From Phycisphaerae bacterium (lineage in GTDB: Bacteria; Planctomycetota; Phycisphaerae; UBA1845), in the NCBI GenBank assembly GCA_013360585.1, contig JABWBH010000031.1, positions 1-56,266 on the forward strand: a stretch of DNA of 56,266 nt, given 5' to 3'. Positions 1 to 56,266 of the stretch are shown here, one piece after another (the first letter of the stretch is position 1; each line of letters starts with the position of its first letter). The notes under the pieces are model-generated. The model did not search any database. It was not told the origin of the DNA and saw only the letters and a list, made by a program, of their open reading frames with translations. Position numbers and translations under genes: made by a program.

Positions 1-100
1 CGCCCGCTGAAGAACCCGGGATCGGTCTTTGTGATGGCGGTTTTTCCCGATGACATTCGCCTGCCGGAGGGACGCGCACCCCTTTTTCAACGGGCCGCTG
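1..100 (+). repeat. ~100 bp interspersed element with inverted ends, copy A
   Basis: This is the first of four copies of one element in the window (others at 3877-3974, 5001-5100 and 46483-46581). It shares the core GGGATCGGTCTTTGTGATG and the right end TTTTTCAACGGGCCGCTG. The left end is at the window edge, so one or two bases may be missing. Its ends are inverted copies of CAGCCCGTTGAA, and the inside has no coding capacity. It lies about 160 bp upstream of the secreted-protein gene. Bases 101-257 hold no gene; I see no convincing promoter there. Confidence 0.75.
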
Positions 101-257
101 ACCGGCTGGAACGCGTCATCCTGCCCGATCCCGGGGCGGAGCGGTTATATGCATTGAACCGGCGTGGAACGTTCGATAAACTGGGGAAGGGGCCAGATCG
201 GTGTTAGGGGCGTCGATGCTGGTTGGGGGTCATCCGTTCAGTTTGAGGAGGAGCATC

Positions 258-2072
258 ATGCGAAGGAATTGGATGGTGGCGTTCGTCTCTGCGGGCGCCG
301 TCGCGACCGGCGGGGTCGCGCTGGCGCAATCGGACCTGACGGCGGAGGGGGCCGTCGCTCGAGGTGAGTCGCCGGTCGTGATTTCAGACACGAGCACGGT
401 TCAACCGCAGATTCAGGCTTTTACGGACTGGAAGGGCGCGGTCACGCTGGTGAAGGAACACCTTCCGCCGCACTCTCGTCCGGATCTGAAGGTCCGCCGG
501 GAGAAGGGCCAGAACGATCTCGCCGCCGGCGGGCTGTCGGACCAGGTGCGCACGACTCCGGGGGCTTTCTTCCCGGGGGTCCAGCAGACGCCGTGGACGC
601 CGCCGGACCCGACGATCGCGGTCGGACCTTCGCACGTGGTCGAGACGGTGAACATGGCGATCGCGTTCTTCAACAAATCGACGGGCGCGCTGGAGTTCTC
701 GCAGAACCTCGACAACACGGGCAATCCCGGTTTCTTCGAGGACGTTGGCGCGGGCAACTTCACGTTTGATCCGAAGTGCTTCTACGACCACTATGAGAAC
801 CGCTTCGTGGTCGTCGCGCTGGAGGTTTACGGTTCGACGCAGGCGTTCATCGACATCGCGGTGTCGGACGACAGCAATCCGCACGGCACGTGGTACAAGT
901 ACCGGACGGACGCGCGGATTTCCGCCAACGGCTGCCAGTACTGGGTGGACTATCCGGGCTTCGGGTATGACCACCGGGCGTATTACGTGACGGGCAACCT
1001 GTTCCGCCTGAACGGGAACTGCAGCGGTTTCGCCGGGGCGGTGTTCCGCACGTTCAACAAGACGCCGCTGCTGGTGGGCAATCCGGCGACGTACACGGAC
1101 ATTCGTGACGGTTCGGCGTACTCGGTGCAGGCGGCGACGTGTCATGATTCGCCGGTGGCGCCGTTTTTCGCCCAGGACTGGAGCACGACGCAGATCCGTC
1201 TGCACGCGATCCGCGACCCACTGGGGACGCCGTCGCTGGTCAGCGCCAACGTGACGGTCCCGAGCTACTCGTATCCGACGGGCGGCGCGCCGAACTCGGG
1301 CGGCAGCACGATCGACGTGCTGGACGGGCGCATCATTAACGTGGCGTACCGGGGCGGGCGGCTTTATGCGGGCCACGGCGTCCGCCTCAACAGCAAGAAC
1401 CAGGCGCGCTGGTACCAGGTCGCCACGAATACCTGGCCGACGAGCGGTTCGCCGACCCTGACGCAGTCTGGCAACGTGGACGGCGGAAGCGGCGTGCATA
1501 CATGGTTCCCCGCGCTGGCGGAGAACAAGTGCGGCGACGTCGGGATGGTGATGGCGATGAGCAGCAGCTCGACGCGGGCCAGCGTCCAGGTCACCGGTCG
1601 TCAGTCGAGCGACGCGCCGGGCACGATGGGGGCGCTGACGCAGGTGGCGCTGAGCACGAGCGGTTACAACGGCGGGCGCTGGGGCGACTACTTCGACACG
1701 AAGGTGGACCCGGTGGACGACACGACGTTCTGGTCGGTCGGCGAGTACGCGATCGGCGGCGGAACGTGGGCGACGTGGATCGCCAGCTTCCAGGTCAGCG
1801 ACTGCGGCGGCGGAGGCGGGAACATCTGCGACGACATCAAGAAGTTCAAGGGCGCGTGCAAGAGCAGCGGCAAGATCGTCGGAAAGCTCGTCTTCACCGA
1901 CACCTCGCATGACGGCCTGCCCGTGACGATGTCGATCGACGGCACGCCTTACAACACGACCGTCAGCGGACGCAGCGCGAAGATCGCGATCTGCTGCTTC
2001 AGCGGAACGCACACGGTCTCGCTGGATGTGCCGAGCGGATGCCGCGGACCGGAGACGGTCACCTGTCCGTAA
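258..2072 (+). CDS. secreted protein of unknown function, planctomycete type
   Basis: A 604-residue protein with an N-terminal signal peptide: basic start MRRNW, a hydrophobic stretch to about residue 22, then ALAQ, a likely signal peptidase I site. The start at 258 is chosen because GAGGAGG lies just upstream; an earlier in-frame ATG at 201 has no such site. The body (about 100-510) is rich in Gly, Asp, Tyr and Trp and looks beta-rich. The last 75 residues form a separate small domain with five or six cysteines, reached through a Gly-rich linker near residue 515. I recognise no catalytic motif. Its role is probably extracellular or at the cell surface. Followed by a strong terminator-like hairpin, so it is probably transcribed alone. 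Confidence 0.85.
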   Translation: MRRNWMVAFVSAGAVATGGVALAQSDLTAEGAVARGESPVVISDTSTVQPQIQAFTDWKGAVTLVKEHLPPHSRPDLKVRREKGQNDLAAGGLSDQVRTTPGAFFPGVQQTPWTPPDPTIAVGPSHVVETVNMAIAFFNKSTGALEFSQNLDNTGNPGFFEDVGAGNFTFDPKCFYDHYENRFVVVALEVYGSTQAFIDIAVSDDSNPHGTWYKYRTDARISANGCQYWVDYPGFGYDHRAYYVTGNLFRLNGNCSGFAGAVFRTFNKTPLLVGNPATYTDIRDGSAYSVQAATCHDSPVAPFFAQDWSTTQIRLHAIRDPLGTPSLVSANVTVPSYSYPTGGAPNSGGSTIDVLDGRIINVAYRGGRLYAGHGVRLNSKNQARWYQVATNTWPTSGSPTLTQSGNVDGGSGVHTWFPALAENKCGDVGMVMAMSSSSTRASVQVTGRQSSDAPGTMGALTQVALSTSGYNGGRWGDYFDTKVDPVDDTTFWSVGEYAIGGGTWATWIASFQVSDCGGGGGNICDDIKKFKGACKSSGKIVGKLVFTDTSHDGLPVTMSIDGTPYNTTVSGRSAKIAICCFSGTHTVSLDVPSGCRGPETVTCP

Positions 2073-2107
2073 CGGGCGGTTCAGGGCGAATTGATCCAGG
2101 TGGGTTC

Positions 2108-2148
2108 GCAGGCCGCGCTTCAGGCATGAGGCGCGGCCTGCTTCGTTT
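2108..2148 (+). terminator. Rho-independent terminator
   Basis: A perfect 11-bp stem, GCAGGCCGCGC paired with GCGCGGCCTGC, closes a 12-nt loop and is followed by TTCGTTTT. It lies 36 bp after the stop of the secreted-protein gene. It could also serve the opposing gene that ends at 2191, although the T-run is on the plus strand. Confidence 0.7.
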
Positions 2149-2190
2149 TCGGCGCGTGTCGGGTTGAGGATCGTTCCGCGTTCCGCGGCG

Positions 2191-2790
2191 TCACCGGCGT
2201 CTGCGGCGTTCGTACTCCTCCCACGCCTCGCGCCCCAGGCGCGATCGGTCCAGCGGCGGCAGGTCGCGCGAAAGCAGCACGCAACGCAATGCGAAAATCG
2301 ACGGCAGCGTCATCGCCAAACCGAATATGACCAGCCCGACGCCCGCGAGGGTCTGCCCCGAGATTTCCAGCCCCAGCCGAAACCCGCAATACAACCACGT
2401 CAGGCTCACCGCCTCGGACACGACGACCGCCGTGACGGCCCCCCGCCCCAGATCCGCCGACAGCGCCAACCCGACCGCCTGCATCGCCAAACCGCCGATG
2501 AACGCCGCAAGCAGGGACGCCGCCTTCAAGGTGTAAGGCAGCCGTTCCTGCGAAAGGTGCTCCCGAACCGACGGTGCAGGGGTCTCGGGGGGATCCAGCA
2601 GCCGCCCCCCTACCAGACCCACCGCGCCAGAAACGAGCATCAGCACAAGCCCCAACACGCTGAAGAGCCGTCCGGTTCCGCGGATGAAGGCGCGAGCTTC
2701 TTCTCCGGAGGACGACGGCGGCGGCTGGTCGAGATACGACGCAGCGGAACGAGCTTGTGCTTCGGAGGTTGATTTGCGGTCGAGAGTCAT
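2191..2790 (-). CDS. four-helix integral membrane protein, unknown function
   Basis: A 199-residue protein with a polar N-terminus containing a Pro/Ser run (about 22-28). Four hydrophobic segments follow, near residues 42-63, 88-110, 117-140 and 145-167, and the tail is highly basic and acidic, ending in an Arg run. No conserved family motif is evident. The first ATG is used; no clear ribosome-binding site precedes it, so the start is uncertain. It is transcribed in the same direction as the HAD gene upstream (118 bp away) and may share its transcript. Confidence 0.65.
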   Translation of the reverse strand: MTLDRKSTSEAQARSAASYLDQPPPSSSGEEARAFIRGTGRLFSVLGLVLMLVSGAVGLVGGRLLDPPETPAPSVREHLSQERLPYTLKAASLLAAFIGGLAMQAVGLALSADLGRGAVTAVVVSEAVSLTWLYCGFRLGLEISGQTLAGVGLVIFGLAMTLPSIFALRCVLLSRDLPPLDRSRLGREAWEEYERRRRR

Positions 2791-2908
2791 GGCGCGCGTC
2801 GATTTCGTCGGCAGATTTCGTTCTGATATCCCGGCGTGAACACGGAGGGACGCGGCGCTTGAAGACGTCCGCCCCGGCGTTCAAACGTTTCCCCAGCGAC
2901 CGGGCATG

Positions 2909-3601
2909 TTACCGGCTCGGGCGATGATCTTCGACCGCCGCTTTCGCACGCAGCGACATCAACCGTCCGGACGCAAGCTCGGTCAGTCTGTCCACCACCA
3001 GGTCCGCATGTCCCAGCTTCTCCCGAGCGTGCTGGGAGGTCAGACCCACGGCGGCGCACCCGGCGGCGAGCGCTGCGTCGATCCCCGCGGGCGCATCCTC
3101 GATGACGACGCACTGACCGGGCGGCAGCCCCAGCCGCTCCGCCGCCAGGAGAAAAACGTCCGGCGCCGGCTTGCCGCGCGTCACGTCTTTTGACGTCACG
3201 ACGGCAGAGAAGTGCGCCGCGACGCCCAGTTCCTCCAGCGCGAGCGCGACGTTCTCCGGCGGCGTCGAGGATCCGATCGCCATCGCCAGCCCGGCGGCAC
3301 GACAATCGCGGATCAACGCCTCAGCGCCGGGCATCGCAATCGAGCGGATCCGACCGCGAATCAGATCGCGGTAGCACGCCTCTTTCTCCTCGCCCAGCCG
3401 CGCAACTTCGGTCTCGTCCACCTCGCGCCCCCAGAGGATCGGGAGGATCGCGCGATTCTGCCGGCCGAACGTGGCGGCGAACTGCTCATCGGTGATGGTT
3501 CGCCCGTGCCGCTCCGCCAGCACACGCCAACTCCGCAGATGCGCCTCAGCGGAATCGATCAGCACTCCGTCCAGGTCAAAGATCACCCCCCGCATCAACA
3601 T
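2909..3601 (-). CDS. HAD-superfamily phosphatase/phosphomutase, beta-PGM-like
   Basis: A 230-residue haloacid dehalogenase-type hydrolase. Motif I is FDLDGVL with the nucleophilic Asp near residue 9, motif II is the Ser/Thr in IGSST, motif III is the Lys in RGKPAPD, and motif IV is VIEDAPAG. The helical C1 cap between motifs I and II and the KPAPDVFLLAAERLG segment place it near beta-phosphoglucomutase and phosphoglycolate phosphatase-like enzymes. It probably acts on a small phosphorylated sugar or glycolate in the cytoplasm; the substrate cannot be read from the sequence. Translation may begin at 3601 or at the ATG two codons later (3595), which matches the usual MRGVIFDLDG start of the family. 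Confidence 0.9.
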   Translation of the reverse strand: MLMRGVIFDLDGVLIDSAEAHLRSWRVLAERHGRTITDEQFAATFGRQNRAILPILWGREVDETEVARLGEEKEACYRDLIRGRIRSIAMPGAEALIRDCRAAGLAMAIGSSTPPENVALALEELGVAAHFSAVVTSKDVTRGKPAPDVFLLAAERLGLPPGQCVVIEDAPAGIDAALAAGCAAVGLTSQHAREKLGHADLVVDRLTELASGRLMSLRAKAAVEDHRPSR

Positions 3602-3876
3602 GCCCGAATATTACTCGGGAGCCGCCGCCGCATCCTCAAGCCCCTCAAGGCGGAACGACCCGGAGTCCGTTGGAGACACAGGAAGCGCCTTTGCAATGCC
3701 TCATTGACAGGGTGGTAGAAGAACACCCCCTTACTTCGACCTTCGCACACGATGCTGCTGTTTGACCGCGTGAATCAGTGTGTTCAGGAGTTTTCGGCGG
3801 CTGCGGCGGGACGTTCGACGGACTCGGCGACGAAGTCACCGTGACCTCCGGGAACTGCCCTTCGTGCGCAAGTTAG

Positions 3877-3974
3877 CCGCCCGTTGAAAAAGGGGTGCGC
3901 CTCCCTCCGGAAGGCGAATTTCATCGGGAAAAACCGGCATTACGAAGACCGATCCCGGGGGTTTCAACGGGCTG
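3877..3974 (-). repeat. ~100 bp interspersed element, copy B (inverted orientation)
   Basis: Read on the minus strand this begins CAGCCCGTTGAA and carries the same core, GGGATCGGTCTTCGTAATG, as the other copies. It ends CCCCTTTTCAACGGGCGG. It lies 33 bp beyond the stop of the 3-hydroxyanthranilate dioxygenase gene. The rest of the gene-free stretch between 3602 and 4007 holds nothing I can identify. Confidence 0.8.
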
Positions 3975-4007
3975 TCAGCCCTCAGGCGCCTCGGATCGCG
4001 GAACGTC

Positions 4008-4547
4008 TCAGCACGACGGCAGCGTCGACACCGGACCCGGCTTGAGCACCTTCGTCCCGCACTTCCGGCATGTGCGCCGGGCGTCGTCCTTCCAGAACGC
4101 CTCCATCGTGTCGCGGAAATGCTCGACGATGTCCTTGCACGCGAACGTGATGTCGCACACCAGCTCGTTGCACTTGCCGCAGTAGAAGACCAGGTGCTCC
4201 ATCTCGTGCGGCGGGCGCACGCGCTCCACGACGATGCCGATCGTGTCCGGTGGCCGCTGCGGCGAATGTGGCACGTTGGGCGGGATGAAGAAGGTGTCCC
4301 CCTCGCGCACCGCGTGATTCACGATCCGCCCGTTCTCGCGCGTCTGCACGACGATGTCGCCCTTGACCTGGTAGAACCACTCCTCCGACTCGGTGATGTG
4401 AAAGTCGTTCCGCGCGTTCGGACCGCCCACCACCATCACGAAAAAGTCCTGACCCCGGTACAGGTACTGGTTGCCCACCGGCGGCTTCAGAAGATGTCGA
4501 TGCTCTTCGATCCAGGCCTTGAGGTTCAGCGGTTTTGCCACGGTCAT
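4008..4547 (-). CDS. nbaC: 3-hydroxyanthranilate 3,4-dioxygenase
   Basis: A 179-residue single-domain cupin that opens the ring of 3-hydroxyanthranilate with O2, the last step of the kynurenine route towards quinolinate/NAD or 2-aminomuconate. Iron ligands are visible as H50 (NDFH), E56 (EEWF) and H94 (VPHSP), with the substrate arginine R46 just before. The C-terminus carries the rubredoxin-like second metal site of bacterial enzymes: C123-x2-C126 and C160-x2-C163. The start at 4547 is preferred because GGGAGA lies at proper spacing; upstream in-frame ATGs have none. No other kynurenine-pathway gene is nearby, so the substrate source is not shown by context. The symbol nbaC is by analogy with Pseudomonas. 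Confidence 0.92.
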   Translation of the reverse strand: MTVAKPLNLKAWIEEHRHLLKPPVGNQYLYRGQDFFVMVVGGPNARNDFHITESEEWFYQVKGDIVVQTRENGRIVNHAVREGDTFFIPPNVPHSPQRPPDTIGIVVERVRPPHEMEHLVFYCGKCNELVCDITFACKDIVEHFRDTMEAFWKDDARRTCRKCGTKVLKPGPVSTLPSC

Positions 4548-5000
4548 GCGCATTCTCCCGGCAGGCCCCGCGACGGCGACGCCCGAGGTCCGCACCCTGT
4601 CGCGGACCCGGGAAGGCGATTCCGCAGGTCCGCACGTTGTCGCGGGGACATCCGCCGCCGGATGCCCGCGAACCCCGCGGAACCGAACCCTCTCGCAACC
4701 CCGTTGCGGTTCCGCCGCAACGGTGAGTCTACCCCCTCGCGGATCGCACGGTCAATGCCGGACAGCGGTTGAAACGCCCGGCGGTCCCGCTCGGACCGCC
4801 GCGCGCGGCCGCCCCGTGCTTCGCCACTTTATGCCTGCCTTCGGTAGCGCATCATCGAACGTCTCAAGCACGCGCGGAAGGCGCAACCTAACTCGGATGT
4901 TCGTCAGACGGACCGCGGACCTCCGGTCCGTCGGGTTGCCCTGACCGAAGATATGAAACCGGCTCAGCCCTGCGACGCGTGCCGACCCTGGATTGGATAA
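4548..5000. other. intergenic region with a 20-bp direct repeat and a hairpin
   Basis: No gene is seen. Two 20-bp copies of AGGTCCGCACNNTGTCGCGG lie at 4586-4605 and 4626-4645, spaced 40 bp apart, upstream of the dioxygenase gene, where they could be operator half-sites (inference). A 9-bp inverted repeat, GACGGACCG/CGGTCCGTC, spans 4907-4932 with an 8-nt loop. It could be a terminator stem without a T-run. The ~100 bp element follows at 5001. Confidence 0.4.
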
Positions 5001-5100
5001 CAGCCCGTTGAAGAACCCGGGATCGGTCTTTGTGATGCCGGTTTTTCTCGGATGACATTGGCCTCCCGGAGGGGAGGCGCACGCCTTTTTCAACGGGCTG
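5001..5100 (+). repeat. ~100 bp interspersed element, copy C (best preserved)
   Basis: Exactly 100 bp. It begins CAGCCCGTTGAAGAA and ends TTTTTCAACGGGCTG, giving inverted ends that match at 14 of 15 positions. The inside matches copy A almost base for base across GGGATCGGTCTTTGTGATG and the CCGGAGGGG...GGCGCAC part. It contains no open reading frame for a transposase, so if mobile it would be moved in trans. Flanking target duplication is not clear (left GATAA, right ATAGG). Confidence 0.85.
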
Positions 5101-5190
5101 ATAGGGAAAAACGCGGGTCCGAAGTATCATCGACAGGGCGCGGGTACGATGCGCCCCGGCGCGATCAGCACGAAAGCAATGCGCCATGAC

Positions 5191-5310
5191 GTGATGAGCG
5201 CGGCTGAACACAGTCGGAAGCGGGTGAGCAAAGTCCGTGGCGAATGAGGGCGGATGAGCACGTTTGAGAACGGTCGAAGGCGCTTGAGCACGGTAGGAGG
5301 CGGATGAGCA
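5191..5310 (+). repeat. imperfect 30-bp tandem repeat overlapping a start codon
   Basis: The decamer CGNNTGAGCA recurs at 5221, 5251, 5281 and 5301, with a related GTGATGAGCG at 5191. The spacing is 30, 30, 30 and then 20 bp. The best pair, CGGATGAGCACGTTTGA at 5251 and CGGATGAGCACGCTTGA at 5301, differ at one base. The last unit contains the start codon (5304) of the next gene, so the array looks like repeated copying of that gene's translation-initiation region. Confidence 0.6.
5254..5307 (+). CDS. possible 17-codon leader minigene
   Basis: An ATG inside the tandem repeat opens a 17-codon frame (starting MSTFENGRRR) whose TGA overlaps the ATG at 5304 as ATGA. The overlap would allow translational coupling to the downstream gene. 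It begins with the same codons as that gene because both starts sit in repeat units. It may simply be a by-product of the duplication; no ribosome-binding site of good quality precedes it. Confidence 0.25.
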   Translation: MSTFENGRRRLSTVGGG

Positions 5311-5900
5311 CGCTTGAACAATTCATCCACGAAGTCGATTTCTGCGGGCAAGTCGCGTCCGCGGCGAACATGCTGTTTCGCGACCTTGCCGCGGGCGATC
5401 CGGCCGCCTTCCCGTTCGGCGAAGCCCGTGTCGAGGGCTTCGGTACGGGCGCGGTCCGGCGGAAGCGAAAAGACCTGCGAATCTTCGAACCCGCCGCGTC
5501 GGGCGGGCGGCTGGCGCTGTGCGGCGAAGTGAAGCTGCCCGGCACGCCCGAAGGCCGCTCTGCGTTCGATGATCGGCTCTATCAGGACGCGGCGCAGAAG
5601 GCCGACAACGCCGGCGTCCGGTTTTTCTTTACCTGGAACGTCAACGAATTCGTCCTGTGGGACCGAAGCCAGTGGGAGAAGCCGCCGCTTGAACGCCGTG
5701 TGCGCGCCTGGAAGCTCGGGCTGACGCTGGCGAGTCCCGAAGACGTAGCACGCCCCGAGAATCTGGACTTCATCCGCACGCGCTTCCTGCCCGACCTGTT
5801 GCGCGACCTGATTGACATCATAGACGAGTGCCGGTTGAGAGGTCGTAACAAGTGCCGTAGGATTCGTCCGTGCATGCTGACGAATCTTATCTTGATCTGA
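5304..5900 (+). pseudogene. N-terminal fragment of a large Eco57I/N6-methylase-type protein
   Basis: The first ~185 residues look like the N-terminal nuclease-like domain of large (about 1000 residues) restriction-methylase proteins. A GEVKLPG strand follows a conserved Asp (RKRKDLRI), then QDAAQKAD and FFFTWNVNEFVLWD. After RDLIDIIDE (about residue 184) the reading frame continues only 15 more residues of unrelated, basic sequence. The methylase core (NPPY) and recognition domains expected next are absent. The start at 5304 has AGGAGG 5 bp upstream. Its end overlaps the start of the endonuclease gene. Family assignment is from memory of such N-termini. It could instead be a short stand-alone subunit. 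Confidence 0.6.
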
Positions 5901-6664
5901 TTCGCAACGCTCTGCGCGTTTGCTTAAACTACAAGCCCGCGTTCGGTTACGGCAGCGGCAACCGAATCACTCTGGAACGTTTTCAACAGATTTATCGCGA
6001 AGACGAGTTCTACTCCTGGTTCGGGCTTGACTCGCCGCTCGTCTACGCCGCGCACAAGGCGGCCGGCGGCATGACCTCGGTTTACCGGCAAATTGGGCTC
6101 GGCTGCCAACTGCTATTCCAGAATATCCTGCAAGATTCGCTGGGACTCTCTCCGGCCGATGCGACATGGTCCTACAAGCTCAAGGCGAAGGGTACGAAAG
6201 GCCGCACGCTGTCACTCGACGGCCGCATTCCGCTCGACAAGATCACGGACGCTCCGGCGCGCCAACGCTGCGCGGCATGGTTGGCGGGGGCGATCGCTTC
6301 CGTGGGACTGAAGGACAGAAGCGCGCAATCGCTGGACGGCTGCGTGTTCGAGGTGCGGCAGGGATACAAAAGCAACGACGCCAAGCGGCAGAACGCAGAC
6401 GTCTCGAACGCTGCGAACGCCTTCGCCCACCGCTATCTGCCGGTGATGCTGCTCTTGTCGGTGCAGATTCCCGTGAATCTCGCCGAGCGTTACGCGCGGG
6501 CGCACTGGCTGATCCTCCGGGGCACGGTCGGCGGCAGTGCGATCGACTCGACGTACGTTTTCTGCCGCGACGTGCTCGGCTACGACCTGGCCGGTTTCTT
6601 CCGCCGCAATTCGGCCGCGATCAAGGCCGAAACGCTGGCCGTCTTCGAGGGGCTACTGAGATGA
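5870..6664 (+). CDS. candidate type II restriction endonuclease
   Basis: A 264-residue protein beginning at a GTG (5870). Its stop overlaps the methyltransferase start by four bases (ATGA), so the two are translationally coupled. The segment CVFEVRQGYKSNDAKRQNAD (about 158-177) has the spacing of a restriction-type active site, with E161 and the basic K167/K172, and resembles the conserved core of known type II enzymes partnered with this class of methyltransferase. Earlier conserved-looking elements are GYGSGNRIT (26-34) and WFGLDSPLVYAAHKAAGG (50-67). A clean PD-(D/E)xK motif is not obvious, so the function rests mainly on context. The recognition site cannot be inferred. Confidence 0.65.
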   Translation: MHADESYLDLIRNALRVCLNYKPAFGYGSGNRITLERFQQIYREDEFYSWFGLDSPLVYAAHKAAGGMTSVYRQIGLGCQLLFQNILQDSLGLSPADATWSYKLKAKGTKGRTLSLDGRIPLDKITDAPARQRCAAWLAGAIASVGLKDRSAQSLDGCVFEVRQGYKSNDAKRQNADVSNAANAFAHRYLPVMLLLSVQIPVNLAERYARAHWLILRGTVGGSAIDSTYVFCRDVLGYDLAGFFRRNSAAIKAETLAVFEGLLR

Positions 6665-7974
6665 ACACGGGATTGTTCGGCCAGCCTCTGACCAACACCA
6701 GCCCCGCGAACGGCCTGGGTCGGCGCGACCACCTCACGTTCCGCGGCAACGTCGCGATCGGGCGACATGGCTGGCTGCGCCTGACGCCCGCATACTCACT
6801 TCATCTTGTCCGCGAACTTCTCAAGCAGAGCGGGCCGGACGAAACTGTCCTCGAACCATTCTCCGGCACGGGCACGACGCCGCTGGCGTGTGCGTCGCTT
6901 GGCATCCGCTGCGATGCCGTGGATATCAACCCGTTTCTCGTCTGGCTTGGCAATCTGAAGCTGACGCGTTTTGACAATGGAACGGCTCGCGCGGTGAAAT
7001 CGGCGGCGGGCCGTATCGCCGAAAAAGCACGCAACCCGCGCACGGCGGCGTGGAAACCGGACCTGCACCAGATCGAAAAGTGGTGGGACGCGCCGACGCT
7101 CCACACCCTGGCGGCCCTGTGCGATGGCATCCGCAAACCACCACGTGAGCGGGCCGCGGGTGTTTCCGATCTGCTATCCGTGGCGTTCTGCCGCGTGATG
7201 ATCCAGAGCGCCAACGTCTCCTTCGGTCACCAGTCGATGTCCTTCAAGAAGAACGGCGAGGGCGGCGGACTTGTCCCGGAAACTCCGGCGCATGCGGCCG
7301 AACGCATCGCCGCAGCGTTCGTGACCGCCGCGAACGAAGTGGCTGACAGCCTGGACGTTGAACCGCCCACGGCCGACTGTCGCGTCGTCCTGGGAGATTC
7401 GCGCGACCTGTCCGCTGCACTTCCAGCCGGGAAGCAGCGTTACACCGCGGTCATCACGTCCCCGCCGTATCCCAACCGCATGAGCTACATCCGCGAGCTT
7501 CGTCCGTACATGTACTGGCTCGGCTATCTGTCCGACGGCCGTGCCGCGGGTGAGCTCGATTGGAAAGCTATCGGCGGTACATGGGGCTGCGCGACAAGCC
7601 TGTTGAACTCATGGAAACCTAGCGGGCCCGGCGAGATACCCTTTCCGGAATTCAACCGGATCATCCGTGAAATCAGCGCCGGCCACATGCTGCTGGGCCG
7701 CTATGTCCATAAGTACTTCGAGGACATCAAAGCGCACATTGTGAGCTTGCGCAAGGTGCTGGCGCCCGGCGCTCGGTGCCATTACATCGTTGGCAACAGC
7801 AAATTCTACGACACCGTGTTGCCGGTCGAGGACATCTACACAGCGCTGTTTGAGGATGCCGGGTTCGTCGATGTGCGAGTCGAGACGATCCGCAAGCGCA
7901 CGAGCAAGAAAGAGTTATACGAGTTCATTGTGCATGCGCGCGCACTTAGCCGCGATTGTCGTGTGAACGGATGA
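6661..7974 (+). CDS. DNA methyltransferase (amino-methylating, TSPPY type)
   Basis: A 437-residue SAM-dependent DNA methyltransferase. The SAM-binding motif I, EPFSGTGTT, lies at about 65-73, and the catalytic motif IV, TSPPY, at 266-270, followed by RMSYIRELRPYMYWLG. The TSPPY form is typical of cytosine-N4 enzymes but also of some adenine-N6 enzymes. Motif I comes well before motif IV, the reverse of the classical N4 beta order, with about 190 residues between them. It overlaps the endonuclease gene upstream by 4 bp, a standard restriction-modification pairing, and presumably protects the host from that enzyme. A longer in-frame opening upstream (from 6166) overlaps the endonuclease in another frame and is not used. 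Confidence 0.9.
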   Translation: MNTGLFGQPLTNTSPANGLGRRDHLTFRGNVAIGRHGWLRLTPAYSLHLVRELLKQSGPDETVLEPFSGTGTTPLACASLGIRCDAVDINPFLVWLGNLKLTRFDNGTARAVKSAAGRIAEKARNPRTAAWKPDLHQIEKWWDAPTLHTLAALCDGIRKPPRERAAGVSDLLSVAFCRVMIQSANVSFGHQSMSFKKNGEGGGLVPETPAHAAERIAAAFVTAANEVADSLDVEPPTADCRVVLGDSRDLSAALPAGKQRYTAVITSPPYPNRMSYIRELRPYMYWLGYLSDGRAAGELDWKAIGGTWGCATSLLNSWKPSGPGEIPFPEFNRIIREISAGHMLLGRYVHKYFEDIKAHIVSLRKVLAPGARCHYIVGNSKFYDTVLPVEDIYTALFEDAGFVDVRVETIRKRTSKKELYEFIVHARALSRDCRVNG

Positions 7975-7983
7975 AGCTCGCCC

Positions 7984-8700
7984 GTGCCGACTGACGAACT
8001 ACGGCAGGACGATCGGCGGGCGCTGGACGATGCCGTTTTCGAGTTGCTTGGCGTCACGGGCGCAGCGGAGCGGGCGCAGCTCGTGCAACGTTTGCACGAA
8101 GACACGGCCCGGCACTTCCGCGCGATTCGCGTTGTCGAAATCGAGAAGATGGAGCAGCGCTCGCGCACGGCGAGCCGGCGCTTCAGCGTACAGGAATTGG
8201 CCGCCGATGCGTGGGACGCGGCGGAGCTTCCCGACCTGACGCCGCTGGCGGAATGGATCGGCAAGCGCCCGGAATGCACGTCGGCCGTCAACATCCCGGA
8301 AGAGCGCCCGGCGGAGCTTTCGCATTCGCCGATGTTCGACCCGAACACGGTCTATTTCGGCCGCCGGGACGGAGCGAAGGGCCGGGCCGCAAGCGCCGGG
8401 TCGCATATGGACTGCGCGTCGAACGGGCAAGCGAAGCTCATCGTCCGGTTGGCAAACGTCGGGGTTTCCGGCTGGGTCAACGTCCCGGCCGACGAAGCGC
8501 CGTGCCTGTCCGTGCTGGGCGAAGTCGATGCGCGGCTGCTGGCGGCGCGGCGGCGTTTCGACGCACTGGCCGAAAGCCGCACGGGCGATCCGCGCTTACA
8601 GGCGCAGATTGTGGACCAGCTCTTGCGCTGGTTTTTGCATGGCCGCAGTGCCGGTGAACTCGCGGCGACCGGCGGGGACGAAAGGGGCGATGCGGCGTAG
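7984..8700 (+). pseudogene. C-terminal fragment of a large Eco57I/N6-methylase-type protein
   Basis: A 238-residue frame that opens with GTG only 9 bp after the methyltransferase stop. The first 60 residues (DRRALDDAVFELLGV, then RAIRVVEIEKMEQR) are, from family knowledge, like the C-terminal part of large N6-adenine methylase/restriction fusion proteins. No methylase motif is present. Together with the N-terminal fragment at 5304 it brackets the endonuclease-methyltransferase pair on the same strand. The simplest reading is that the middle of a single large gene was replaced by that pair. It might still be expressed as a separate polypeptide, since its frame is open and well spaced. Confidence 0.55.
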
Positions 8701-9112
8701 ACGAGGGCGGCGACCGGCGCGAGGGAGCCGGGGCGGTTGTTCTCCGGCTTCATTGTCGAGCCTCAGGACGGCGCCGTCCGGGTTGTTGGATGCGGGAATG
8801 CGCGTCCGCCGTTATCCTCGGGCCGTTGGGGGCGGGTGGTCGTCGAGGGTCGTGACGTGCGTTTCAAACGCGGTAATCAGCGTTCGATATTCGGGATTCA
8901 CACGCTGTTTCAAAACCCGCGCGAAAGACCCGAAAGGCACGCTTCGTTATCCTTGACCTTGCTTCGTAACGTCAAAGACGGGCGGGCGCGGTTCGGTTTT
9001 GAAATCGCGTCTCAGCGTCCGTAACTGGGATTTGCTATTCTGCCTTCGCCAGGTTGAATTCCCCTTCTGCCTTCAGCATTCTGAACTCGCTATCCCCTAA
9101 AGAGGCGTCACG
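8701..9112. other. gene-free stretch after the restriction island
   Basis: No supported gene. An open frame at 8737-9024 has no recognisable features and an unremarkable start. Near 9036-9100 the phrase TTCTGCCTTC occurs twice 31 bp apart. The region contains more T and A than its neighbours. Confidence 0.4.
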
Positions 9113-9607
9113 ATGGACATCAGGGCGGCATTGAAGAGGCAGTATCGTGGAGCGCTGGCGATGTTGCGGGAGGCGATCGAGCTGTGCCCGGCGCCGCGGT
9201 GGGTGGGCGGCGAGGATGCGGTTCCGTTCTGGCAGGTGGCGTATCACACGCTGTACTTCACGGACCTGTACCTTCAGCAGCGCCTGGAGGACTTCCGTCC
9301 GTGGGAGCTGCACCGGGAACCCTATCATGATCTGCCCTGGCCTGCAGGAAGCGGTTCGGTGATCGCGGATCCGTACACGAAGGCGGAACTGCTGTCGTAT
9401 TGGGCGATCGTCGATGAAAAGGTGCATGCGGCGGTGGACGCGCTGAATCTGGAGGCGCCGGGAAGCGGGTTTCCGTGGCATGCGACGATCCCGAAATTCG
9501 AGCACCAGCTTCACAACCTCCGTCACCTTCAGCATCACGCGGCGCTGCTGTCCGGGCGGTTAAGACGCGCGGACGGGACGGAGGTGCGCTGGGTGCGATC
9601 GGCGTAA
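9113..9607 (+). CDS. DinB-like four-helix protein
   Basis: A 164-residue protein of the DinB/YfiT-like superfamily, a four-helix bundle that usually binds a divalent metal through three histidines. Candidate ligands are the His in QVAYHTLYFTDLYL (near residue 45) and the histidines of LHNLRHLQHHAALL near the C-terminus, a spacing typical of the family. Members act as thiol transferases or in stress responses; the substrate is unknown here. The start ATG at 9113 follows AAAGAGG. It is a single gene converging on the next one. Confidence 0.8.
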   Translation: MDIRAALKRQYRGALAMLREAIELCPAPRWVGGEDAVPFWQVAYHTLYFTDLYLQQRLEDFRPWELHREPYHDLPWPAGSGSVIADPYTKAELLSYWAIVDEKVHAAVDALNLEAPGSGFPWHATIPKFEHQLHNLRHLQHHAALLSGRLRRADGTEVRWVRSA

Positions 9608-9645
9608 GAGGGCATGCGCCGCGGAGCGTCGCGCCGCGGTCGGGG

Positions 9646-10131
9646 TCATCCCTCCTCCGGTCCGTCCGGTTCCGGATCGCCTTCACCCGGCGGGGGTCCG
9701 CCCTGGGGCGGAGGGGCGCCTGGTTGCTGGCGGGCCTGGACGAGGGTGAGCCGCGCCTCGCGCAGCAGCTCCGATCCGCACCAGATCTGGACGCGGTACT
9801 CGCCGGGGGCGGGGAAGCGCAGGCCGTGGAACTGGAGCGTGAGGTTGGCGATGCTGCGCGGGTTCTTGAAGATGACCTTGCCGTTGCCCTCGACCAGGGG
9901 GGGGCGAGCCTCGTTCGAGTCCACGAAGCGGATCGTCAGCGGGGTCTCGCCGTGCCCGTCGGTGAGCGAGCAGAAGACGCAGAGCTGTCCGTGGACGGCG
10001 GGGAAGTTGAAGGCGTGGATCGTGCTGAACATGCCGATCAGCGACTGCTTTCCGGTCATGCGATCGGTGATGATCTGGTCGCAGACGACCAGCGACAGCA
10101 CATCGGGCACGGGATGATGAAGTTTCGACAT
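9646..10131 (-). CDS. DUF6941-like protein
   Basis: A 161-residue protein. The first 125 residues (PDVLSLVVCDQIITD, then KQSLIGMFSTIHA and the GEYRVQIWC segment) resemble the small beta-sandwich family DUF6941, known from many bacteria but of unknown function. The tail from about residue 132 is a low-complexity Pro/Gly/Glu region. The start at 10131 is chosen because GGAGG lies upstream and the family begins at this Met. An upstream in-frame ATG at 10173 would add 14 residues. No partner gene is adjacent. 10132-10377 holds no other gene. Confidence 0.7.
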   Translation of the reverse strand: MSKLHHPVPDVLSLVVCDQIITDRMTGKQSLIGMFSTIHAFNFPAVHGQLCVFCSLTDGHGETPLTIRFVDSNEARPPLVEGNGKVIFKNPRSIANLTLQFHGLRFPAPGEYRVQIWCGSELLREARLTLVQARQQPGAPPPQGGPPPGEGDPEPDGPEEG

Positions 10132-10377
10132 AGACAACGTTGATCCTCCCCTCAAGCACGCCAACGACCGCATCCTATCCGAGCCGCGGCGGCGGCGACA
10201 GCCCGCGCCTCACGCCGCGCCCGTCGCGCGGAGAACCGCCCTCCGGCTGGACAAGCGGTGCGAGGCCGCGACAATCGCAACCCGCCGCCGTCTACGAGCT
10301 GGATCCGACAGATTCTTCGCGCCGGCGGTCTTGCGGAACAGGAATCATCAGGCAGGAATTCACGGGAAACGATGACG

Positions 10378-11541
10378 ATGAAAGTACACGAATATCAGGC
10401 CCGAGAGCTGTTGTCCGAAACCGGCGTCCCTGTTCCGCCCTCTCGCGTCGTCGAGACGGTCGCGCAGGCGATGAACGCCTACCAGGCGATCGGCGGCAAG
10501 GTCGTCGTCAAGGCGCAGGTTTTCGCCGGGGGTCGAGGCAAGGCCGGGTTCGTCAAGCTTTGCGCGAATGAGGCGGAGGTGCGGGCGGCGGCGGAGTTCA
10601 TGCTGAAGAACCGGATGGTGTCGGTGCAGACCGGACCGGAGGGGATTGCGGTGAAGAAGCTGCTGATCGCCTCCGCGGTGGACATCGAGAGCGAGTATTA
10701 TGTGGCGGTCGTGGTGGATCGTGCGAAGCGCTGCCCGGTGGTGATGGTGTCGCGCGAGGGTGGCGTCGAGATCGAGGAGGTGGCGAAGCGGAATCCGCAG
10801 GCGATCGTGAAGGAGTGGCTGGACCCGGTGAAGGGTTTGCAGGACGCACAGGTCGGCAAGCTCGTGACGGCGCTGGGATTCACGGATAAGGCGCAGCCCG
10901 CCGCCGCCGGGAAGGTCATCCGCGGGCTGGTCAAGGTTTTCTACGAATACGACTGCGCCCTGGCCGAGATCAATCCGCTGGTGCGCACCCCGAAAGGCGA
11001 GGTGCTGGCGATCGACGCCAAGATGAACTTCGACGACAACGCGACGTTCCGGCACAAGCGCCTCCAGGAGATGTTCGACCCGACGGAGGAGAACCCGCAT
11101 GAGCTTCGCGCCAAGGAGCACAACCTCTCGTACATTGCACTCGACGGCAACATCGGCTGCCTGGTGAACGGCGCGGGCCTGGCGATGGCGACGATGGACA
11201 TCATCAAGCTGCACGGCGGGATGCCCGCGAACTTCCTCGACGTGGGTGGCAGCGTGACGAGGGACGGCGCCATCGAGGCGTTCCGCATCATCCTCTCCGA
11301 CGCGAAGGTGAAGGGCGTTCTGGTCAACATCTTCGGCGGCATCGCCAAGTGCGACACGATCGCCGAGGCGCTGATCGCCGCGGCCAAGGAAGTCGGATTC
11401 CAAGTCCCGGTCGTCGTGCGCCTGGAAGGCACGAACGTCGACCGCGCCCGCGAAATCCTCCGCGAAGCGGCGATCCCGCAGCTCATCCCGGCGACGGACC
11501 TGACGGACGCGGCGAAGAAGGTGTGTGCGAAGGTGGCGTAA
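10378..11541 (+). CDS. sucC: succinyl-CoA synthetase, beta subunit
   Basis: A 387-residue ATP-grasp subunit that, with the alpha subunit, interconverts succinyl-CoA and succinate with substrate-level phosphorylation in the TCA cycle. The N-terminus MKVHEYQARELL, the glycine-rich FAGGRGKAGFVK segment near residue 50 and the C-terminal GGIAKCDTIAEALI and RLEGTN segments match SucC along the full length (E. coli 388 residues). The start could be 10372 (MTMKV) or 10378; the latter matches the family. The alpha subunit gene sucD, normally directly downstream, is absent here; the next 300 bp hold only a broken gene fragment. Confidence 0.95.
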   Translation: MKVHEYQARELLSETGVPVPPSRVVETVAQAMNAYQAIGGKVVVKAQVFAGGRGKAGFVKLCANEAEVRAAAEFMLKNRMVSVQTGPEGIAVKKLLIASAVDIESEYYVAVVVDRAKRCPVVMVSREGGVEIEEVAKRNPQAIVKEWLDPVKGLQDAQVGKLVTALGFTDKAQPAAAGKVIRGLVKVFYEYDCALAEINPLVRTPKGEVLAIDAKMNFDDNATFRHKRLQEMFDPTEENPHELRAKEHNLSYIALDGNIGCLVNGAGLAMATMDIIKLHGGMPANFLDVGGSVTRDGAIEAFRIILSDAKVKGVLVNIFGGIAKCDTIAEALIAAAKEVGFQVPVVVRLEGTNVDRAREILREAAIPQLIPATDLTDAAKKVCAKVA

Positions 11542-11595
11542 GCGGGGTCCGCGTCCGGATCACGTCTTCGAGCCGCGAATTCCGAAGGCGCAGAC

Positions 11596-11691
11596 GTGTT
11601 ACGCAATTTCTCGCGGATCGGTTTCAAACCGCTGCGCCAGGGGGACGTTGAGTTTCCGCGTCTGAGGGTTCTGGTCGGGCCGATGTCCTGA
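11596..11691 (+). pseudogene. vestige of an AAA/SMC-like ATPase N-terminus
   Basis: Beginning with GTG at 11596, a 31-codon frame reads FKPLRQGDVEFPRL and then RVLVGP, ending in a stop. This is the usual opening of OLD/RecF-like AAA ATPases, where the next residues would complete the P-loop (GPNxSGKSN). Here it breaks exactly at GP. Nothing of the remaining protein is visible in the 150 bp that follow. It probably marks a deleted gene; such ATPases often belong to defence loci, but that is inference. The rest of 11542-11844 holds nothing else I can identify. Confidence 0.45.
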
Positions 11692-11844
11692 ATGCGCCTA
11701 CGACCCACCTGCCGTGGAAACACGACCGGCTTCCGGAGAACACTTCCGGTTTCCTGAAAATGCGCGGGAATAAGGAGGTCGGCGGGCCGGTTCCCCTCGT
11801 GGCACTCTTGTCAATCCGGTTTTCTCGCTTTATGAAGATCCAGC

Positions 11845-13110
11845 ATGTCTGAAACCTACGACGCCATCATCATCGGCGGTGGACCGGCGGGCGCGACGTG
11901 CGCCACGGTGCTTGCCGATCACGGACGCCGCGCTCTGGTCATCGAGCGGGCCAACTACCCGCGGTTTCACATCGGCGAGTCGCTGATGCCGGAGACGTAC
12001 TGGGTCTTCAAGCGCATCGGCATGCTGGACAAGATGAAGCAATCCCGCTTCATAAAGAAGTACAGCGTGAAGTTCGCCACGCCCTCCGGAAAGGAATCCG
12101 CGCCGTTCTACTTTGACGAGCGCAACCCGCACGAGTGCTCGCAGACCTGGCAGGTGCTGCGCAGCGAGTTCGATAAGATGATGCTCGACAACGCCGTCGA
12201 GCACGGGGCGGAAGTCTGGCAGCCGGCGACGGTGCTCGATGTCCTGCTCGAGCCGACGGAGGGCGGCAGGCTGCCGCGGGCGAAGGGCGTCATCGTCGAG
12301 CGCGACGGCGAGCAGTACCCGGTTTACTCGAAAGTCGTGGTGGATGCGACAGGCACGAGCGCGATGCTCTCGCGGCGATTCAATGTGCGCGTGCCGGATC
12401 CCGAGCTGCACAAGGCCGCCGTCTTCGCGCACTACAAAGGCGCGATCCGCGACAAGGGCGAGCGAGACGAAGGGGCGATTCTGGTTCTCGCGATCGAGAA
12501 TCAGAAGGGCTGGTTCTGGTTCATCCCCCTTCCTGATGACATCATGTCGATCGGCATTGTCGCGGACATCGACTACCTCATCAAAGGTCGCGGCACGCCG
12601 GAGCAGATTCTCGAAGAGGAGATTCAGAAATGCCCGGCGCTGATTCCGCGCCTCGCGCCCGCGAAGCGCGTCTCGCGCGTCCACGTGCTCAACGATTTTT
12701 CCTACAACTCGAAGGTCTGCGCCGGCGACGGCTGGGTGCTCGTCGGCGACGCCTTCACCTTTCTCGACCCGATGTACTCGTCGGGCGTGCTGCTGGCGCT
12801 GAAGAGCGGAGAACTCGCGGGCGACGCGATCCACGAAGCACTCAAGTCCGGCGACACTTCGGGCAAAAGCCTGGGCCGCTGGGGCGACGATTTTTATGAG
12901 GGCGTGCAGGCCGTGCGCAAGATGGTCTACGCCTTTTACTCGCCGGGTTTCTCCTTCGGCAAGTTCATCCGCGTGCATCCGGACAAGAAGAACCACGTCA
13001 CCGAAGTGCTCATCGGCGATGTCTTCCGTCCCGAAGTGCATGAACTCTTTAAACCGATGGGCGAGATGTGCCGGCTGCCGGAGTCGCTGAAACTGGAACC
13101 GGCGTCCTGA
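11845..13110 (+). CDS. FAD-dependent oxidoreductase, flavin-halogenase-like
   Basis: A 421-residue flavoprotein. The N-terminal GGGPAGA (11-17) is the Rossmann FAD motif, YPRFHIGESL (39-48) is typical of the halogenase/geranylgeranyl-reductase group, and VGDAFTFLDP is the second FAD motif. Residues 223-228 read WFWFIP, matching the WxWxIP motif of flavin-dependent halogenases, and K71/K72 lie where the catalytic lysine of phenol-type halogenases is found. Many planctomycete proteins of this shape are uncharacterised, and reductases of the same fold can share part of the motif. It stands alone, with no flavin reductase or biosynthetic partner beside it. Its 3' end faces the kinase gene. Confidence 0.8.
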   Translation: MSETYDAIIIGGGPAGATCATVLADHGRRALVIERANYPRFHIGESLMPETYWVFKRIGMLDKMKQSRFIKKYSVKFATPSGKESAPFYFDERNPHECSQTWQVLRSEFDKMMLDNAVEHGAEVWQPATVLDVLLEPTEGGRLPRAKGVIVERDGEQYPVYSKVVVDATGTSAMLSRRFNVRVPDPELHKAAVFAHYKGAIRDKGERDEGAILVLAIENQKGWFWFIPLPDDIMSIGIVADIDYLIKGRGTPEQILEEEIQKCPALIPRLAPAKRVSRVHVLNDFSYNSKVCAGDGWVLVGDAFTFLDPMYSSGVLLALKSGELAGDAIHEALKSGDTSGKSLGRWGDDFYEGVQAVRKMVYAFYSPGFSFGKFIRVHPDKKNHVTEVLIGDVFRPEVHELFKPMGEMCRLPESLKLEPAS

Positions 13111-13174
13111 TCGGCGGACAAACCCGCACTGTCTGGGGACATCGGCGGTGATCCAGGCCGCCTTGCCGGGTCGC

Positions 13175-15916
13175 TCAGGATCGATCGTTGGCCGCGGATT
13201 CCCCCTCAGGGGCGTGGGTCGCGGCCTCCTTCAGGCCGTCAAGCGCCTCGCGCGTTCGAGCATGATCCCGTCCGTAACCTGCGGACAGGAGGTCTGCGGC
13301 GCGCTGGTAGGCGTCGTGCGCCTCTCTCCAGCGTTGCAGCTTCGCCAGACAATGCGCCCAAGAGAGCACGGCTTCCCCCAGCAACGCCGGTTCCGCGTCG
13401 TGCGCCTCAAGGCGTGTGACCGCGCCGGCCAGCAGGGCGTCCGCGTGCGCCGGATCCTGCCGGTCCAGAAGAATCCGCCCGAGGAGCAGGTCCGCCAGCG
13501 GTCTGAGCATGCCGGCGTCAGGCTCGGTCAGCCTGCGGCGGGCGCGTTCGACCTCGGTCTGAGCTTCGTCGAGGCGTCCGAGTTCTCTTAAGGTGGAGGC
13601 GAGGGAAACCCGGCTTCTGGCGAGGTCGAGATGATCCGGGGGGAGCGCCCGCTCGCGCAGGGCGAGGCAGTCGGCGTGGCGCTGGCGGGCTTCCTCGAGG
13701 CGGGAATGCTGGCGAAGGAACTCGGCGTAATTGAAGAGAAAGAGAGGGTTGTCCGCGCCGCGGGTGTCCCGCCAGATGCGGATCGCCTCGAGGTAGCTTT
13801 CCTCGGCCCGCGCCGTCTCGCCTGCGCCGTCGAGCAGGTCCGCGAGGTTGATGAGGATGGTGGCGACGTACTGATGGCGCGCGCCGAGCGTTCGTCGGGC
13901 GTGATCGAGGGCGGTCTCGTACATTCGCCGCGCATCCGCCGTGCGTCCGCTCAGCTCCAGCAACACGGCGAGATTATTGAGGCTTTCCTGAAGGTCCGGG
14001 TGGACGGAGTTGAGCGTCCTGCGACGGATATCGTACGCCTCCTGCACGAAGGTCAGTGCTTCATCGAGCCTCCCCGAGGTGTAGGCGATCAGCCCGAGGG
14101 CGTTGAGCGACTCGGCGACATCCCGGTGGGAGCGTCCGAAAAGCGACTCCCGCGACGTCAGCACGTCGCGATGCAGGGCTTCCGCTTCGCTCATTCGCCC
14201 GAGGCCTTCGAGCGCGACGGCAAGGCGAAACCGCACCGACGCGCGTTCCCCCGGATCGCTGGAAGGGTCGCGGTCCAGCAAGGCGAGCGCCTCCCGCTGA
14301 TGTCGCTCCGCGGCGGCGTAGTCCGCGCGTTCGTAGGCGAGCCTTCCCTGAAGACTGAGGAGCCGCGCGCGATCGGCTGCGGTCGCTTCGCCGGAGCGTT
14401 CGGCCAGCGTGAGCGCCTGCCGCAGCAGGAGATCGGCCTGGTCGAGTTCGTCAAGGTGCAGCAGCGTCGTCCCGAGGGTCTCCAGCAGGCGGGCGCGGAT
14501 CAGCGGGTCGTCCCCCAACTCCTCGCGGAGTTGGGCGGCGCCGAGCGACAGCGCCTCGCGCAGCGAGACCTCCGCGCCGAGCGGATCGTCTTCGCCGCGG
14601 AAGGCGTCGGCGGAGCGAAAAAGGTCGTCAAGGAAAGCGACGACGCGCTGAGAGCGGTCCGCGTTCCGGTCCGCGCGGCGACGCTGGTCGTCGGCGCGCG
14701 CGTACAACATCCACGCGACGGCGCTGAAGCCCGTCAGCGCCAGCATGCCCACTCCGGCGGCAATCAGCGCCGCGCGGTAGCGTCGGGCGGTTTTTCTCAG
14801 GACGTACCAGGCGCTGGCGCGGCGCGCCTCGATCGGCTCGCCGGCGAGGTAGCGGGCCACGTCCAGGCGCAGGGCCTCGGCGGAGTGATACCGGCGTTCG
14901 CGATCCCGGGCGATCGCCGTCATGACGATCGTGTCGAGGTCTTCGTCCAGATTCGGCGCCGGACCGCCGTCGGGCGTCGCCGGGAGACTCGGCGGATCCG
15001 GATCGCCGCCGGTGATGGCGTCGATGACGTCTTTGACGGAGCCGCGCTCGGAAAACGGGCGTCTGCCGGCGAGCATCTCGTAAAGAATCACGCCGAGACT
15101 GTAAACGTCGGCCCGGATGTCAACGAGGTCCGGGTCACCGTGGAACTGCTCGGGCGCGGCGTAGTGCAGCGTTCCGAGAAACCCGCCGGCTTCGGTGAGC
15201 GGACCCTCCCCGCCGGGCCGAGCGGCGGGCGCCTTGGCAAGCCCGAAGTCCAGCACGTGCGGCTCGCCCGCGCCGTCGACGAGGATGTTTCCGGGTTTCA
15301 GATCGCGGTGAATGACGCCGCGCTGGTGGGCGTAGTTGACGGCGGCGCAGACCTTGCAGAAGAGGTCGAGCTTCCGCCGCAGCGCCTCGCGCGCGTCCGG
15401 GCGCGCGGCGCCGGAAACGGGGGGCGTCCACGCGTCGAGCGGTGCGCCGTGCAGATACTCCATCGCGTAATACAACCGGCCTTCGGGCGTCGAGCCGCTG
15501 TCAAAAAGCGTGATGATGTTCGGGTGGCGAAGGTGAGCGACGAGGTCGATCTCCCGCTCGAAGCGCGCCCGATGCTGGGGTGATGCGAACGCGCCGCCGT
15601 GAAGGACTTTCAAAGCCACGACGCGGTTTGTGCGTTCCTGAAGCGCCTTGTACACGACGCCCTGCCCGCCGGCGCGCAACTCGGCGAGAAGCTTATACCC
15701 CTCGATCGTCGGAAGCGGCGACGGCGCGGCGCGCACGACGCCGGAAGTCGGCGTCAGCAGCGCGGCCAGTTCCGCCAGGTCCGCGTTGTTGCGCCGGATG
15801 CGCGCGACCGCGTCGCGGCAAGCGGGACACGTCCGGACGTGCGCCCAGCCGGGCGAGGCGTTATCCGGTTCGGCAGCGAGCGCCTCCAGGCCTTCAAGAT
15901 TCGGGCAGGCGTTCAT
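13175..15916 (-). CDS. membrane Ser/Thr kinase with zinc-finger head and TPR tail
   Basis: A 913-residue protein. Residues 1-40 carry H26-x3-C30-x2-C33, the pattern of zinc-binding anti-sigma domains. The Hanks-type kinase domain spans about 74-360: ALK with K103, HRDLKPGN with D205, DFG at 223-225 and APEQ near 255. One transmembrane helix lies near 382-405, followed by about 500 residues of TPR-type helical repeats facing the other side of the membrane. The glycine loop has Arg (R81) in place of the first Gly. The start overlaps the sigma-factor stop by four bases (ATGA), so the two are coupled. It probably receives an envelope signal through the TPR part and controls the partner sigma factor. 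Confidence 0.9.
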   Translation of the reverse strand: MNACPNLEGLEALAAEPDNASPGWAHVRTCPACRDAVARIRRNNADLAELAALLTPTSGVVRAAPSPLPTIEGYKLLAELRAGGQGVVYKALQERTNRVVALKVLHGGAFASPQHRARFEREIDLVAHLRHPNIITLFDSGSTPEGRLYYAMEYLHGAPLDAWTPPVSGAARPDAREALRRKLDLFCKVCAAVNYAHQRGVIHRDLKPGNILVDGAGEPHVLDFGLAKAPAARPGGEGPLTEAGGFLGTLHYAAPEQFHGDPDLVDIRADVYSLGVILYEMLAGRRPFSERGSVKDVIDAITGGDPDPPSLPATPDGGPAPNLDEDLDTIVMTAIARDRERRYHSAEALRLDVARYLAGEPIEARRASAWYVLRKTARRYRAALIAAGVGMLALTGFSAVAWMLYARADDQRRRADRNADRSQRVVAFLDDLFRSADAFRGEDDPLGAEVSLREALSLGAAQLREELGDDPLIRARLLETLGTTLLHLDELDQADLLLRQALTLAERSGEATAADRARLLSLQGRLAYERADYAAAERHQREALALLDRDPSSDPGERASVRFRLAVALEGLGRMSEAEALHRDVLTSRESLFGRSHRDVAESLNALGLIAYTSGRLDEALTFVQEAYDIRRRTLNSVHPDLQESLNNLAVLLELSGRTADARRMYETALDHARRTLGARHQYVATILINLADLLDGAGETARAEESYLEAIRIWRDTRGADNPLFLFNYAEFLRQHSRLEEARQRHADCLALRERALPPDHLDLARSRVSLASTLRELGRLDEAQTEVERARRRLTEPDAGMLRPLADLLLGRILLDRQDPAHADALLAGAVTRLEAHDAEPALLGEAVLSWAHCLAKLQRWREAHDAYQRAADLLSAGYGRDHARTREALDGLKEAATHAPEGESAANDRS

Positions 15917-16530
15917 CCGTCGTTCTCGTACGCGCGTTCCAGCTCCTCGCGGATGGCGCGGAGCTTCTCGATCGCGCGGTTCTTCGCCACGTACACGTCG
16001 TTGAGCGTCAGCCCCAGCGCCTGCGCGGCTTGCGCGGGCGTCAGCCCCTGAAGCGCCACCATCTCGAAGGCCCGCACCGTGTTCTCGCTCATGCGCGAAC
16101 TGCGCAGCACGGCGAGACTGCGCTCGACGATCGATCGCCGAACTTCCTCGTCCCACGCTTTTTCAAGTTCCGCCTCCGCCGGCAGATCGAGGATCGCGGA
16201 TTCGCCGCGTGTCTCTTTCGCGCGAGCCCGGGTGCGACGCGCATCGGCGATGCGGAACCGCAGAATGCTCAGCAGCCACGAGCGAAGGCGCCCGCGACCT
16301 CGGTCATATCGACCGGCGGCGTAATCCTTCAGGACCGTCATCATCGTGTCCTGGGCGACGTCCGCAGCATCCGTTTCAGAGAGGCCGAGCCTGACGGCGA
16401 AGGCGATCAGAATCGGTCGGTAACGGGCGTCCAGTTCGCGCCAGGCGTCGTCGTTGTGCCGATCCTTCAGCGCCTCCAGGAGCAGCGTGCTGGTCGTCGT
16501 CGCCGAGATGCCTCGATGCGGATCGGACAT
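15913..16530 (-). CDS. ECF-type RNA polymerase sigma factor
   Basis: A 205-residue sigma factor. Region 2 is visible around residues 30-95 (RYRPILIAFAVRLGL, then DAADVAQDTMM and RSWLLSILRFRIADARR). Region 4 follows at about 150-195, with the helix-turn-helix LTPAQAAQALGLTLNDVYVAKNRA. A charged linker of about 45 residues joins them. No dedicated anti-sigma gene follows; instead the overlapping downstream gene is a kinase with an anti-sigma-like zinc motif. This is the arrangement of planctomycete ECF groups tied to Ser/Thr kinases. It probably directs transcription of envelope or stress genes. The upstream gap faces a divergent secreted-protein gene (16713). Confidence 0.92.
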   Translation of the reverse strand: MSDPHRGISATTTSTLLLEALKDRHNDDAWRELDARYRPILIAFAVRLGLSETDAADVAQDTMMTVLKDYAAGRYDRGRGRLRSWLLSILRFRIADARRTRARAKETRGESAILDLPAEAELEKAWDEEVRRSIVERSLAVLRSSRMSENTVRAFEMVALQGLTPAQAAQALGLTLNDVYVAKNRAIEKLRAIREELERAYENDG

Positions 16531-16712
16531 GACACAGAATCCTACCCCGCCGGCAGATCGGTATCCAAGCCGGTCCTCAGGCTTTCCGGATCGCCGACCC
16601 TGGCGGGTCGCTCTTTCTCCCGCCCCGTCTGATGGGATAACACGCGGAACGTATCTTCGTCTTACGAACCGGCATCAGAGCGATCAGCAGGCAACCAGCG
16701 GAGTCGTCGATC

Positions 16713-20683
<3,971 letters not shown>

Positions 20684-20744
20684 TTATGCTCAGGCCAGTC
20701 TGCGGGCGACTGTAACGTCCAGAACATCCATCGGAGGCGTCGTC

Positions 20745-22040
20745 GTGAGCCGTAACTCGTATTCACGCCGTCAGTTCATGAGATCCGCCGCGGCGGCGGT
20801 GGCGGCGCCGCTGGTGATTCCGGCGACGTCGCTGGGACGGGGATGGCGGGTCGCGCCTTCGGAGCGGATCACGCTGGGGATGATCGGGGTGGGCAACATG
20901 GGCAGCGGACACCTGGAGACGCTGCTGGGGCACCCCGAGGTCCAGATCGTGGCGGTGTGCGACGTGGACGCCGAGAAGCGCCGGGCGGCGGTCGAGCGGA
21001 CCGAGTCGCATTATGCCGCAGAGAAGGTCAGCGGGACGTTCCGCGGTTGCGACGGGTATAACGAGTTCGAGAAGCTGCTGGCCCGGACGGACCTCGACGC
21101 CGTGCTGATCGCCGTGCCGGATCACTGGCACGCAATCATCTCGATCGCGGCAGCCCGCGCCGGGAAGGACATTTATTGCGAGAAGCCGCTGGCGCTGACG
21201 GTGCGCGAGGCGCGAGCGATGGTGGACGCCGTCCGCAGGCACGCTCGCGTCTTTCAGACCGGCAGCCAGCAGCGCTCATCCCCCGAGTTCCGGCGGGCCT
21301 GCGAGTACGTCCGCAGCGGCCGGATCGGGCGCTTGCAGTCGATCCACGTCAACATCGGTCCGCCGTCGCGGGACAAGTATTTCGAGAAGCAGCCGGTGCG
21401 CGAGGGGCTGGACTGGGACCGCTGGCTGGGGCCGGCGCCGTGGGCGGAGTACAACGCTGAGCGATGCAGCGGGGATTACAGCGGGGGGTGGCGGCGCGTG
21501 CGCGACTACTCCGGCGGGATGACGACGGACTGGGGCGCGCATCACTTCGACATCGGACAGTGGGCGCTGGGGATGGACGAAAGCGGACCGGTCGAGATCA
21601 CGCCGCCGCCGAAGCGCGACGACTGGGGCCTGACGTTCCGTTACGCAGGCGGGGTGACAATGTCGCGGCACGAGCGCTACGAGGATCACCCCGTCAGCGG
21701 CGTGTACTTCGTCGGCACGGACGGGCGCATCGAGGTCAACCGCGGACACCTGAAAACCTGGCCGGATGAGATCATCGCCGAACCTCTCGGGGCGAAGGAG
21801 GTTCACTTGTTTGTCAGCCCCGGGCATCATCAGAACTGGTTTGACTGCATCCGCTCGAGGCGGCGCCCGATCTGCGACGTGGAGGTCGGTTGTCGGACGA
21901 TTACGGCATGCCACCTCGGGAACATCGCGTGCTGGACGGAGCGGGTCATCCGCTGGGATCCGGAGAAAGAGCGGATTGTCGGCGACGAGTCTGCGGCGCG
22001 GTGGCTGGACCGCCCGCGGCGCGGACCGTGGCGGATCTGA
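20745..22040 (+). CDS. Tat-exported Gfo/Idh/MocA-family oxidoreductase
   Basis: A 431-residue protein. The N-terminus has a twin-arginine signal, SRRQFM (7-12), followed by an Ala-rich hydrophobic stretch. The NAD(P)-binding Rossmann domain starts with MIGVGNMGSGHLE, and the CEKPLALT motif with its catalytic-region lysine follows. The C-terminal alpha/beta domain includes TDWGAHHFDIGQWAL. Such enzymes oxidise or reduce sugars or inositols, and export with bound cofactor via Tat is a well-known planctomycete trait. The start is a GTG at 20745 with TCGGAGG 8 bp upstream; an ATG at 20673 lacks such a site. It is divergent from enolase, with no operon partner. The substrate is unknown. Confidence 0.92.
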   Translation: MSRNSYSRRQFMRSAAAAVAAPLVIPATSLGRGWRVAPSERITLGMIGVGNMGSGHLETLLGHPEVQIVAVCDVDAEKRRAAVERTESHYAAEKVSGTFRGCDGYNEFEKLLARTDLDAVLIAVPDHWHAIISIAAARAGKDIYCEKPLALTVREARAMVDAVRRHARVFQTGSQQRSSPEFRRACEYVRSGRIGRLQSIHVNIGPPSRDKYFEKQPVREGLDWDRWLGPAPWAEYNAERCSGDYSGGWRRVRDYSGGMTTDWGAHHFDIGQWALGMDESGPVEITPPPKRDDWGLTFRYAGGVTMSRHERYEDHPVSGVYFVGTDGRIEVNRGHLKTWPDEIIAEPLGAKEVHLFVSPGHHQNWFDCIRSRRRPICDVEVGCRTITACHLGNIACWTERVIRWDPEKERIVGDESAARWLDRPRRGPWRI

Positions 22041-22148
22041 GAAGCGCGACGTTCCCCGGCGCTTTGCGTTTACGTCGCAACGACAAGCCCAGGTGGGCGC
22101 AGCTCAGTCTCCGGGGGCCACGGCTTCAAGGATGAAGGTTTTAGCGAG

Positions 22149-22961
22149 ATGGATTACCTGCGGGCCGCGGTGCTGGGCGTCGTCGAGGGACTGACCGAGT
22201 TCCTGCCGGTGTCGAGCACCGGGCACATGATCCTGGTAGAACCGCTGATCGGGGTGGATCCGAATCTGCCGCAGTGGCGCGTGCTGCTGATCGTCAGCCA
22301 GCTCGGGGCAATCCTCGCGGTCATTGCATATTTCGCGCGGGATCTGTGGCGCCGCACGACGACGATTCCGGCGGGCGGACTGCGGGAGCACCTTGTGCTG
22401 AAGCTCGCGGTCGGCGTCGCGCCGGCGATGCTCATCGGCGTGCTGATTCATGACGTGATGGAGTCGTACCTTCAAAAGCCGGCGCCCGTCGCAGCCGCGC
22501 TGGTGTTCGGGGGGATCGGCATGATCCTCATCGACGGACGATTTCGACGGGAGTCGCCCGGGACGCTGGACGACGTGACGCTGCGCCAGGCGGCGGCGAT
22601 CGGCGTCATTCAATGCGTCAGTCTCTGGCCGGGCGTGTCGCGCTCCGCGGCGACCATCATGGGCGGAATGATCGTCGGGTTGTCGCCGCGCGTGTCGGCG
22701 GAGTTTTCGTTTTACCTGGCGATCCCGACGATGCTGGCGGCGGGGGCGTACCAGCTTTACTCATACCGTCATGACCTGACCTCGGACATGATGTCGGTGG
22801 TGCTGGTCGGGACGGCGACGGCGTTTGTCACGGCGCTGGCGGTGATTGCGGGGTTTTTGCGCTACGTGCAGCGTCATCGGTTCACGGCGTTTGCGGTCTA
22901 CCGGATCATTCTCGGGGCGGCTGTGCTGGCGTGGTTCGGTCTGAACGGCAAGGCGCCGTAA
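22149..22961 (+). CDS. uppP: undecaprenyl-diphosphatase
   Basis: A 270-residue integral membrane enzyme that dephosphorylates undecaprenyl pyrophosphate to recycle the lipid carrier for peptidoglycan and other envelope glycans. The two signature regions are present: EGLTEFLPVSSTGHM at 13-27 and PGVSRSAATIMGG in the second half. About eight hydrophobic segments span the length. Length and motif spacing match UppP/BacA. Only a weak AAGGATGAAGG lies before the ATG. It follows the oxidoreductase by about 110 bp and may be cotranscribed or independent. Members also confer bacitracin tolerance. Confidence 0.96.
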   Translation: MDYLRAAVLGVVEGLTEFLPVSSTGHMILVEPLIGVDPNLPQWRVLLIVSQLGAILAVIAYFARDLWRRTTTIPAGGLREHLVLKLAVGVAPAMLIGVLIHDVMESYLQKPAPVAAALVFGGIGMILIDGRFRRESPGTLDDVTLRQAAAIGVIQCVSLWPGVSRSAATIMGGMIVGLSPRVSAEFSFYLAIPTMLAAGAYQLYSYRHDLTSDMMSVVLVGTATAFVTALAVIAGFLRYVQRHRFTAFAVYRIILGAAVLAWFGLNGKAP

Positions 22962-22991
22962 AAGACCGGCGCCCCTGAAGCGCGACTCGCG

Positions 22992-24761
22992 TCACGGCGG
23001 CGTGGACGGTGCGAAAAGCACCTCCACCGGGGTCAGCCCGCGCACCACGGTCGGAACCTGAAAGAGGCGCGTGCCGTCGGTCAATGATTCCACCGGATCG
23101 AGGAGGCGGTGTCCGACGTAAACCCAGCAGGTTTCGCCTCGGGCTGCGGACACCTCGAACGCGCTGTAGTACCTCGGCGTCGATCGCCCGTCGATCTCGA
23201 AGCGGACCGCGCCGCCGTCCGGAGCGAGCCGGCAGGCGCCACGGGCGGGATCGGGCAAGCCCGGTGCGCCGCCGAGGGTCAGCGGTTCGACCTTGCCCTG
23301 AAGAGGAGCGAGGCGCTGCGGGTTGAGGAAGTCCCGGGCGCGGGCGGGGGCGTCGCCGGTATCCTGCGGCGTCATCCACGCGAAGTGAAGAAAGACGCGG
23401 CGATCCGGATCGTCGGGCGAGGCGTGGAATAGGAACTCGGAAGGGGCTGCGACGATATCGGAAACCTCGGGAACCGCTCCCGGCAAATGCGGTTGTGCGA
23501 CTCTCGTTTTTTCGGCCGGTTCCGCAGGGCCGACGGCGTTGCGGCCAACGACGAGAACCGAAGCGCTTCCTTCCGGACGCGGGGAGATCAGCAGGCAGGT
23601 GACGCGATCCGCAAGAGCGCCGACTTCGCCGACCTCGACCTCAAGCGGTTCCGTCGCCGTCCATCCGACATTGTTTCCGGGCAAGCGCCAGCCGGCGATG
23701 TCCATCGTGGGATCGAGTCGGGTAGCGGCGACGTAAACTTGAGCTGAGGCGTAGAAGGTGTACGTGACTTCCCAGGCAACGCGTCGCGAGGCGGGGACCG
23801 CGGGGGTGGGAGCGAACGCTCCTGTGCGAAGCCGGATGCGCACCGGGGAATGTTCGAGGATTTCCTGAAATCCCTCAGGTTGCGCTGCAAGGACGGCGGA
23901 CAGGTCTGCGTTGCCGGACGGAGTCGGTCCGAGGGGATTCCCGGCAGAGAGATTCCGGAGGCGGTTCGGATCCGCCGCGAGATCGTACCAGGCGACGAGC
24001 CGGCCGCGATCGAAGGTCCACTCAAACCGCCCGCTGACGCCGACGTTGAGGCGATGCCCCTGCTTCTCGAGAAAGAGCTTCCCCCCGACGTCGGCGCGTG
24101 ATGCAAGGATCGGCCGGCGGTCGGCGGTCAAGAGGACGTCGTCGAGCGTCAGTTCGAGGGGGACGTCTTCGGCGGCGGCGCGGAGGCGCAGCTCTCGCAC
24201 GTCATCCAGCGGGAGGGCGGCGCCGGGCGCGAAGACATCCAGCTCGATCGTGTTCCACCCAGCCTCGAGCGTCACGGTCGCCGTGTACCGTCGCGCGGAT
24301 TCGGCTCGTCCGCCGCGCAGCTCGATCATCAGGTTCGAGGGGCGCGACGCGCGCACCGACATCATCAGGAGGTCAAACCCGCGCCAGTCGCGCTTCAGCG
24401 TCCAGACCGCGGAGGCTTCGCCGCTGAAGACGATCGCATCTTGCACCGACGCCAGCCTGCATTGCAGGGCGCGGTCGCCGGTCGTCGCTTGTCCCGCGTG
24501 GTCCGCTTCCCGGGCGAACGCCTCGCCGGACGCATTGATCGCGGTCACAATCGCGGCGTGCTCCGGCGACTCAAAGTCGGCGATGACGGAGAAGCGTCCT
24601 TCATGAAGCTGGGGGTAATGCCGACGGAGGCGGTCGGCCTGAGGGTCTACGCCGGGCGTGCGGTCCCTGCTCAATTGCCGACAGGAGGCCGGCAGCAATC
24701 CCGTGACCGCGGCGATTACGAACACAAACCCGCCCGACCGGATCGCGCGTCGTTTCCTCAT
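22992..24761 (-). CDS. predicted lipoprotein with carbohydrate-binding-like domain
   Basis: A 589-residue protein. After MRKRRAIR and a hydrophobic stretch comes LLPASC, a usable lipobox with Cys near residue 27. Residues about 55-215 (VIADFES, then RRYTATVTLEAGWNTIELD) resemble CIA30/CBM-type beta-sandwiches that bind sugars. The remainder (215-589) is beta-rich and includes YDLAADPNRLRNLSAGNPLG and a conserved-looking FLHFAWMTPQDTGD. I cannot name a catalytic domain. It is likely anchored to a membrane and surface-exposed. It converges with uppP, ending 30 bp away, and is divergent from the cysteine dioxygenase gene. Confidence 0.7.
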   Translation of the reverse strand: MRKRRAIRSGGFVFVIAAVTGLLPASCRQLSRDRTPGVDPQADRLRRHYPQLHEGRFSVIADFESPEHAAIVTAINASGEAFAREADHAGQATTGDRALQCRLASVQDAIVFSGEASAVWTLKRDWRGFDLLMMSVRASRPSNLMIELRGGRAESARRYTATVTLEAGWNTIELDVFAPGAALPLDDVRELRLRAAAEDVPLELTLDDVLLTADRRPILASRADVGGKLFLEKQGHRLNVGVSGRFEWTFDRGRLVAWYDLAADPNRLRNLSAGNPLGPTPSGNADLSAVLAAQPEGFQEILEHSPVRIRLRTGAFAPTPAVPASRRVAWEVTYTFYASAQVYVAATRLDPTMDIAGWRLPGNNVGWTATEPLEVEVGEVGALADRVTCLLISPRPEGSASVLVVGRNAVGPAEPAEKTRVAQPHLPGAVPEVSDIVAAPSEFLFHASPDDPDRRVFLHFAWMTPQDTGDAPARARDFLNPQRLAPLQGKVEPLTLGGAPGLPDPARGACRLAPDGGAVRFEIDGRSTPRYYSAFEVSAARGETCWVYVGHRLLDPVESLTDGTRLFQVPTVVRGLTPVEVLFAPSTPP

Positions 24762-24904
24762 GCCCCGTCAATCTGCCACGAAAGTCGCCCGAGGGGAAGA
24801 GTCTTTTGGTGGCGAATCCGCCGGCGGAGGGTATCATTCCGGCGCGTCGGACGGGGTGAGTCGCCCGCGACGGAGTTTCGCTGACGGCCGGGCCGCTCGG
24901 AAAG

Positions 24905-25450
24905 ATGAACATGATTCCGGATTGCATGATCGAGTTTTTCCGCTGGATGGACGCGCACGAGGGACGCGTCCCGCTGTCCGAACTGGTGCGCCAGGTGCGG
25001 CGGGTCGGCGTGACGTTCGACGACGTCAGCCACGTCGCGCAGTTCAACCCCGAGCGCTATCAGCGCAACCTGCTGCACGCCGGACCGGGGTATCATGCGC
25101 TCGTGCTGTGCTGGCGCAACGGGCAGCGAAGTCCGATCCACGATCACAAGGATTCGTCCTGCGCGGTCAAGGTGCTGCGCGGGACGGCGACCGAGACGTT
25201 CTTTGACCGCGCCCCGAACGGACTTCTGATTCCGACGCGATCGCGCTCGCTGGAGGAAGGGGAGATCTGCGGGTCGCAGGACGACGACGTCCACCAGGTG
25301 TCGAATCTTCAGCCGGGCGGGCTTGATCTGGTGACGCTGCACATATACTCGCCGCCGCTGACGGCGATGCGCGTGTACTCGTTGACGGACTCGCGCGTCA
25401 CCTGGATGGACGACCCGATTTTTGAACTGGTGGACGGCGGGGGCATCTGA
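24905..25450 (+). CDS. cdo: cysteine dioxygenase
   Basis: A 181-residue cupin that oxidises L-cysteine with O2 to cysteine sulfinate. Iron ligands H79 and H81 (SPIHDHKDSS) and H130 (DDVHQVSN) are present, as is R54 (YQRNL), which binds the substrate carboxylate in Arg-type enzymes. C86 and Y148 (HIYSPP) match the residues that form the Cys-Tyr crosslink in mammalian CDO; many bacterial enzymes have Gly in place of the Cys. The gene is followed after 27 bp by a YeiH-type exporter gene, suggesting a cysteine-sulfur disposal unit. The start could be 24905 or the ATG two codons downstream. Confidence 0.95.
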   Translation: MNMIPDCMIEFFRWMDAHEGRVPLSELVRQVRRVGVTFDDVSHVAQFNPERYQRNLLHAGPGYHALVLCWRNGQRSPIHDHKDSSCAVKVLRGTATETFFDRAPNGLLIPTRSRSLEEGEICGSQDDDVHQVSNLQPGGLDLVTLHIYSPPLTAMRVYSLTDSRVTWMDDPIFELVDGGGI

Positions 25451-25477
25451 CGATCCGTCCTTGCAACGGCGAACTTC

Positions 25478-26725
25478 ATGAGCACGATCATCGCGCCGCC
25501 GGGATCTCCGCAGCCCCGCACCGGGCCTGCGACCGTCTCCTACTTCGGACCGCTCAGCGAAGACGCTTACGGCGCCCTGGCGTCGATGGAGGGCGTGTAC
25601 GACTTACCGCTGGTCGAAGCCGCAGGGGCGCCGAAGGCGGGGGCGGCGCCGTCGGCGTGGCCGGGATACGCGCTGACGGCGGGCGCATGCGTCATCGCTT
25701 ACGCCCTGCACTACCTTCCGATCTGGCCGTTTCAGGTGGGGACGGGTGCGTCGGTGCGGCGGCCGATCAGCGCCGCGATCCTGGCGATCCTCGTCGGACT
25801 GGCGATCCGCAACTTCCTCGGGCTTTCGACGGCCGCGTTGTCAGGATGCAAAAAGATCGTTCGGGGGGTGATCCCCCTGTCAATCATCCTGATGGGCGCG
25901 GAGCTTCAACTGTCGGCGATGACGAAGGTCGGGCTTCCGGTGGTGGTCGTGATTGCGGCGGGGATCGGGGTGGCGATCGGAGCGGCGTTTCTGCTGGGGC
26001 GAGCGTTGGGACTGTCGTCACATGCAAGCCTGCTGGTGGGGGCGGGGACGGCGATCTGCGGAAACAGCGCGATCGTCGCGGTGGCGCCGCTGATCAAGGC
26101 GAAGGATGAGGACGTCGGGTGGTCGGTCGGGACGATCAACGCGCTGGGTCTTCTGGTGATGCTGGCGTGTCCGGTGGTGGGGTCTTCGCTGCATCTGACG
26201 GACGATCAATACGGTGCGTGGAGCGGAACGGCGATCCACGCCGTGCCGCAGGTGGTCGCGGCGGGGGCGGCGTTCAGCACGAAGGCGGCGGCGATCGCCA
26301 CGCTGGTCAAGCTGGTCCGGGTGGCGATGCTGGCGCCGCTGGTGTGTGTGCTGGCGATGCTGGCGGCGCGGCGTGTGCGGGGAGGGACGGCGGGCGAATC
26401 CGGCGCCGTTACGGTTCATTACGCAAGGTTGATCCCCTGGTTTATCTGGGGGTTCCTGGCGATGTCGGTGCTGTCGTCGCTGGGGTTGATCCCGAAGCTG
26501 GCGTTTCCGTCGGACGGGGTGCTCGGCGAAGCGCAGACGCTTTCGCTGCTTCGTGTGTTCAAGGAAGCGGGCAGTCTCCTGCTGGCGGCGGCGATGGCGG
26601 CGATCGGGTTGGAGTTGAGCGTTGCGGGGATGATTCACGTCGGGCGCAGGGTGTTTCTCTGCGGGTTGGGCGCTTCGATCGCGCTGGCAGTCGTGAGCCT
26701 CATCCTGTCGCGAGTGCTGCTCTAA
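25478..26725 (+). CDS. YeiH/UPF0324-family putative sulfate exporter
   Basis: A 415-residue membrane protein with a polar N-terminal extension of about 65 residues, then roughly 10 hydrophobic segments. The phrase GTAICGNSAIVAVAP (about 188-202) matches the family signature of YeiH-like transporters, annotated as putative sulfate exporters; VRRPISAAILAILVGLAIRN is also typical. It lies 27 bp after the cysteine dioxygenase gene and is very probably in the same operon, so the exported species may be sulfite or sulfate formed from cysteine sulfinate. The N-terminal extension is longer than in E. coli YeiH. Its TAA stop is part of a REP-like repeat. Confidence 0.9.
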   Translation: MSTIIAPPGSPQPRTGPATVSYFGPLSEDAYGALASMEGVYDLPLVEAAGAPKAGAAPSAWPGYALTAGACVIAYALHYLPIWPFQVGTGASVRRPISAAILAILVGLAIRNFLGLSTAALSGCKKIVRGVIPLSIILMGAELQLSAMTKVGLPVVVVIAAGIGVAIGAAFLLGRALGLSSHASLLVGAGTAICGNSAIVAVAPLIKAKDEDVGWSVGTINALGLLVMLACPVVGSSLHLTDDQYGAWSGTAIHAVPQVVAAGAAFSTKAAAIATLVKLVRVAMLAPLVCVLAMLAARRVRGGTAGESGAVTVHYARLIPWFIWGFLAMSVLSSLGLIPKLAFPSDGVLGEAQTLSLLRVFKEAGSLLLAAAMAAIGLELSVAGMIHVGRRVFLCGLGASIALAVVSLILSRVLL

Positions 26726-26800
26726 ATCGTCGGTCTCGACCTGACGGCTTGTCACGGACCGCTGGTTCGCGCGGGCTGAAGCCCGCACCTCCGGTGGTCA
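26723..26800 (+). repeat. REP-like palindromic repeat, copy 1
   Basis: It contains the palindrome GCGGGCTGAAGCCCGC (26771-26786) preceded by a shared lead-in TAAATCGTC...CTCG. The lead-in begins at the stop codon of the exporter gene, so the repeat overlaps the gene end. Related copies are at 45226-45306 and 48443-48524. This copy is the most diverged around the palindrome. It could act as a transcript-end hairpin. Confidence 0.6.
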
Positions 26801-26822
26801 AACAAGCCGCGGTGACGGAAGT

Positions 26823-28604
26823 TTACTGAGATTCAAATCGACGGGGCGCGGACGACGCCTGTCGGCTGCGAACCAGCGCGGCGGTGATGACGACGGCGGC
26901 GATCCCCAGCGCGGAAAGCAGGAACCGGTCTTTCCTCGCCCGGTCGGCGGCGACGGGGTGAACGATGGCGGCGGTCGGGAGCGGCCGCGGCTTTTCCGGC
27001 ACGGCGGTGAGCGCCGCCGCGACTTCGGCCTCGAACGTAGCGAGCTCCGCCTCATACCGTGCCGCGTCTTCGGCTGCCGTCCGGGCGGCGAGGGCGAGTC
27101 GATCATGCTCCAGCGAGGCCGCTGCGGTGCGGAGGAACTCCGCCGCCAGCGGGGCGAGCTTTGTGCTCAGTTCGATCAGCGCCGTCCTCGCGTGATCGGC
27201 AGCTTCGGCGGCGCGGGCGAGCCGGGCCGCGTGCTCCTCGGCGGCGCGTCGAGCGGCCTTTTCCTTGAGTTGCGCGTCCAACACGGACATACGCTCGTGA
27301 ATCCGAGCCTCGAGGCGCCGGGCGGCTTCGACCGCCGCGTCCACGCGGAGCGGACGCCTGCGAACGAGCCGGTCATCCAGCTCTGCGTGACGATTGTCGA
27401 CGTCCGCCTTGAGCTTAAGCAGGTCGGAAAGGGCCGTCTGAAGCGCCGCCCCGAGTCCGACGGTTTCGCGCAGCCGCTGCAGCGCGGCGCCTCCCTCCTC
27501 GAGCCTCTGTCCGCACTCGAAAAAACCGGCCCGAGCGGTCTGCTCAATCTCGTTGAGCACTCCGAAGGCGGTCGCGGCGTCGCTCGCCCCGTCCAGAAGA
27601 CCGTGCAGCCGCGTCCAGTCTTTAAGAAAGGCGTCGAGCCGCTCGATGTACGCACCCGCTGCATCGTACGCCACGTCAAGTTCCGGTCTGGCTTGAGAAA
27701 GCGCCTCGGACTGCCTCGCCTCATGTGCCCGGTCTCGCCAGGCGACGGCGGCGCGCTTCAGCTCGTCTAGCGATGCGGCGGTCTCCTGACGAATCTCGTG
27801 GCGGGATTTTCGCAAACCGGAGATCTCCACCTCAAGCTGGGACAGATCCTGCCGAAGCGGGGTGTCTGCGGCTAGTGCCTGCGTGCGTTCCTCGTCTGAG
27901 ACGGCGGCCGTCCGTGCCGGATCGATGTCCCGAAGCGTATTGTGTTCCGCGACGTGCGCTTCGTATTGCTGTCGAGCCGTCGAGCATTGTTCGATCGCGT
28001 CCTCGAATCTTTGACGTGCGGCGCGATGCACGGGTCTGGGATCCTCCGTCGCCGCGCGGGTCGTCAGTTCTTCTGCGCGGCGTCGCGCGTCCGCGGCACG
28101 ACGCCGCGCATCAGCAAGGCGCTTTCCGGCGTCGGCGGATTGCGTCGTCGGGGCGCCCGCTTTCAGCTTCCGCGCCTCAATAAGGGCCTCGCGAAGCAGT
28201 TCTCCGAGACGCGACTGCGCGTAAACCCCCGAGCGTCGGTTCGTCGCGAACACGTCCAGCGCCGGCGGGCGAGCCTGAAGATCGAGCCGCCACGAATGAA
28301 CCGGGGCGGGCGCCTGCTCGTTGATCCGCGCGATCGCCCGCGTCACCGCATTCGCCAACTCAGCGCGATCGGCCGACGTCCAAGGCTCGGGACCGTCGAA
28401 CGCCACCTGAAGCCGGCAGGGGTCTGGGAATGCAAGGTAGATCGCCGCGCCGGTCGCTACGGCGATCACGGCGACGCCGAACCAGATTCGGCCCCCTCTC
28501 AGCGTGGGGTTCGGTTCGGGGGTCCGGAACCGGCGCGCGGCCTCGCTGAGCTGCGCCAGGTGTGCCGCTTCGAATTGCGTCGAGCCGTCCTTCATGATCC
28601 GCAT
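26823..28604 (-). CDS. coiled-coil protein with a membrane helix at each end
   Basis: A 593-residue protein. One transmembrane helix lies near residues 41-60 and a second near 566-583. Between them is about 500 residues of charged helix rich in Ala, Arg and Glu (for example LADARRRAADARRRAEEL), strongly suggestive of long coiled coils. Topology would place the helical part on one side as a loop tethered at both ends. Residues 60-130 have the feel of a small globular domain. No Wzz, SMC or chemoreceptor motif is seen, and I assign no function. The start may be 28604 or the ATG three codons on. It is divergent from the BamD-like gene. Confidence 0.7.
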   Translation of the reverse strand: MRIMKDGSTQFEAAHLAQLSEAARRFRTPEPNPTLRGGRIWFGVAVIAVATGAAIYLAFPDPCRLQVAFDGPEPWTSADRAELANAVTRAIARINEQAPAPVHSWRLDLQARPPALDVFATNRRSGVYAQSRLGELLREALIEARKLKAGAPTTQSADAGKRLADARRRAADARRRAEELTTRAATEDPRPVHRAARQRFEDAIEQCSTARQQYEAHVAEHNTLRDIDPARTAAVSDEERTQALAADTPLRQDLSQLEVEISGLRKSRHEIRQETAASLDELKRAAVAWRDRAHEARQSEALSQARPELDVAYDAAGAYIERLDAFLKDWTRLHGLLDGASDAATAFGVLNEIEQTARAGFFECGQRLEEGGAALQRLRETVGLGAALQTALSDLLKLKADVDNRHAELDDRLVRRRPLRVDAAVEAARRLEARIHERMSVLDAQLKEKAARRAAEEHAARLARAAEAADHARTALIELSTKLAPLAAEFLRTAAASLEHDRLALAARTAAEDAARYEAELATFEAEVAAALTAVPEKPRPLPTAAIVHPVAADRARKDRFLLSALGIAAVVITAALVRSRQASSAPRRFESQ

Positions 28605-28920
28605 CCAGGGTTCAGGCCGGATTCCTCCGGCAGGCGGGCGCGAAGTGCTCCGCCGATCGTCCAGTGTCGGGTTTCCGAAGCAGCGTCACAACCCAGCGGA
28701 GCGCAACCGCGGGGTTTGCGCCGGCGAAGCGTATCATCGAATTCGACGGCGCCTGAACGACCTCCAGAATTCGGACGCGGGTCGAACCGCATGACCTGGC
28801 AAAAGCACAATGAACGACTTCACGTCCGTCCCCCATCGCGGTAGTCTACTGCCCTCGGGAAGCGTCTGCGCCGCCACGGCTTGGCGAGGCGGACGGTTTT
28901 CGGTCCGGAAAGGGGATTTC

Positions 28921-30024
28921 GTGAATTGCCGGCTGAATCCACGCGGGTGGGACCGACGGGCGTCGCAGGCCCCGCATCGTGTCGTGTCCTTCCTCGTCAT
29001 CGCAGCATGCGCGGTGGGCGCTGCCGGGTCGCCCGCCCCGGCGGAGGGGTCGGCGGTTGCGACGGCGACCGTCGCGGCGTCCCAGGACAAGCGTTCACGC
29101 ACCGTCGTCCGTGATCCCGGCTCGCAAGCCTGGGTGGAGGTTGTCCCTCCTGAACCGGGTACTCCGGAAGGAGACCTTCACACCGCCCGCGAACATCTCC
29201 TGGTCGGATCATCTGTCGCGGCCGTGAAAGCGGTGGATCGCTGGATCCGGGAATACGGCACGTCGCATGCGTTGTACCCGGATGCGCTGCTGCTTAAGAG
29301 CCAAGCCTGGATCGCCGCGCACAAGTTTGACGAGGCGCACGACCTTTTGACCCGGTTTCTGAATGAGTTTGACGGGACGTCCTACGTGACGGAGGCGCTG
29401 CGGCAGGAGTTTGTCATTGCGGAGGCGTACCTCGGCGGCGCGAGGCGGAAGTTCCTCGGGATGCGCCTTATGCCGGGTGACGACGTCGGGTTGCGCATCC
29501 TGGACGACATGACCGCCAACTTCCCGAACGACGCCCACGCGGAGCTGGCGATCAAGACGAAAGCGGACTACTTCCTTCGGCGGGGGGAAAGCGCGCTTGC
29601 CGAGCTGGAGTACGCCCGCCTGCTCAACGAGTATCCGCAGAGCCGCTATCACGCCTACGCCTTGCGTCGCGCCGCGGATTGCGCGCAGGCCGTTTTCGTC
29701 GGTCCGGAGTATGACGAAGCTCCGCTGATCGAGGCGCAAAGCCGCTTCGAGGAGTACGCCCGCCGTTACCCGCAGCAGGCGGCGGAAGAGGGCGTTCCGG
29801 GAATCTTCGTGGCGATCCGTGAGGCGCGGGCGGAAAAGCTCGTGAAGACGGCCGAGTATTACGAGCGGGCGCGACATCCGAAGACGGCGGTGTTTTACTA
29901 CCAGCTTGCGGTGCAGGACTGGCCGGGGACGCAGGCGGATGCGAAGGCGCGTCGCCGTCTCGACGTGCTCGGCGTCGCCGTAACAGCGCCTGACGCGGCG
30001 GATGAAGCCTCAGGGGGACGGTGA
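28921..30024 (+). CDS. BamD/YfiO-like TPR protein
   Basis: A 367-residue protein with an N-terminal signal segment (RVVSFLVIAACAVGAAGSPAPAEG; hydrophobic core near residues 21-33). Residues 90-340 consist of TPR-type repeats such as ALYPDALLLKSQAWIAAHKF and ALAELEYARLLNEYPQSRY, the pattern of the outer-membrane assembly protein BamD/YfiO and of planctomycete relatives. The start chosen is a GTG at 28921 preceded by GGAAAGGGG; a longer in-frame start at 28810 is possible and would bury the signal peptide. No lipobox Cys is evident, so it may be periplasmic. It ends 3 bp before an LptE-like gene, suggesting an outer-membrane biogenesis pair. 28605-28920 holds nothing else. Confidence 0.75.
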   Translation: MNCRLNPRGWDRRASQAPHRVVSFLVIAACAVGAAGSPAPAEGSAVATATVAASQDKRSRTVVRDPGSQAWVEVVPPEPGTPEGDLHTAREHLLVGSSVAAVKAVDRWIREYGTSHALYPDALLLKSQAWIAAHKFDEAHDLLTRFLNEFDGTSYVTEALRQEFVIAEAYLGGARRKFLGMRLMPGDDVGLRILDDMTANFPNDAHAELAIKTKADYFLRRGESALAELEYARLLNEYPQSRYHAYALRRAADCAQAVFVGPEYDEAPLIEAQSRFEEYARRYPQQAAEEGVPGIFVAIREARAEKLVKTAEYYERARHPKTAVFYYQLAVQDWPGTQADAKARRRLDVLGVAVTAPDAADEASGGR

Positions 30025-30027
30025 GTC

Positions 30028-30570
30028 ATGCGGCACGTAGCGGATCGGAGGGTGCGGCGCATGAGGTGGTGTCGATCGGGAATCGTCCTCGTCGTTGCGT
30101 GGCCGGCGCTGATCGGTGGTTGTGCGTATTCGACGAAGCGCCCTTTCAGCGATGATTTCAAGACGGTTCACGTCGAGATGTTTCACTCGCGCGAGTTCCG
30201 CCGCGAGCTGGAGTTCCGGCTGACTGAGTCGCTGGTGAAGCGGATCGAGATGGACACGCCTTACCGGATTGCGCCGCGGGATTCGGCGGACGTTCTGATC
30301 TCCGGGGAGGTGCTGAACGTGGCGAACCGGACCTTCGGGACGGACTTCAACACGGGGCTTCCGCGCGAGATCGGCTCGACCATCACGGTGCGGTTTCAAG
30401 TGAAGGATCTGCGGACCGGAGAGATTCTGGTGGACCGGCCGCGGTTCGTTTATCAGACGCATTACATCCCCCCGGTGGGAGAGTCGTTCGATAAGGGGAT
30501 GGTGCGGGGTCTGGACGGGCTGGCGGAGGCGATCGTCGAGGCGATGGAAACCTCCTGGGAAACGTCCTAG
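30028..30570 (+). CDS. lptE: LptE-like outer-membrane lipoprotein
   Basis: A 180-residue lipoprotein. LIGGC at about 28-32 is a good lipobox. The following CAYST, then FKTVHVEMFHSREFRRELEF (short forms VHVEMF and REFRRELEF) and ISGEVLNV, are typical of the LptE family, which plugs LptD and helps place lipopolysaccharide in the outer leaflet. The gene starts 3 bp after the BamD-like gene, so the two are almost certainly one operon. With LptB at 34142 it indicates a lipopolysaccharide transport pathway in this organism. Family assignment of distant LptE proteins is based mainly on this lipobox-plus-N-terminal pattern. Confidence 0.8.
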   Translation: MRHVADRRVRRMRWCRSGIVLVVAWPALIGGCAYSTKRPFSDDFKTVHVEMFHSREFRRELEFRLTESLVKRIEMDTPYRIAPRDSADVLISGEVLNVANRTFGTDFNTGLPREIGSTITVRFQVKDLRTGEILVDRPRFVYQTHYIPPVGESFDKGMVRGLDGLAEAIVEAMETSWETS

Positions 30571-30634
30571 AATCTCCCGCTCCCCTTGGCGCGAGATCAG
30601 GGGAAAACGCACCGGGAACATCTAAGGAATCCGC

Positions 30635-32667
<2,033 letters not shown>

Positions 32668-32683
<16 letters not shown>

Positions 32684-33258
32684 CCGACCGTCGCGGGCGC
32701 CGTAACCACGCCCTCACGGCGCCGCCTCAACATGGCCGGAAGACACAACACCCGCGACCGCGACCACGCCGTCACCACGGCCGCAGCGATCAGGCCGAGG
32801 TTCCCCAGCAGTTTTTCGCAATACCACTGCTCTCCCGTGCCGCAACCGCAGTCGAACTTGATGTCGCAGATCGCCGCGAACTTCCCCTGATTGAACAGGT
32901 CGATGCCGTATTTGTAGATCGCCAGCGTGAACGCGACGAGCTGCACCAGCAGCAGCAACCCCGCTCCGCGGAGCATGACACCGAGAAGAACCGCGACGCC
33001 GCAGATCAGCTCCAGCCACGGCAGGACGATCGCCACCACGTTGATGATCTGCGGCGGATCCTGCGGAAGCACGCTGTATTGCTTGATCGACTTGGCGAAC
33101 ACATGAGGATCCGCCGAGAGCTTGTTCAGGGCGAGGTAGATGAAGACGACGCCCAGCGCCAACCTCGCCAGAATCAGCGGCACGCCCGTCGCGTCCAGCC
33201 GCTGCAACAGGGTCTGCTTCGTCACGGTTTTCGTTCCTCCCGGTTGCGTCGAACTCAT
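32668..33258 (-). CDS. MauE/DoxX-family membrane protein
   Basis: A 196-residue protein with four hydrophobic segments (about 27-45, 72-100, 103-122 and 150-168). It is like the DoxX/MauE redox-associated membrane family: RLALGVVFIYLALNKL, then LPWLELICGVAVLLGV. A cytosol- or periplasm-facing loop near 135-148 holds FDCGCGTG and YC, three cysteines that could bind metal or form disulfides. Its start overlaps the rhodanese stop by four bases, so the pair is translationally coupled. The known role of MauE is disulfide reduction or maturation of periplasmic enzymes; here the exact role is unknown. Confidence 0.85.
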
Positions 33259-33980
33259 GATCGCGGCCCCTTGTCCACCGGCCGGTCACCGGCGCTCCAC
33301 GCCTTCCAGCCGTCCTCATAAAGCAGCAGATTCTCTTCCAGCACGCCCCGCTCATCCCGAAGCATCCGGCAGAGGTTGATGCTGTCCTCGCACTCCCCTC
33401 CGTTGCAGTACACGACCAGCCGGTATCCGGCCTCGAGGTAGTCGGCGATCGCGGCGAGGTCGGCGTCGATCGTGGAAAAGTAACACCGGTACGCCCCGGG
33501 AATGTGTCCCTCTTCATAAGGCGCAACGTCGCGCGCGTCGATCAGGAGTGTTGTGGCGGCGTCCGGATCCGTCCCGTCGACGATGGCGGCGACCTGCGCC
33601 GTCGTGATCGCGGTGAATTCATGCTCGGGATGCACTCCGTCCGTCTCGGTAACTTCGTGCGGCGGGGGTTGCGAGGCTGGCGTCGGGCTTGACGAGGCGG
33701 AGTTGGCCGCCGAGCCGGAGGGCAAAGAATCAATGCGGGGGGCGTCCGTCTCGCTTCCGGTTCGGCCCGGGTTTGCGGTCCCGCTAGATTCCTTCGCGGG
33801 GACGACTTTTCCGGCATCGTTTGTTCCAGTGCGCGGTTTCGGGCGGATGAAGTACTGCCGGTCGAGTTCGATTTTCGCCTTTCCGGACGACTCCCGGAGG
33901 GCGTTGACCGTGAACCCCGCCGCGGTCCCCGCCGCCAGCAGGATCGCCGCCTCCAGAATCATCCACCGTCCCCACGTCAT
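33255..33980 (-). CDS. membrane-anchored rhodanese-domain protein
   Basis: A 241-residue protein. One N-terminal hydrophobic helix (about 7-24) anchors it, followed by a Ser/Pro/Thr-rich linker (50-115) and a rhodanese domain (about 121-237). The domain has LLIDARDVAPYEEGHIPGA and an active-site loop VVYCNGGEC with the candidate catalytic C192. Rhodaneses move sulfane sulfur or act in thiol redox control. The start at 33980 (MTWGRWM) follows GGAGAA; an earlier ATG at 34016 has no such site. It is coupled to the MauE/DoxX gene, suggesting a periplasmic sulfur or thiol relay. Confidence 0.88.
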   Translation of the reverse strand: MTWGRWMILEAAILLAAGTAAGFTVNALRESSGKAKIELDRQYFIRPKPRTGTNDAGKVVPAKESSGTANPGRTGSETDAPRIDSLPSGSAANSASSSPTPASQPPPHEVTETDGVHPEHEFTAITTAQVAAIVDGTDPDAATTLLIDARDVAPYEEGHIPGAYRCYFSTIDADLAAIADYLEAGYRLVVYCNGGECEDSINLCRMLRDERGVLEENLLLYEDGWKAWSAGDRPVDKGPRS

Positions 33981-34141
33981 GTTTATTCTCCGGCTTTGTG
34001 TCGATCCGGCATCCACGCAACCTTCGCGTGGATTGTCTGGCGATCGATGTTCCGGGGCTGGAAGGCGCAGGTCAACCGGAGGGGATCCGGTGTTACAACT
34101 CCGTGACCGTCTTGGATCTGAGGTTCGGCGACCAGCCCGGC

Positions 34142-34903
34142 CTAGCGCGACATCGGCGATTCAAATTCGTCGACGCGCAGGCTGCTGCCAAGGTACGTTT
34201 CCCGGACCGCGGGGTTCTGTACAATCGCGGAGGGTGGTCCTTCGGCGAGCAGACGACCCTCGTGAATGATGTAGCTGCGGTCGGTCACACGGAGCGTTTC
34301 CCGGACGTTGTGATCCGTCAGCAGCACCGCGATTCCTTTTTCGTGCTTGAGCTTGAGAATCTCCGCCTGAAGATCCTCGACCGCCTTGGGATCCACGCCG
34401 CTGAAAGGCTCGTCGAGCATGATGAGTTTCGGATCCGTCACCAGCGCCCGGGCGATCTCGAGCTTGCGGCGCTCCCCGCCGGAAAGGAGACCAGCCATCT
34501 GGTTCCGCTGTCGGGTCAGGCCGAACTGCTCGATCAGGTGCTCCGCCTGCTCGAGGCGCTGGGCCCGGGTCTTTCCCCGGATCGTCTCCAGAATCGCCAG
34601 CAGATTGTCGATCACAGAGAGCCTTCGGAAGACGCTCGGTTCCTGAGACAGATATCCCATCCCGGCGGTTGCTCGCAGATACATCGGCAGGCGCGTCACG
34701 TCGCGATGGTCGAAGAAGACGCTTCCGGCGTCGGGGTCGATCATCCCGACCGACATGCGGAAGCTCGTCGTCTTTCCGGCCCCGTTACGCCCGAGCAACC
34801 CGACGATCTCTCCGCGGCGCACGTGGAAGCTGAGTTGATCCACGACGGTGCGGCCGCCGTAGCGTTTCACAAGGTTCTTCGCGTCGAGCAAGACTTCGTT
34901 CAT
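34142..34903 (-). CDS. lptB: lipopolysaccharide export ABC ATPase
   Basis: A 253-residue ABC-type ATPase powering lipopolysaccharide extraction from the inner membrane with LptF/LptG. Walker A is GRNGAGKTT, the Q-loop region includes MGYLSQEPSVFRRLSV, the signature is LSGGERRKLEIARAL, and Walker B is LIMLDEPFSGVDP. The phrases YLSQEPSVFRRLSV and LTDHNVRETL are characteristic of LptB rather than other ABC ATPases. The start is the second of two adjacent Met codons. No permease genes are adjacent. Between it and the rhodanese gene lie about 160 bp without a gene. Confidence 0.95.
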   Translation of the reverse strand: MNEVLLDAKNLVKRYGGRTVVDQLSFHVRRGEIVGLLGRNGAGKTTSFRMSVGMIDPDAGSVFFDHRDVTRLPMYLRATAGMGYLSQEPSVFRRLSVIDNLLAILETIRGKTRAQRLEQAEHLIEQFGLTRQRNQMAGLLSGGERRKLEIARALVTDPKLIMLDEPFSGVDPKAVEDLQAEILKLKHEKGIAVLLTDHNVRETLRVTDRSYIIHEGRLLAEGPPSAIVQNPAVRETYLGSSLRVDEFESPMSR

Positions 34904-35204
34904 CAATGAGGTTTACCTTCAGGTACAACAGGTCTGCCGACCCTGTGAATTAACATTGCTTATCCGGATGGTGCGCCGAGCACCAGCTGAAAACACGAGA
35001 ACCCGTGCCTCTGCCCGGTGGCCAAGGTGTTGGCGAAACTGCAAGTCATTCAAGCAATTGATGTTATGCGCCAGACCTCGCTTCAAGCCGAGAAAAACCG
35101 GCTCGTGTGACCAACCGTGAAGAATGCTCAGTAGGACTGTCCCTACAACGTCAGATCAGACCCCCGTTTCAGTGGAAAACATGTGGATAACTACAGCGGT
35201 ATGC
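34904..35204. other. gene-free stretch of lower GC
   Basis: About 300 bp between lptB and the signal peptidase gene, both on the minus strand. It has more A and T than the neighbours. A small hairpin, GAGCACCAGC region near 34976 and AGCCGAGAAAAACCGGCT near 35085-35102, could form, the latter resembling a short stem-loop. I see no gene; it may carry the lptB promoter. Confidence 0.35.
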
Positions 35205-36911
35205 CTACCTGATCCAGCGCATGTCTCCGACGTTCGGTATGATGCCGAACCGCCCCAGAAGAGCAATCCGGTCGCTAAGCCGGTGCCCGCTGGGCCAGTA
35301 CACGAAGAACGCCTGCCCGATGAGCTGGTCTTCAGCCACCGTGCCGAGTTGATACTTCGCCCCGCGCCCGACCAGGTGCGGTCCGACCTCGGTCCACATC
35401 CGCGAGTCCTGACTCTGCGGGTTGTTGTCGCCGAGGCAGAAATGTTCACCGGGACGCAGGAGGATCGGGTTTCGGGGTGAGCCCCAGACTCCAACGTAAC
35501 GAAAAACCGATCCGTGAGGGACATTGTGTCCGTCGATCTGCGGCGTCGTGTAATACACGTCCCGGTGGACGGCCAGATGCCGCAGCTCGAACGTCGCCCC
35601 GCGCCCGAACACACGCGGGGAGCGCGGCGTCGGGAGGATGCGCCGGTCGAACATCTCCCGCAGCGCCGGCAACTCCGGCCGAAGCACCGCCTCCGTCGTC
35701 GCCAGCGCTTCTCGATCTCCGACCCGAAGCACCGCCCGGTAATCCACCAGCTCAAAGGACACCATCACCGGGCGCCCCGGCTCAAGTGCGTCTGTCTGTC
35801 CCTCCAGCGCCTCAGCGACGCTGTGTCCCTCGCGCGTGCCCTCGATCCGCATCTTCCCGTCCAGCCCGAGGGTGGCGGTCCAGTCCACGCCCAACTTCGT
35901 CAGCGTCACCTGGAGGTCTCCCGTCGCCGACGCCGGGGTCAGGAGAAACTGGACGCGCATGTCCTCGACAGGACGGGTTCCCTGTCCGCTGAGGTTGTAT
36001 CCGTAGTTATCGTCGAGGGTTATATGCCGCAGTTCGATGCCGTCCGCTTCAGAACTGGCCGTGCCGTCAAATCGGAGGGTGCGCTGCGACAGATCCCAGC
36101 CGGAACGCTCGTTCATCGGTTCCCAGCGTGGCTGAGGATCCCGGGTGTTCCACTTCCGGGGGCGGAAGTCGTCGTCGTAGACGATCATCCAGAGCGCGTC
36201 CTGCGCCCGGGAGGTTTTCGGCACGATCCGCCACTTCGCGTCCAGCTCCGCGTACACGGACGCCGGCAGAGGATCGAGGCGTGTCCCGGAGTCGAGCTTT
36301 GCCTGAAAATCCGTCTTTCTCGCCAGGAACGCCTCAAGATGCCGGCGTGCTTGTTCGGAAAGCTCCGCCGTCGGCACGGCGTACACGTCGCCGTCGATCA
36401 GCCCCAGCACTTCGCCCGGAACGCCGATCAACCGCTTGATGAAGTTGGTGGTGCCGTCTCGCGGATCCTTGAAGACGACGACATCCCAGCGCTTCAGCTT
36501 CAACGCGTCGAGACCGAGGTCGAGGGGCCACTTCAGCACCAGGATCCGGTCACCGGACTCGGTGCGCCGCTCGCGGTCATTGAAACGCAGGGGCGTGTTC
36601 TCATGTCGGCAGTTCGGACAGACCGCCTTTGCCTCCGGACCGATCGATGTCGAGCCGTTGGTGTAATACGACAGGCCGTAAGCGAAGGCGTAACCGCAAT
36701 CCGAGCACGTCACCGACCCGTGCTCGCCGTAAAGCGTCGGCGCCATCGACCCCGTCGGGATAATGAACGCCTCCACGACGAATGCCCGGAAGACGAACGC
36801 CAGGATAAACGCAACGACGATCTGATCAAGCGACTCCCGGAAGGTTTCGACGGCGGAGAACCCTCCCGGTGGCGCCGCGGCGGGATCAGCGTTCTCAGGG
36901 GAGTAATTCAT
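35205..36911 (-). CDS. lepB: signal peptidase I with zinc ribbon and large insertion
   Basis: A 568-residue signal peptidase I, roughly twice the usual length. The N-terminal helix (about 29-50) leads to the catalytic serine S55 in PTGSMAPTL. The catalytic lysine is K159 in NFIKRLIGVPGE, and the C-terminal GDNNPQSQDSR box is present near residue 500. Between serine and lysine is a zinc-ribbon-like insertion with C69-x2-C72 and C98-x2-C101. After about residue 180 a ~300-residue insertion, predicted by eye to be beta-rich and LamG-like, precedes the GDNN box. It cleaves exported preproteins at the outer face of the membrane. The start at 36911 is chosen as the plausible signal-anchor N-terminus. 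Confidence 0.92.
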   Translation of the reverse strand: MNYSPENADPAAAPPGGFSAVETFRESLDQIVVAFILAFVFRAFVVEAFIIPTGSMAPTLYGEHGSVTCSDCGYAFAYGLSYYTNGSTSIGPEAKAVCPNCRHENTPLRFNDRERRTESGDRILVLKWPLDLGLDALKLKRWDVVVFKDPRDGTTNFIKRLIGVPGEVLGLIDGDVYAVPTAELSEQARRHLEAFLARKTDFQAKLDSGTRLDPLPASVYAELDAKWRIVPKTSRAQDALWMIVYDDDFRPRKWNTRDPQPRWEPMNERSGWDLSQRTLRFDGTASSEADGIELRHITLDDNYGYNLSGQGTRPVEDMRVQFLLTPASATGDLQVTLTKLGVDWTATLGLDGKMRIEGTREGHSVAEALEGQTDALEPGRPVMVSFELVDYRAVLRVGDREALATTEAVLRPELPALREMFDRRILPTPRSPRVFGRGATFELRHLAVHRDVYYTTPQIDGHNVPHGSVFRYVGVWGSPRNPILLRPGEHFCLGDNNPQSQDSRMWTEVGPHLVGRGAKYQLGTVAEDQLIGQAFFVYWPSGHRLSDRIALLGRFGIIPNVGDMRWIR

Positions 36912-37102
36912 CCGATCTGTCTCAGCATCAGGCCTTGTCCTCAAAGGCCCGGACCGCCGCTCGCATGCGTCCGCCGTAACTTCGATCGCGGATCGCCACG
37001 TTACTGAAGGCTGCCCCGCCGTCAAGCAAGTCCTGGCGCGCTTGCAGCGGGCTGGAGCGAGACGTAACACTTCCCAGGGGGGGTCAACCGGAGGAACTGA
37101 AG

Positions 37103-38392
37103 ATGATGCATACGCGACGAAGCTTTCTTTATTCTGCGGGTGCGGCGGGCGCGACGGCGACGTTGCGGCCCGACGCTCTCGCTCGGGTGCTCAGCGCGGC
37201 GGCGGACGCCTCTTCGGCGACGCCGGAGGAACTCGCCTCCAACGAGGATTTCTGGTTCCACATCCAGCGGGCCTACGACGTGGATCGCTCGATCGTGAAC
37301 CTCAACAACGGCGGCGTCGCCCCGGCGCCCTCGACGGTCCTTTCCGCGATGTTCCGCAACCTCGCGCAAACGAATCACGCCCCGTCGCGTCAGCTCTGGG
37401 CAGTCCTCGACCCGCAGGTCGAGACGGTCCGGCGGCGGCTTGCCGACCACTTCGGTTGCGACGCCGAGGAGATTGCCATCACGCGCAACTCCAGTGAAGC
37501 GCTGCAGACCTGTCTTTTCGGGATCGACCTGAAACCCGGTGACGAAGTTCTCTCCACGTCGCACGACTACCCGCGCATGCTCAACACGCTCAAGCAGCGC
37601 GAGCTGCGCGAGGGGATCGTCCTGCGCACCTTTTCGTTTGACACCCCTCCGAAATCAGGCGCGGAGCTGGCGGCGCTGTTCGAGAAGAACCTCACGCCGC
37701 GCACCCGGATCATTCTCCTGTGCCACATCACCAACCTGACCGGCCAGATCTTCCCGGTGAAGGAAGTCGTTCACATGGCGCGGAGACACGGCGTCGAGGT
37801 TGTCGTCGACGGGGCGCACGCTTTTGCGCATTTTCCCTTCAAGCTCGCCGATCTCGACTGCGACTACTACGGTACGAGCCTGCACAAGTGGTTGTCCGCT
37901 CCGATCGGCACCGGGTTCCTTTTCGTGCGCAAGTCGAAGATCGCGGGACTCTGGCCTCTGATGGCGGCGCCGGACCCGAAAAAGGACGACATCCGCAAGT
38001 TCGAGGAGATCGGCACGCACCCGACCGCGCCTCGCCTCGCGATCGCCGAAGCGCTGACTTTCCACGAAGGCCTCGGCCCGCAGCGCAAGCTCGCCCGCCT
38101 CATCTACCTTCGAAACCGCCACGCGGAGCGCCTCTCGAAGCTCCCGAAAGTCCGGTGTTACACCAGCCTCGCTCCCGGGATGGGCGGCGCGATCTGCACA
38201 TTCGGGATCGAAGGCGTCGAGGCCGACGCCCTGACCGGCTGGTTGTGGGACAAGCACAAGATCATCGTCACGCCGATCAAGATCGAGCAGGTTAACGGCG
38301 TCCGGGTCACGCCGAACACGTACACGACGCTCGAGGAGGTGGATCGGTTCGCTGACGCCTTCGAGCACGCAGCCCGCGAGGGAATCGCGTAG
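37103..38392 (+). CDS. Tat-exported class V aminotransferase-fold PLP enzyme
   Basis: A 429-residue protein. The N-terminus has THTRRSF-like Tat motif TRRSFL (4-9) and a hydrophobic Ala-rich segment, implying export of a folded PLP enzyme. The body is class [10 protein letters not shown] near 70, [11 protein letters not shown] with the cofactor Asp, and SLHKWLSAP with the PLP lysine. It resembles isopenicillin-N epimerase-like proteins of unknown function. The start has GGAGG 8 bp upstream. It is divergent from the signal peptidase. A second, non-exported relative is at 40061. The substrate is not predictable. Confidence 0.9.
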
Positions 38393-38486
38393 CCGTCGGG
38401 GGGCGGCGCCCTCGCTCGTGATCGGAACCGGATTCTGCCGATGTTCCCCTGTCGCGCGGGCGGACCGGAGTCGCGGTCCGCGCGCC

Positions 38487-39752
38487 ATGCGGGGAGAAAC
38501 TGCTTTGAACGTTACTCGAACTCAGCAAGGCGCGGGGGATGAACCGATCGCCTTTGTCGACCTGCGGCGCCAGTACGCCGAACTTGCTCCTGCGATCGAC
38601 GCGGCCGTGGGGCGCATCCTTCAGACCGGCGCGTTCATCCTCGGGGACGAGGTCTCCCGGTTCGAGGCCTCGTTCGCGGCGTACTGCGAGGCGAAGCATT
38701 GCATCGGCGTCGCCAGCGGACTGGATGCGTTGACGCAGATCCTCAGGGGGCTGGGCATCGGGGCGGACGACGAGGTGATCCTTCCGGCGAACACGTTCAT
38801 CGCCACGGCGCTGGCGGTCTCGCAGGCCGGAGCCACGCCGGTTCTCGTCGATCATGATCCGCATACGTACAACATCGATCCAGCCCGCATCCGTCACGCG
38901 ATCACGCGCCGGACGCGGGCGATCATCCCGGTCCACCTTTACGGGAGGCCGGCGGAGATGTTTCAGATCCAGCGCATCGCCTCCGAATACGGTTTGATCG
39001 TCGTCGAGGACGCCTGTCAGGCCCACGGCGCAACTTACCGCGGTCACCGATGCGGATCGCTCGCGCGGGCGGCGGCGTTCAGCTTCTACCCCGGAAAAAA
39101 CCTCGGCGCGGCCGGGGATGCGGGCGCGGTCGTCACCGACGACGACGAACTGGCCGACCGGATTCGCCTGACCCGCAATTACGGATCCCAGGTCAAGTAC
39201 CGGCATGACGCACAAGGCGGAAACAGCCGGCTCGACAATCTTCAGGCCGCGATCCTCAATGTGAAGTTGCCGAACCTGGACCGCTGGAATGAGAGAAGGC
39301 GTGCGATGGCTCAGGCCTACCGGACCGGGCTGGCGAATCTCCCGCTTGTGCTGCCGGAGGAGAGTCCGGAGTCGCGGCACGTTTACCATCTTTTTGTCAT
39401 CCGGTGCGAGGCGCGCGATGCCCTGGTGACGTACCTGAAGGATCACGGCATCGACACGGGCATTCATTACCCGATCCCGATCCACCGCCAGCGGGCCTAC
39501 GCGACGGGGTGCATTCCGCTGCGGCCTCTGACGTACTCGGAAATGTTCGCCGATCATCTGCTTTCGCTGCCGATGCACCCGCATATGACGGTGCGCGAGG
39601 TAGACAGGGTCATCGCGGCGGTCCGGGGGTTCTACGACGTGACGGGCACGCTGCGCGAAGTGACGATTCCGGTCGAATCCGTCACGCCCTCGTTTCATCC
39701 GAGCGAGTTCGCTGACGTCGTCGAGTCGGCAGGAACGTCGACGCGGCGTTGA
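38487..39752 (+). CDS. DegT/DnrJ/EryC1/StrS sugar aminotransferase
   Basis: A 421-residue PLP enzyme that aminates keto-sugars on nucleotide sugars. Family phrases are [53 protein letters not shown] and [16 protein letters not shown] with the PLP lysine, then [11 protein letters not shown]-like [12 protein letters not shown]. The start is ATG 38487, or possibly TTG 38505, which has GGGGAG 10 bp upstream. The ORF continues about 60 residues past the usual end. With the glycosyltransferase and methyltransferase nearby it may belong to a small surface-glycan gene group. Substrate sugar is unknown. Confidence 0.92.
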
Positions 39753-40060
39753 CCGAAGGAAGCGTCAACACGCCCGGGACCCCCGGGACTGCGACGGGCT
39801 TCCGGCTACGCGATCTTGCGCGACGACGGCTTTGCGGACCTTGCGGCGCGGCGGGGCTCGTCGAAAGGTAGACACGCTTTGAAGGTTGACTCGTCCGCCC
39901 GTTGTCCGCGGCGTATAATGACGGGAGGGAAGCCGAACGTCCGGGGGGCACGGGAGATCGTCATCGGACGATCGTTCGACGCGAGGGAGGCTGAACCGGC
40001 GCAGAAGGTCCGCGCCGCTCGCTCGCACCCGAGACCCTGATCCGACGGCGCCGCTGGAGC
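39753..40060. other. gene-free stretch
   Basis: 308 bp between two plus-strand genes. I see no gene. A short palindromic CCCGGG-ACC-CCCGGG element lies just after the sugar aminotransferase stop (39773-39786), which might act as a transcript-end structure. Confidence 0.35.
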
Positions 40061-41194
40061 ATGAATCCGAACTGGGAAACCTGGCGCGAGCAGTTCCCGA
40101 TTACGCGGAACTACAACTTTCAGAACCACGCCGCGGTCTGCCCGCTGTCGAAGCGGGCCGCGGACGCGGGGCGCGAGTATTTCACCCTGGCCGAGCAACA
40201 CGCCTACGTGCATCAGGGCTTCTTCCGCCGCGTCGAGCAGATCCGTCAGTCCGCGGCGCGACTGATCAACGCTCAGCCGGATGAAATCGCCTTCATTAAG
40301 AACACCAGCGAAGGCATCAGCTTCGTCGCCAACGGACTGAGCTGGACGAGCGGCGACAACGTCGTCCTCGCCAACGTCGAGTTTCCGGCCAACGTCTACC
40401 CGTGGCAGGCGCTGCAATCCCGCGGCGTCCAGATGAGGATGGTGCTCGAGGAGGACGGTCGGATTCCGATCGAGCAGGTCATGTCGGCGATCAACAGTCG
40501 GACCCGCGTGGTGGCGGTGTCCAGCGTTCAGTACGCCAGCGGCTACCGCACGGACCTGGCGACGCTCGGCGAGTACTGCCAGAGCAAGGGCGTGTTCCTC
40601 TGCGTGGACGCGATTCAGTCGCTGGGCGCATTCCCGATCGACGTGAAAGGCATGAACATCGACTTTCTCGCCGCCGACGGGCACAAGTGGCTGCTCGGAC
40701 CGGAGGGCGCGGGCCTGTTCTACGTCCGGCGCGAGCTTCAAGGGTATCTGCGCCCGACGACGATCGGGTGGTTGTCGGTGCGGAACGCGTTCGATTTCGG
40801 GCGCAACCAGTTCGAGTTCAAGGACTCGGCCGCGCGCTACGAGAGCGGCAGTTACAACCTGGCTGGGACGTTCGCCCTCGGCGCGGCGATCGACCTGGCG
40901 CTGGAGATCGGCATCGAGAACATCTCCCGGCGCCTGATCCGCCTGACCGATCGCCTCGCCGCCGGCGTCGTCGAGAAAGGATACCGCGTCGTCAGCTCCC
41001 GTCGTCCGACCGAGGCCAGCGCCATCGTCGCCTTCGTCTCGGACACGCACGATCCGAAGCAGATTCAGGCCCACCTCCAGAGCGAGCACCGGATCATCAT
41101 CGCCGAGCGCAGCGGCCGACTCCGCGCCAGCCCGCACTACTACAACACCGAACGCGAGATCGACCAACTCGTCGAAACTCTGCCGCGACACTGA
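40061..41194 (+). CDS. class V aminotransferase-fold enzyme (cysteine desulfurase-like)
   Basis: A 377-residue cytoplasmic PLP enzyme. AFIKNTSEGISFVANGL near 75-91, CVDAIQSLGAFPIDV with the cofactor Asp, and ADGHKWLLGPEGAG with the PLP lysine are class V features. The family includes SufS cysteine desulfurases and related enzymes; the conserved catalytic Cys loop of SufS is not evident in the C-terminal region (RLRASPHYYN), so desulfurase activity should not be assumed. No signal peptide is present, in contrast to the exported relative at 37103. The upstream gap and lack of SUF genes give no pathway clue. Confidence 0.9.
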   Translation: MNPNWETWREQFPITRNYNFQNHAAVCPLSKRAADAGREYFTLAEQHAYVHQGFFRRVEQIRQSAARLINAQPDEIAFIKNTSEGISFVANGLSWTSGDNVVLANVEFPANVYPWQALQSRGVQMRMVLEEDGRIPIEQVMSAINSRTRVVAVSSVQYASGYRTDLATLGEYCQSKGVFLCVDAIQSLGAFPIDVKGMNIDFLAADGHKWLLGPEGAGLFYVRRELQGYLRPTTIGWLSVRNAFDFGRNQFEFKDSAARYESGSYNLAGTFALGAAIDLALEIGIENISRRLIRLTDRLAAGVVEKGYRVVSSRRPTEASAIVAFVSDTHDPKQIQAHLQSEHRIIIAERSGRLRASPHYYNTEREIDQLVETLPRH

Positions 41195-41330
41195 CCGCGC
41201 CCGAACGCCCGTGCATGACCGAACCGCGCCCGTCAGAAAGCGGGCTTTTGAAACCAATTTACGCCCGGTTGAACTCCCGCTCACCCCGCCCGCGCTCGCC
41301 TGAACCGTCGCTGCTGGGTATCACACGCTC

Positions 41331-42173
41331 ATGAAGCGGGCGAGCCGGTCCTCTGTGCGGAAATATCACGACCGCGTGGCGGGGCGCTATGACGACAGTT
41401 ATGACGACGCGTACTGGCAGTGGCACGACGCCCTGACCTGGAACCACCTGAAGACGTTCCTGCCGACGGACCTCTCGCAGGACGTCGTGGATCTCGGTTG
41501 CGGGACGGGGAAGTGGGGCGCGAAGCTCCTCGCCAGCGGGTTCCGCGTGACCTTCGTGGACATCTCTCCCCAGATGCTCGACGCCGCACGCCTCAAGCCC
41601 GCCTCGCCGACGCAGACCGCGCGGGCGACGTTCATTCAGGCGGACCTGATCGACTTGTCGGCATTACCGCGCGGGCGCTTCGCCCTGGCGACGGCGTTCG
41701 GCGAACCGATCGGCTGCACCGAGTCTCCCGCGCAGGCGATGCGCCAGATTGCCGACATCCTGCGTCCGGGCGGCGTTCTCGTCGCGACGTTCGACAACCG
41801 CTTCGCCTGTCTCGAGCATTATCTGGAGAATGCGGACGTGGACGCGCTGGAGCGCTTCGTCGTTCAGGGGCGCACGCACTGGCTCACCGCCGATCCCTCC
41901 GAGCGATTTGAAATCTGGACGCACGGACCGGAGGATGTGCGCAGGCTCGTCGAGGGCGCGGGGCTGGAACTGGTGGATCTCGTGGGCAAGACGGTGCTGC
42001 CGATGCGCCGCTACCGGTCGCTGCTCGGCGATTCCCGGACCGCCCGCCGATTGATCGCCCTGGAGAAAAAGCTCTGGCGAGATCCGGCGGCGATCGGTCG
42101 GGCGGCGCACCTTCAGGCCGTGGCCAGGAAGCCGGTCGTCGCATCGCCGGACGCTGACAGTTCGGCGCCCTGA
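41331..42173 (+). CDS. SAM-dependent methyltransferase (class I)
   Basis: A 280-residue protein. SAM-binding motif I is VVDLGCGTGKWG (about 53-64), the acidic residue ending strand 2 is the Asp in VTFVDISPQML, and motif IV-like LATAFGEPIGC and LRPGGVLVATFDN complete the Rossmann fold. It resembles UbiE/Methyltransf_11-type enzymes. Substrate is unknown. The gene sits between a class V enzyme and a glycosyltransferase, suggesting modification of a lipid- or sugar-linked molecule. The last 20 residues are Ser/Pro-rich and unlikely to be structured. Confidence 0.9.
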   Translation: MKRASRSSVRKYHDRVAGRYDDSYDDAYWQWHDALTWNHLKTFLPTDLSQDVVDLGCGTGKWGAKLLASGFRVTFVDISPQMLDAARLKPASPTQTARATFIQADLIDLSALPRGRFALATAFGEPIGCTESPAQAMRQIADILRPGGVLVATFDNRFACLEHYLENADVDALERFVVQGRTHWLTADPSERFEIWTHGPEDVRRLVEGAGLELVDLVGKTVLPMRRYRSLLGDSRTARRLIALEKKLWRDPAAIGRAAHLQAVARKPVVASPDADSSAP

Positions 42174-42225
42174 TATGATCCCGAGGGTTGCCCTCCGTCG
42201 GAGCGGGGGACCGGGCGGAGAAGGT

Positions 42226-42957
42226 ATGACGTTTGAACTGACCGGGCTGACCGTCTTTTTCCCGTGTTACAACGAGGAGGCCAACGTCGACCGCGTGACG
42301 CGCGCGGCGCTGGCGATGTGTCGTCGCGTCTGTCCCGCCAACTACGAGATCATTATCGTCAACGACGGAAGCCGCGACCGCACCGGTCCGATCGCGGATG
42401 AACTGGCGGCAACGCTCCCCGGCGTCCGCGCCGTTCACAACCACCCCAACTTAGGCTACGGCGGCGCCCTTCAACGCGGATTTCGCGAAGCCACGAAGGA
42501 CTGGGTCTTCTACACCGACGGCGACGGGCAGTTTGACTTCGAGGAGATTGACAAGCTCCTGCCGCTGATGCCGCGCTTCGACATCGCCAGCGCCTACCGC
42601 CTTGACCGGAAAGATCCGCTGATGCGCAGGTTCAACGCGTTCGCCTGGACGACGCTGGTCAACGTTCTTTTCGGGTTGTGGCTGCGGGACATCGACTGCG
42701 CATTCAAGCTGTATCCCCGCCGCCTCTTCGAGCAGATCCCGATGAAATCCACCGGGGCGCTGATCGACACGGAGATTCTCGCCCGGGCGAAACGCCTCGG
42801 CTACCGCATCGGCCAGGTCGGCGTGCACCACTACCCGCGCACGGCCGGCACCCAGACCGGCGCCAACCTCCGCGTCATCCTCCGCGCCTTCAGGGAGCTT
42901 TTCCTCCTCTGGGGCGACATTCGAAGAACCGCGGTCAAAGACAGCCGATCGACGTGA
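42226..42957 (+). CDS. family 2 glycosyltransferase (polyprenyl-phosphate mannosyltransferase-like)
   Basis: A 243-residue GT-A glycosyltransferase. Motifs are FFPCYNEEANVDR at the N-terminus, IIIVNDGSRDRT, the DGDGQFDFEEID nucleotide-sugar/metal segment and CAFKLYPRRLF. The pattern matches dolichol/undecaprenyl-phosphate sugar transferases (DPM1/ArnC-like), although no C-terminal membrane helices are evident. The start at 42226 follows GGAGAAGG; an earlier ATG at 42175 has no such site. It lies 52 bp after the methyltransferase. Product lipid-linked sugar is probable but unproven. Confidence 0.92.
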   Translation: MTFELTGLTVFFPCYNEEANVDRVTRAALAMCRRVCPANYEIIIVNDGSRDRTGPIADELAATLPGVRAVHNHPNLGYGGALQRGFREATKDWVFYTDGDGQFDFEEIDKLLPLMPRFDIASAYRLDRKDPLMRRFNAFAWTTLVNVLFGLWLRDIDCAFKLYPRRLFEQIPMKSTGALIDTEILARAKRLGYRIGQVGVHHYPRTAGTQTGANLRVILRAFRELFLLWGDIRRTAVKDSRST

Positions 42958-43008
42958 ACGACTCGCGCGGGGTCTCGGTCGTTCGACGTGTCGCGGGGGG
43001 CAGGGACG

Positions 43009-43788
43009 TTAAAGCCCCACGGCGTTGTAGCCGGCGTCGACGAAAATGTTTTCCGCGGTGATCGCACTGGCTTGATCAGAGAGAAGGAACGCGGCCGTCC
43101 TGCCGACTTCCTCCTGGGTGATGTTGCGGTGCAGCGGGGCCTTTTTCTCGATCCAGGTGAAGATTTCGTCAATGCCGCCGACGGCCATCGCGGAGAGCGT
43201 GCGCAGGGGTCCGGCGCTGATCGTGTTGACGCGGATGCCGAACTGGCCGAGTTCGCCGGCCAGGTACCGCGTACACGCCTCCAGCGCCGCCTTGGCGACG
43301 CCCATCACGTTGTATCCGGGGATCATCTTCTGACTCCCGTAGTAGGTCATCGCCAGGATGGACCCGCCGCCGGGCATCATCAACCTGGCGCGGCGGGCGA
43401 TCGCGACGAGGGAGTAGGCGGACACGTCCAGCGCCTGGGCGAAGGCGTCACGCGGCGTCTCGTGGAAATTGCCGGGCTTCAGCCAGGTCCGGTCCGCGAA
43501 CGCCAGGGAATGCACGACGAAGTCGATCGTGTCGAAATTCTCCCGCGCGGCGGTGAAGCAGGCGTCGAGGTCCGCGTCCTTCGAGACGTCGCAGGGAAAG
43601 AGCCACGCCCCGGACAGGCCGATGTCCTCGAGGGCCTTCGACACCCGGCGCTCGTTCTTTTCCCCGGGGAGATAAGGGAACCCGCAGGTCGCGCCCTGGG
43701 CGACCGCCTCCTTCGCAATCGCCACCGCGATGCTGCGGTCGTTGGCGACGCCGAACACCAGACCTCGCTTGCCTTTCAGAAAACTCAT
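43009..43788 (-). CDS. fabI: enoyl-ACP reductase (NADH)
   Basis: A 259-residue short-chain dehydrogenase-type enzyme reducing enoyl-ACP in the last step of each fatty-acid elongation cycle. Catalytic residues are Y149, Y159 and K166 in TYYGSQKMIPGYNVMGVAK, the FabI arrangement rather than FabG. The N-terminal FGVANDRSIAVAIA is the NAD-binding loop. Length and spacing match E. coli FabI (262 residues). It is the target of triclosan and isoniazid-type drugs in other bacteria. It is divergent from the mrp gene. Confidence 0.97.
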   Translation of the reverse strand: MSFLKGKRGLVFGVANDRSIAVAIAKEAVAQGATCGFPYLPGEKNERRVSKALEDIGLSGAWLFPCDVSKDADLDACFTAARENFDTIDFVVHSLAFADRTWLKPGNFHETPRDAFAQALDVSAYSLVAIARRARLMMPGGGSILAMTYYGSQKMIPGYNVMGVAKAALEACTRYLAGELGQFGIRVNTISAGPLRTLSAMAVGGIDEIFTWIEKKAPLHRNITQEEVGRTAAFLLSDQASAITAENIFVDAGYNAVGL

Positions 43789-43987
43789 GTGCTGACCTCC
43801 GGCCTGTTATGAACGTTGCGCCTGCCTGCGGGCGTGACGGCGGGACGCTCGGGGTTCCCGCCCTCCCGCCACGATCCCTTTCAGATTTCCTTCGGCAATC
43901 TACCCGAGTCTCGCCGCGCTGGAAACCCGGCGCGCCCGCCCGTATATACGGAACAGGCGCGAAGAAGCGGCGACCCCGGAGACAGCG

Positions 43988-45067
43988 ATGGCGACGGTGA
44001 CGAAAGAGGCGGTTCTCGAAAAGCTGCGGACGGTCAACGACCCCGAACTGCACCGGGATCTTGTTTCCTTGAACATGATCAAGGAGGTGGCGATCGAGGG
44101 GGCGCGCGTCCGCATTCACGTCGAGCTGACCACGCCGGCCTGTCCGCTGAAGGACCAGATCGCCGCCGATGTTCAGCGAGCCGTCAGCACGATCCCCGGC
44201 GTCCGCGGCGTCGATCTGGAGTGGAGCGCGCAGGTCCGCGGCGCCCCGCAACCGCGCCCGCAGCTTTCCGGCGTCAAGAACATCCTCAGCGTAGGCGCCG
44301 GCAAGGGCGGCGTCGGCAAGAGCACGATCGCCGCGATGATCGCGATGGGGCTGCGCCGCGCGGGCGCCTCCGTCGGACTGCTCGACGCCGATGTTTACGG
44401 ACCGAGCATCCCGACCCTGATGGGCATCGAAGGCGTGCAGCCGAAGGTCAGCGACAAGATGCTCCTGCCGATCGAGGTGCAGGGCATCCGCACGATGAGC
44501 GTCGGCGTTCTGGTCGAACGCGACCGTCCGATGGTGCTGCGCGGGCCGATGCTGCACGGCATCCTGCGGCAGTTCCTCGATCAGGTGGAGTGGGGCGAAC
44601 TGGACTACCTCGTCGTGGACCTTCCGCCGGGGACGGGGGACGTCCCGCTCACCCTCGCGCAGTCGATCCCGCAGACGGGCGCGGTCATCGTATGCACCCC
44701 GCAGGACGTGGCGCTCGCCGACGCCCGCCGCGCCATCATGATGTTCCGCCAGCTCAACGTCGGCATCCTCGGCATCGTCGAGAACATGAGCTACTACCTT
44801 TGCCCGAAGTGCGGGCATCGGGATGAATTGTTCGATCACGGCGGCGCCGCCCGGGCGGCGACGGAGATGGACGTGGCTTTCCTAGGCGAAATTCCGCTGA
44901 ACGCGACGGTGCGGGCCTTCTGCGACGCTGGTGCGCCGGACAAGCTTTTCACTGAAACTCCGGACTACGTCCGTCGCGCGGTGGACGCGATGGTGCACAA
45001 AGTCGCCGGGCGCGTCAGCGTCGCCAACCTGCTTCAGGCGCAAGGTCCGAAGCTGACCGTCGAGTGA
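43988..45067 (+). CDS. mrp: Mrp/NBP35-type Fe-S cluster carrier ATPase
   Basis: A 359-residue protein. The N-terminal 90 residues form a MIP18/DUF59-type domain (VNDPELHRDLVSLNM). The P-loop is GKGGVGKS (105-112), and VVDLPPGTGD is the switch/Walker B region. C272-x2-C275 (LCPKCGH) is the cluster-binding pair. Such proteins carry and deliver 4Fe-4S clusters to target apoproteins. Length agrees with the family. It stands alone; the start has no strong ribosome-binding site visible. Confidence 0.96.
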   Translation: MATVTKEAVLEKLRTVNDPELHRDLVSLNMIKEVAIEGARVRIHVELTTPACPLKDQIAADVQRAVSTIPGVRGVDLEWSAQVRGAPQPRPQLSGVKNILSVGAGKGGVGKSTIAAMIAMGLRRAGASVGLLDADVYGPSIPTLMGIEGVQPKVSDKMLLPIEVQGIRTMSVGVLVERDRPMVLRGPMLHGILRQFLDQVEWGELDYLVVDLPPGTGDVPLTLAQSIPQTGAVIVCTPQDVALADARRAIMMFRQLNVGILGIVENMSYYLCPKCGHRDELFDHGGAARAATEMDVAFLGEIPLNATVRAFCDAGAPDKLFTETPDYVRRAVDAMVHKVAGRVSVANLLQAQGPKLTVE

Positions 45068-45225
45068 CCTTCCGTTGCACCGGAATCTCGACTTGGCTCC
45101 GATCGCCGGGCGTTGGAATCGAAGGAACTTGCGGCTGTCCGAGAGGTCGCGGGGCGTCTTGTGTCCCGCAGCGGCGGCAGAGGCGTGCGTCGCCGCCTCA
45201 CGATCAACAAGGCGGCGCGCCCCCC

Positions 45226-45306
45226 GATCGTCAAGCTCGATTCCACGGCGTGCCGCGAAACGGGCATTCGGGCGGGTTGAAGCCCGCGGCTCAGTGCGGC
45301 GCTGCA
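45226..45306 (+). repeat. REP-like palindromic repeat, copy 2
   Basis: The core is GCGGGTTGAAGCCCGC (45272-45287) with one base different from the other copies. It is flanked by GCCGCGAAACGGGC upstream and GGCTCAGTGCGGCGCT downstream, both shared with copy 3 at 48443-48524. It lies in the 259-bp gap between mrp and the end of the endonuclease IV gene, where converging transcripts could use its hairpin. Confidence 0.65.
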
Positions 45307-45326
45307 CCGGCGTGAAAAGAGGGGGT

Positions 45327-46217
45327 TCAGGCGTCTGACGCCTGGGTGCGGCGGATCAGGCGTCGCAGTCGAGACAGATTGACGGCGTCGTAGTCGCGGC
45401 CCTTGTCATCCTCGCCCTTCGGCGTCTCCAGGATCATCGGCAGTCCGGCCCAGCGCGAGTCGTTGACGAAGTGTCTGAACCCGGCGAGACCGATCTCACC
45501 TTCGCCGATGTGCGCGTGCCGGTCGACGCGGCTGGCGAGCGGTTTGACCGAGTCGTTGACGTGGATGCAGCGGACGCGCTGGATGCCGACCTGGCGATCG
45601 AGTTCGGTGATCATCGAGGCGTAGTCGTCCGCGGAGCGGAAATCGTATCCGGCGGCGAAAAGGTGGCAGGTGTCCAGGCAGACGCCGACACGGTCCCCCG
45701 CTTCGACCCCCGCGAGAATGTCCGCCAGATGCTCGAAGCGCCACCCGACGGCGCTGCCCTGCCCGGCGGTGGTCTCCAGCAGAATCGCACAGCGCCCGTC
45801 CGGAACGGCGGCGAGCACGTCGTTGAGGGCGGCGGCGATGCGCCGGATCGCGGATGACATATCGCTGTCAGCCGCCGAGCCGGGATGCAGAACCAGTCCG
45901 GCGAGCCCCAGCGCCTCGCATCGCTGCAACTCATCGGTCAATGCCGCGAGGCTCTTCGCACGCCCTCCCCGATCCGCCGAGGCGAGATTCAACAGGTAGG
46001 AGGCATGAGCGATGACGGGAGTGATGCGCGCGGCCTCGGGATGTTCACGGAAGGCGCGAACCGCGTCAGGAGACAGCGATGGAGCGCTCCACTGCCGCTG
46101 GTTCTTGACGAAGATCTGCAGGGCGTCGCAGCGGGCCTGCCTGGCCGCGTCGAACGCAAGGTGAAGTCCGCCGGCGACGGACAGGTGAGCGCCGAAGCGT
46201 GGAGTCTGGCGAGCCAT
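45327..46217 (-). CDS. nfo: endonuclease IV (AP endonuclease)
   Basis: A 296-residue zinc-dependent enzyme cutting DNA 5' of abasic sites in base-excision repair. Phrases of the family are FGAHLSVAGGL at the N-terminus, FVKNQRQW, LVLHPGSA with a metal His, ILLETTAGQGS, GVCLDTCHLFAAGYD, IHVNDS and DRHAHIGEGEIG, and ILETPKGE near the C-terminus. All metal-site segments are present. It is transcribed away from the adjacent miniature elements and converges with mrp. No damage-response operator is evident. Confidence 0.97.
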   Translation of the reverse strand: MARQTPRFGAHLSVAGGLHLAFDAARQARCDALQIFVKNQRQWSAPSLSPDAVRAFREHPEAARITPVIAHASYLLNLASADRGGRAKSLAALTDELQRCEALGLAGLVLHPGSAADSDMSSAIRRIAAALNDVLAAVPDGRCAILLETTAGQGSAVGWRFEHLADILAGVEAGDRVGVCLDTCHLFAAGYDFRSADDYASMITELDRQVGIQRVRCIHVNDSVKPLASRVDRHAHIGEGEIGLAGFRHFVNDSRWAGLPMILETPKGEDDKGRDYDAVNLSRLRRLIRRTQASDA

Positions 46218-46274
46218 CGGTACATCCTAACTCAAGGTGCTCCGGGAAAGCGACTCGCCGAAGGACTCGTCCCC

Positions 46275-46481
46275 TAGTACTACAACGCTAGTTCGGTCGA
46301 GTGCATGTGATCAGGGCGAACCTTGAAACGGCCGTGAAGGACTGGTCGAAAGCCGCTGGGGACGATCGGGACCGAAACGATGCCTTGCGACGCTTGAAAG
46401 TCGCGTTGATTTATAAACGTGAGTTGCTTTGCGTCAAAGCTTTACGCACGATGTGCCGATTGTTCTAGCGTTGTAGTACTA
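46275..46481. mobile_element. 207-bp miniature element with 17-bp perfect inverted ends
   Basis: The ends are TAGTACTACAACGCTAG (46275-46291) and its exact reverse complement CTAGCGTTGTAGTACTA (46465-46481). The inside is less GC-rich than flanking genes, including TTGATTTATAAACG, and encodes no protein. This is the shape of a MITE moved in trans by a transposase elsewhere in the genome. The terminal 8 bp, TAGTACTA, is itself palindromic. No clear target duplication is seen. It directly abuts copy D of the 100-bp element. Confidence 0.75.
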
Positions 46482-46482
46482 A

Positions 46483-46581
46483 CAGCCTGTTGAACCTCCG
46501 GATCGGTCTTTGTGATACCGGTTTTTCTCGATGAAATTCGCGTCCGGGAGGGAGGCGCTACCCTTTTTCGGCGGGCCGCTG
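46483..46581 (+). repeat. ~100 bp interspersed element, copy D
   Basis: Begins CAGCCTGTTGAA and ends TTTTTCGGCGGGCCGCTG, with the core GGATCGGTCTTTGTGATA and GGAGGGAGGCGC. It is the most diverged copy. It starts one base after the 207-bp element, so one may have inserted beside or into the other's target. It lies in the 625-bp gap between nfo and cysS; the rest of that gap (46660-46842) has no gene. Confidence 0.8.
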
Positions 46582-46610
46582 ATACTGAGCCTCCCGCGGA
46601 CTCCGGGGCA

Positions 46611-46658
46611 CGTGTCAGAGGGGGACTGGGGGGTCGTGTCCGAGGGGGACTGCGGAGG
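46611..46658. repeat. 24-bp tandem duplication
   Basis: Two consecutive 24-bp units sharing CGTGTC(A/C)GAGGGGGACTG (46611 and 46635). A short local duplication in a gene-free region; function not evident. Confidence 0.5.
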
Positions 46659-46842
46659 GCGAAATCAGAACGCTTCCTTGCAGGCGCGGCTTGGTTTTGA
46701 AACCGTGTCTTGTTCAACCCCGACGAAGACGGTCGCCGCATTGCCGAGCACGGGCGCACGATTTCCCTGAGGCTCATCCTGCTTCGTGCCTGATGAGCGC
46801 GTGAGCGGAAAACGCACGGGGCGGTGAGGCCCGCCGCGCCGA

Positions 46843-48363
46843 TTACTCCATCTTCCAATCCGTGCCGTCGGACCGGTCCTTGAGCGTAATGCCGATCCTG
46901 GTCAGCGCATCGCGGATGAAGTCGCCGGTCTCGAAGTCCTTCTTTTTGCGCAGGCGCTGGCGGACTTCGAGGAGCACCTGCATGACCTCGCCGAGCTTCT
47001 CGTCCGACGCCGCCGGCGCCGCCGTCGGGGGAATGAGGAAGAGGCCCAGGAGGCGACCGCGTTGCATCAGACCGCCGGCGAGGGTCAGCACATCGTCAGG
47101 CGCCGCGCCGCCGCGGTCCATCAAAGCGTTGATCGGAGAGACGGCATCGTGCAGCGCCGCGATGGCGCCGGCGGTGTTGAAGTCGTCGTCCATCGCCTCG
47201 ACGAACCTCGCGTGATGCTCCGATCCTGCGTCGCCGGACGACCCGGACCCGCCAAGCGGCCCGGCGCGATCGACGGCTTCGTAGACCGAACGCCCCGTCT
47301 CGCGCTGCACGCGCTCGAAGAGCGTGTAAAACCGCTCCAGACCCTTCTTCGTCGCCTCCAGATTATCATCCGAGAAGTCGATCGGTCGGCGATAGTGCGT
47401 GCTGAGCACGAAGAAGCGGACGTGCTCCGGCGTCAGCTCGGCGAGGAGGTTGTGCAACGTCATCCGCTTCATCGCCGCCAGGGCTTCCGGCGAGGTGTCG
47501 GACTTGGAGACTTTTTTCGTGTTGAAGCGCGTCAGGCCGTGGTGCAGCCAGTATTTCGCAAACACCCGACCGGTCGCGGATTCGGATTGTGCGATCTCGT
47601 TCTCGTGATGGGGGAAGACGAGGTCCATCCCGCCGCCGTGAATGTCGAAGGTCTCGCCCAGCAGCCGCGCGGACATGGCGGAGCACTCGATGTGCCAGCC
47701 GGGGCGTCCCTTGCCCCAGGGCGAGTCGTATTTTACTTCGTCAGGTTCGTCCGGTTTCGCGGCTTTCCAGAGGGCGAAGTCGCCGGGATGCCGCTTGTCG
47801 CCGCTTTTCAGTTCGCGCTGGCCTTCCTGATCCTCGATCGAGCGGTGCGAGAGTTTTCCGTAATCCGGGTCGCTGGTGACGTCGAAGTACACGTCGCCGC
47901 CGAGGACGTACGCGTGCTTGCGGTCGATGAGCGTCTGAATGATGCGGCATATGTCGCCGATATGCTCGCTGGCCTTGGGCATGTGGTCGATGCCGCCGCC
48001 GGCGGTGCGCAGATCGCCGGGGGCGTGGTCGTCGCCGGGGTAGCCGATGTTGAGTTTCTTCATCGCAGCGAGGTAATCGGCCAGAACCCGCCGGCCCAGC
48101 TCCACCGTGGTCGTGCCCTGCCTGGCGGCCTCGTCGATGAGCTTGTCGTCCACGTCGGTGACGTTGACCACCCACGTGACCTTGTACCCGCGGAAGGTGA
48201 GGTAGCGCTTGATCGTGTCGAAGATGATCGGTCCGACGGCGTGTCCGATGTGCGACGGTTTGTAGACGGTCGGACCGCACAGATAGATGCCGACGTGCCC
48301 CGGGCGCAACGGTTCGAAAGGCTCCTTTTTCCCCGAAAGGGTGTTGTAGACGGTGATCGCCAT
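46843..48363 (-). CDS. cysS: cysteinyl-tRNA synthetase
   Basis: A 506-residue class I synthetase charging tRNA-Cys. The zinc ligands C29, C227, H252 and E256 match those of the family, the HIGH motif is HIGHA (38-42), and the KMSKS signature is K284-VSKS, followed by DTS where most have LGN. The C-terminal region (about 350-506) is helical, with an Ala/Gly-rich loop near 375-385. The start at 48363 is the family N-terminus MAITVYNTLS; an earlier ATG 69 bp upstream lacks support. It is probably monocistronic. The neighbouring cysteine dioxygenase is unrelated in position (22 kb away). Confidence 0.96.
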   Translation of the reverse strand: MAITVYNTLSGKKEPFEPLRPGHVGIYLCGPTVYKPSHIGHAVGPIIFDTIKRYLTFRGYKVTWVVNVTDVDDKLIDEAARQGTTTVELGRRVLADYLAAMKKLNIGYPGDDHAPGDLRTAGGGIDHMPKASEHIGDICRIIQTLIDRKHAYVLGGDVYFDVTSDPDYGKLSHRSIEDQEGQRELKSGDKRHPGDFALWKAAKPDEPDEVKYDSPWGKGRPGWHIECSAMSARLLGETFDIHGGGMDLVFPHHENEIAQSESATGRVFAKYWLHHGLTRFNTKKVSKSDTSPEALAAMKRMTLHNLLAELTPEHVRFFVLSTHYRRPIDFSDDNLEATKKGLERFYTLFERVQRETGRSVYEAVDRAGPLGGSGSSGDAGSEHHARFVEAMDDDFNTAGAIAALHDAVSPINALMDRGGAAPDDVLTLAGGLMQRGRLLGLFLIPPTAAPAASDEKLGEVMQVLLEVRQRLRKKKDFETGDFIRDALTRIGITLKDRSDGTDWKME

Positions 48364-48442
48364 GATGGGGGAAACGTAGCGGAGGGTGGGGCGGATGACA
48401 ACGGCGACCGTCGAAGCCCGCGCGGCGCCCATCTGGCGTACC

Positions 48443-48524
48443 TAAATCGTCATTCTCGGTTCCGCGGCGCGCTGCGAAACGAGCGTTCGCGCGGGCTGAA
48501 GCCCGCGGCTCGGAGGGCGCTCCA
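48443..48524 (+). repeat. REP-like palindromic repeat, copy 3
   Basis: GCGGGCTGAAGCCCGC at 48491-48506, with lead-in TAAATCGTC...CTCG and CTGCGAAACGAGC upstream, and GGCTCGGAGGGCGCT downstream. It matches copy 2 over roughly 60 bp. It lies upstream of cysS and downstream of the potassium channel gene, in a 313-bp gap with no other feature I recognise. Confidence 0.65.
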
Positions 48525-48676
48525 CATTCGTGAATCTTGCCGTCCGCGTTAGAACTGTTTACGCGCCGTGGAAGGCGCCTGGGGAGGATGAGGGCGCGTC
48601 GCCGTGACCGTCACGGATCGGATGGTGTTCGAAACCTGGTGCTGACGCTCGGGATCACGGCCAAGGTCGAGCTTGT

Positions 48677-50026
48677 TTAGATCGTCACATCCTCCGGCGC
48701 CGCATCCCGCTCGCTAACAGCCGGCGCGTGAAACATCGCCGCCCCCACGGCCAGCGGTCCGATCCGGCCGATGATCATCAGGGCGATGAGGATCCCCTTC
48801 CCCGCGGACGTCAGTGAAGCGGTGATGCCCCGCGAAAGCCCTACCGTGCCCAGCGCCGACGCGCACTCGAACATCTGGTCCGGAAGGGGCGCCGTCTCCA
48901 CCAGCGACAAACCGTAAATGCCCAGCGCCAGCGCCGCGCCGTAGAGCATGACGTTCGCCGCCGCCGCCCGCAGCCGTACCGGGGGAATCTCCCGTCCGAA
49001 GAACGTGGTCCGCTCGCGCCCGCGGATGACGCTCATCATCACCGCCCACATCGCCGAGAACGTCGTCGTCTTGAGCCCGCCGCCAGTGCCCGCCGGAGAC
49101 GCTCCGATGATCATCACGATCGTCAGCAGGTACACCGACGCCGCCGAGACTCCGCCGATCGGGAGGGTATTGAAGCCTACCGTCGTGCTCGCGGACATCA
49201 CCTGAAACCACGAAGCGAGCCAGCGTTCGCCGACCGGAAGCCCGCGAACGCCCGGCTCATCCAGCGCGAACAACACCGTACCGACCACGGACACCCAGAA
49301 CGTCCCCGCCAGGATGATCTTCGACGTCAGGGTGAGTGTCGCCTTGCGCCGGCGAAGCGACTGCCAGACGTCATTCACGACGATGAAACCGATCGCCCCG
49401 AGATAACTCAGCGCCATAATGATCGCGTTGAGCCAACCGTCGCTGCGGTACGACTCGAAGCTGTCGTTGAACAGCCCGAACCCCGCCGTGCAGAACGCCG
49501 AGACGCTGTGAAAGACGGCCTGCCACGCGGGGTCCGGTGCGCCGTGGCGCTGAAAGACGGGAAGGAGCGCCGCGGCGCCCCCCGCCTCCACCAGCAGCGT
49601 GAACGCCACGATCAGCTTCAGAAACGCGCGAACGTCGAAACCTGGCGGCAGACTCAGCGCCGTCGCCGCCACCCTCTCACGCTCCGGAGACAGACGCCCC
49701 GAAACGGACAACACGAAAAACGAACTCACCGTCATGTATCCCAACCCGCCAAGCTGGATCAGCACGACAATGACGATTTGCCCGGCGAACGTGTAATCAT
49801 CCCGCGTGCTCACCGTCGTCAGCCCCGTCGTCGAGACCGCCGACGCCGAAATGAACAGGTGATCCAGCGCCGACGCCCGATCCGTCGCCGCGCACACCGG
49901 AAGCATCAGCACTCCCCACCCAAGCAGCACGTAGCTGAGATACCCGAGGGGCACGAGACGCATCGGCGCAAGGCGCAGAACCCGGCGGATCATCCCGCGA
50001 ACACGAAGACGCACATCGCGAAACAT
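48677..50026 (-). CDS. TrkH/KtrB-family potassium uptake protein
   Basis: A 449-residue channel-like membrane subunit that takes up K+ (and possibly Na+). Four pore-loop segments supply the filter glycines: STTGLTT, CTAGFG, TTVGFN and GTVGLS. It has about ten transmembrane stretches. The length and N-terminus are closer to KtrB than to the longer TrkH. No TrkA/KtrA-type regulatory gene is beside it, although such a subunit is normally needed. The start at 50026 is chosen because GGAGGAGG lies 7 bp upstream. Confidence 0.93.
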   Translation of the reverse strand: MFRDVRLRVRGMIRRVLRLAPMRLVPLGYLSYVLLGWGVLMLPVCAATDRASALDHLFISASAVSTTGLTTVSTRDDYTFAGQIVIVVLIQLGGLGYMTVSSFFVLSVSGRLSPERERVAATALSLPPGFDVRAFLKLIVAFTLLVEAGGAAALLPVFQRHGAPDPAWQAVFHSVSAFCTAGFGLFNDSFESYRSDGWLNAIIMALSYLGAIGFIVVNDVWQSLRRRKATLTLTSKIILAGTFWVSVVGTVLFALDEPGVRGLPVGERWLASWFQVMSASTTVGFNTLPIGGVSAASVYLLTIVMIIGASPAGTGGGLKTTTFSAMWAVMMSVIRGRERTTFFGREIPPVRLRAAAANVMLYGAALALGIYGLSLVETAPLPDQMFECASALGTVGLSRGITASLTSAGKGILIALMIIGRIGPLAVGAAMFHAPAVSERDAAPEDVTI

Positions 50027-50765
50027 GGCGATCCTCCTCCGGAACCCGCGCACCGCCCGCCCCCCGGGGTTTCGAAGCCGCCGGGACGCGCGCCTGCGAG
50101 AACGCCTGCCTGCGCACCCGAGAATCGGGCGCAACGCGGACGGCGATCTGCGCACGCGGCTCCAACCTGATTTCTTGGTTCAAGGGGATCACGAGGCGCG
50201 CGACGTGCGCGGTTCGGAGGATCGCCCTTTCAACCGCCGACGGGGTTAGCTGACGGGCTGGACCTTGAAAGTGGTCCGGACCGCCGGTCGCCCGGCGTCC
50301 TGCGCCCCCTCCCGCGTTACCGCGGGAATCTGGTTCCCCCGCTCCGACACGCAAAGGCGCGCCGGATTAGGCTGCTTGAGTGGATTATCGACGGCGGACA
50401 GTGGAAGTCAAGAAACGCTCGGGCGGTTCGTGGGCGCCGATTCTTTTCGGTCTGAACGCCAGCAAGGACGGTATGATTGCCCCGCTCAACAATCGCCCCC
50501 TCGTCGTCGGCGCGGATCACAACCCCGCTCACCAGAACCGCCGCCGCCGTGGTGAACGTGATGCATGACGCAACGGCGACGGACATCGAGGTTCTTTCAC
50601 GAGTTGAAGGGGGCCGCTGCCGGATCCGATGTTCGAGTGCGCCTCGACGCCGGGATCCGGGGAACATGGGGAAGGCGCTCGGATTCTCCCGGAGCGTCGC
50701 CGCCGTGGTAGATTAGCCGCCTGGGCTGTCTTTCGGCGAGGCAAGCCCCACGGAGTCTGCAATCA
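50027..50765. other. 739-bp gene-poor region
   Basis: No gene with recognisable family. A short palindrome GGACC-TTGAAAGT-GGTCC lies at 50259-50278. The one weak candidate gene within it is given as a separate entry. The rest shows no repeat, promoter or RNA that I can identify. Confidence 0.4.
50317..50586 (-). CDS. possible small secreted or membrane peptide
   Basis: An 89-codon frame from ATG 50586. Residues 3-24 (VAVASCITFTTAAAVLVSGVV) are hydrophobic enough for a membrane helix or signal peptide, followed by a polar, partly basic tail. There is no good ribosome-binding site and no family resemblance. It lies in an intergenic region and could be chance. Confidence 0.2.
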   Translation of the reverse strand: MSVAVASCITFTTAAAVLVSGVVIRADDEGAIVERGNHTVLAGVQTEKNRRPRTARAFLDFHCPPSIIHSSSLIRRAFACRSGGTRFPR

Positions 50766-52505
50766 ATGAAAGTCGTCGTTATTGTCGCGGTCTACCTTCT
50801 TGGGTTCGTACGACAGGAACCTCCCGCCCACCTCATTGTGGTCAACGCCCGCATCTGGACCGGCGTCCCCGGGCAGGCGGACGCGGAGGCGCTGGCGGTG
50901 CGCGAGGGGCGTCTCGTGGCCGTCGGTCGCAGCGCGGACGTGCGCAAGCTCGCCGACAAAGGCACGAAGATCATCGATGCCGGAGGCCGCCGCGTCATCC
51001 CCGGACTGACCGACGCGCATACACACATCATCAGCGGCGGGATTTCCCTGGCGCGGCTGAGTCTGCGCGAGGTGCCGGACAAAGCCGCGTTCATCCGCGC
51101 CGTCGGCGACGACGCGGCGGAGAAACCGCGCGGACAGTGGGTGCTCGGCGGGCGATGGAGCGTCGAGAGCTGGAAGAACCCCGAACCGCCCACCCGGCAC
51201 TGGCTTGACCCCGTCACCGGACACACGCCGGTCTTTCTGGAACGGATGGACGGGCATCAGGCGCTGGTCAACACCGCGGCGCTGCGCATCGCGGGGATCG
51301 ACGTTCACGGTCCGCCCGATCCGAAAGGCGGCGAAATCGAGCGCGACCCGACTACCGGCGAGCCGACCGGCATCCTCAAGGATGCGGCGATGGACCTCGT
51401 CTCGAAGCATATCCCCGAACCCGACGAGGACGCGCTCTACGCGGCGCTCCTGCGGGCGATGAAGCACCTCAACGCCCTCGGCATCACCTCCGTCCACGAC
51501 ATGTCCGACCCGGCGCATCTGCCGGTGTTCGCCCGCGCCCATCGCGAGGGGTCGCTCACGGTTCGCATTCACAGTTTCCTCAGCACGTCCGACTGGGACG
51601 CCAACATCGCAAAGGTCCGGGAGTCCCCGATCCGCGACGACCTCTGTCGCGTGGCCGGGTTCAAAGGATACATGGACGGCTCGCTCGGCAGCCGCAACGC
51701 CTTCATGCGCGAGCCTTTCGCCGACGCCGCGCCGGGCGCGAAGTATCCGCGCGGGCAGTTGACCGACTTCGCCGATCCGCCCGCTGAATTCCAACAGATC
51801 GTCGCTCGCGCCGACGCCGCCGGGCTGCAACTGGCCGTCCACGCCATCGGGGATGAAGCGAATCACCTGCTGCTCGACGCTTATGAGAAGGCTCGCTCTG
51901 ATGACGCCGAAGGGAGCAACAAGGGCGGGCGCACGGCCGCCGATCGGGAAGTCGCCGGACGTATTGCGGATCACAAGGCCGTCCGCCACCGCATCGAGCA
52001 CGCGCAGCACCTTTTATTGGAAGACATTCCGCGCTTCGCCGCGCTCGGCGTCGTCGCGTCCATGCAGCCTTACCACAAATCTGACGACGGCCGCTACGCC
52101 GAGAAAGCCCTCGGCGCCGCCCGATTGCCCGGTTCATACGCCTTCCGCCGACTCCTGGATGCCGGCGCGATCGTCGCATTCGGCAGCGACTGGCCGGTGG
52201 TGACCGCCGATCCCTTCGCAGGCATCGACGCCGCGGTGAACTCCCGCACGCTCGCCGGTGACGCCTGGCAGCGCGACAACGCGATCACCGTGGCCGACGC
52301 CCTCGCCTGCTACACCCGCCACGCCGCCCTCGCCGCACACGCCGAATCGCGCCTTGGCACGTTGGAGCCGGGGAAACTCGCCGATTTCGTGATCCTCACC
52401 GAAGACGTGCTCAATATCCCCCAAGAGCGCATTGCCGCGATCAGGGCGTACAAGACTTTCATGAACGGGAACGATGTGGGAGCCGCATTAACAAAACAAA
52501 AATGA
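50766..52505 (+). CDS. amidohydrolase-3 family metal-dependent hydrolase
   Basis: A 579-residue protein with a hydrophobic N-terminus (about 2-14) that may be a signal peptide. The metal HxH motif is DAHTH with H85 and H87, followed by the family GGRWSVESW segment and MDGHQALVNTAAL, a carboxylated-lysine-region phrase FKGYMDGSLGSRNA, HAIGDEAN, HRIEHAQHL, and FGSDWPV with the catalytic Asp. It resembles YtcJ-like exported amidohydrolases that hydrolyse amides or related bonds; substrate unknown. It is followed by a promoter-like sequence for the RHS gene. The ribosome-binding site is weak. Confidence 0.92.
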   Translation: MKVVVIVAVYLLGFVRQEPPAHLIVVNARIWTGVPGQADAEALAVREGRLVAVGRSADVRKLADKGTKIIDAGGRRVIPGLTDAHTHIISGGISLARLSLREVPDKAAFIRAVGDDAAEKPRGQWVLGGRWSVESWKNPEPPTRHWLDPVTGHTPVFLERMDGHQALVNTAALRIAGIDVHGPPDPKGGEIERDPTTGEPTGILKDAAMDLVSKHIPEPDEDALYAALLRAMKHLNALGITSVHDMSDPAHLPVFARAHREGSLTVRIHSFLSTSDWDANIAKVRESPIRDDLCRVAGFKGYMDGSLGSRNAFMREPFADAAPGAKYPRGQLTDFADPPAEFQQIVARADAAGLQLAVHAIGDEANHLLLDAYEKARSDDAEGSNKGGRTAADREVAGRIADHKAVRHRIEHAQHLLLEDIPRFAALGVVASMQPYHKSDDGRYAEKALGAARLPGSYAFRRLLDAGAIVAFGSDWPVVTADPFAGIDAAVNSRTLAGDAWQRDNAITVADALACYTRHAALAAHAESRLGTLEPGKLADFVILTEDVLNIPQERIAAIRAYKTFMNGNDVGAALTKQK

Positions 52506-52523
52506 AATTCCCATAAAATTCGC

Positions 52524-52552
52524 TTGACCGACATCCGGACGCCGCGTATGTT
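52524..52552 (+). promoter_or_regulatory. sigma-70-like promoter of the RHS gene
   Basis: TTGACC (52524-52529) and TATGTT (52547-52552) are spaced by exactly 17 bp and lie 69 bp before the RHS start codon. AGGAGAAAG precedes that start at proper distance. It also follows directly on the amidohydrolase stop, so the RHS gene probably has its own transcript. Confidence 0.55.
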
Positions 52553-52620
52553 GGGCGGCAGTTGGGTTTTCCTGGGCCACTCGGGTCCTTTCTCGTAGTA
52601 CGTTTGCCAGGAGAAAGCCA

Positions 52621-55600
52621 ATGTCCCGTGCCAGCGCAGGTTCCGTCGTTCCCGCGTTCTTCCGTTCCGTCCTTCGTCGTCGCAACCTTCGCCGCATGCG
52701 CAGATTAGGCGCGGCCTGCATGGCCGTGCTCACCGCGCTGGGCGTCGGCTTGCAGCAGACGCAGGCGGATTTTTTCATCATGCATCGGATCGTTCACGGT
52801 CCCCTGCCGACCCGGCAGTACATCCCGGTCGACGGGGAGTGGACCGACTACGCCGCGGAGTGGGGGAAACGGTTCGTGAATTCCTTCACAAACTGGGCCG
52901 ACCGCCGGTTCTCCAGTTCCTCCCCGCCGGACCCGGCCGCGGTCACCGGGGCGCCCTGGCCGTGGCAGGCGTATGACCCCGTTGGGCCGTGGAGCGTGGT
53001 CAATCTCGCCAACGGCAACCTGCACACGGTCATCCCGATCGCGGCCTGGCCGGGGGTGCAGTTCAACCTGTATCACAACAGCCTGGGGTCGCACGAGCTG
53101 GCGTCGCTTGGCGGGCGCGGCTGGCTGCACAGCTACTCCGCGCACCTGGACATCGACGGCGACGACGTGATCTACATCGCCGACGACGGGCGGGAGGTTC
53201 CGTTCACGCTGGTCAGCGGCGAAGACGAGAACGAGGTCTACCGGATGAAGATCGAGCTGGTGGACGACGATCCGGACTACTATGTCGTGACCGACGCCGC
53301 GCAGAACACGATGACGTTTAACCTCAGCGGCGTCCTTCAGGAGCTCGCCGACGCCAGCGGCAACACGACGACGCTGGTTTACGACACGGGGCGGCTCAGC
53401 ACGATTACCGATCAGGTGGGGCGGGCGATCACGTTGACCTACGACAACCAGAGCCCCAAACGGCTGATCATGATCGAGATTCCGCCGATGCTGAATCGAT
53501 CCGAGGAGGATTCCGGGGGCGAAGATGACGACATCGAGCGCATTGCAGAACTGACTTACGGATCGCAGAGTTCGGATGATTTTCTTCAGCGCGTCTACTC
53601 GATGCGACGGGAGACGTGTCTGAAAGTTGAGAATGAGTACCCGCTGTTCTGGGTCGAGATCGAGTACGAGGCCACGTCCAGCCGGATTGAGTGGATCACG
53701 GATTACGGCGACGGGGGCAGCGACGGGACGAACGACCACCACACGTGGAATTTCGAGTACTATAACTCCGGCGGCGGCCACCGCTTTCAAGAGGTCACGA
53801 ACCCGGCTGTTTACGACTTCGATGCGGATGATGAGGTGGCCACGACTCGCGCGTACGCCTACGGAACGCCCGCCGGCGGCGAAGTCACGACGACCGTCAC
53901 CGACGAACGCGAGAACGACTGGGTGTACACGTTCGACGACCCGGCCGGGCGGTTGCTGTCGCTGGAGGATCCGCTCTCCCGCATGTTGGCCCAGATCACG
54001 TGGACGGACCTGAACCGTCCGGCGTCGATCATCAACGTCCTGGGCGGCGAGACCACGTTCGATTACACGTTCAACATGGACGGCAGCGAGACGATCGAAG
54101 TCCTCGGACCGCAGAACGAAGACCCGGTCATCATCGACCTCGACGAACTGAACCGCCTGACCCAGATCACCGACCCGTTCGAACAGGTCACGGCGTTCGC
54201 CTATGACGATGCAGCAAACCCGACTCGCATGACGGAGATGAACGGTCCAGGGGACGCGAACACCGCGAATTTCTGTTGGACGCGCCTGGATAACGGCAAG
54301 CTCGACCCTGACCCGCTTGGAGGGCTACCCAAGGCCACGGCCTCGCCGACAAATACCACCCAGGGATTCTTCTATGACGGGTTCGGAAATCTTCGGGGAT
54401 GGGAGCAGCCCGCCAACACCGAGGCAGACGTGTGCAGCAACATCCCGCTGCGAGAGTCTGGCGGCGGGTTGGACAACGCCGGCTGCTGCAACGACTCCCG
54501 CGCGTATTTGCACAATTCAACCGGCGAAAGGCTTGCTTCCGGAGCGGCCGCCGGTTCCTGTTGCGATACGGGATATGATCCCGGTACGGGATGTCCTCGA
54601 CAATCCGGAAATTGCGCCGTAACCGGTTGCGGAACCGGCCGCGATGGTTCTGGGAATCCGAATAGGAGCTTCTGCACACACTCCGCATGTAGCGAATTCA
54701 ACCCGCCGGGATCCAGCCCCACGCCACGCGGCGGCGAGGAAGACACCACCTGTGATTCGCAATTCCTCGCGAATCCTCCCATCGTGCATGACGCCAATAA
54801 TCGGCTGGTCAGCGTGAGTAAAGCAGAGGGCGGCAGCCGGGAGCAGATCGGCTACGAGCTTGCGTACGACGCCCGAGGCCGACTGACGTCCTACGACGTT
54901 GAAGCCGAGAACGACTTCGACGATTATTACAACGGCGTCAACGACTTCCATCTCGCGCCGAACTACTCCACGCTGTCGGAGTACTCCGACACGACGGGAG
55001 GATTCCGCGAAACATACACACGAATCAATGCCGACGAGGCCACCGAGCGAACGATAGAGACGACTTACGAGACCGACGAGGCTGGGCGGATCACCTCCGT
55101 GGACCGCGACGGCGTCGTCACGCAGTATACGTACAGCGACAACGGCAGTCCGGCGGTGCCTAACATCACGGTCATACACGACGACGGGGCCCGCTCGCTT
55201 TACTACCTCAACGACGCCGGGGAGTTGTGCAAGATCGTGCATCAGCGGCCGAGCGGGCCGGGGGACAGTCCGATGGATGTCGTCGCCTCGTTCGAGGTCA
55301 TCTCCCGGGACGACAACCGGCGTATCACCGAGATCGAGGAGAACTTTCTCGATCCTGGTGCGGCGGATGATTACCGGACGGAGCGGGTGACCTTCACCTA
55401 TGGCGACGGCGATCTGGATGCCGGGCACCTGGACACGGACAGCGCGACGGAGGTTGAGCATGACAAGGTTTACTGGGACTTCCTGGCCGATCTGAACAGC
55501 GGGCTGCCGCTGGCGTCTTCGGATCCGAACCGCCTGGTGCGGGAGCATCGCACGCTGATCGACGAGGGGTATTCCGGCGCTGACGCCGTGACGTATGACA

Positions 55601-56266
55601 AGCGGTACTACTACGATCCAAACGGGAACCGGCTGGCCGTGGTGGAGGTGGACCCGGAGGATGAGGAGGTTTTGCGGTCGGTCGCGCGGTATAATTACGC
55701 CTACGAGGGGGTGCTGGACGGCGACGGGGAAGACCGGCCTCCGGGCGTGCCGGATGTCGTCAACAGCCCGCAGTGGATGGACTACGCCGCGCACGGGCGG
55801 GACCAGCTTTTGAGCACGCAGACGCTCTACTTCGAGGGCGACGAGTACAACACGCTGGACCGCGTGGCGGTGGAGACGTTCGAGTACGCCGGGTACGGCA
55901 CGCCGGGCGCCTTTTACGTTGCAGCGCACATGCTCTACCGCCAGCGGACGACGTATCGGTGGGACGCGAAGCTGGGCAAGGGTGGGCGGTGGTGGACGCA
56001 GATCGTGAAGAACACCCGGTACGAATACGACAGCTTTTCGAACCCCGACCGCCTTCAGAAGCAGGAATATTCGTACACCGTCTACGACGTGCCGGAGGAG
56101 GAGCTGCCGCTCGGCGACGTGCTGCACGAGGGGGCGATCGGGGAATTCTCCGGGTATGATGAGCTGCTGGGCCGGCGGATCGCCACGTGGCGGTGCGAGG
56201 CGGTGGACTCGACGGTGATCGACTGGGGGCCGAGCGGGGGGGATTGCAAAGACGAGACGGAGTGCA
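52621..56266 (+). CDS. giant RHS/YD-repeat secreted protein, 3' end beyond window
   Basis: An open frame of more than 1215 codons that has no stop before the window ends. The N-terminus has basic residues and a hydrophobic segment (about 30-47), then QADFF, a possible signal peptide. Residues 120-150 (WSVVNLANGNLHTVIPI) are the usual entry to an RHS barrel, followed by many YD-type phrases: LVYDTGRLSTITD, LTYDNQ, FAYDDAANPTRM, LAYDARGRLTSYD, YYYDPNGNRLAVV. Such proteins form a large beta shell that encloses a C-terminal toxin or enzyme; that part lies outside the window. Residues 605-711 are a cysteine-rich insertion with 11 cysteines. It is the last gene here. Confidence 0.9.
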   Translation, partial: MSRASAGSVVPAFFRSVLRRRNLRRMRRLGAACMAVLTALGVGLQQTQADFFIMHRIVHGPLPTRQYIPVDGEWTDYAAEWGKRFVNSFTNWADRRFSSSSPPDPAAVTGAPWPWQAYDPVGPWSVVNLANGNLHTVIPIAAWPGVQFNLYHNSLGSHELASLGGRGWLHSYSAHLDIDGDDVIYIADDGREVPFTLVSGEDENEVYRMKIELVDDDPDYYVVTDAAQNTMTFNLSGVLQELADASGNTTTLVYDTGRLSTITDQVGRAITLTYDNQSPKRLIMIEIPPMLNRSEEDSGGEDDDIERIAELTYGSQSSDDFLQRVYSMRRETCLKVENEYPLFWVEIEYEATSSRIEWITDYGDGGSDGTNDHHTWNFEYYNSGGGHRFQEVTNPAVYDFDADDEVATTRAYAYGTPAGGEVTTTVTDERENDWVYTFDDPAGRLLSLEDPLSRMLAQITWTDLNRPASIINVLGGETTFDYTFNMDGSETIEVLGPQNEDPVIIDLDELNRLTQITDPFEQVTAFAYDDAANPTRMTEMNGPGDANTANFCWTRLDNGKLDPDPLGGLPKATASPTNTTQGFFYDGFGNLRGWEQPANTEADVCSNIPLRESGGGLDNAGCCNDSRAYLHNSTGERLASGAAAGSCCDTGYDPGTGCPRQSGNCAVTGCGTGRDGSGNPNRSFCTHSACSEFNPPGSSPTPRGGEEDTTCDSQFLANPPIVHDANNRLVSVSKAEGGSREQIGYELAYDARGRLTSYDVEAENDFDDYYNGVNDFHLAPNYSTLSEYSDTTGGFRETYTRINADEATERTIETTYETDEAGRITSVDRDGVVTQYTYSDNGSPAVPNITVIHDDGARSLYYLNDAGELCKIVHQRPSGPGDSPMDVVASFEVISRDDNRRITEIEENFLDPGAADDYRTERVTFTYGDGDLDAGHLDTDSATEVEHDKVYWDFLADLNSGLPLASSDPNRLVREHRTLIDEGYSGADAVTYDKRYYYDPNGNRLAVVEVDPEDEEVLRSVARYNYAYEGVLDGDGEDRPPGVPDVVNSPQWMDYAAHGRDQLLSTQTLYFEGDEYNTLDRVAVETFEYAGYGTPGAFYVAAHMLYRQRTTYRWDAKLGKGGRWWTQIVKNTRYEYDSFSNPDRLQKQEYSYTVYDVPEEELPLGDVLHEGAIGEFSGYDELLGRRIATWRCEAVDSTVIDWGPSGGDCKDETEC

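Follow-up and report, generated by a model that had tools for sequence, protein, structure and literature searches.

The window, a stretch of 56,266 nucleotides of contig JABWBH010000031.1 from a Phycisphaerae bacterium, belongs to a draft genome assembled into 84 contigs. As the initial annotation had proposed, two end fragments and a coupled endonuclease-methyltransferase pair between them lie on one strand, and the open reading frames were recovered as follows.

5304..5900, + strand: N piece (198 aa), type IIG-like N-terminal part with a predicted PD-(D/E)XK nuclease domain
5820..5869, + strand: left junction, a spacer of ~27 nt and then the REase leader AACAAGTGCCGTA
5870..6664, + strand: type II restriction endonuclease (REase, R) of the inserted pair (PADLOC PDLC03512, 1e-71)
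6661..7974, + strand: DNA methyltransferase (MTase, M) of the inserted pair (PADLOC type II MTase models)
7984..8700, + strand: C piece (238 aa), residues ~1029-1265 of the IIG-like gene, the IIG homology starting at 7976
5173..9611, no strand: island missing from the same-genus genome G009, comprising N-R-M-C, a dispersed repeat and a DinB-like gene

The REase stop and the MTase start overlap via ATGA, the MTase start being set at 6661 in a program-made ORF that opens at 6166. The C piece, which is in frame with the MTase, has a GTG start 9 nt past the MTase stop. The N piece overlaps the REase by 31 nt in the window and ends 3 nt before the REase ATG in a second genome of the genus (G011). 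A promoter scan gave one weak site versus 0.7 expected by chance, and no RNA families were found in positions 1-20000 of the window.

The inserted pair and the N-terminal nuclease

Separate REase and MTase genes lie side by side in the window, the arrangement of a type II restriction-modification (R-M) system. The best PADLOC type II MTase score of M is 3.8e-25, and its motifs, PFSGTGTT and then TSPPY, are those of what we take to be the amino-MTase class. The AlphaFold model of the REase (pLDDT 62.4) is too poor for naming the fold, and in Foldseek its matches were weak, with PspGI, AgeI and Kpn2I among them and none reaching E<=0.001. One other match to R, at 1e-5, was present in the genome itself. 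Within the order, 13 of 114 genomes, the window genome included, have a homolog of R, and at all 13 further R loci a homolog of M follows; alignment A2 excludes two R copies, that of L046 with an in-frame stop and that of L048 with a frameshift. The pair was also present on one viral contig; tblastn against plasmids found no match to R or to two Mod fragments. The pair would work as an ordinary type II system, the MTase marking its own site and the REase cutting unmarked DNA.

The N piece is predicted to be a PD-(D/E)XK nuclease, having both the fold and the D..E-x-K site of these enzymes. Its putative active site comprises E44, D57 and E75-x-K77, and these four residues are among the 24 invariant columns of 10 aligned N sequences. 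The best fold match of its AlphaFold model (pLDDT 83.7) is to residues 18-177 of the type IIG enzyme BpuSI (VIA Z 12.6, 148 residues, rmsd 3.4), as against Z 8.3 for HsdR; the same BpuSI chain (PDB 3s1s) is the top Foldseek match (E 1.6e-3). The final ~26 codons are non-IIG sequence. With Pfam and NCBIfam neither the N nor the C piece gave a match above cut-off, so the relation of the one to the other had to be shown with relatives. PADLOC gave a weak IIG match alone for the N piece (5e-4), and PDB sequence searches with N, C and R yielded nothing useful. A weak PADLOC match of the C piece to JetC (0.004) was judged spurious.

The IIG-like gene in intact relatives

A scan of genome contigs revealed the N and C matches in one open frame of 1,230-1,986 codons at six of nine related loci (L010, L011, L012, L015, L016 and L017), with identities of 57-78% for N and 50-78% for C. 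L013 and L014, in which the contig end falls inside the gene, were not scored as intact, and L009 is without an N match. The proposal that both fragments are ends of one large Eco57I/N6-methylase-type protein is thus borne out by the six single frames: both map onto full-length members of one family, in one frame, and they neither belong to different families nor stand as separate subunits lacking a longer relative. The L017 protein (1,265 aa) carries N6_Mtase/Eco57I domains at residues 340-579; both domains are also found in the L015 protein, and PADLOC REase_MTase_IIG (PDLC03606) matches the two at 1.4e-33 and 2.8e-36, respectively. Nuclease and N6-MTase are joined in one chain in the intact relatives, as judged from alignment to the N piece and from the BpuSI fold model, and a long C part follows. 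Among 397 genomes sampled from the class, a near full-length gene was found in 11 of the 22 with matches; since the class is larger than this sample and at most two candidate places were scored per genome, counts of partial matches are incomplete.

In the window, IIG homology of the N piece stops near 5819 (~residue 163 of L017) and that of the C piece starts at 7976 (~residue 1029). There is no counterpart of L017 residues ~164-1028, and the absence of core methylase motifs noted by the initial annotation holds, residues 340-579 being unmatched. A match of the window to the full IIG at residues 995-1025 was rejected as chance similarity; it overlaps the MTase tail. The N piece folds like residues 18-177 of BpuSI, but the MTase core is gone from the window, so the remnant cannot work as a IIG enzyme and the old gene would no longer function as an R-M system. 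The description of the locus as a two-gene type II R-M occupying the former middle of an older single-gene IIG-like enzyme, with both ends flanking it, is largely right.

No further copy of N or C was found in the genome itself, other matches having E values of 0.075 or worse. The suggested search for relatives with an intact gene at the same site found none, and an intact IIG gene was present in none of the four genus members searched; the pre-insertion state is therefore a reconstruction.

Junctions, order of events and selection

The same N-R-M block is present in G011, where it adjoins the same HAO-like neighbour gene. Identity between the window and G011 is 95% for N (168 codons), 90% for R, 88% for M and 97% for the HAO-like neighbour; the DNA alignment over window positions 5300-7978 gave 84%. 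Across the left junction both genomes have the same non-IIG spacer and REase leader, which points to one event. The leader AACAAGTGCCGTA precedes the R-M copy of G045 as well. The codon after the upstream start of the REase is TAG in the window and TAT in G011. A third genome of the genus, G009, is without the block and has ~133 unmatched bases at the orthologous site. Since G011 has the block beside the same neighbour and G009 lacks it, the replacement would be older than the split of the two species. The shared left junction and the block-free third species also uphold the earlier suggestion that one restriction system was swapped into another.

The right junctions differ. IIG sequence resumes at residue 1029 in the window and at 887 in G011, where the TGA stop of the MTase lies inside IIG DNA and residues 885-993 alone remain of the C part, with a stop. 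The right flank of G011 is also unlike that of the window. Because of the differing junctions, the C piece of the window may have arrived separately; its DNA is 91% identical to that of G066, a member of another family. No direct repeat of at least 14 nt was found at the two R-M boundaries, and there is no long target duplication around the R-M: N ends at ~163 and C starts at 887 or 1029, without overlap. The 2000 study of Nobusato reportedly describes an R-M insertion with a long target duplication, the duplicated sequence lying on both sides of the R-M; in the window, unlike such an insertion, both ends stay as ORFs and no target is duplicated.

Comparison with G011 gave dN/dS values of 0.094 (N), 0.118 (R) and 0.086 (M). 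The dS values of N (0.37) and R (0.48) are within the range of four neighbour genes (0.18, 0.26, 0.30 and 0.52); that of M (0.855) exceeds all of these, suggesting that the block recombined internally at a later time. Since the split N has accumulated 37 synonymous and 13 nonsynonymous changes, the neutral mean being 36 nonsynonymous, and none of 500 runs was as low. By branch, the nonsynonymous to synonymous counts are 7:11 for the window and 2:16 for G011, constraint being weaker on the window branch. At the sequence level this pattern shows purifying selection on the N piece after the event, a signal that could also arise if N had been refreshed from an intact copy. The C piece, much less clearly constrained, looks more like a scar. 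Of the two fates first offered for the ends, scars or reused parts, reuse thus gains support for N, and scarring for C.

Taken together, a compact R-M cassette very probably replaced the middle of a single-chain IIG-like gene, leaving its N-terminal nuclease domain before the cassette and its C part behind. The cassette would measure ~2.1 kb, from ~23 nt upstream of the REase start to the MTase stop. In the common ancestor it may have replaced IIG residues ~164-886, a span suggested by G011, in which IIG sequence picks up again at 887 and provides the stop codon of the MTase. Later, the C part of G011 would have been truncated at its end and interrupted by a stop; residues ~887-1028 would have been deleted in the window lineage, possibly through recombination with a foreign IIG allele resembling the one in G066; and the island would have disappeared from G009. 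The N piece appears placed for translation ahead of the REase and kept by selection; it is most likely a leader gene whose nuclease product is still of use, and the C piece is probably mostly a relic.

The strongest competing history, an unlikely one, reverses the order: the IIG gene broke first by deletion and the R-M landed later in a dead remnant, N and C being functionless scars. Isolated IIG fragments that are broken or frame-shifted, and scar-like, do occur in G105 (two places), G059 and G072. Ten ORFs near such fragments were scanned, and the eight beside those of G105 and G059 gave no R-M match, one being an RtcR-like regulator; near the G072 fragment there is a Cas3 gene, and an Mrr-type ORF lies directly before it. 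In G010, moreover, an in-frame internal deletion joins IIG residue 12 to 888, and the C part is degenerate in G011 and weakly constrained on the window branch. Against this order, the R-M is separated from IIG sequence by no more than ~27 nt at its left edge and 1 nt at its right edge, the MTase stop of G011 is within IIG DNA, and N was strongly constrained after the event. The G010 breakpoint also coincides with the R-M boundary of G011 within ~3 nt, which may reflect descent of G010 from the nested allele or shared microhomology.

That the locus is an assembly chimera of unrelated pieces is very improbable. The draft state of the genome, the closeness of the C piece to another family and a right junction known from the window alone would fit such an error, but N-R-M is repeated in an independent genome and, to the right of C, the DNA of 9612-12310 is 89-96% identical to repeats and genes from this genus, the value for the DinB-like gene being 83%. 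It is hardly credible that N and C are independent subunits of a regular R-M system with four genes, for although the four ORFs share a strand and overlap or lie 9 nt apart, IIG N/C pieces are missing at 12 of 14 checked R loci (two being short contig ends), G011 keeps just that stop-bearing stub of the C part, and the intact relatives are single frames, a distribution that contradicts it.

Parallel cases and known nested systems

The 14 R loci (the window and 13 others) were searched with the IIG, Mod and XamI genes as well as R and M as probes, and 420 nt of the flanks of ten were also inspected by eye. Methylase-gene ends stand on both sides at four (window, G011, G103 and G070), representing two events; the other ten are not so flanked, two of them (L038 and L039) being short contig ends. 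In two genomes from other families, the same R-M family is found inside a methylase gene of another kind, the Mod+Mrr type. In a second parallel, an unrelated R-M of the XamI type comes after an N end belonging to this same IIG family. We propose, tentatively, that rival DNA-methyltransferase genes are recurrent landing sites of this R-M family and that an invader is able to retain something useful from the gene it displaces: in this case the nuclease domain of the IIG, kept as a selected third operon gene, an orphan nuclease translated before the REase.

The initial annotation knew of no standard layout of this kind. A literature search for precedents of such nesting gave no mention of this locus; R-M systems inserted into or replacing R-M genes are already in print (PMC2630997, PMC4615327). 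An R-M complex inserted into another is described for Campylobacter upsaliensis RM3195 (PMC2630997), and the same source cites Nobusato et al. 2000 for R-M inside R-M in Helicobacter pylori. Here too, the gene pair of one R-M is enclosed by another R-M system, but in those cases the target is said to have been separate R and M genes (PMC2630997), and in the window the middle of a single-chain gene was swapped. In Campylobacter cuniculorum, a PabI-family R-M has replaced the gene of a type II REase, and the M gene that went with it is disrupted (PMC4615327). There, as in the window, an R-M stands in place of part of another; the part replaced there, however, was the R gene (PMC4615327), whereas here it was the methylase core of a fused enzyme. 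Unlike the C. cuniculorum locus, the layout of the window is common to two species, and its nuclease end is constrained. R-M within R-M is thus already published, and the replacement here is a variant of it. The process can be traced in one bacterial order through a shared junction, a block-free site and parallel cases. In the minimal mobile elements of Neisseria, alternative R-M cassettes are exchanged between conserved flanks; those flanks are housekeeping genes, whereas in the window a rival R-M gene supplies the two flanking ends.

R-M systems are regarded as competing selfish elements, and their loss usually brings post-segregational self-killing. Removal of the loser's methylase and site recognition in a single step, which is possible for fused IIG genes, could avoid it. 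If the reading of a retained nuclease is true, parts of one restriction system have been built into another; and if the nuclease domain is kept under selection, the locus would exemplify a testable way in which multi-part defence systems newly arise.

Organisation of the block and identity of its flanks

All four ORFs that the initial annotation had proposed for the nested block were recovered at their positions, with a type II restriction-modification (R-M) pair between two fragments:

5304-5900, + strand, N piece, ORF
5870-6664, + strand, restriction endonuclease (REase), ORF
6661-7974, + strand, methyltransferase (MTase), ORF
7984-8700, + strand, C piece, ORF

The end of the REase gene overlaps the start of the MTase gene in ATGA, while 9 nt separate the MTase stop codon from the C piece, the two lying in one frame.

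The fragments had been taken for the ends of one large protein lacking its methylase core, and both points hold. A scan of genome contigs with the C piece as query gave nine loci, in six of which (L010, L011, L012, L015, L016 and L017) N and C matches lie within one open frame of 1,230-1,986 codons; of the other three, two (L013, L014) are cut at their start by the contig edge and the third (L009) lacks a match to N. N6_Mtase and Eco57I domains occupy residues 340-579 of the complete L017 protein (1,265 aa; its residue numbers are used here), and the top PADLOC model for this protein is a type IIG enzyme. Homology to this IIG protein ends in the window near 5819 (residue ~163) and restarts at 7976 (residue ~1029), so that the entire methylase core is absent. 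A sample of 397 genomes of the class yielded 22 with an IIG match at E<=1e-25, half of them (11) possessing a near full-length gene (at most two places scored per genome).

The best match of the N piece's structural model (pLDDT 83.7) is the type IIG endonuclease BpuSI over residues 18-177 (Z 12.6), followed by HsdR subunits (Z about 8). Residues E44, D57, E75 and K77 are common to 10 aligned N domains. By this model the N piece is the old enzyme's nuclease domain, in which these four residues are retained.

Junctions and history within the genus

Genome G011, of the window's genus, carries the N piece (95% over 168 codons), REase (90%) and MTase (88%) in the same order and beside the same HAO-like neighbour gene (97%). 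Its DNA aligns with window 5300 to 7978, and the left junction, a non-IIG spacer plus REase leader, is common to both; the leader is also found ahead of the R-M copy in G045. On this sequence comparison the replacement is an old event common to the window and G011. A third member of the genus, G009, is without 5173-9611, having about 133 unmatched bases instead, and is nearer to the window than G011 is (three flanking genes compared in both). Synonymous divergence (dS) between window and G011 is 0.37 for the N piece and 0.48 for the REase, both within the values for four neighbours (0.18-0.52); the MTase value of 0.855 (window 6661-7971 against G011 locus L043) exceeds all of these, a sign of possible recombination within the block.

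In G011 the IIG sequence restarts at residue 887, IIG DNA providing the MTase stop codon, and the remnant has a stop and ends near residue 993. In G010, also of this genus, the IIG gene keeps its first 12 codons, with residue 12 fused in frame to residue 888 onward (L044 12871-14037; open for ~388 codons, with nuo-like genes nearby). Since the right-hand breakpoints of G010 and G011 coincide within about 3 nt, the G010 fusion may descend from the nested allele or reflect shared microhomology. The C piece DNA of the window is 91% identical to the L009 contig (G051/G066, another family), whereas G010, from the window's own genus, reaches only 76%, which suggests that the window's right junction arose by recombination at a later time.

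Several repeats lie in the surroundings. A MITE-like element of ~100 bp with ends CAGCCCGTTGAA..TTCAACGGGCTG occurs at 2-102, 3872-3978, 4998-5103 and 46479-46580, and G009 and G011 yield dozens of matches to it; the copy at 4998-5103, with a possible ATA target duplication, is absent from the orthologous spot in both. A second dispersed repeat (8900-9011; inverted ends 8902-8917 / 8995-9010) is present at several places in these two genomes. Short repeat copies of GGCGGATGAGCACG.TTGA span 5249-5317, including the N piece start codon, and similar copies exist in G011. A DinB-like gene, named by eye (9113-9607), lies within the stretch missing from G009; its G011 homologue is found elsewhere, between MITE-like copies.

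Constraint on the two remnants

The dN/dS ratios between window and G011 are 0.094 for the N piece (95% interval 0.035-0.172), 0.118 for the REase and 0.086 for the MTase. In the N piece 13 of 50 changes are nonsynonymous against a random-mutation mean of 36, none of 500 runs giving 13 or fewer. With L017 used to polarise the changes, 16 synonymous and two nonsynonymous ones fall on the G011 branch, 11 and seven on that of the window. Because the N protein sequence appears constrained, beyond an open frame alone, its product is suggested to have a use. The N piece precedes the REase, overlapping it by 31 nt in the window and in G011 stopping 3 nt short of the ATG, and may act in translational coupling with it. 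In the window an upstream REase start is followed two codons later by a stop, and translation must therefore start downstream, in that frame no earlier than the GTG at 5870.

For the C piece, dN/dS between window and G066 is 0.169, a divergence that includes time spent as part of a longer gene; 35 of 78 changes are nonsynonymous (neutral mean 56; 0/500 runs as low). Given this earlier time, and a window branch with 15 synonymous against 16 nonsynonymous changes (24 and 14 on that of G066), the C piece appears constrained weakly, if at all, since being cut off.

Parallels and a possible route of replacement

In two other families of the order (G103, G070) R-M pairs of this family lie between two pieces of a Mod-type methylase of 547 residues with a C-terminal Mrr domain, one piece ending near residue 126 and the other starting near residue 421; seven long ORFs, each matched by both pieces, exist in other genomes of the order. 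Loci L077 and L078 share an alignment of 2.3 kb that takes in the scars; the 13.0 and 12.5 kb covered gave no further match at 1e-5. Altogether 4 of 14 REase-homologue loci, representing two events, have a methylase gene's ends on both sides; IIG, Mod and XamI probes found none in the other 10. In genome G073 an R-M pair unrelated to that of the window, a XamI-type REase (PF09572, 2.5e-99) plus an MTase, lies behind a second IIG N end (residues 1-219); no IIG C end was found on this 6.6-kb contig. IIG fragments without adjacent R-M genes occur in G105 and G059, and in G072 a C fragment lies behind an Mrr-type ORF close to a Cas3 gene, so that the IIG gene also decays without an invader. At L129 (G383:C255:6847-11554) 437 bp separate a near full-length IIG gene from an additional C-terminal piece downstream, which covers residues 1084-1262, has diverged and contains one stop; the arrangement looks like the replacement of an older IIG allele.

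Nesting of one R-M system in another has been described in Campylobacter and Helicobacter (PMC2630997), as has a PabI system taking the place of an REase gene (PMC4615327). The literature searched gave no swap of a fused enzyme's coding middle, nesting found in two species but missing from a third, constraint on a leftover nuclease, or independent parallels of such nesting.

The working system would be the type II pair. Replacement of the middle would take away IIG methylation, and probably site recognition too, in one step, so that no unprotected sites would face a working rival nuclease.
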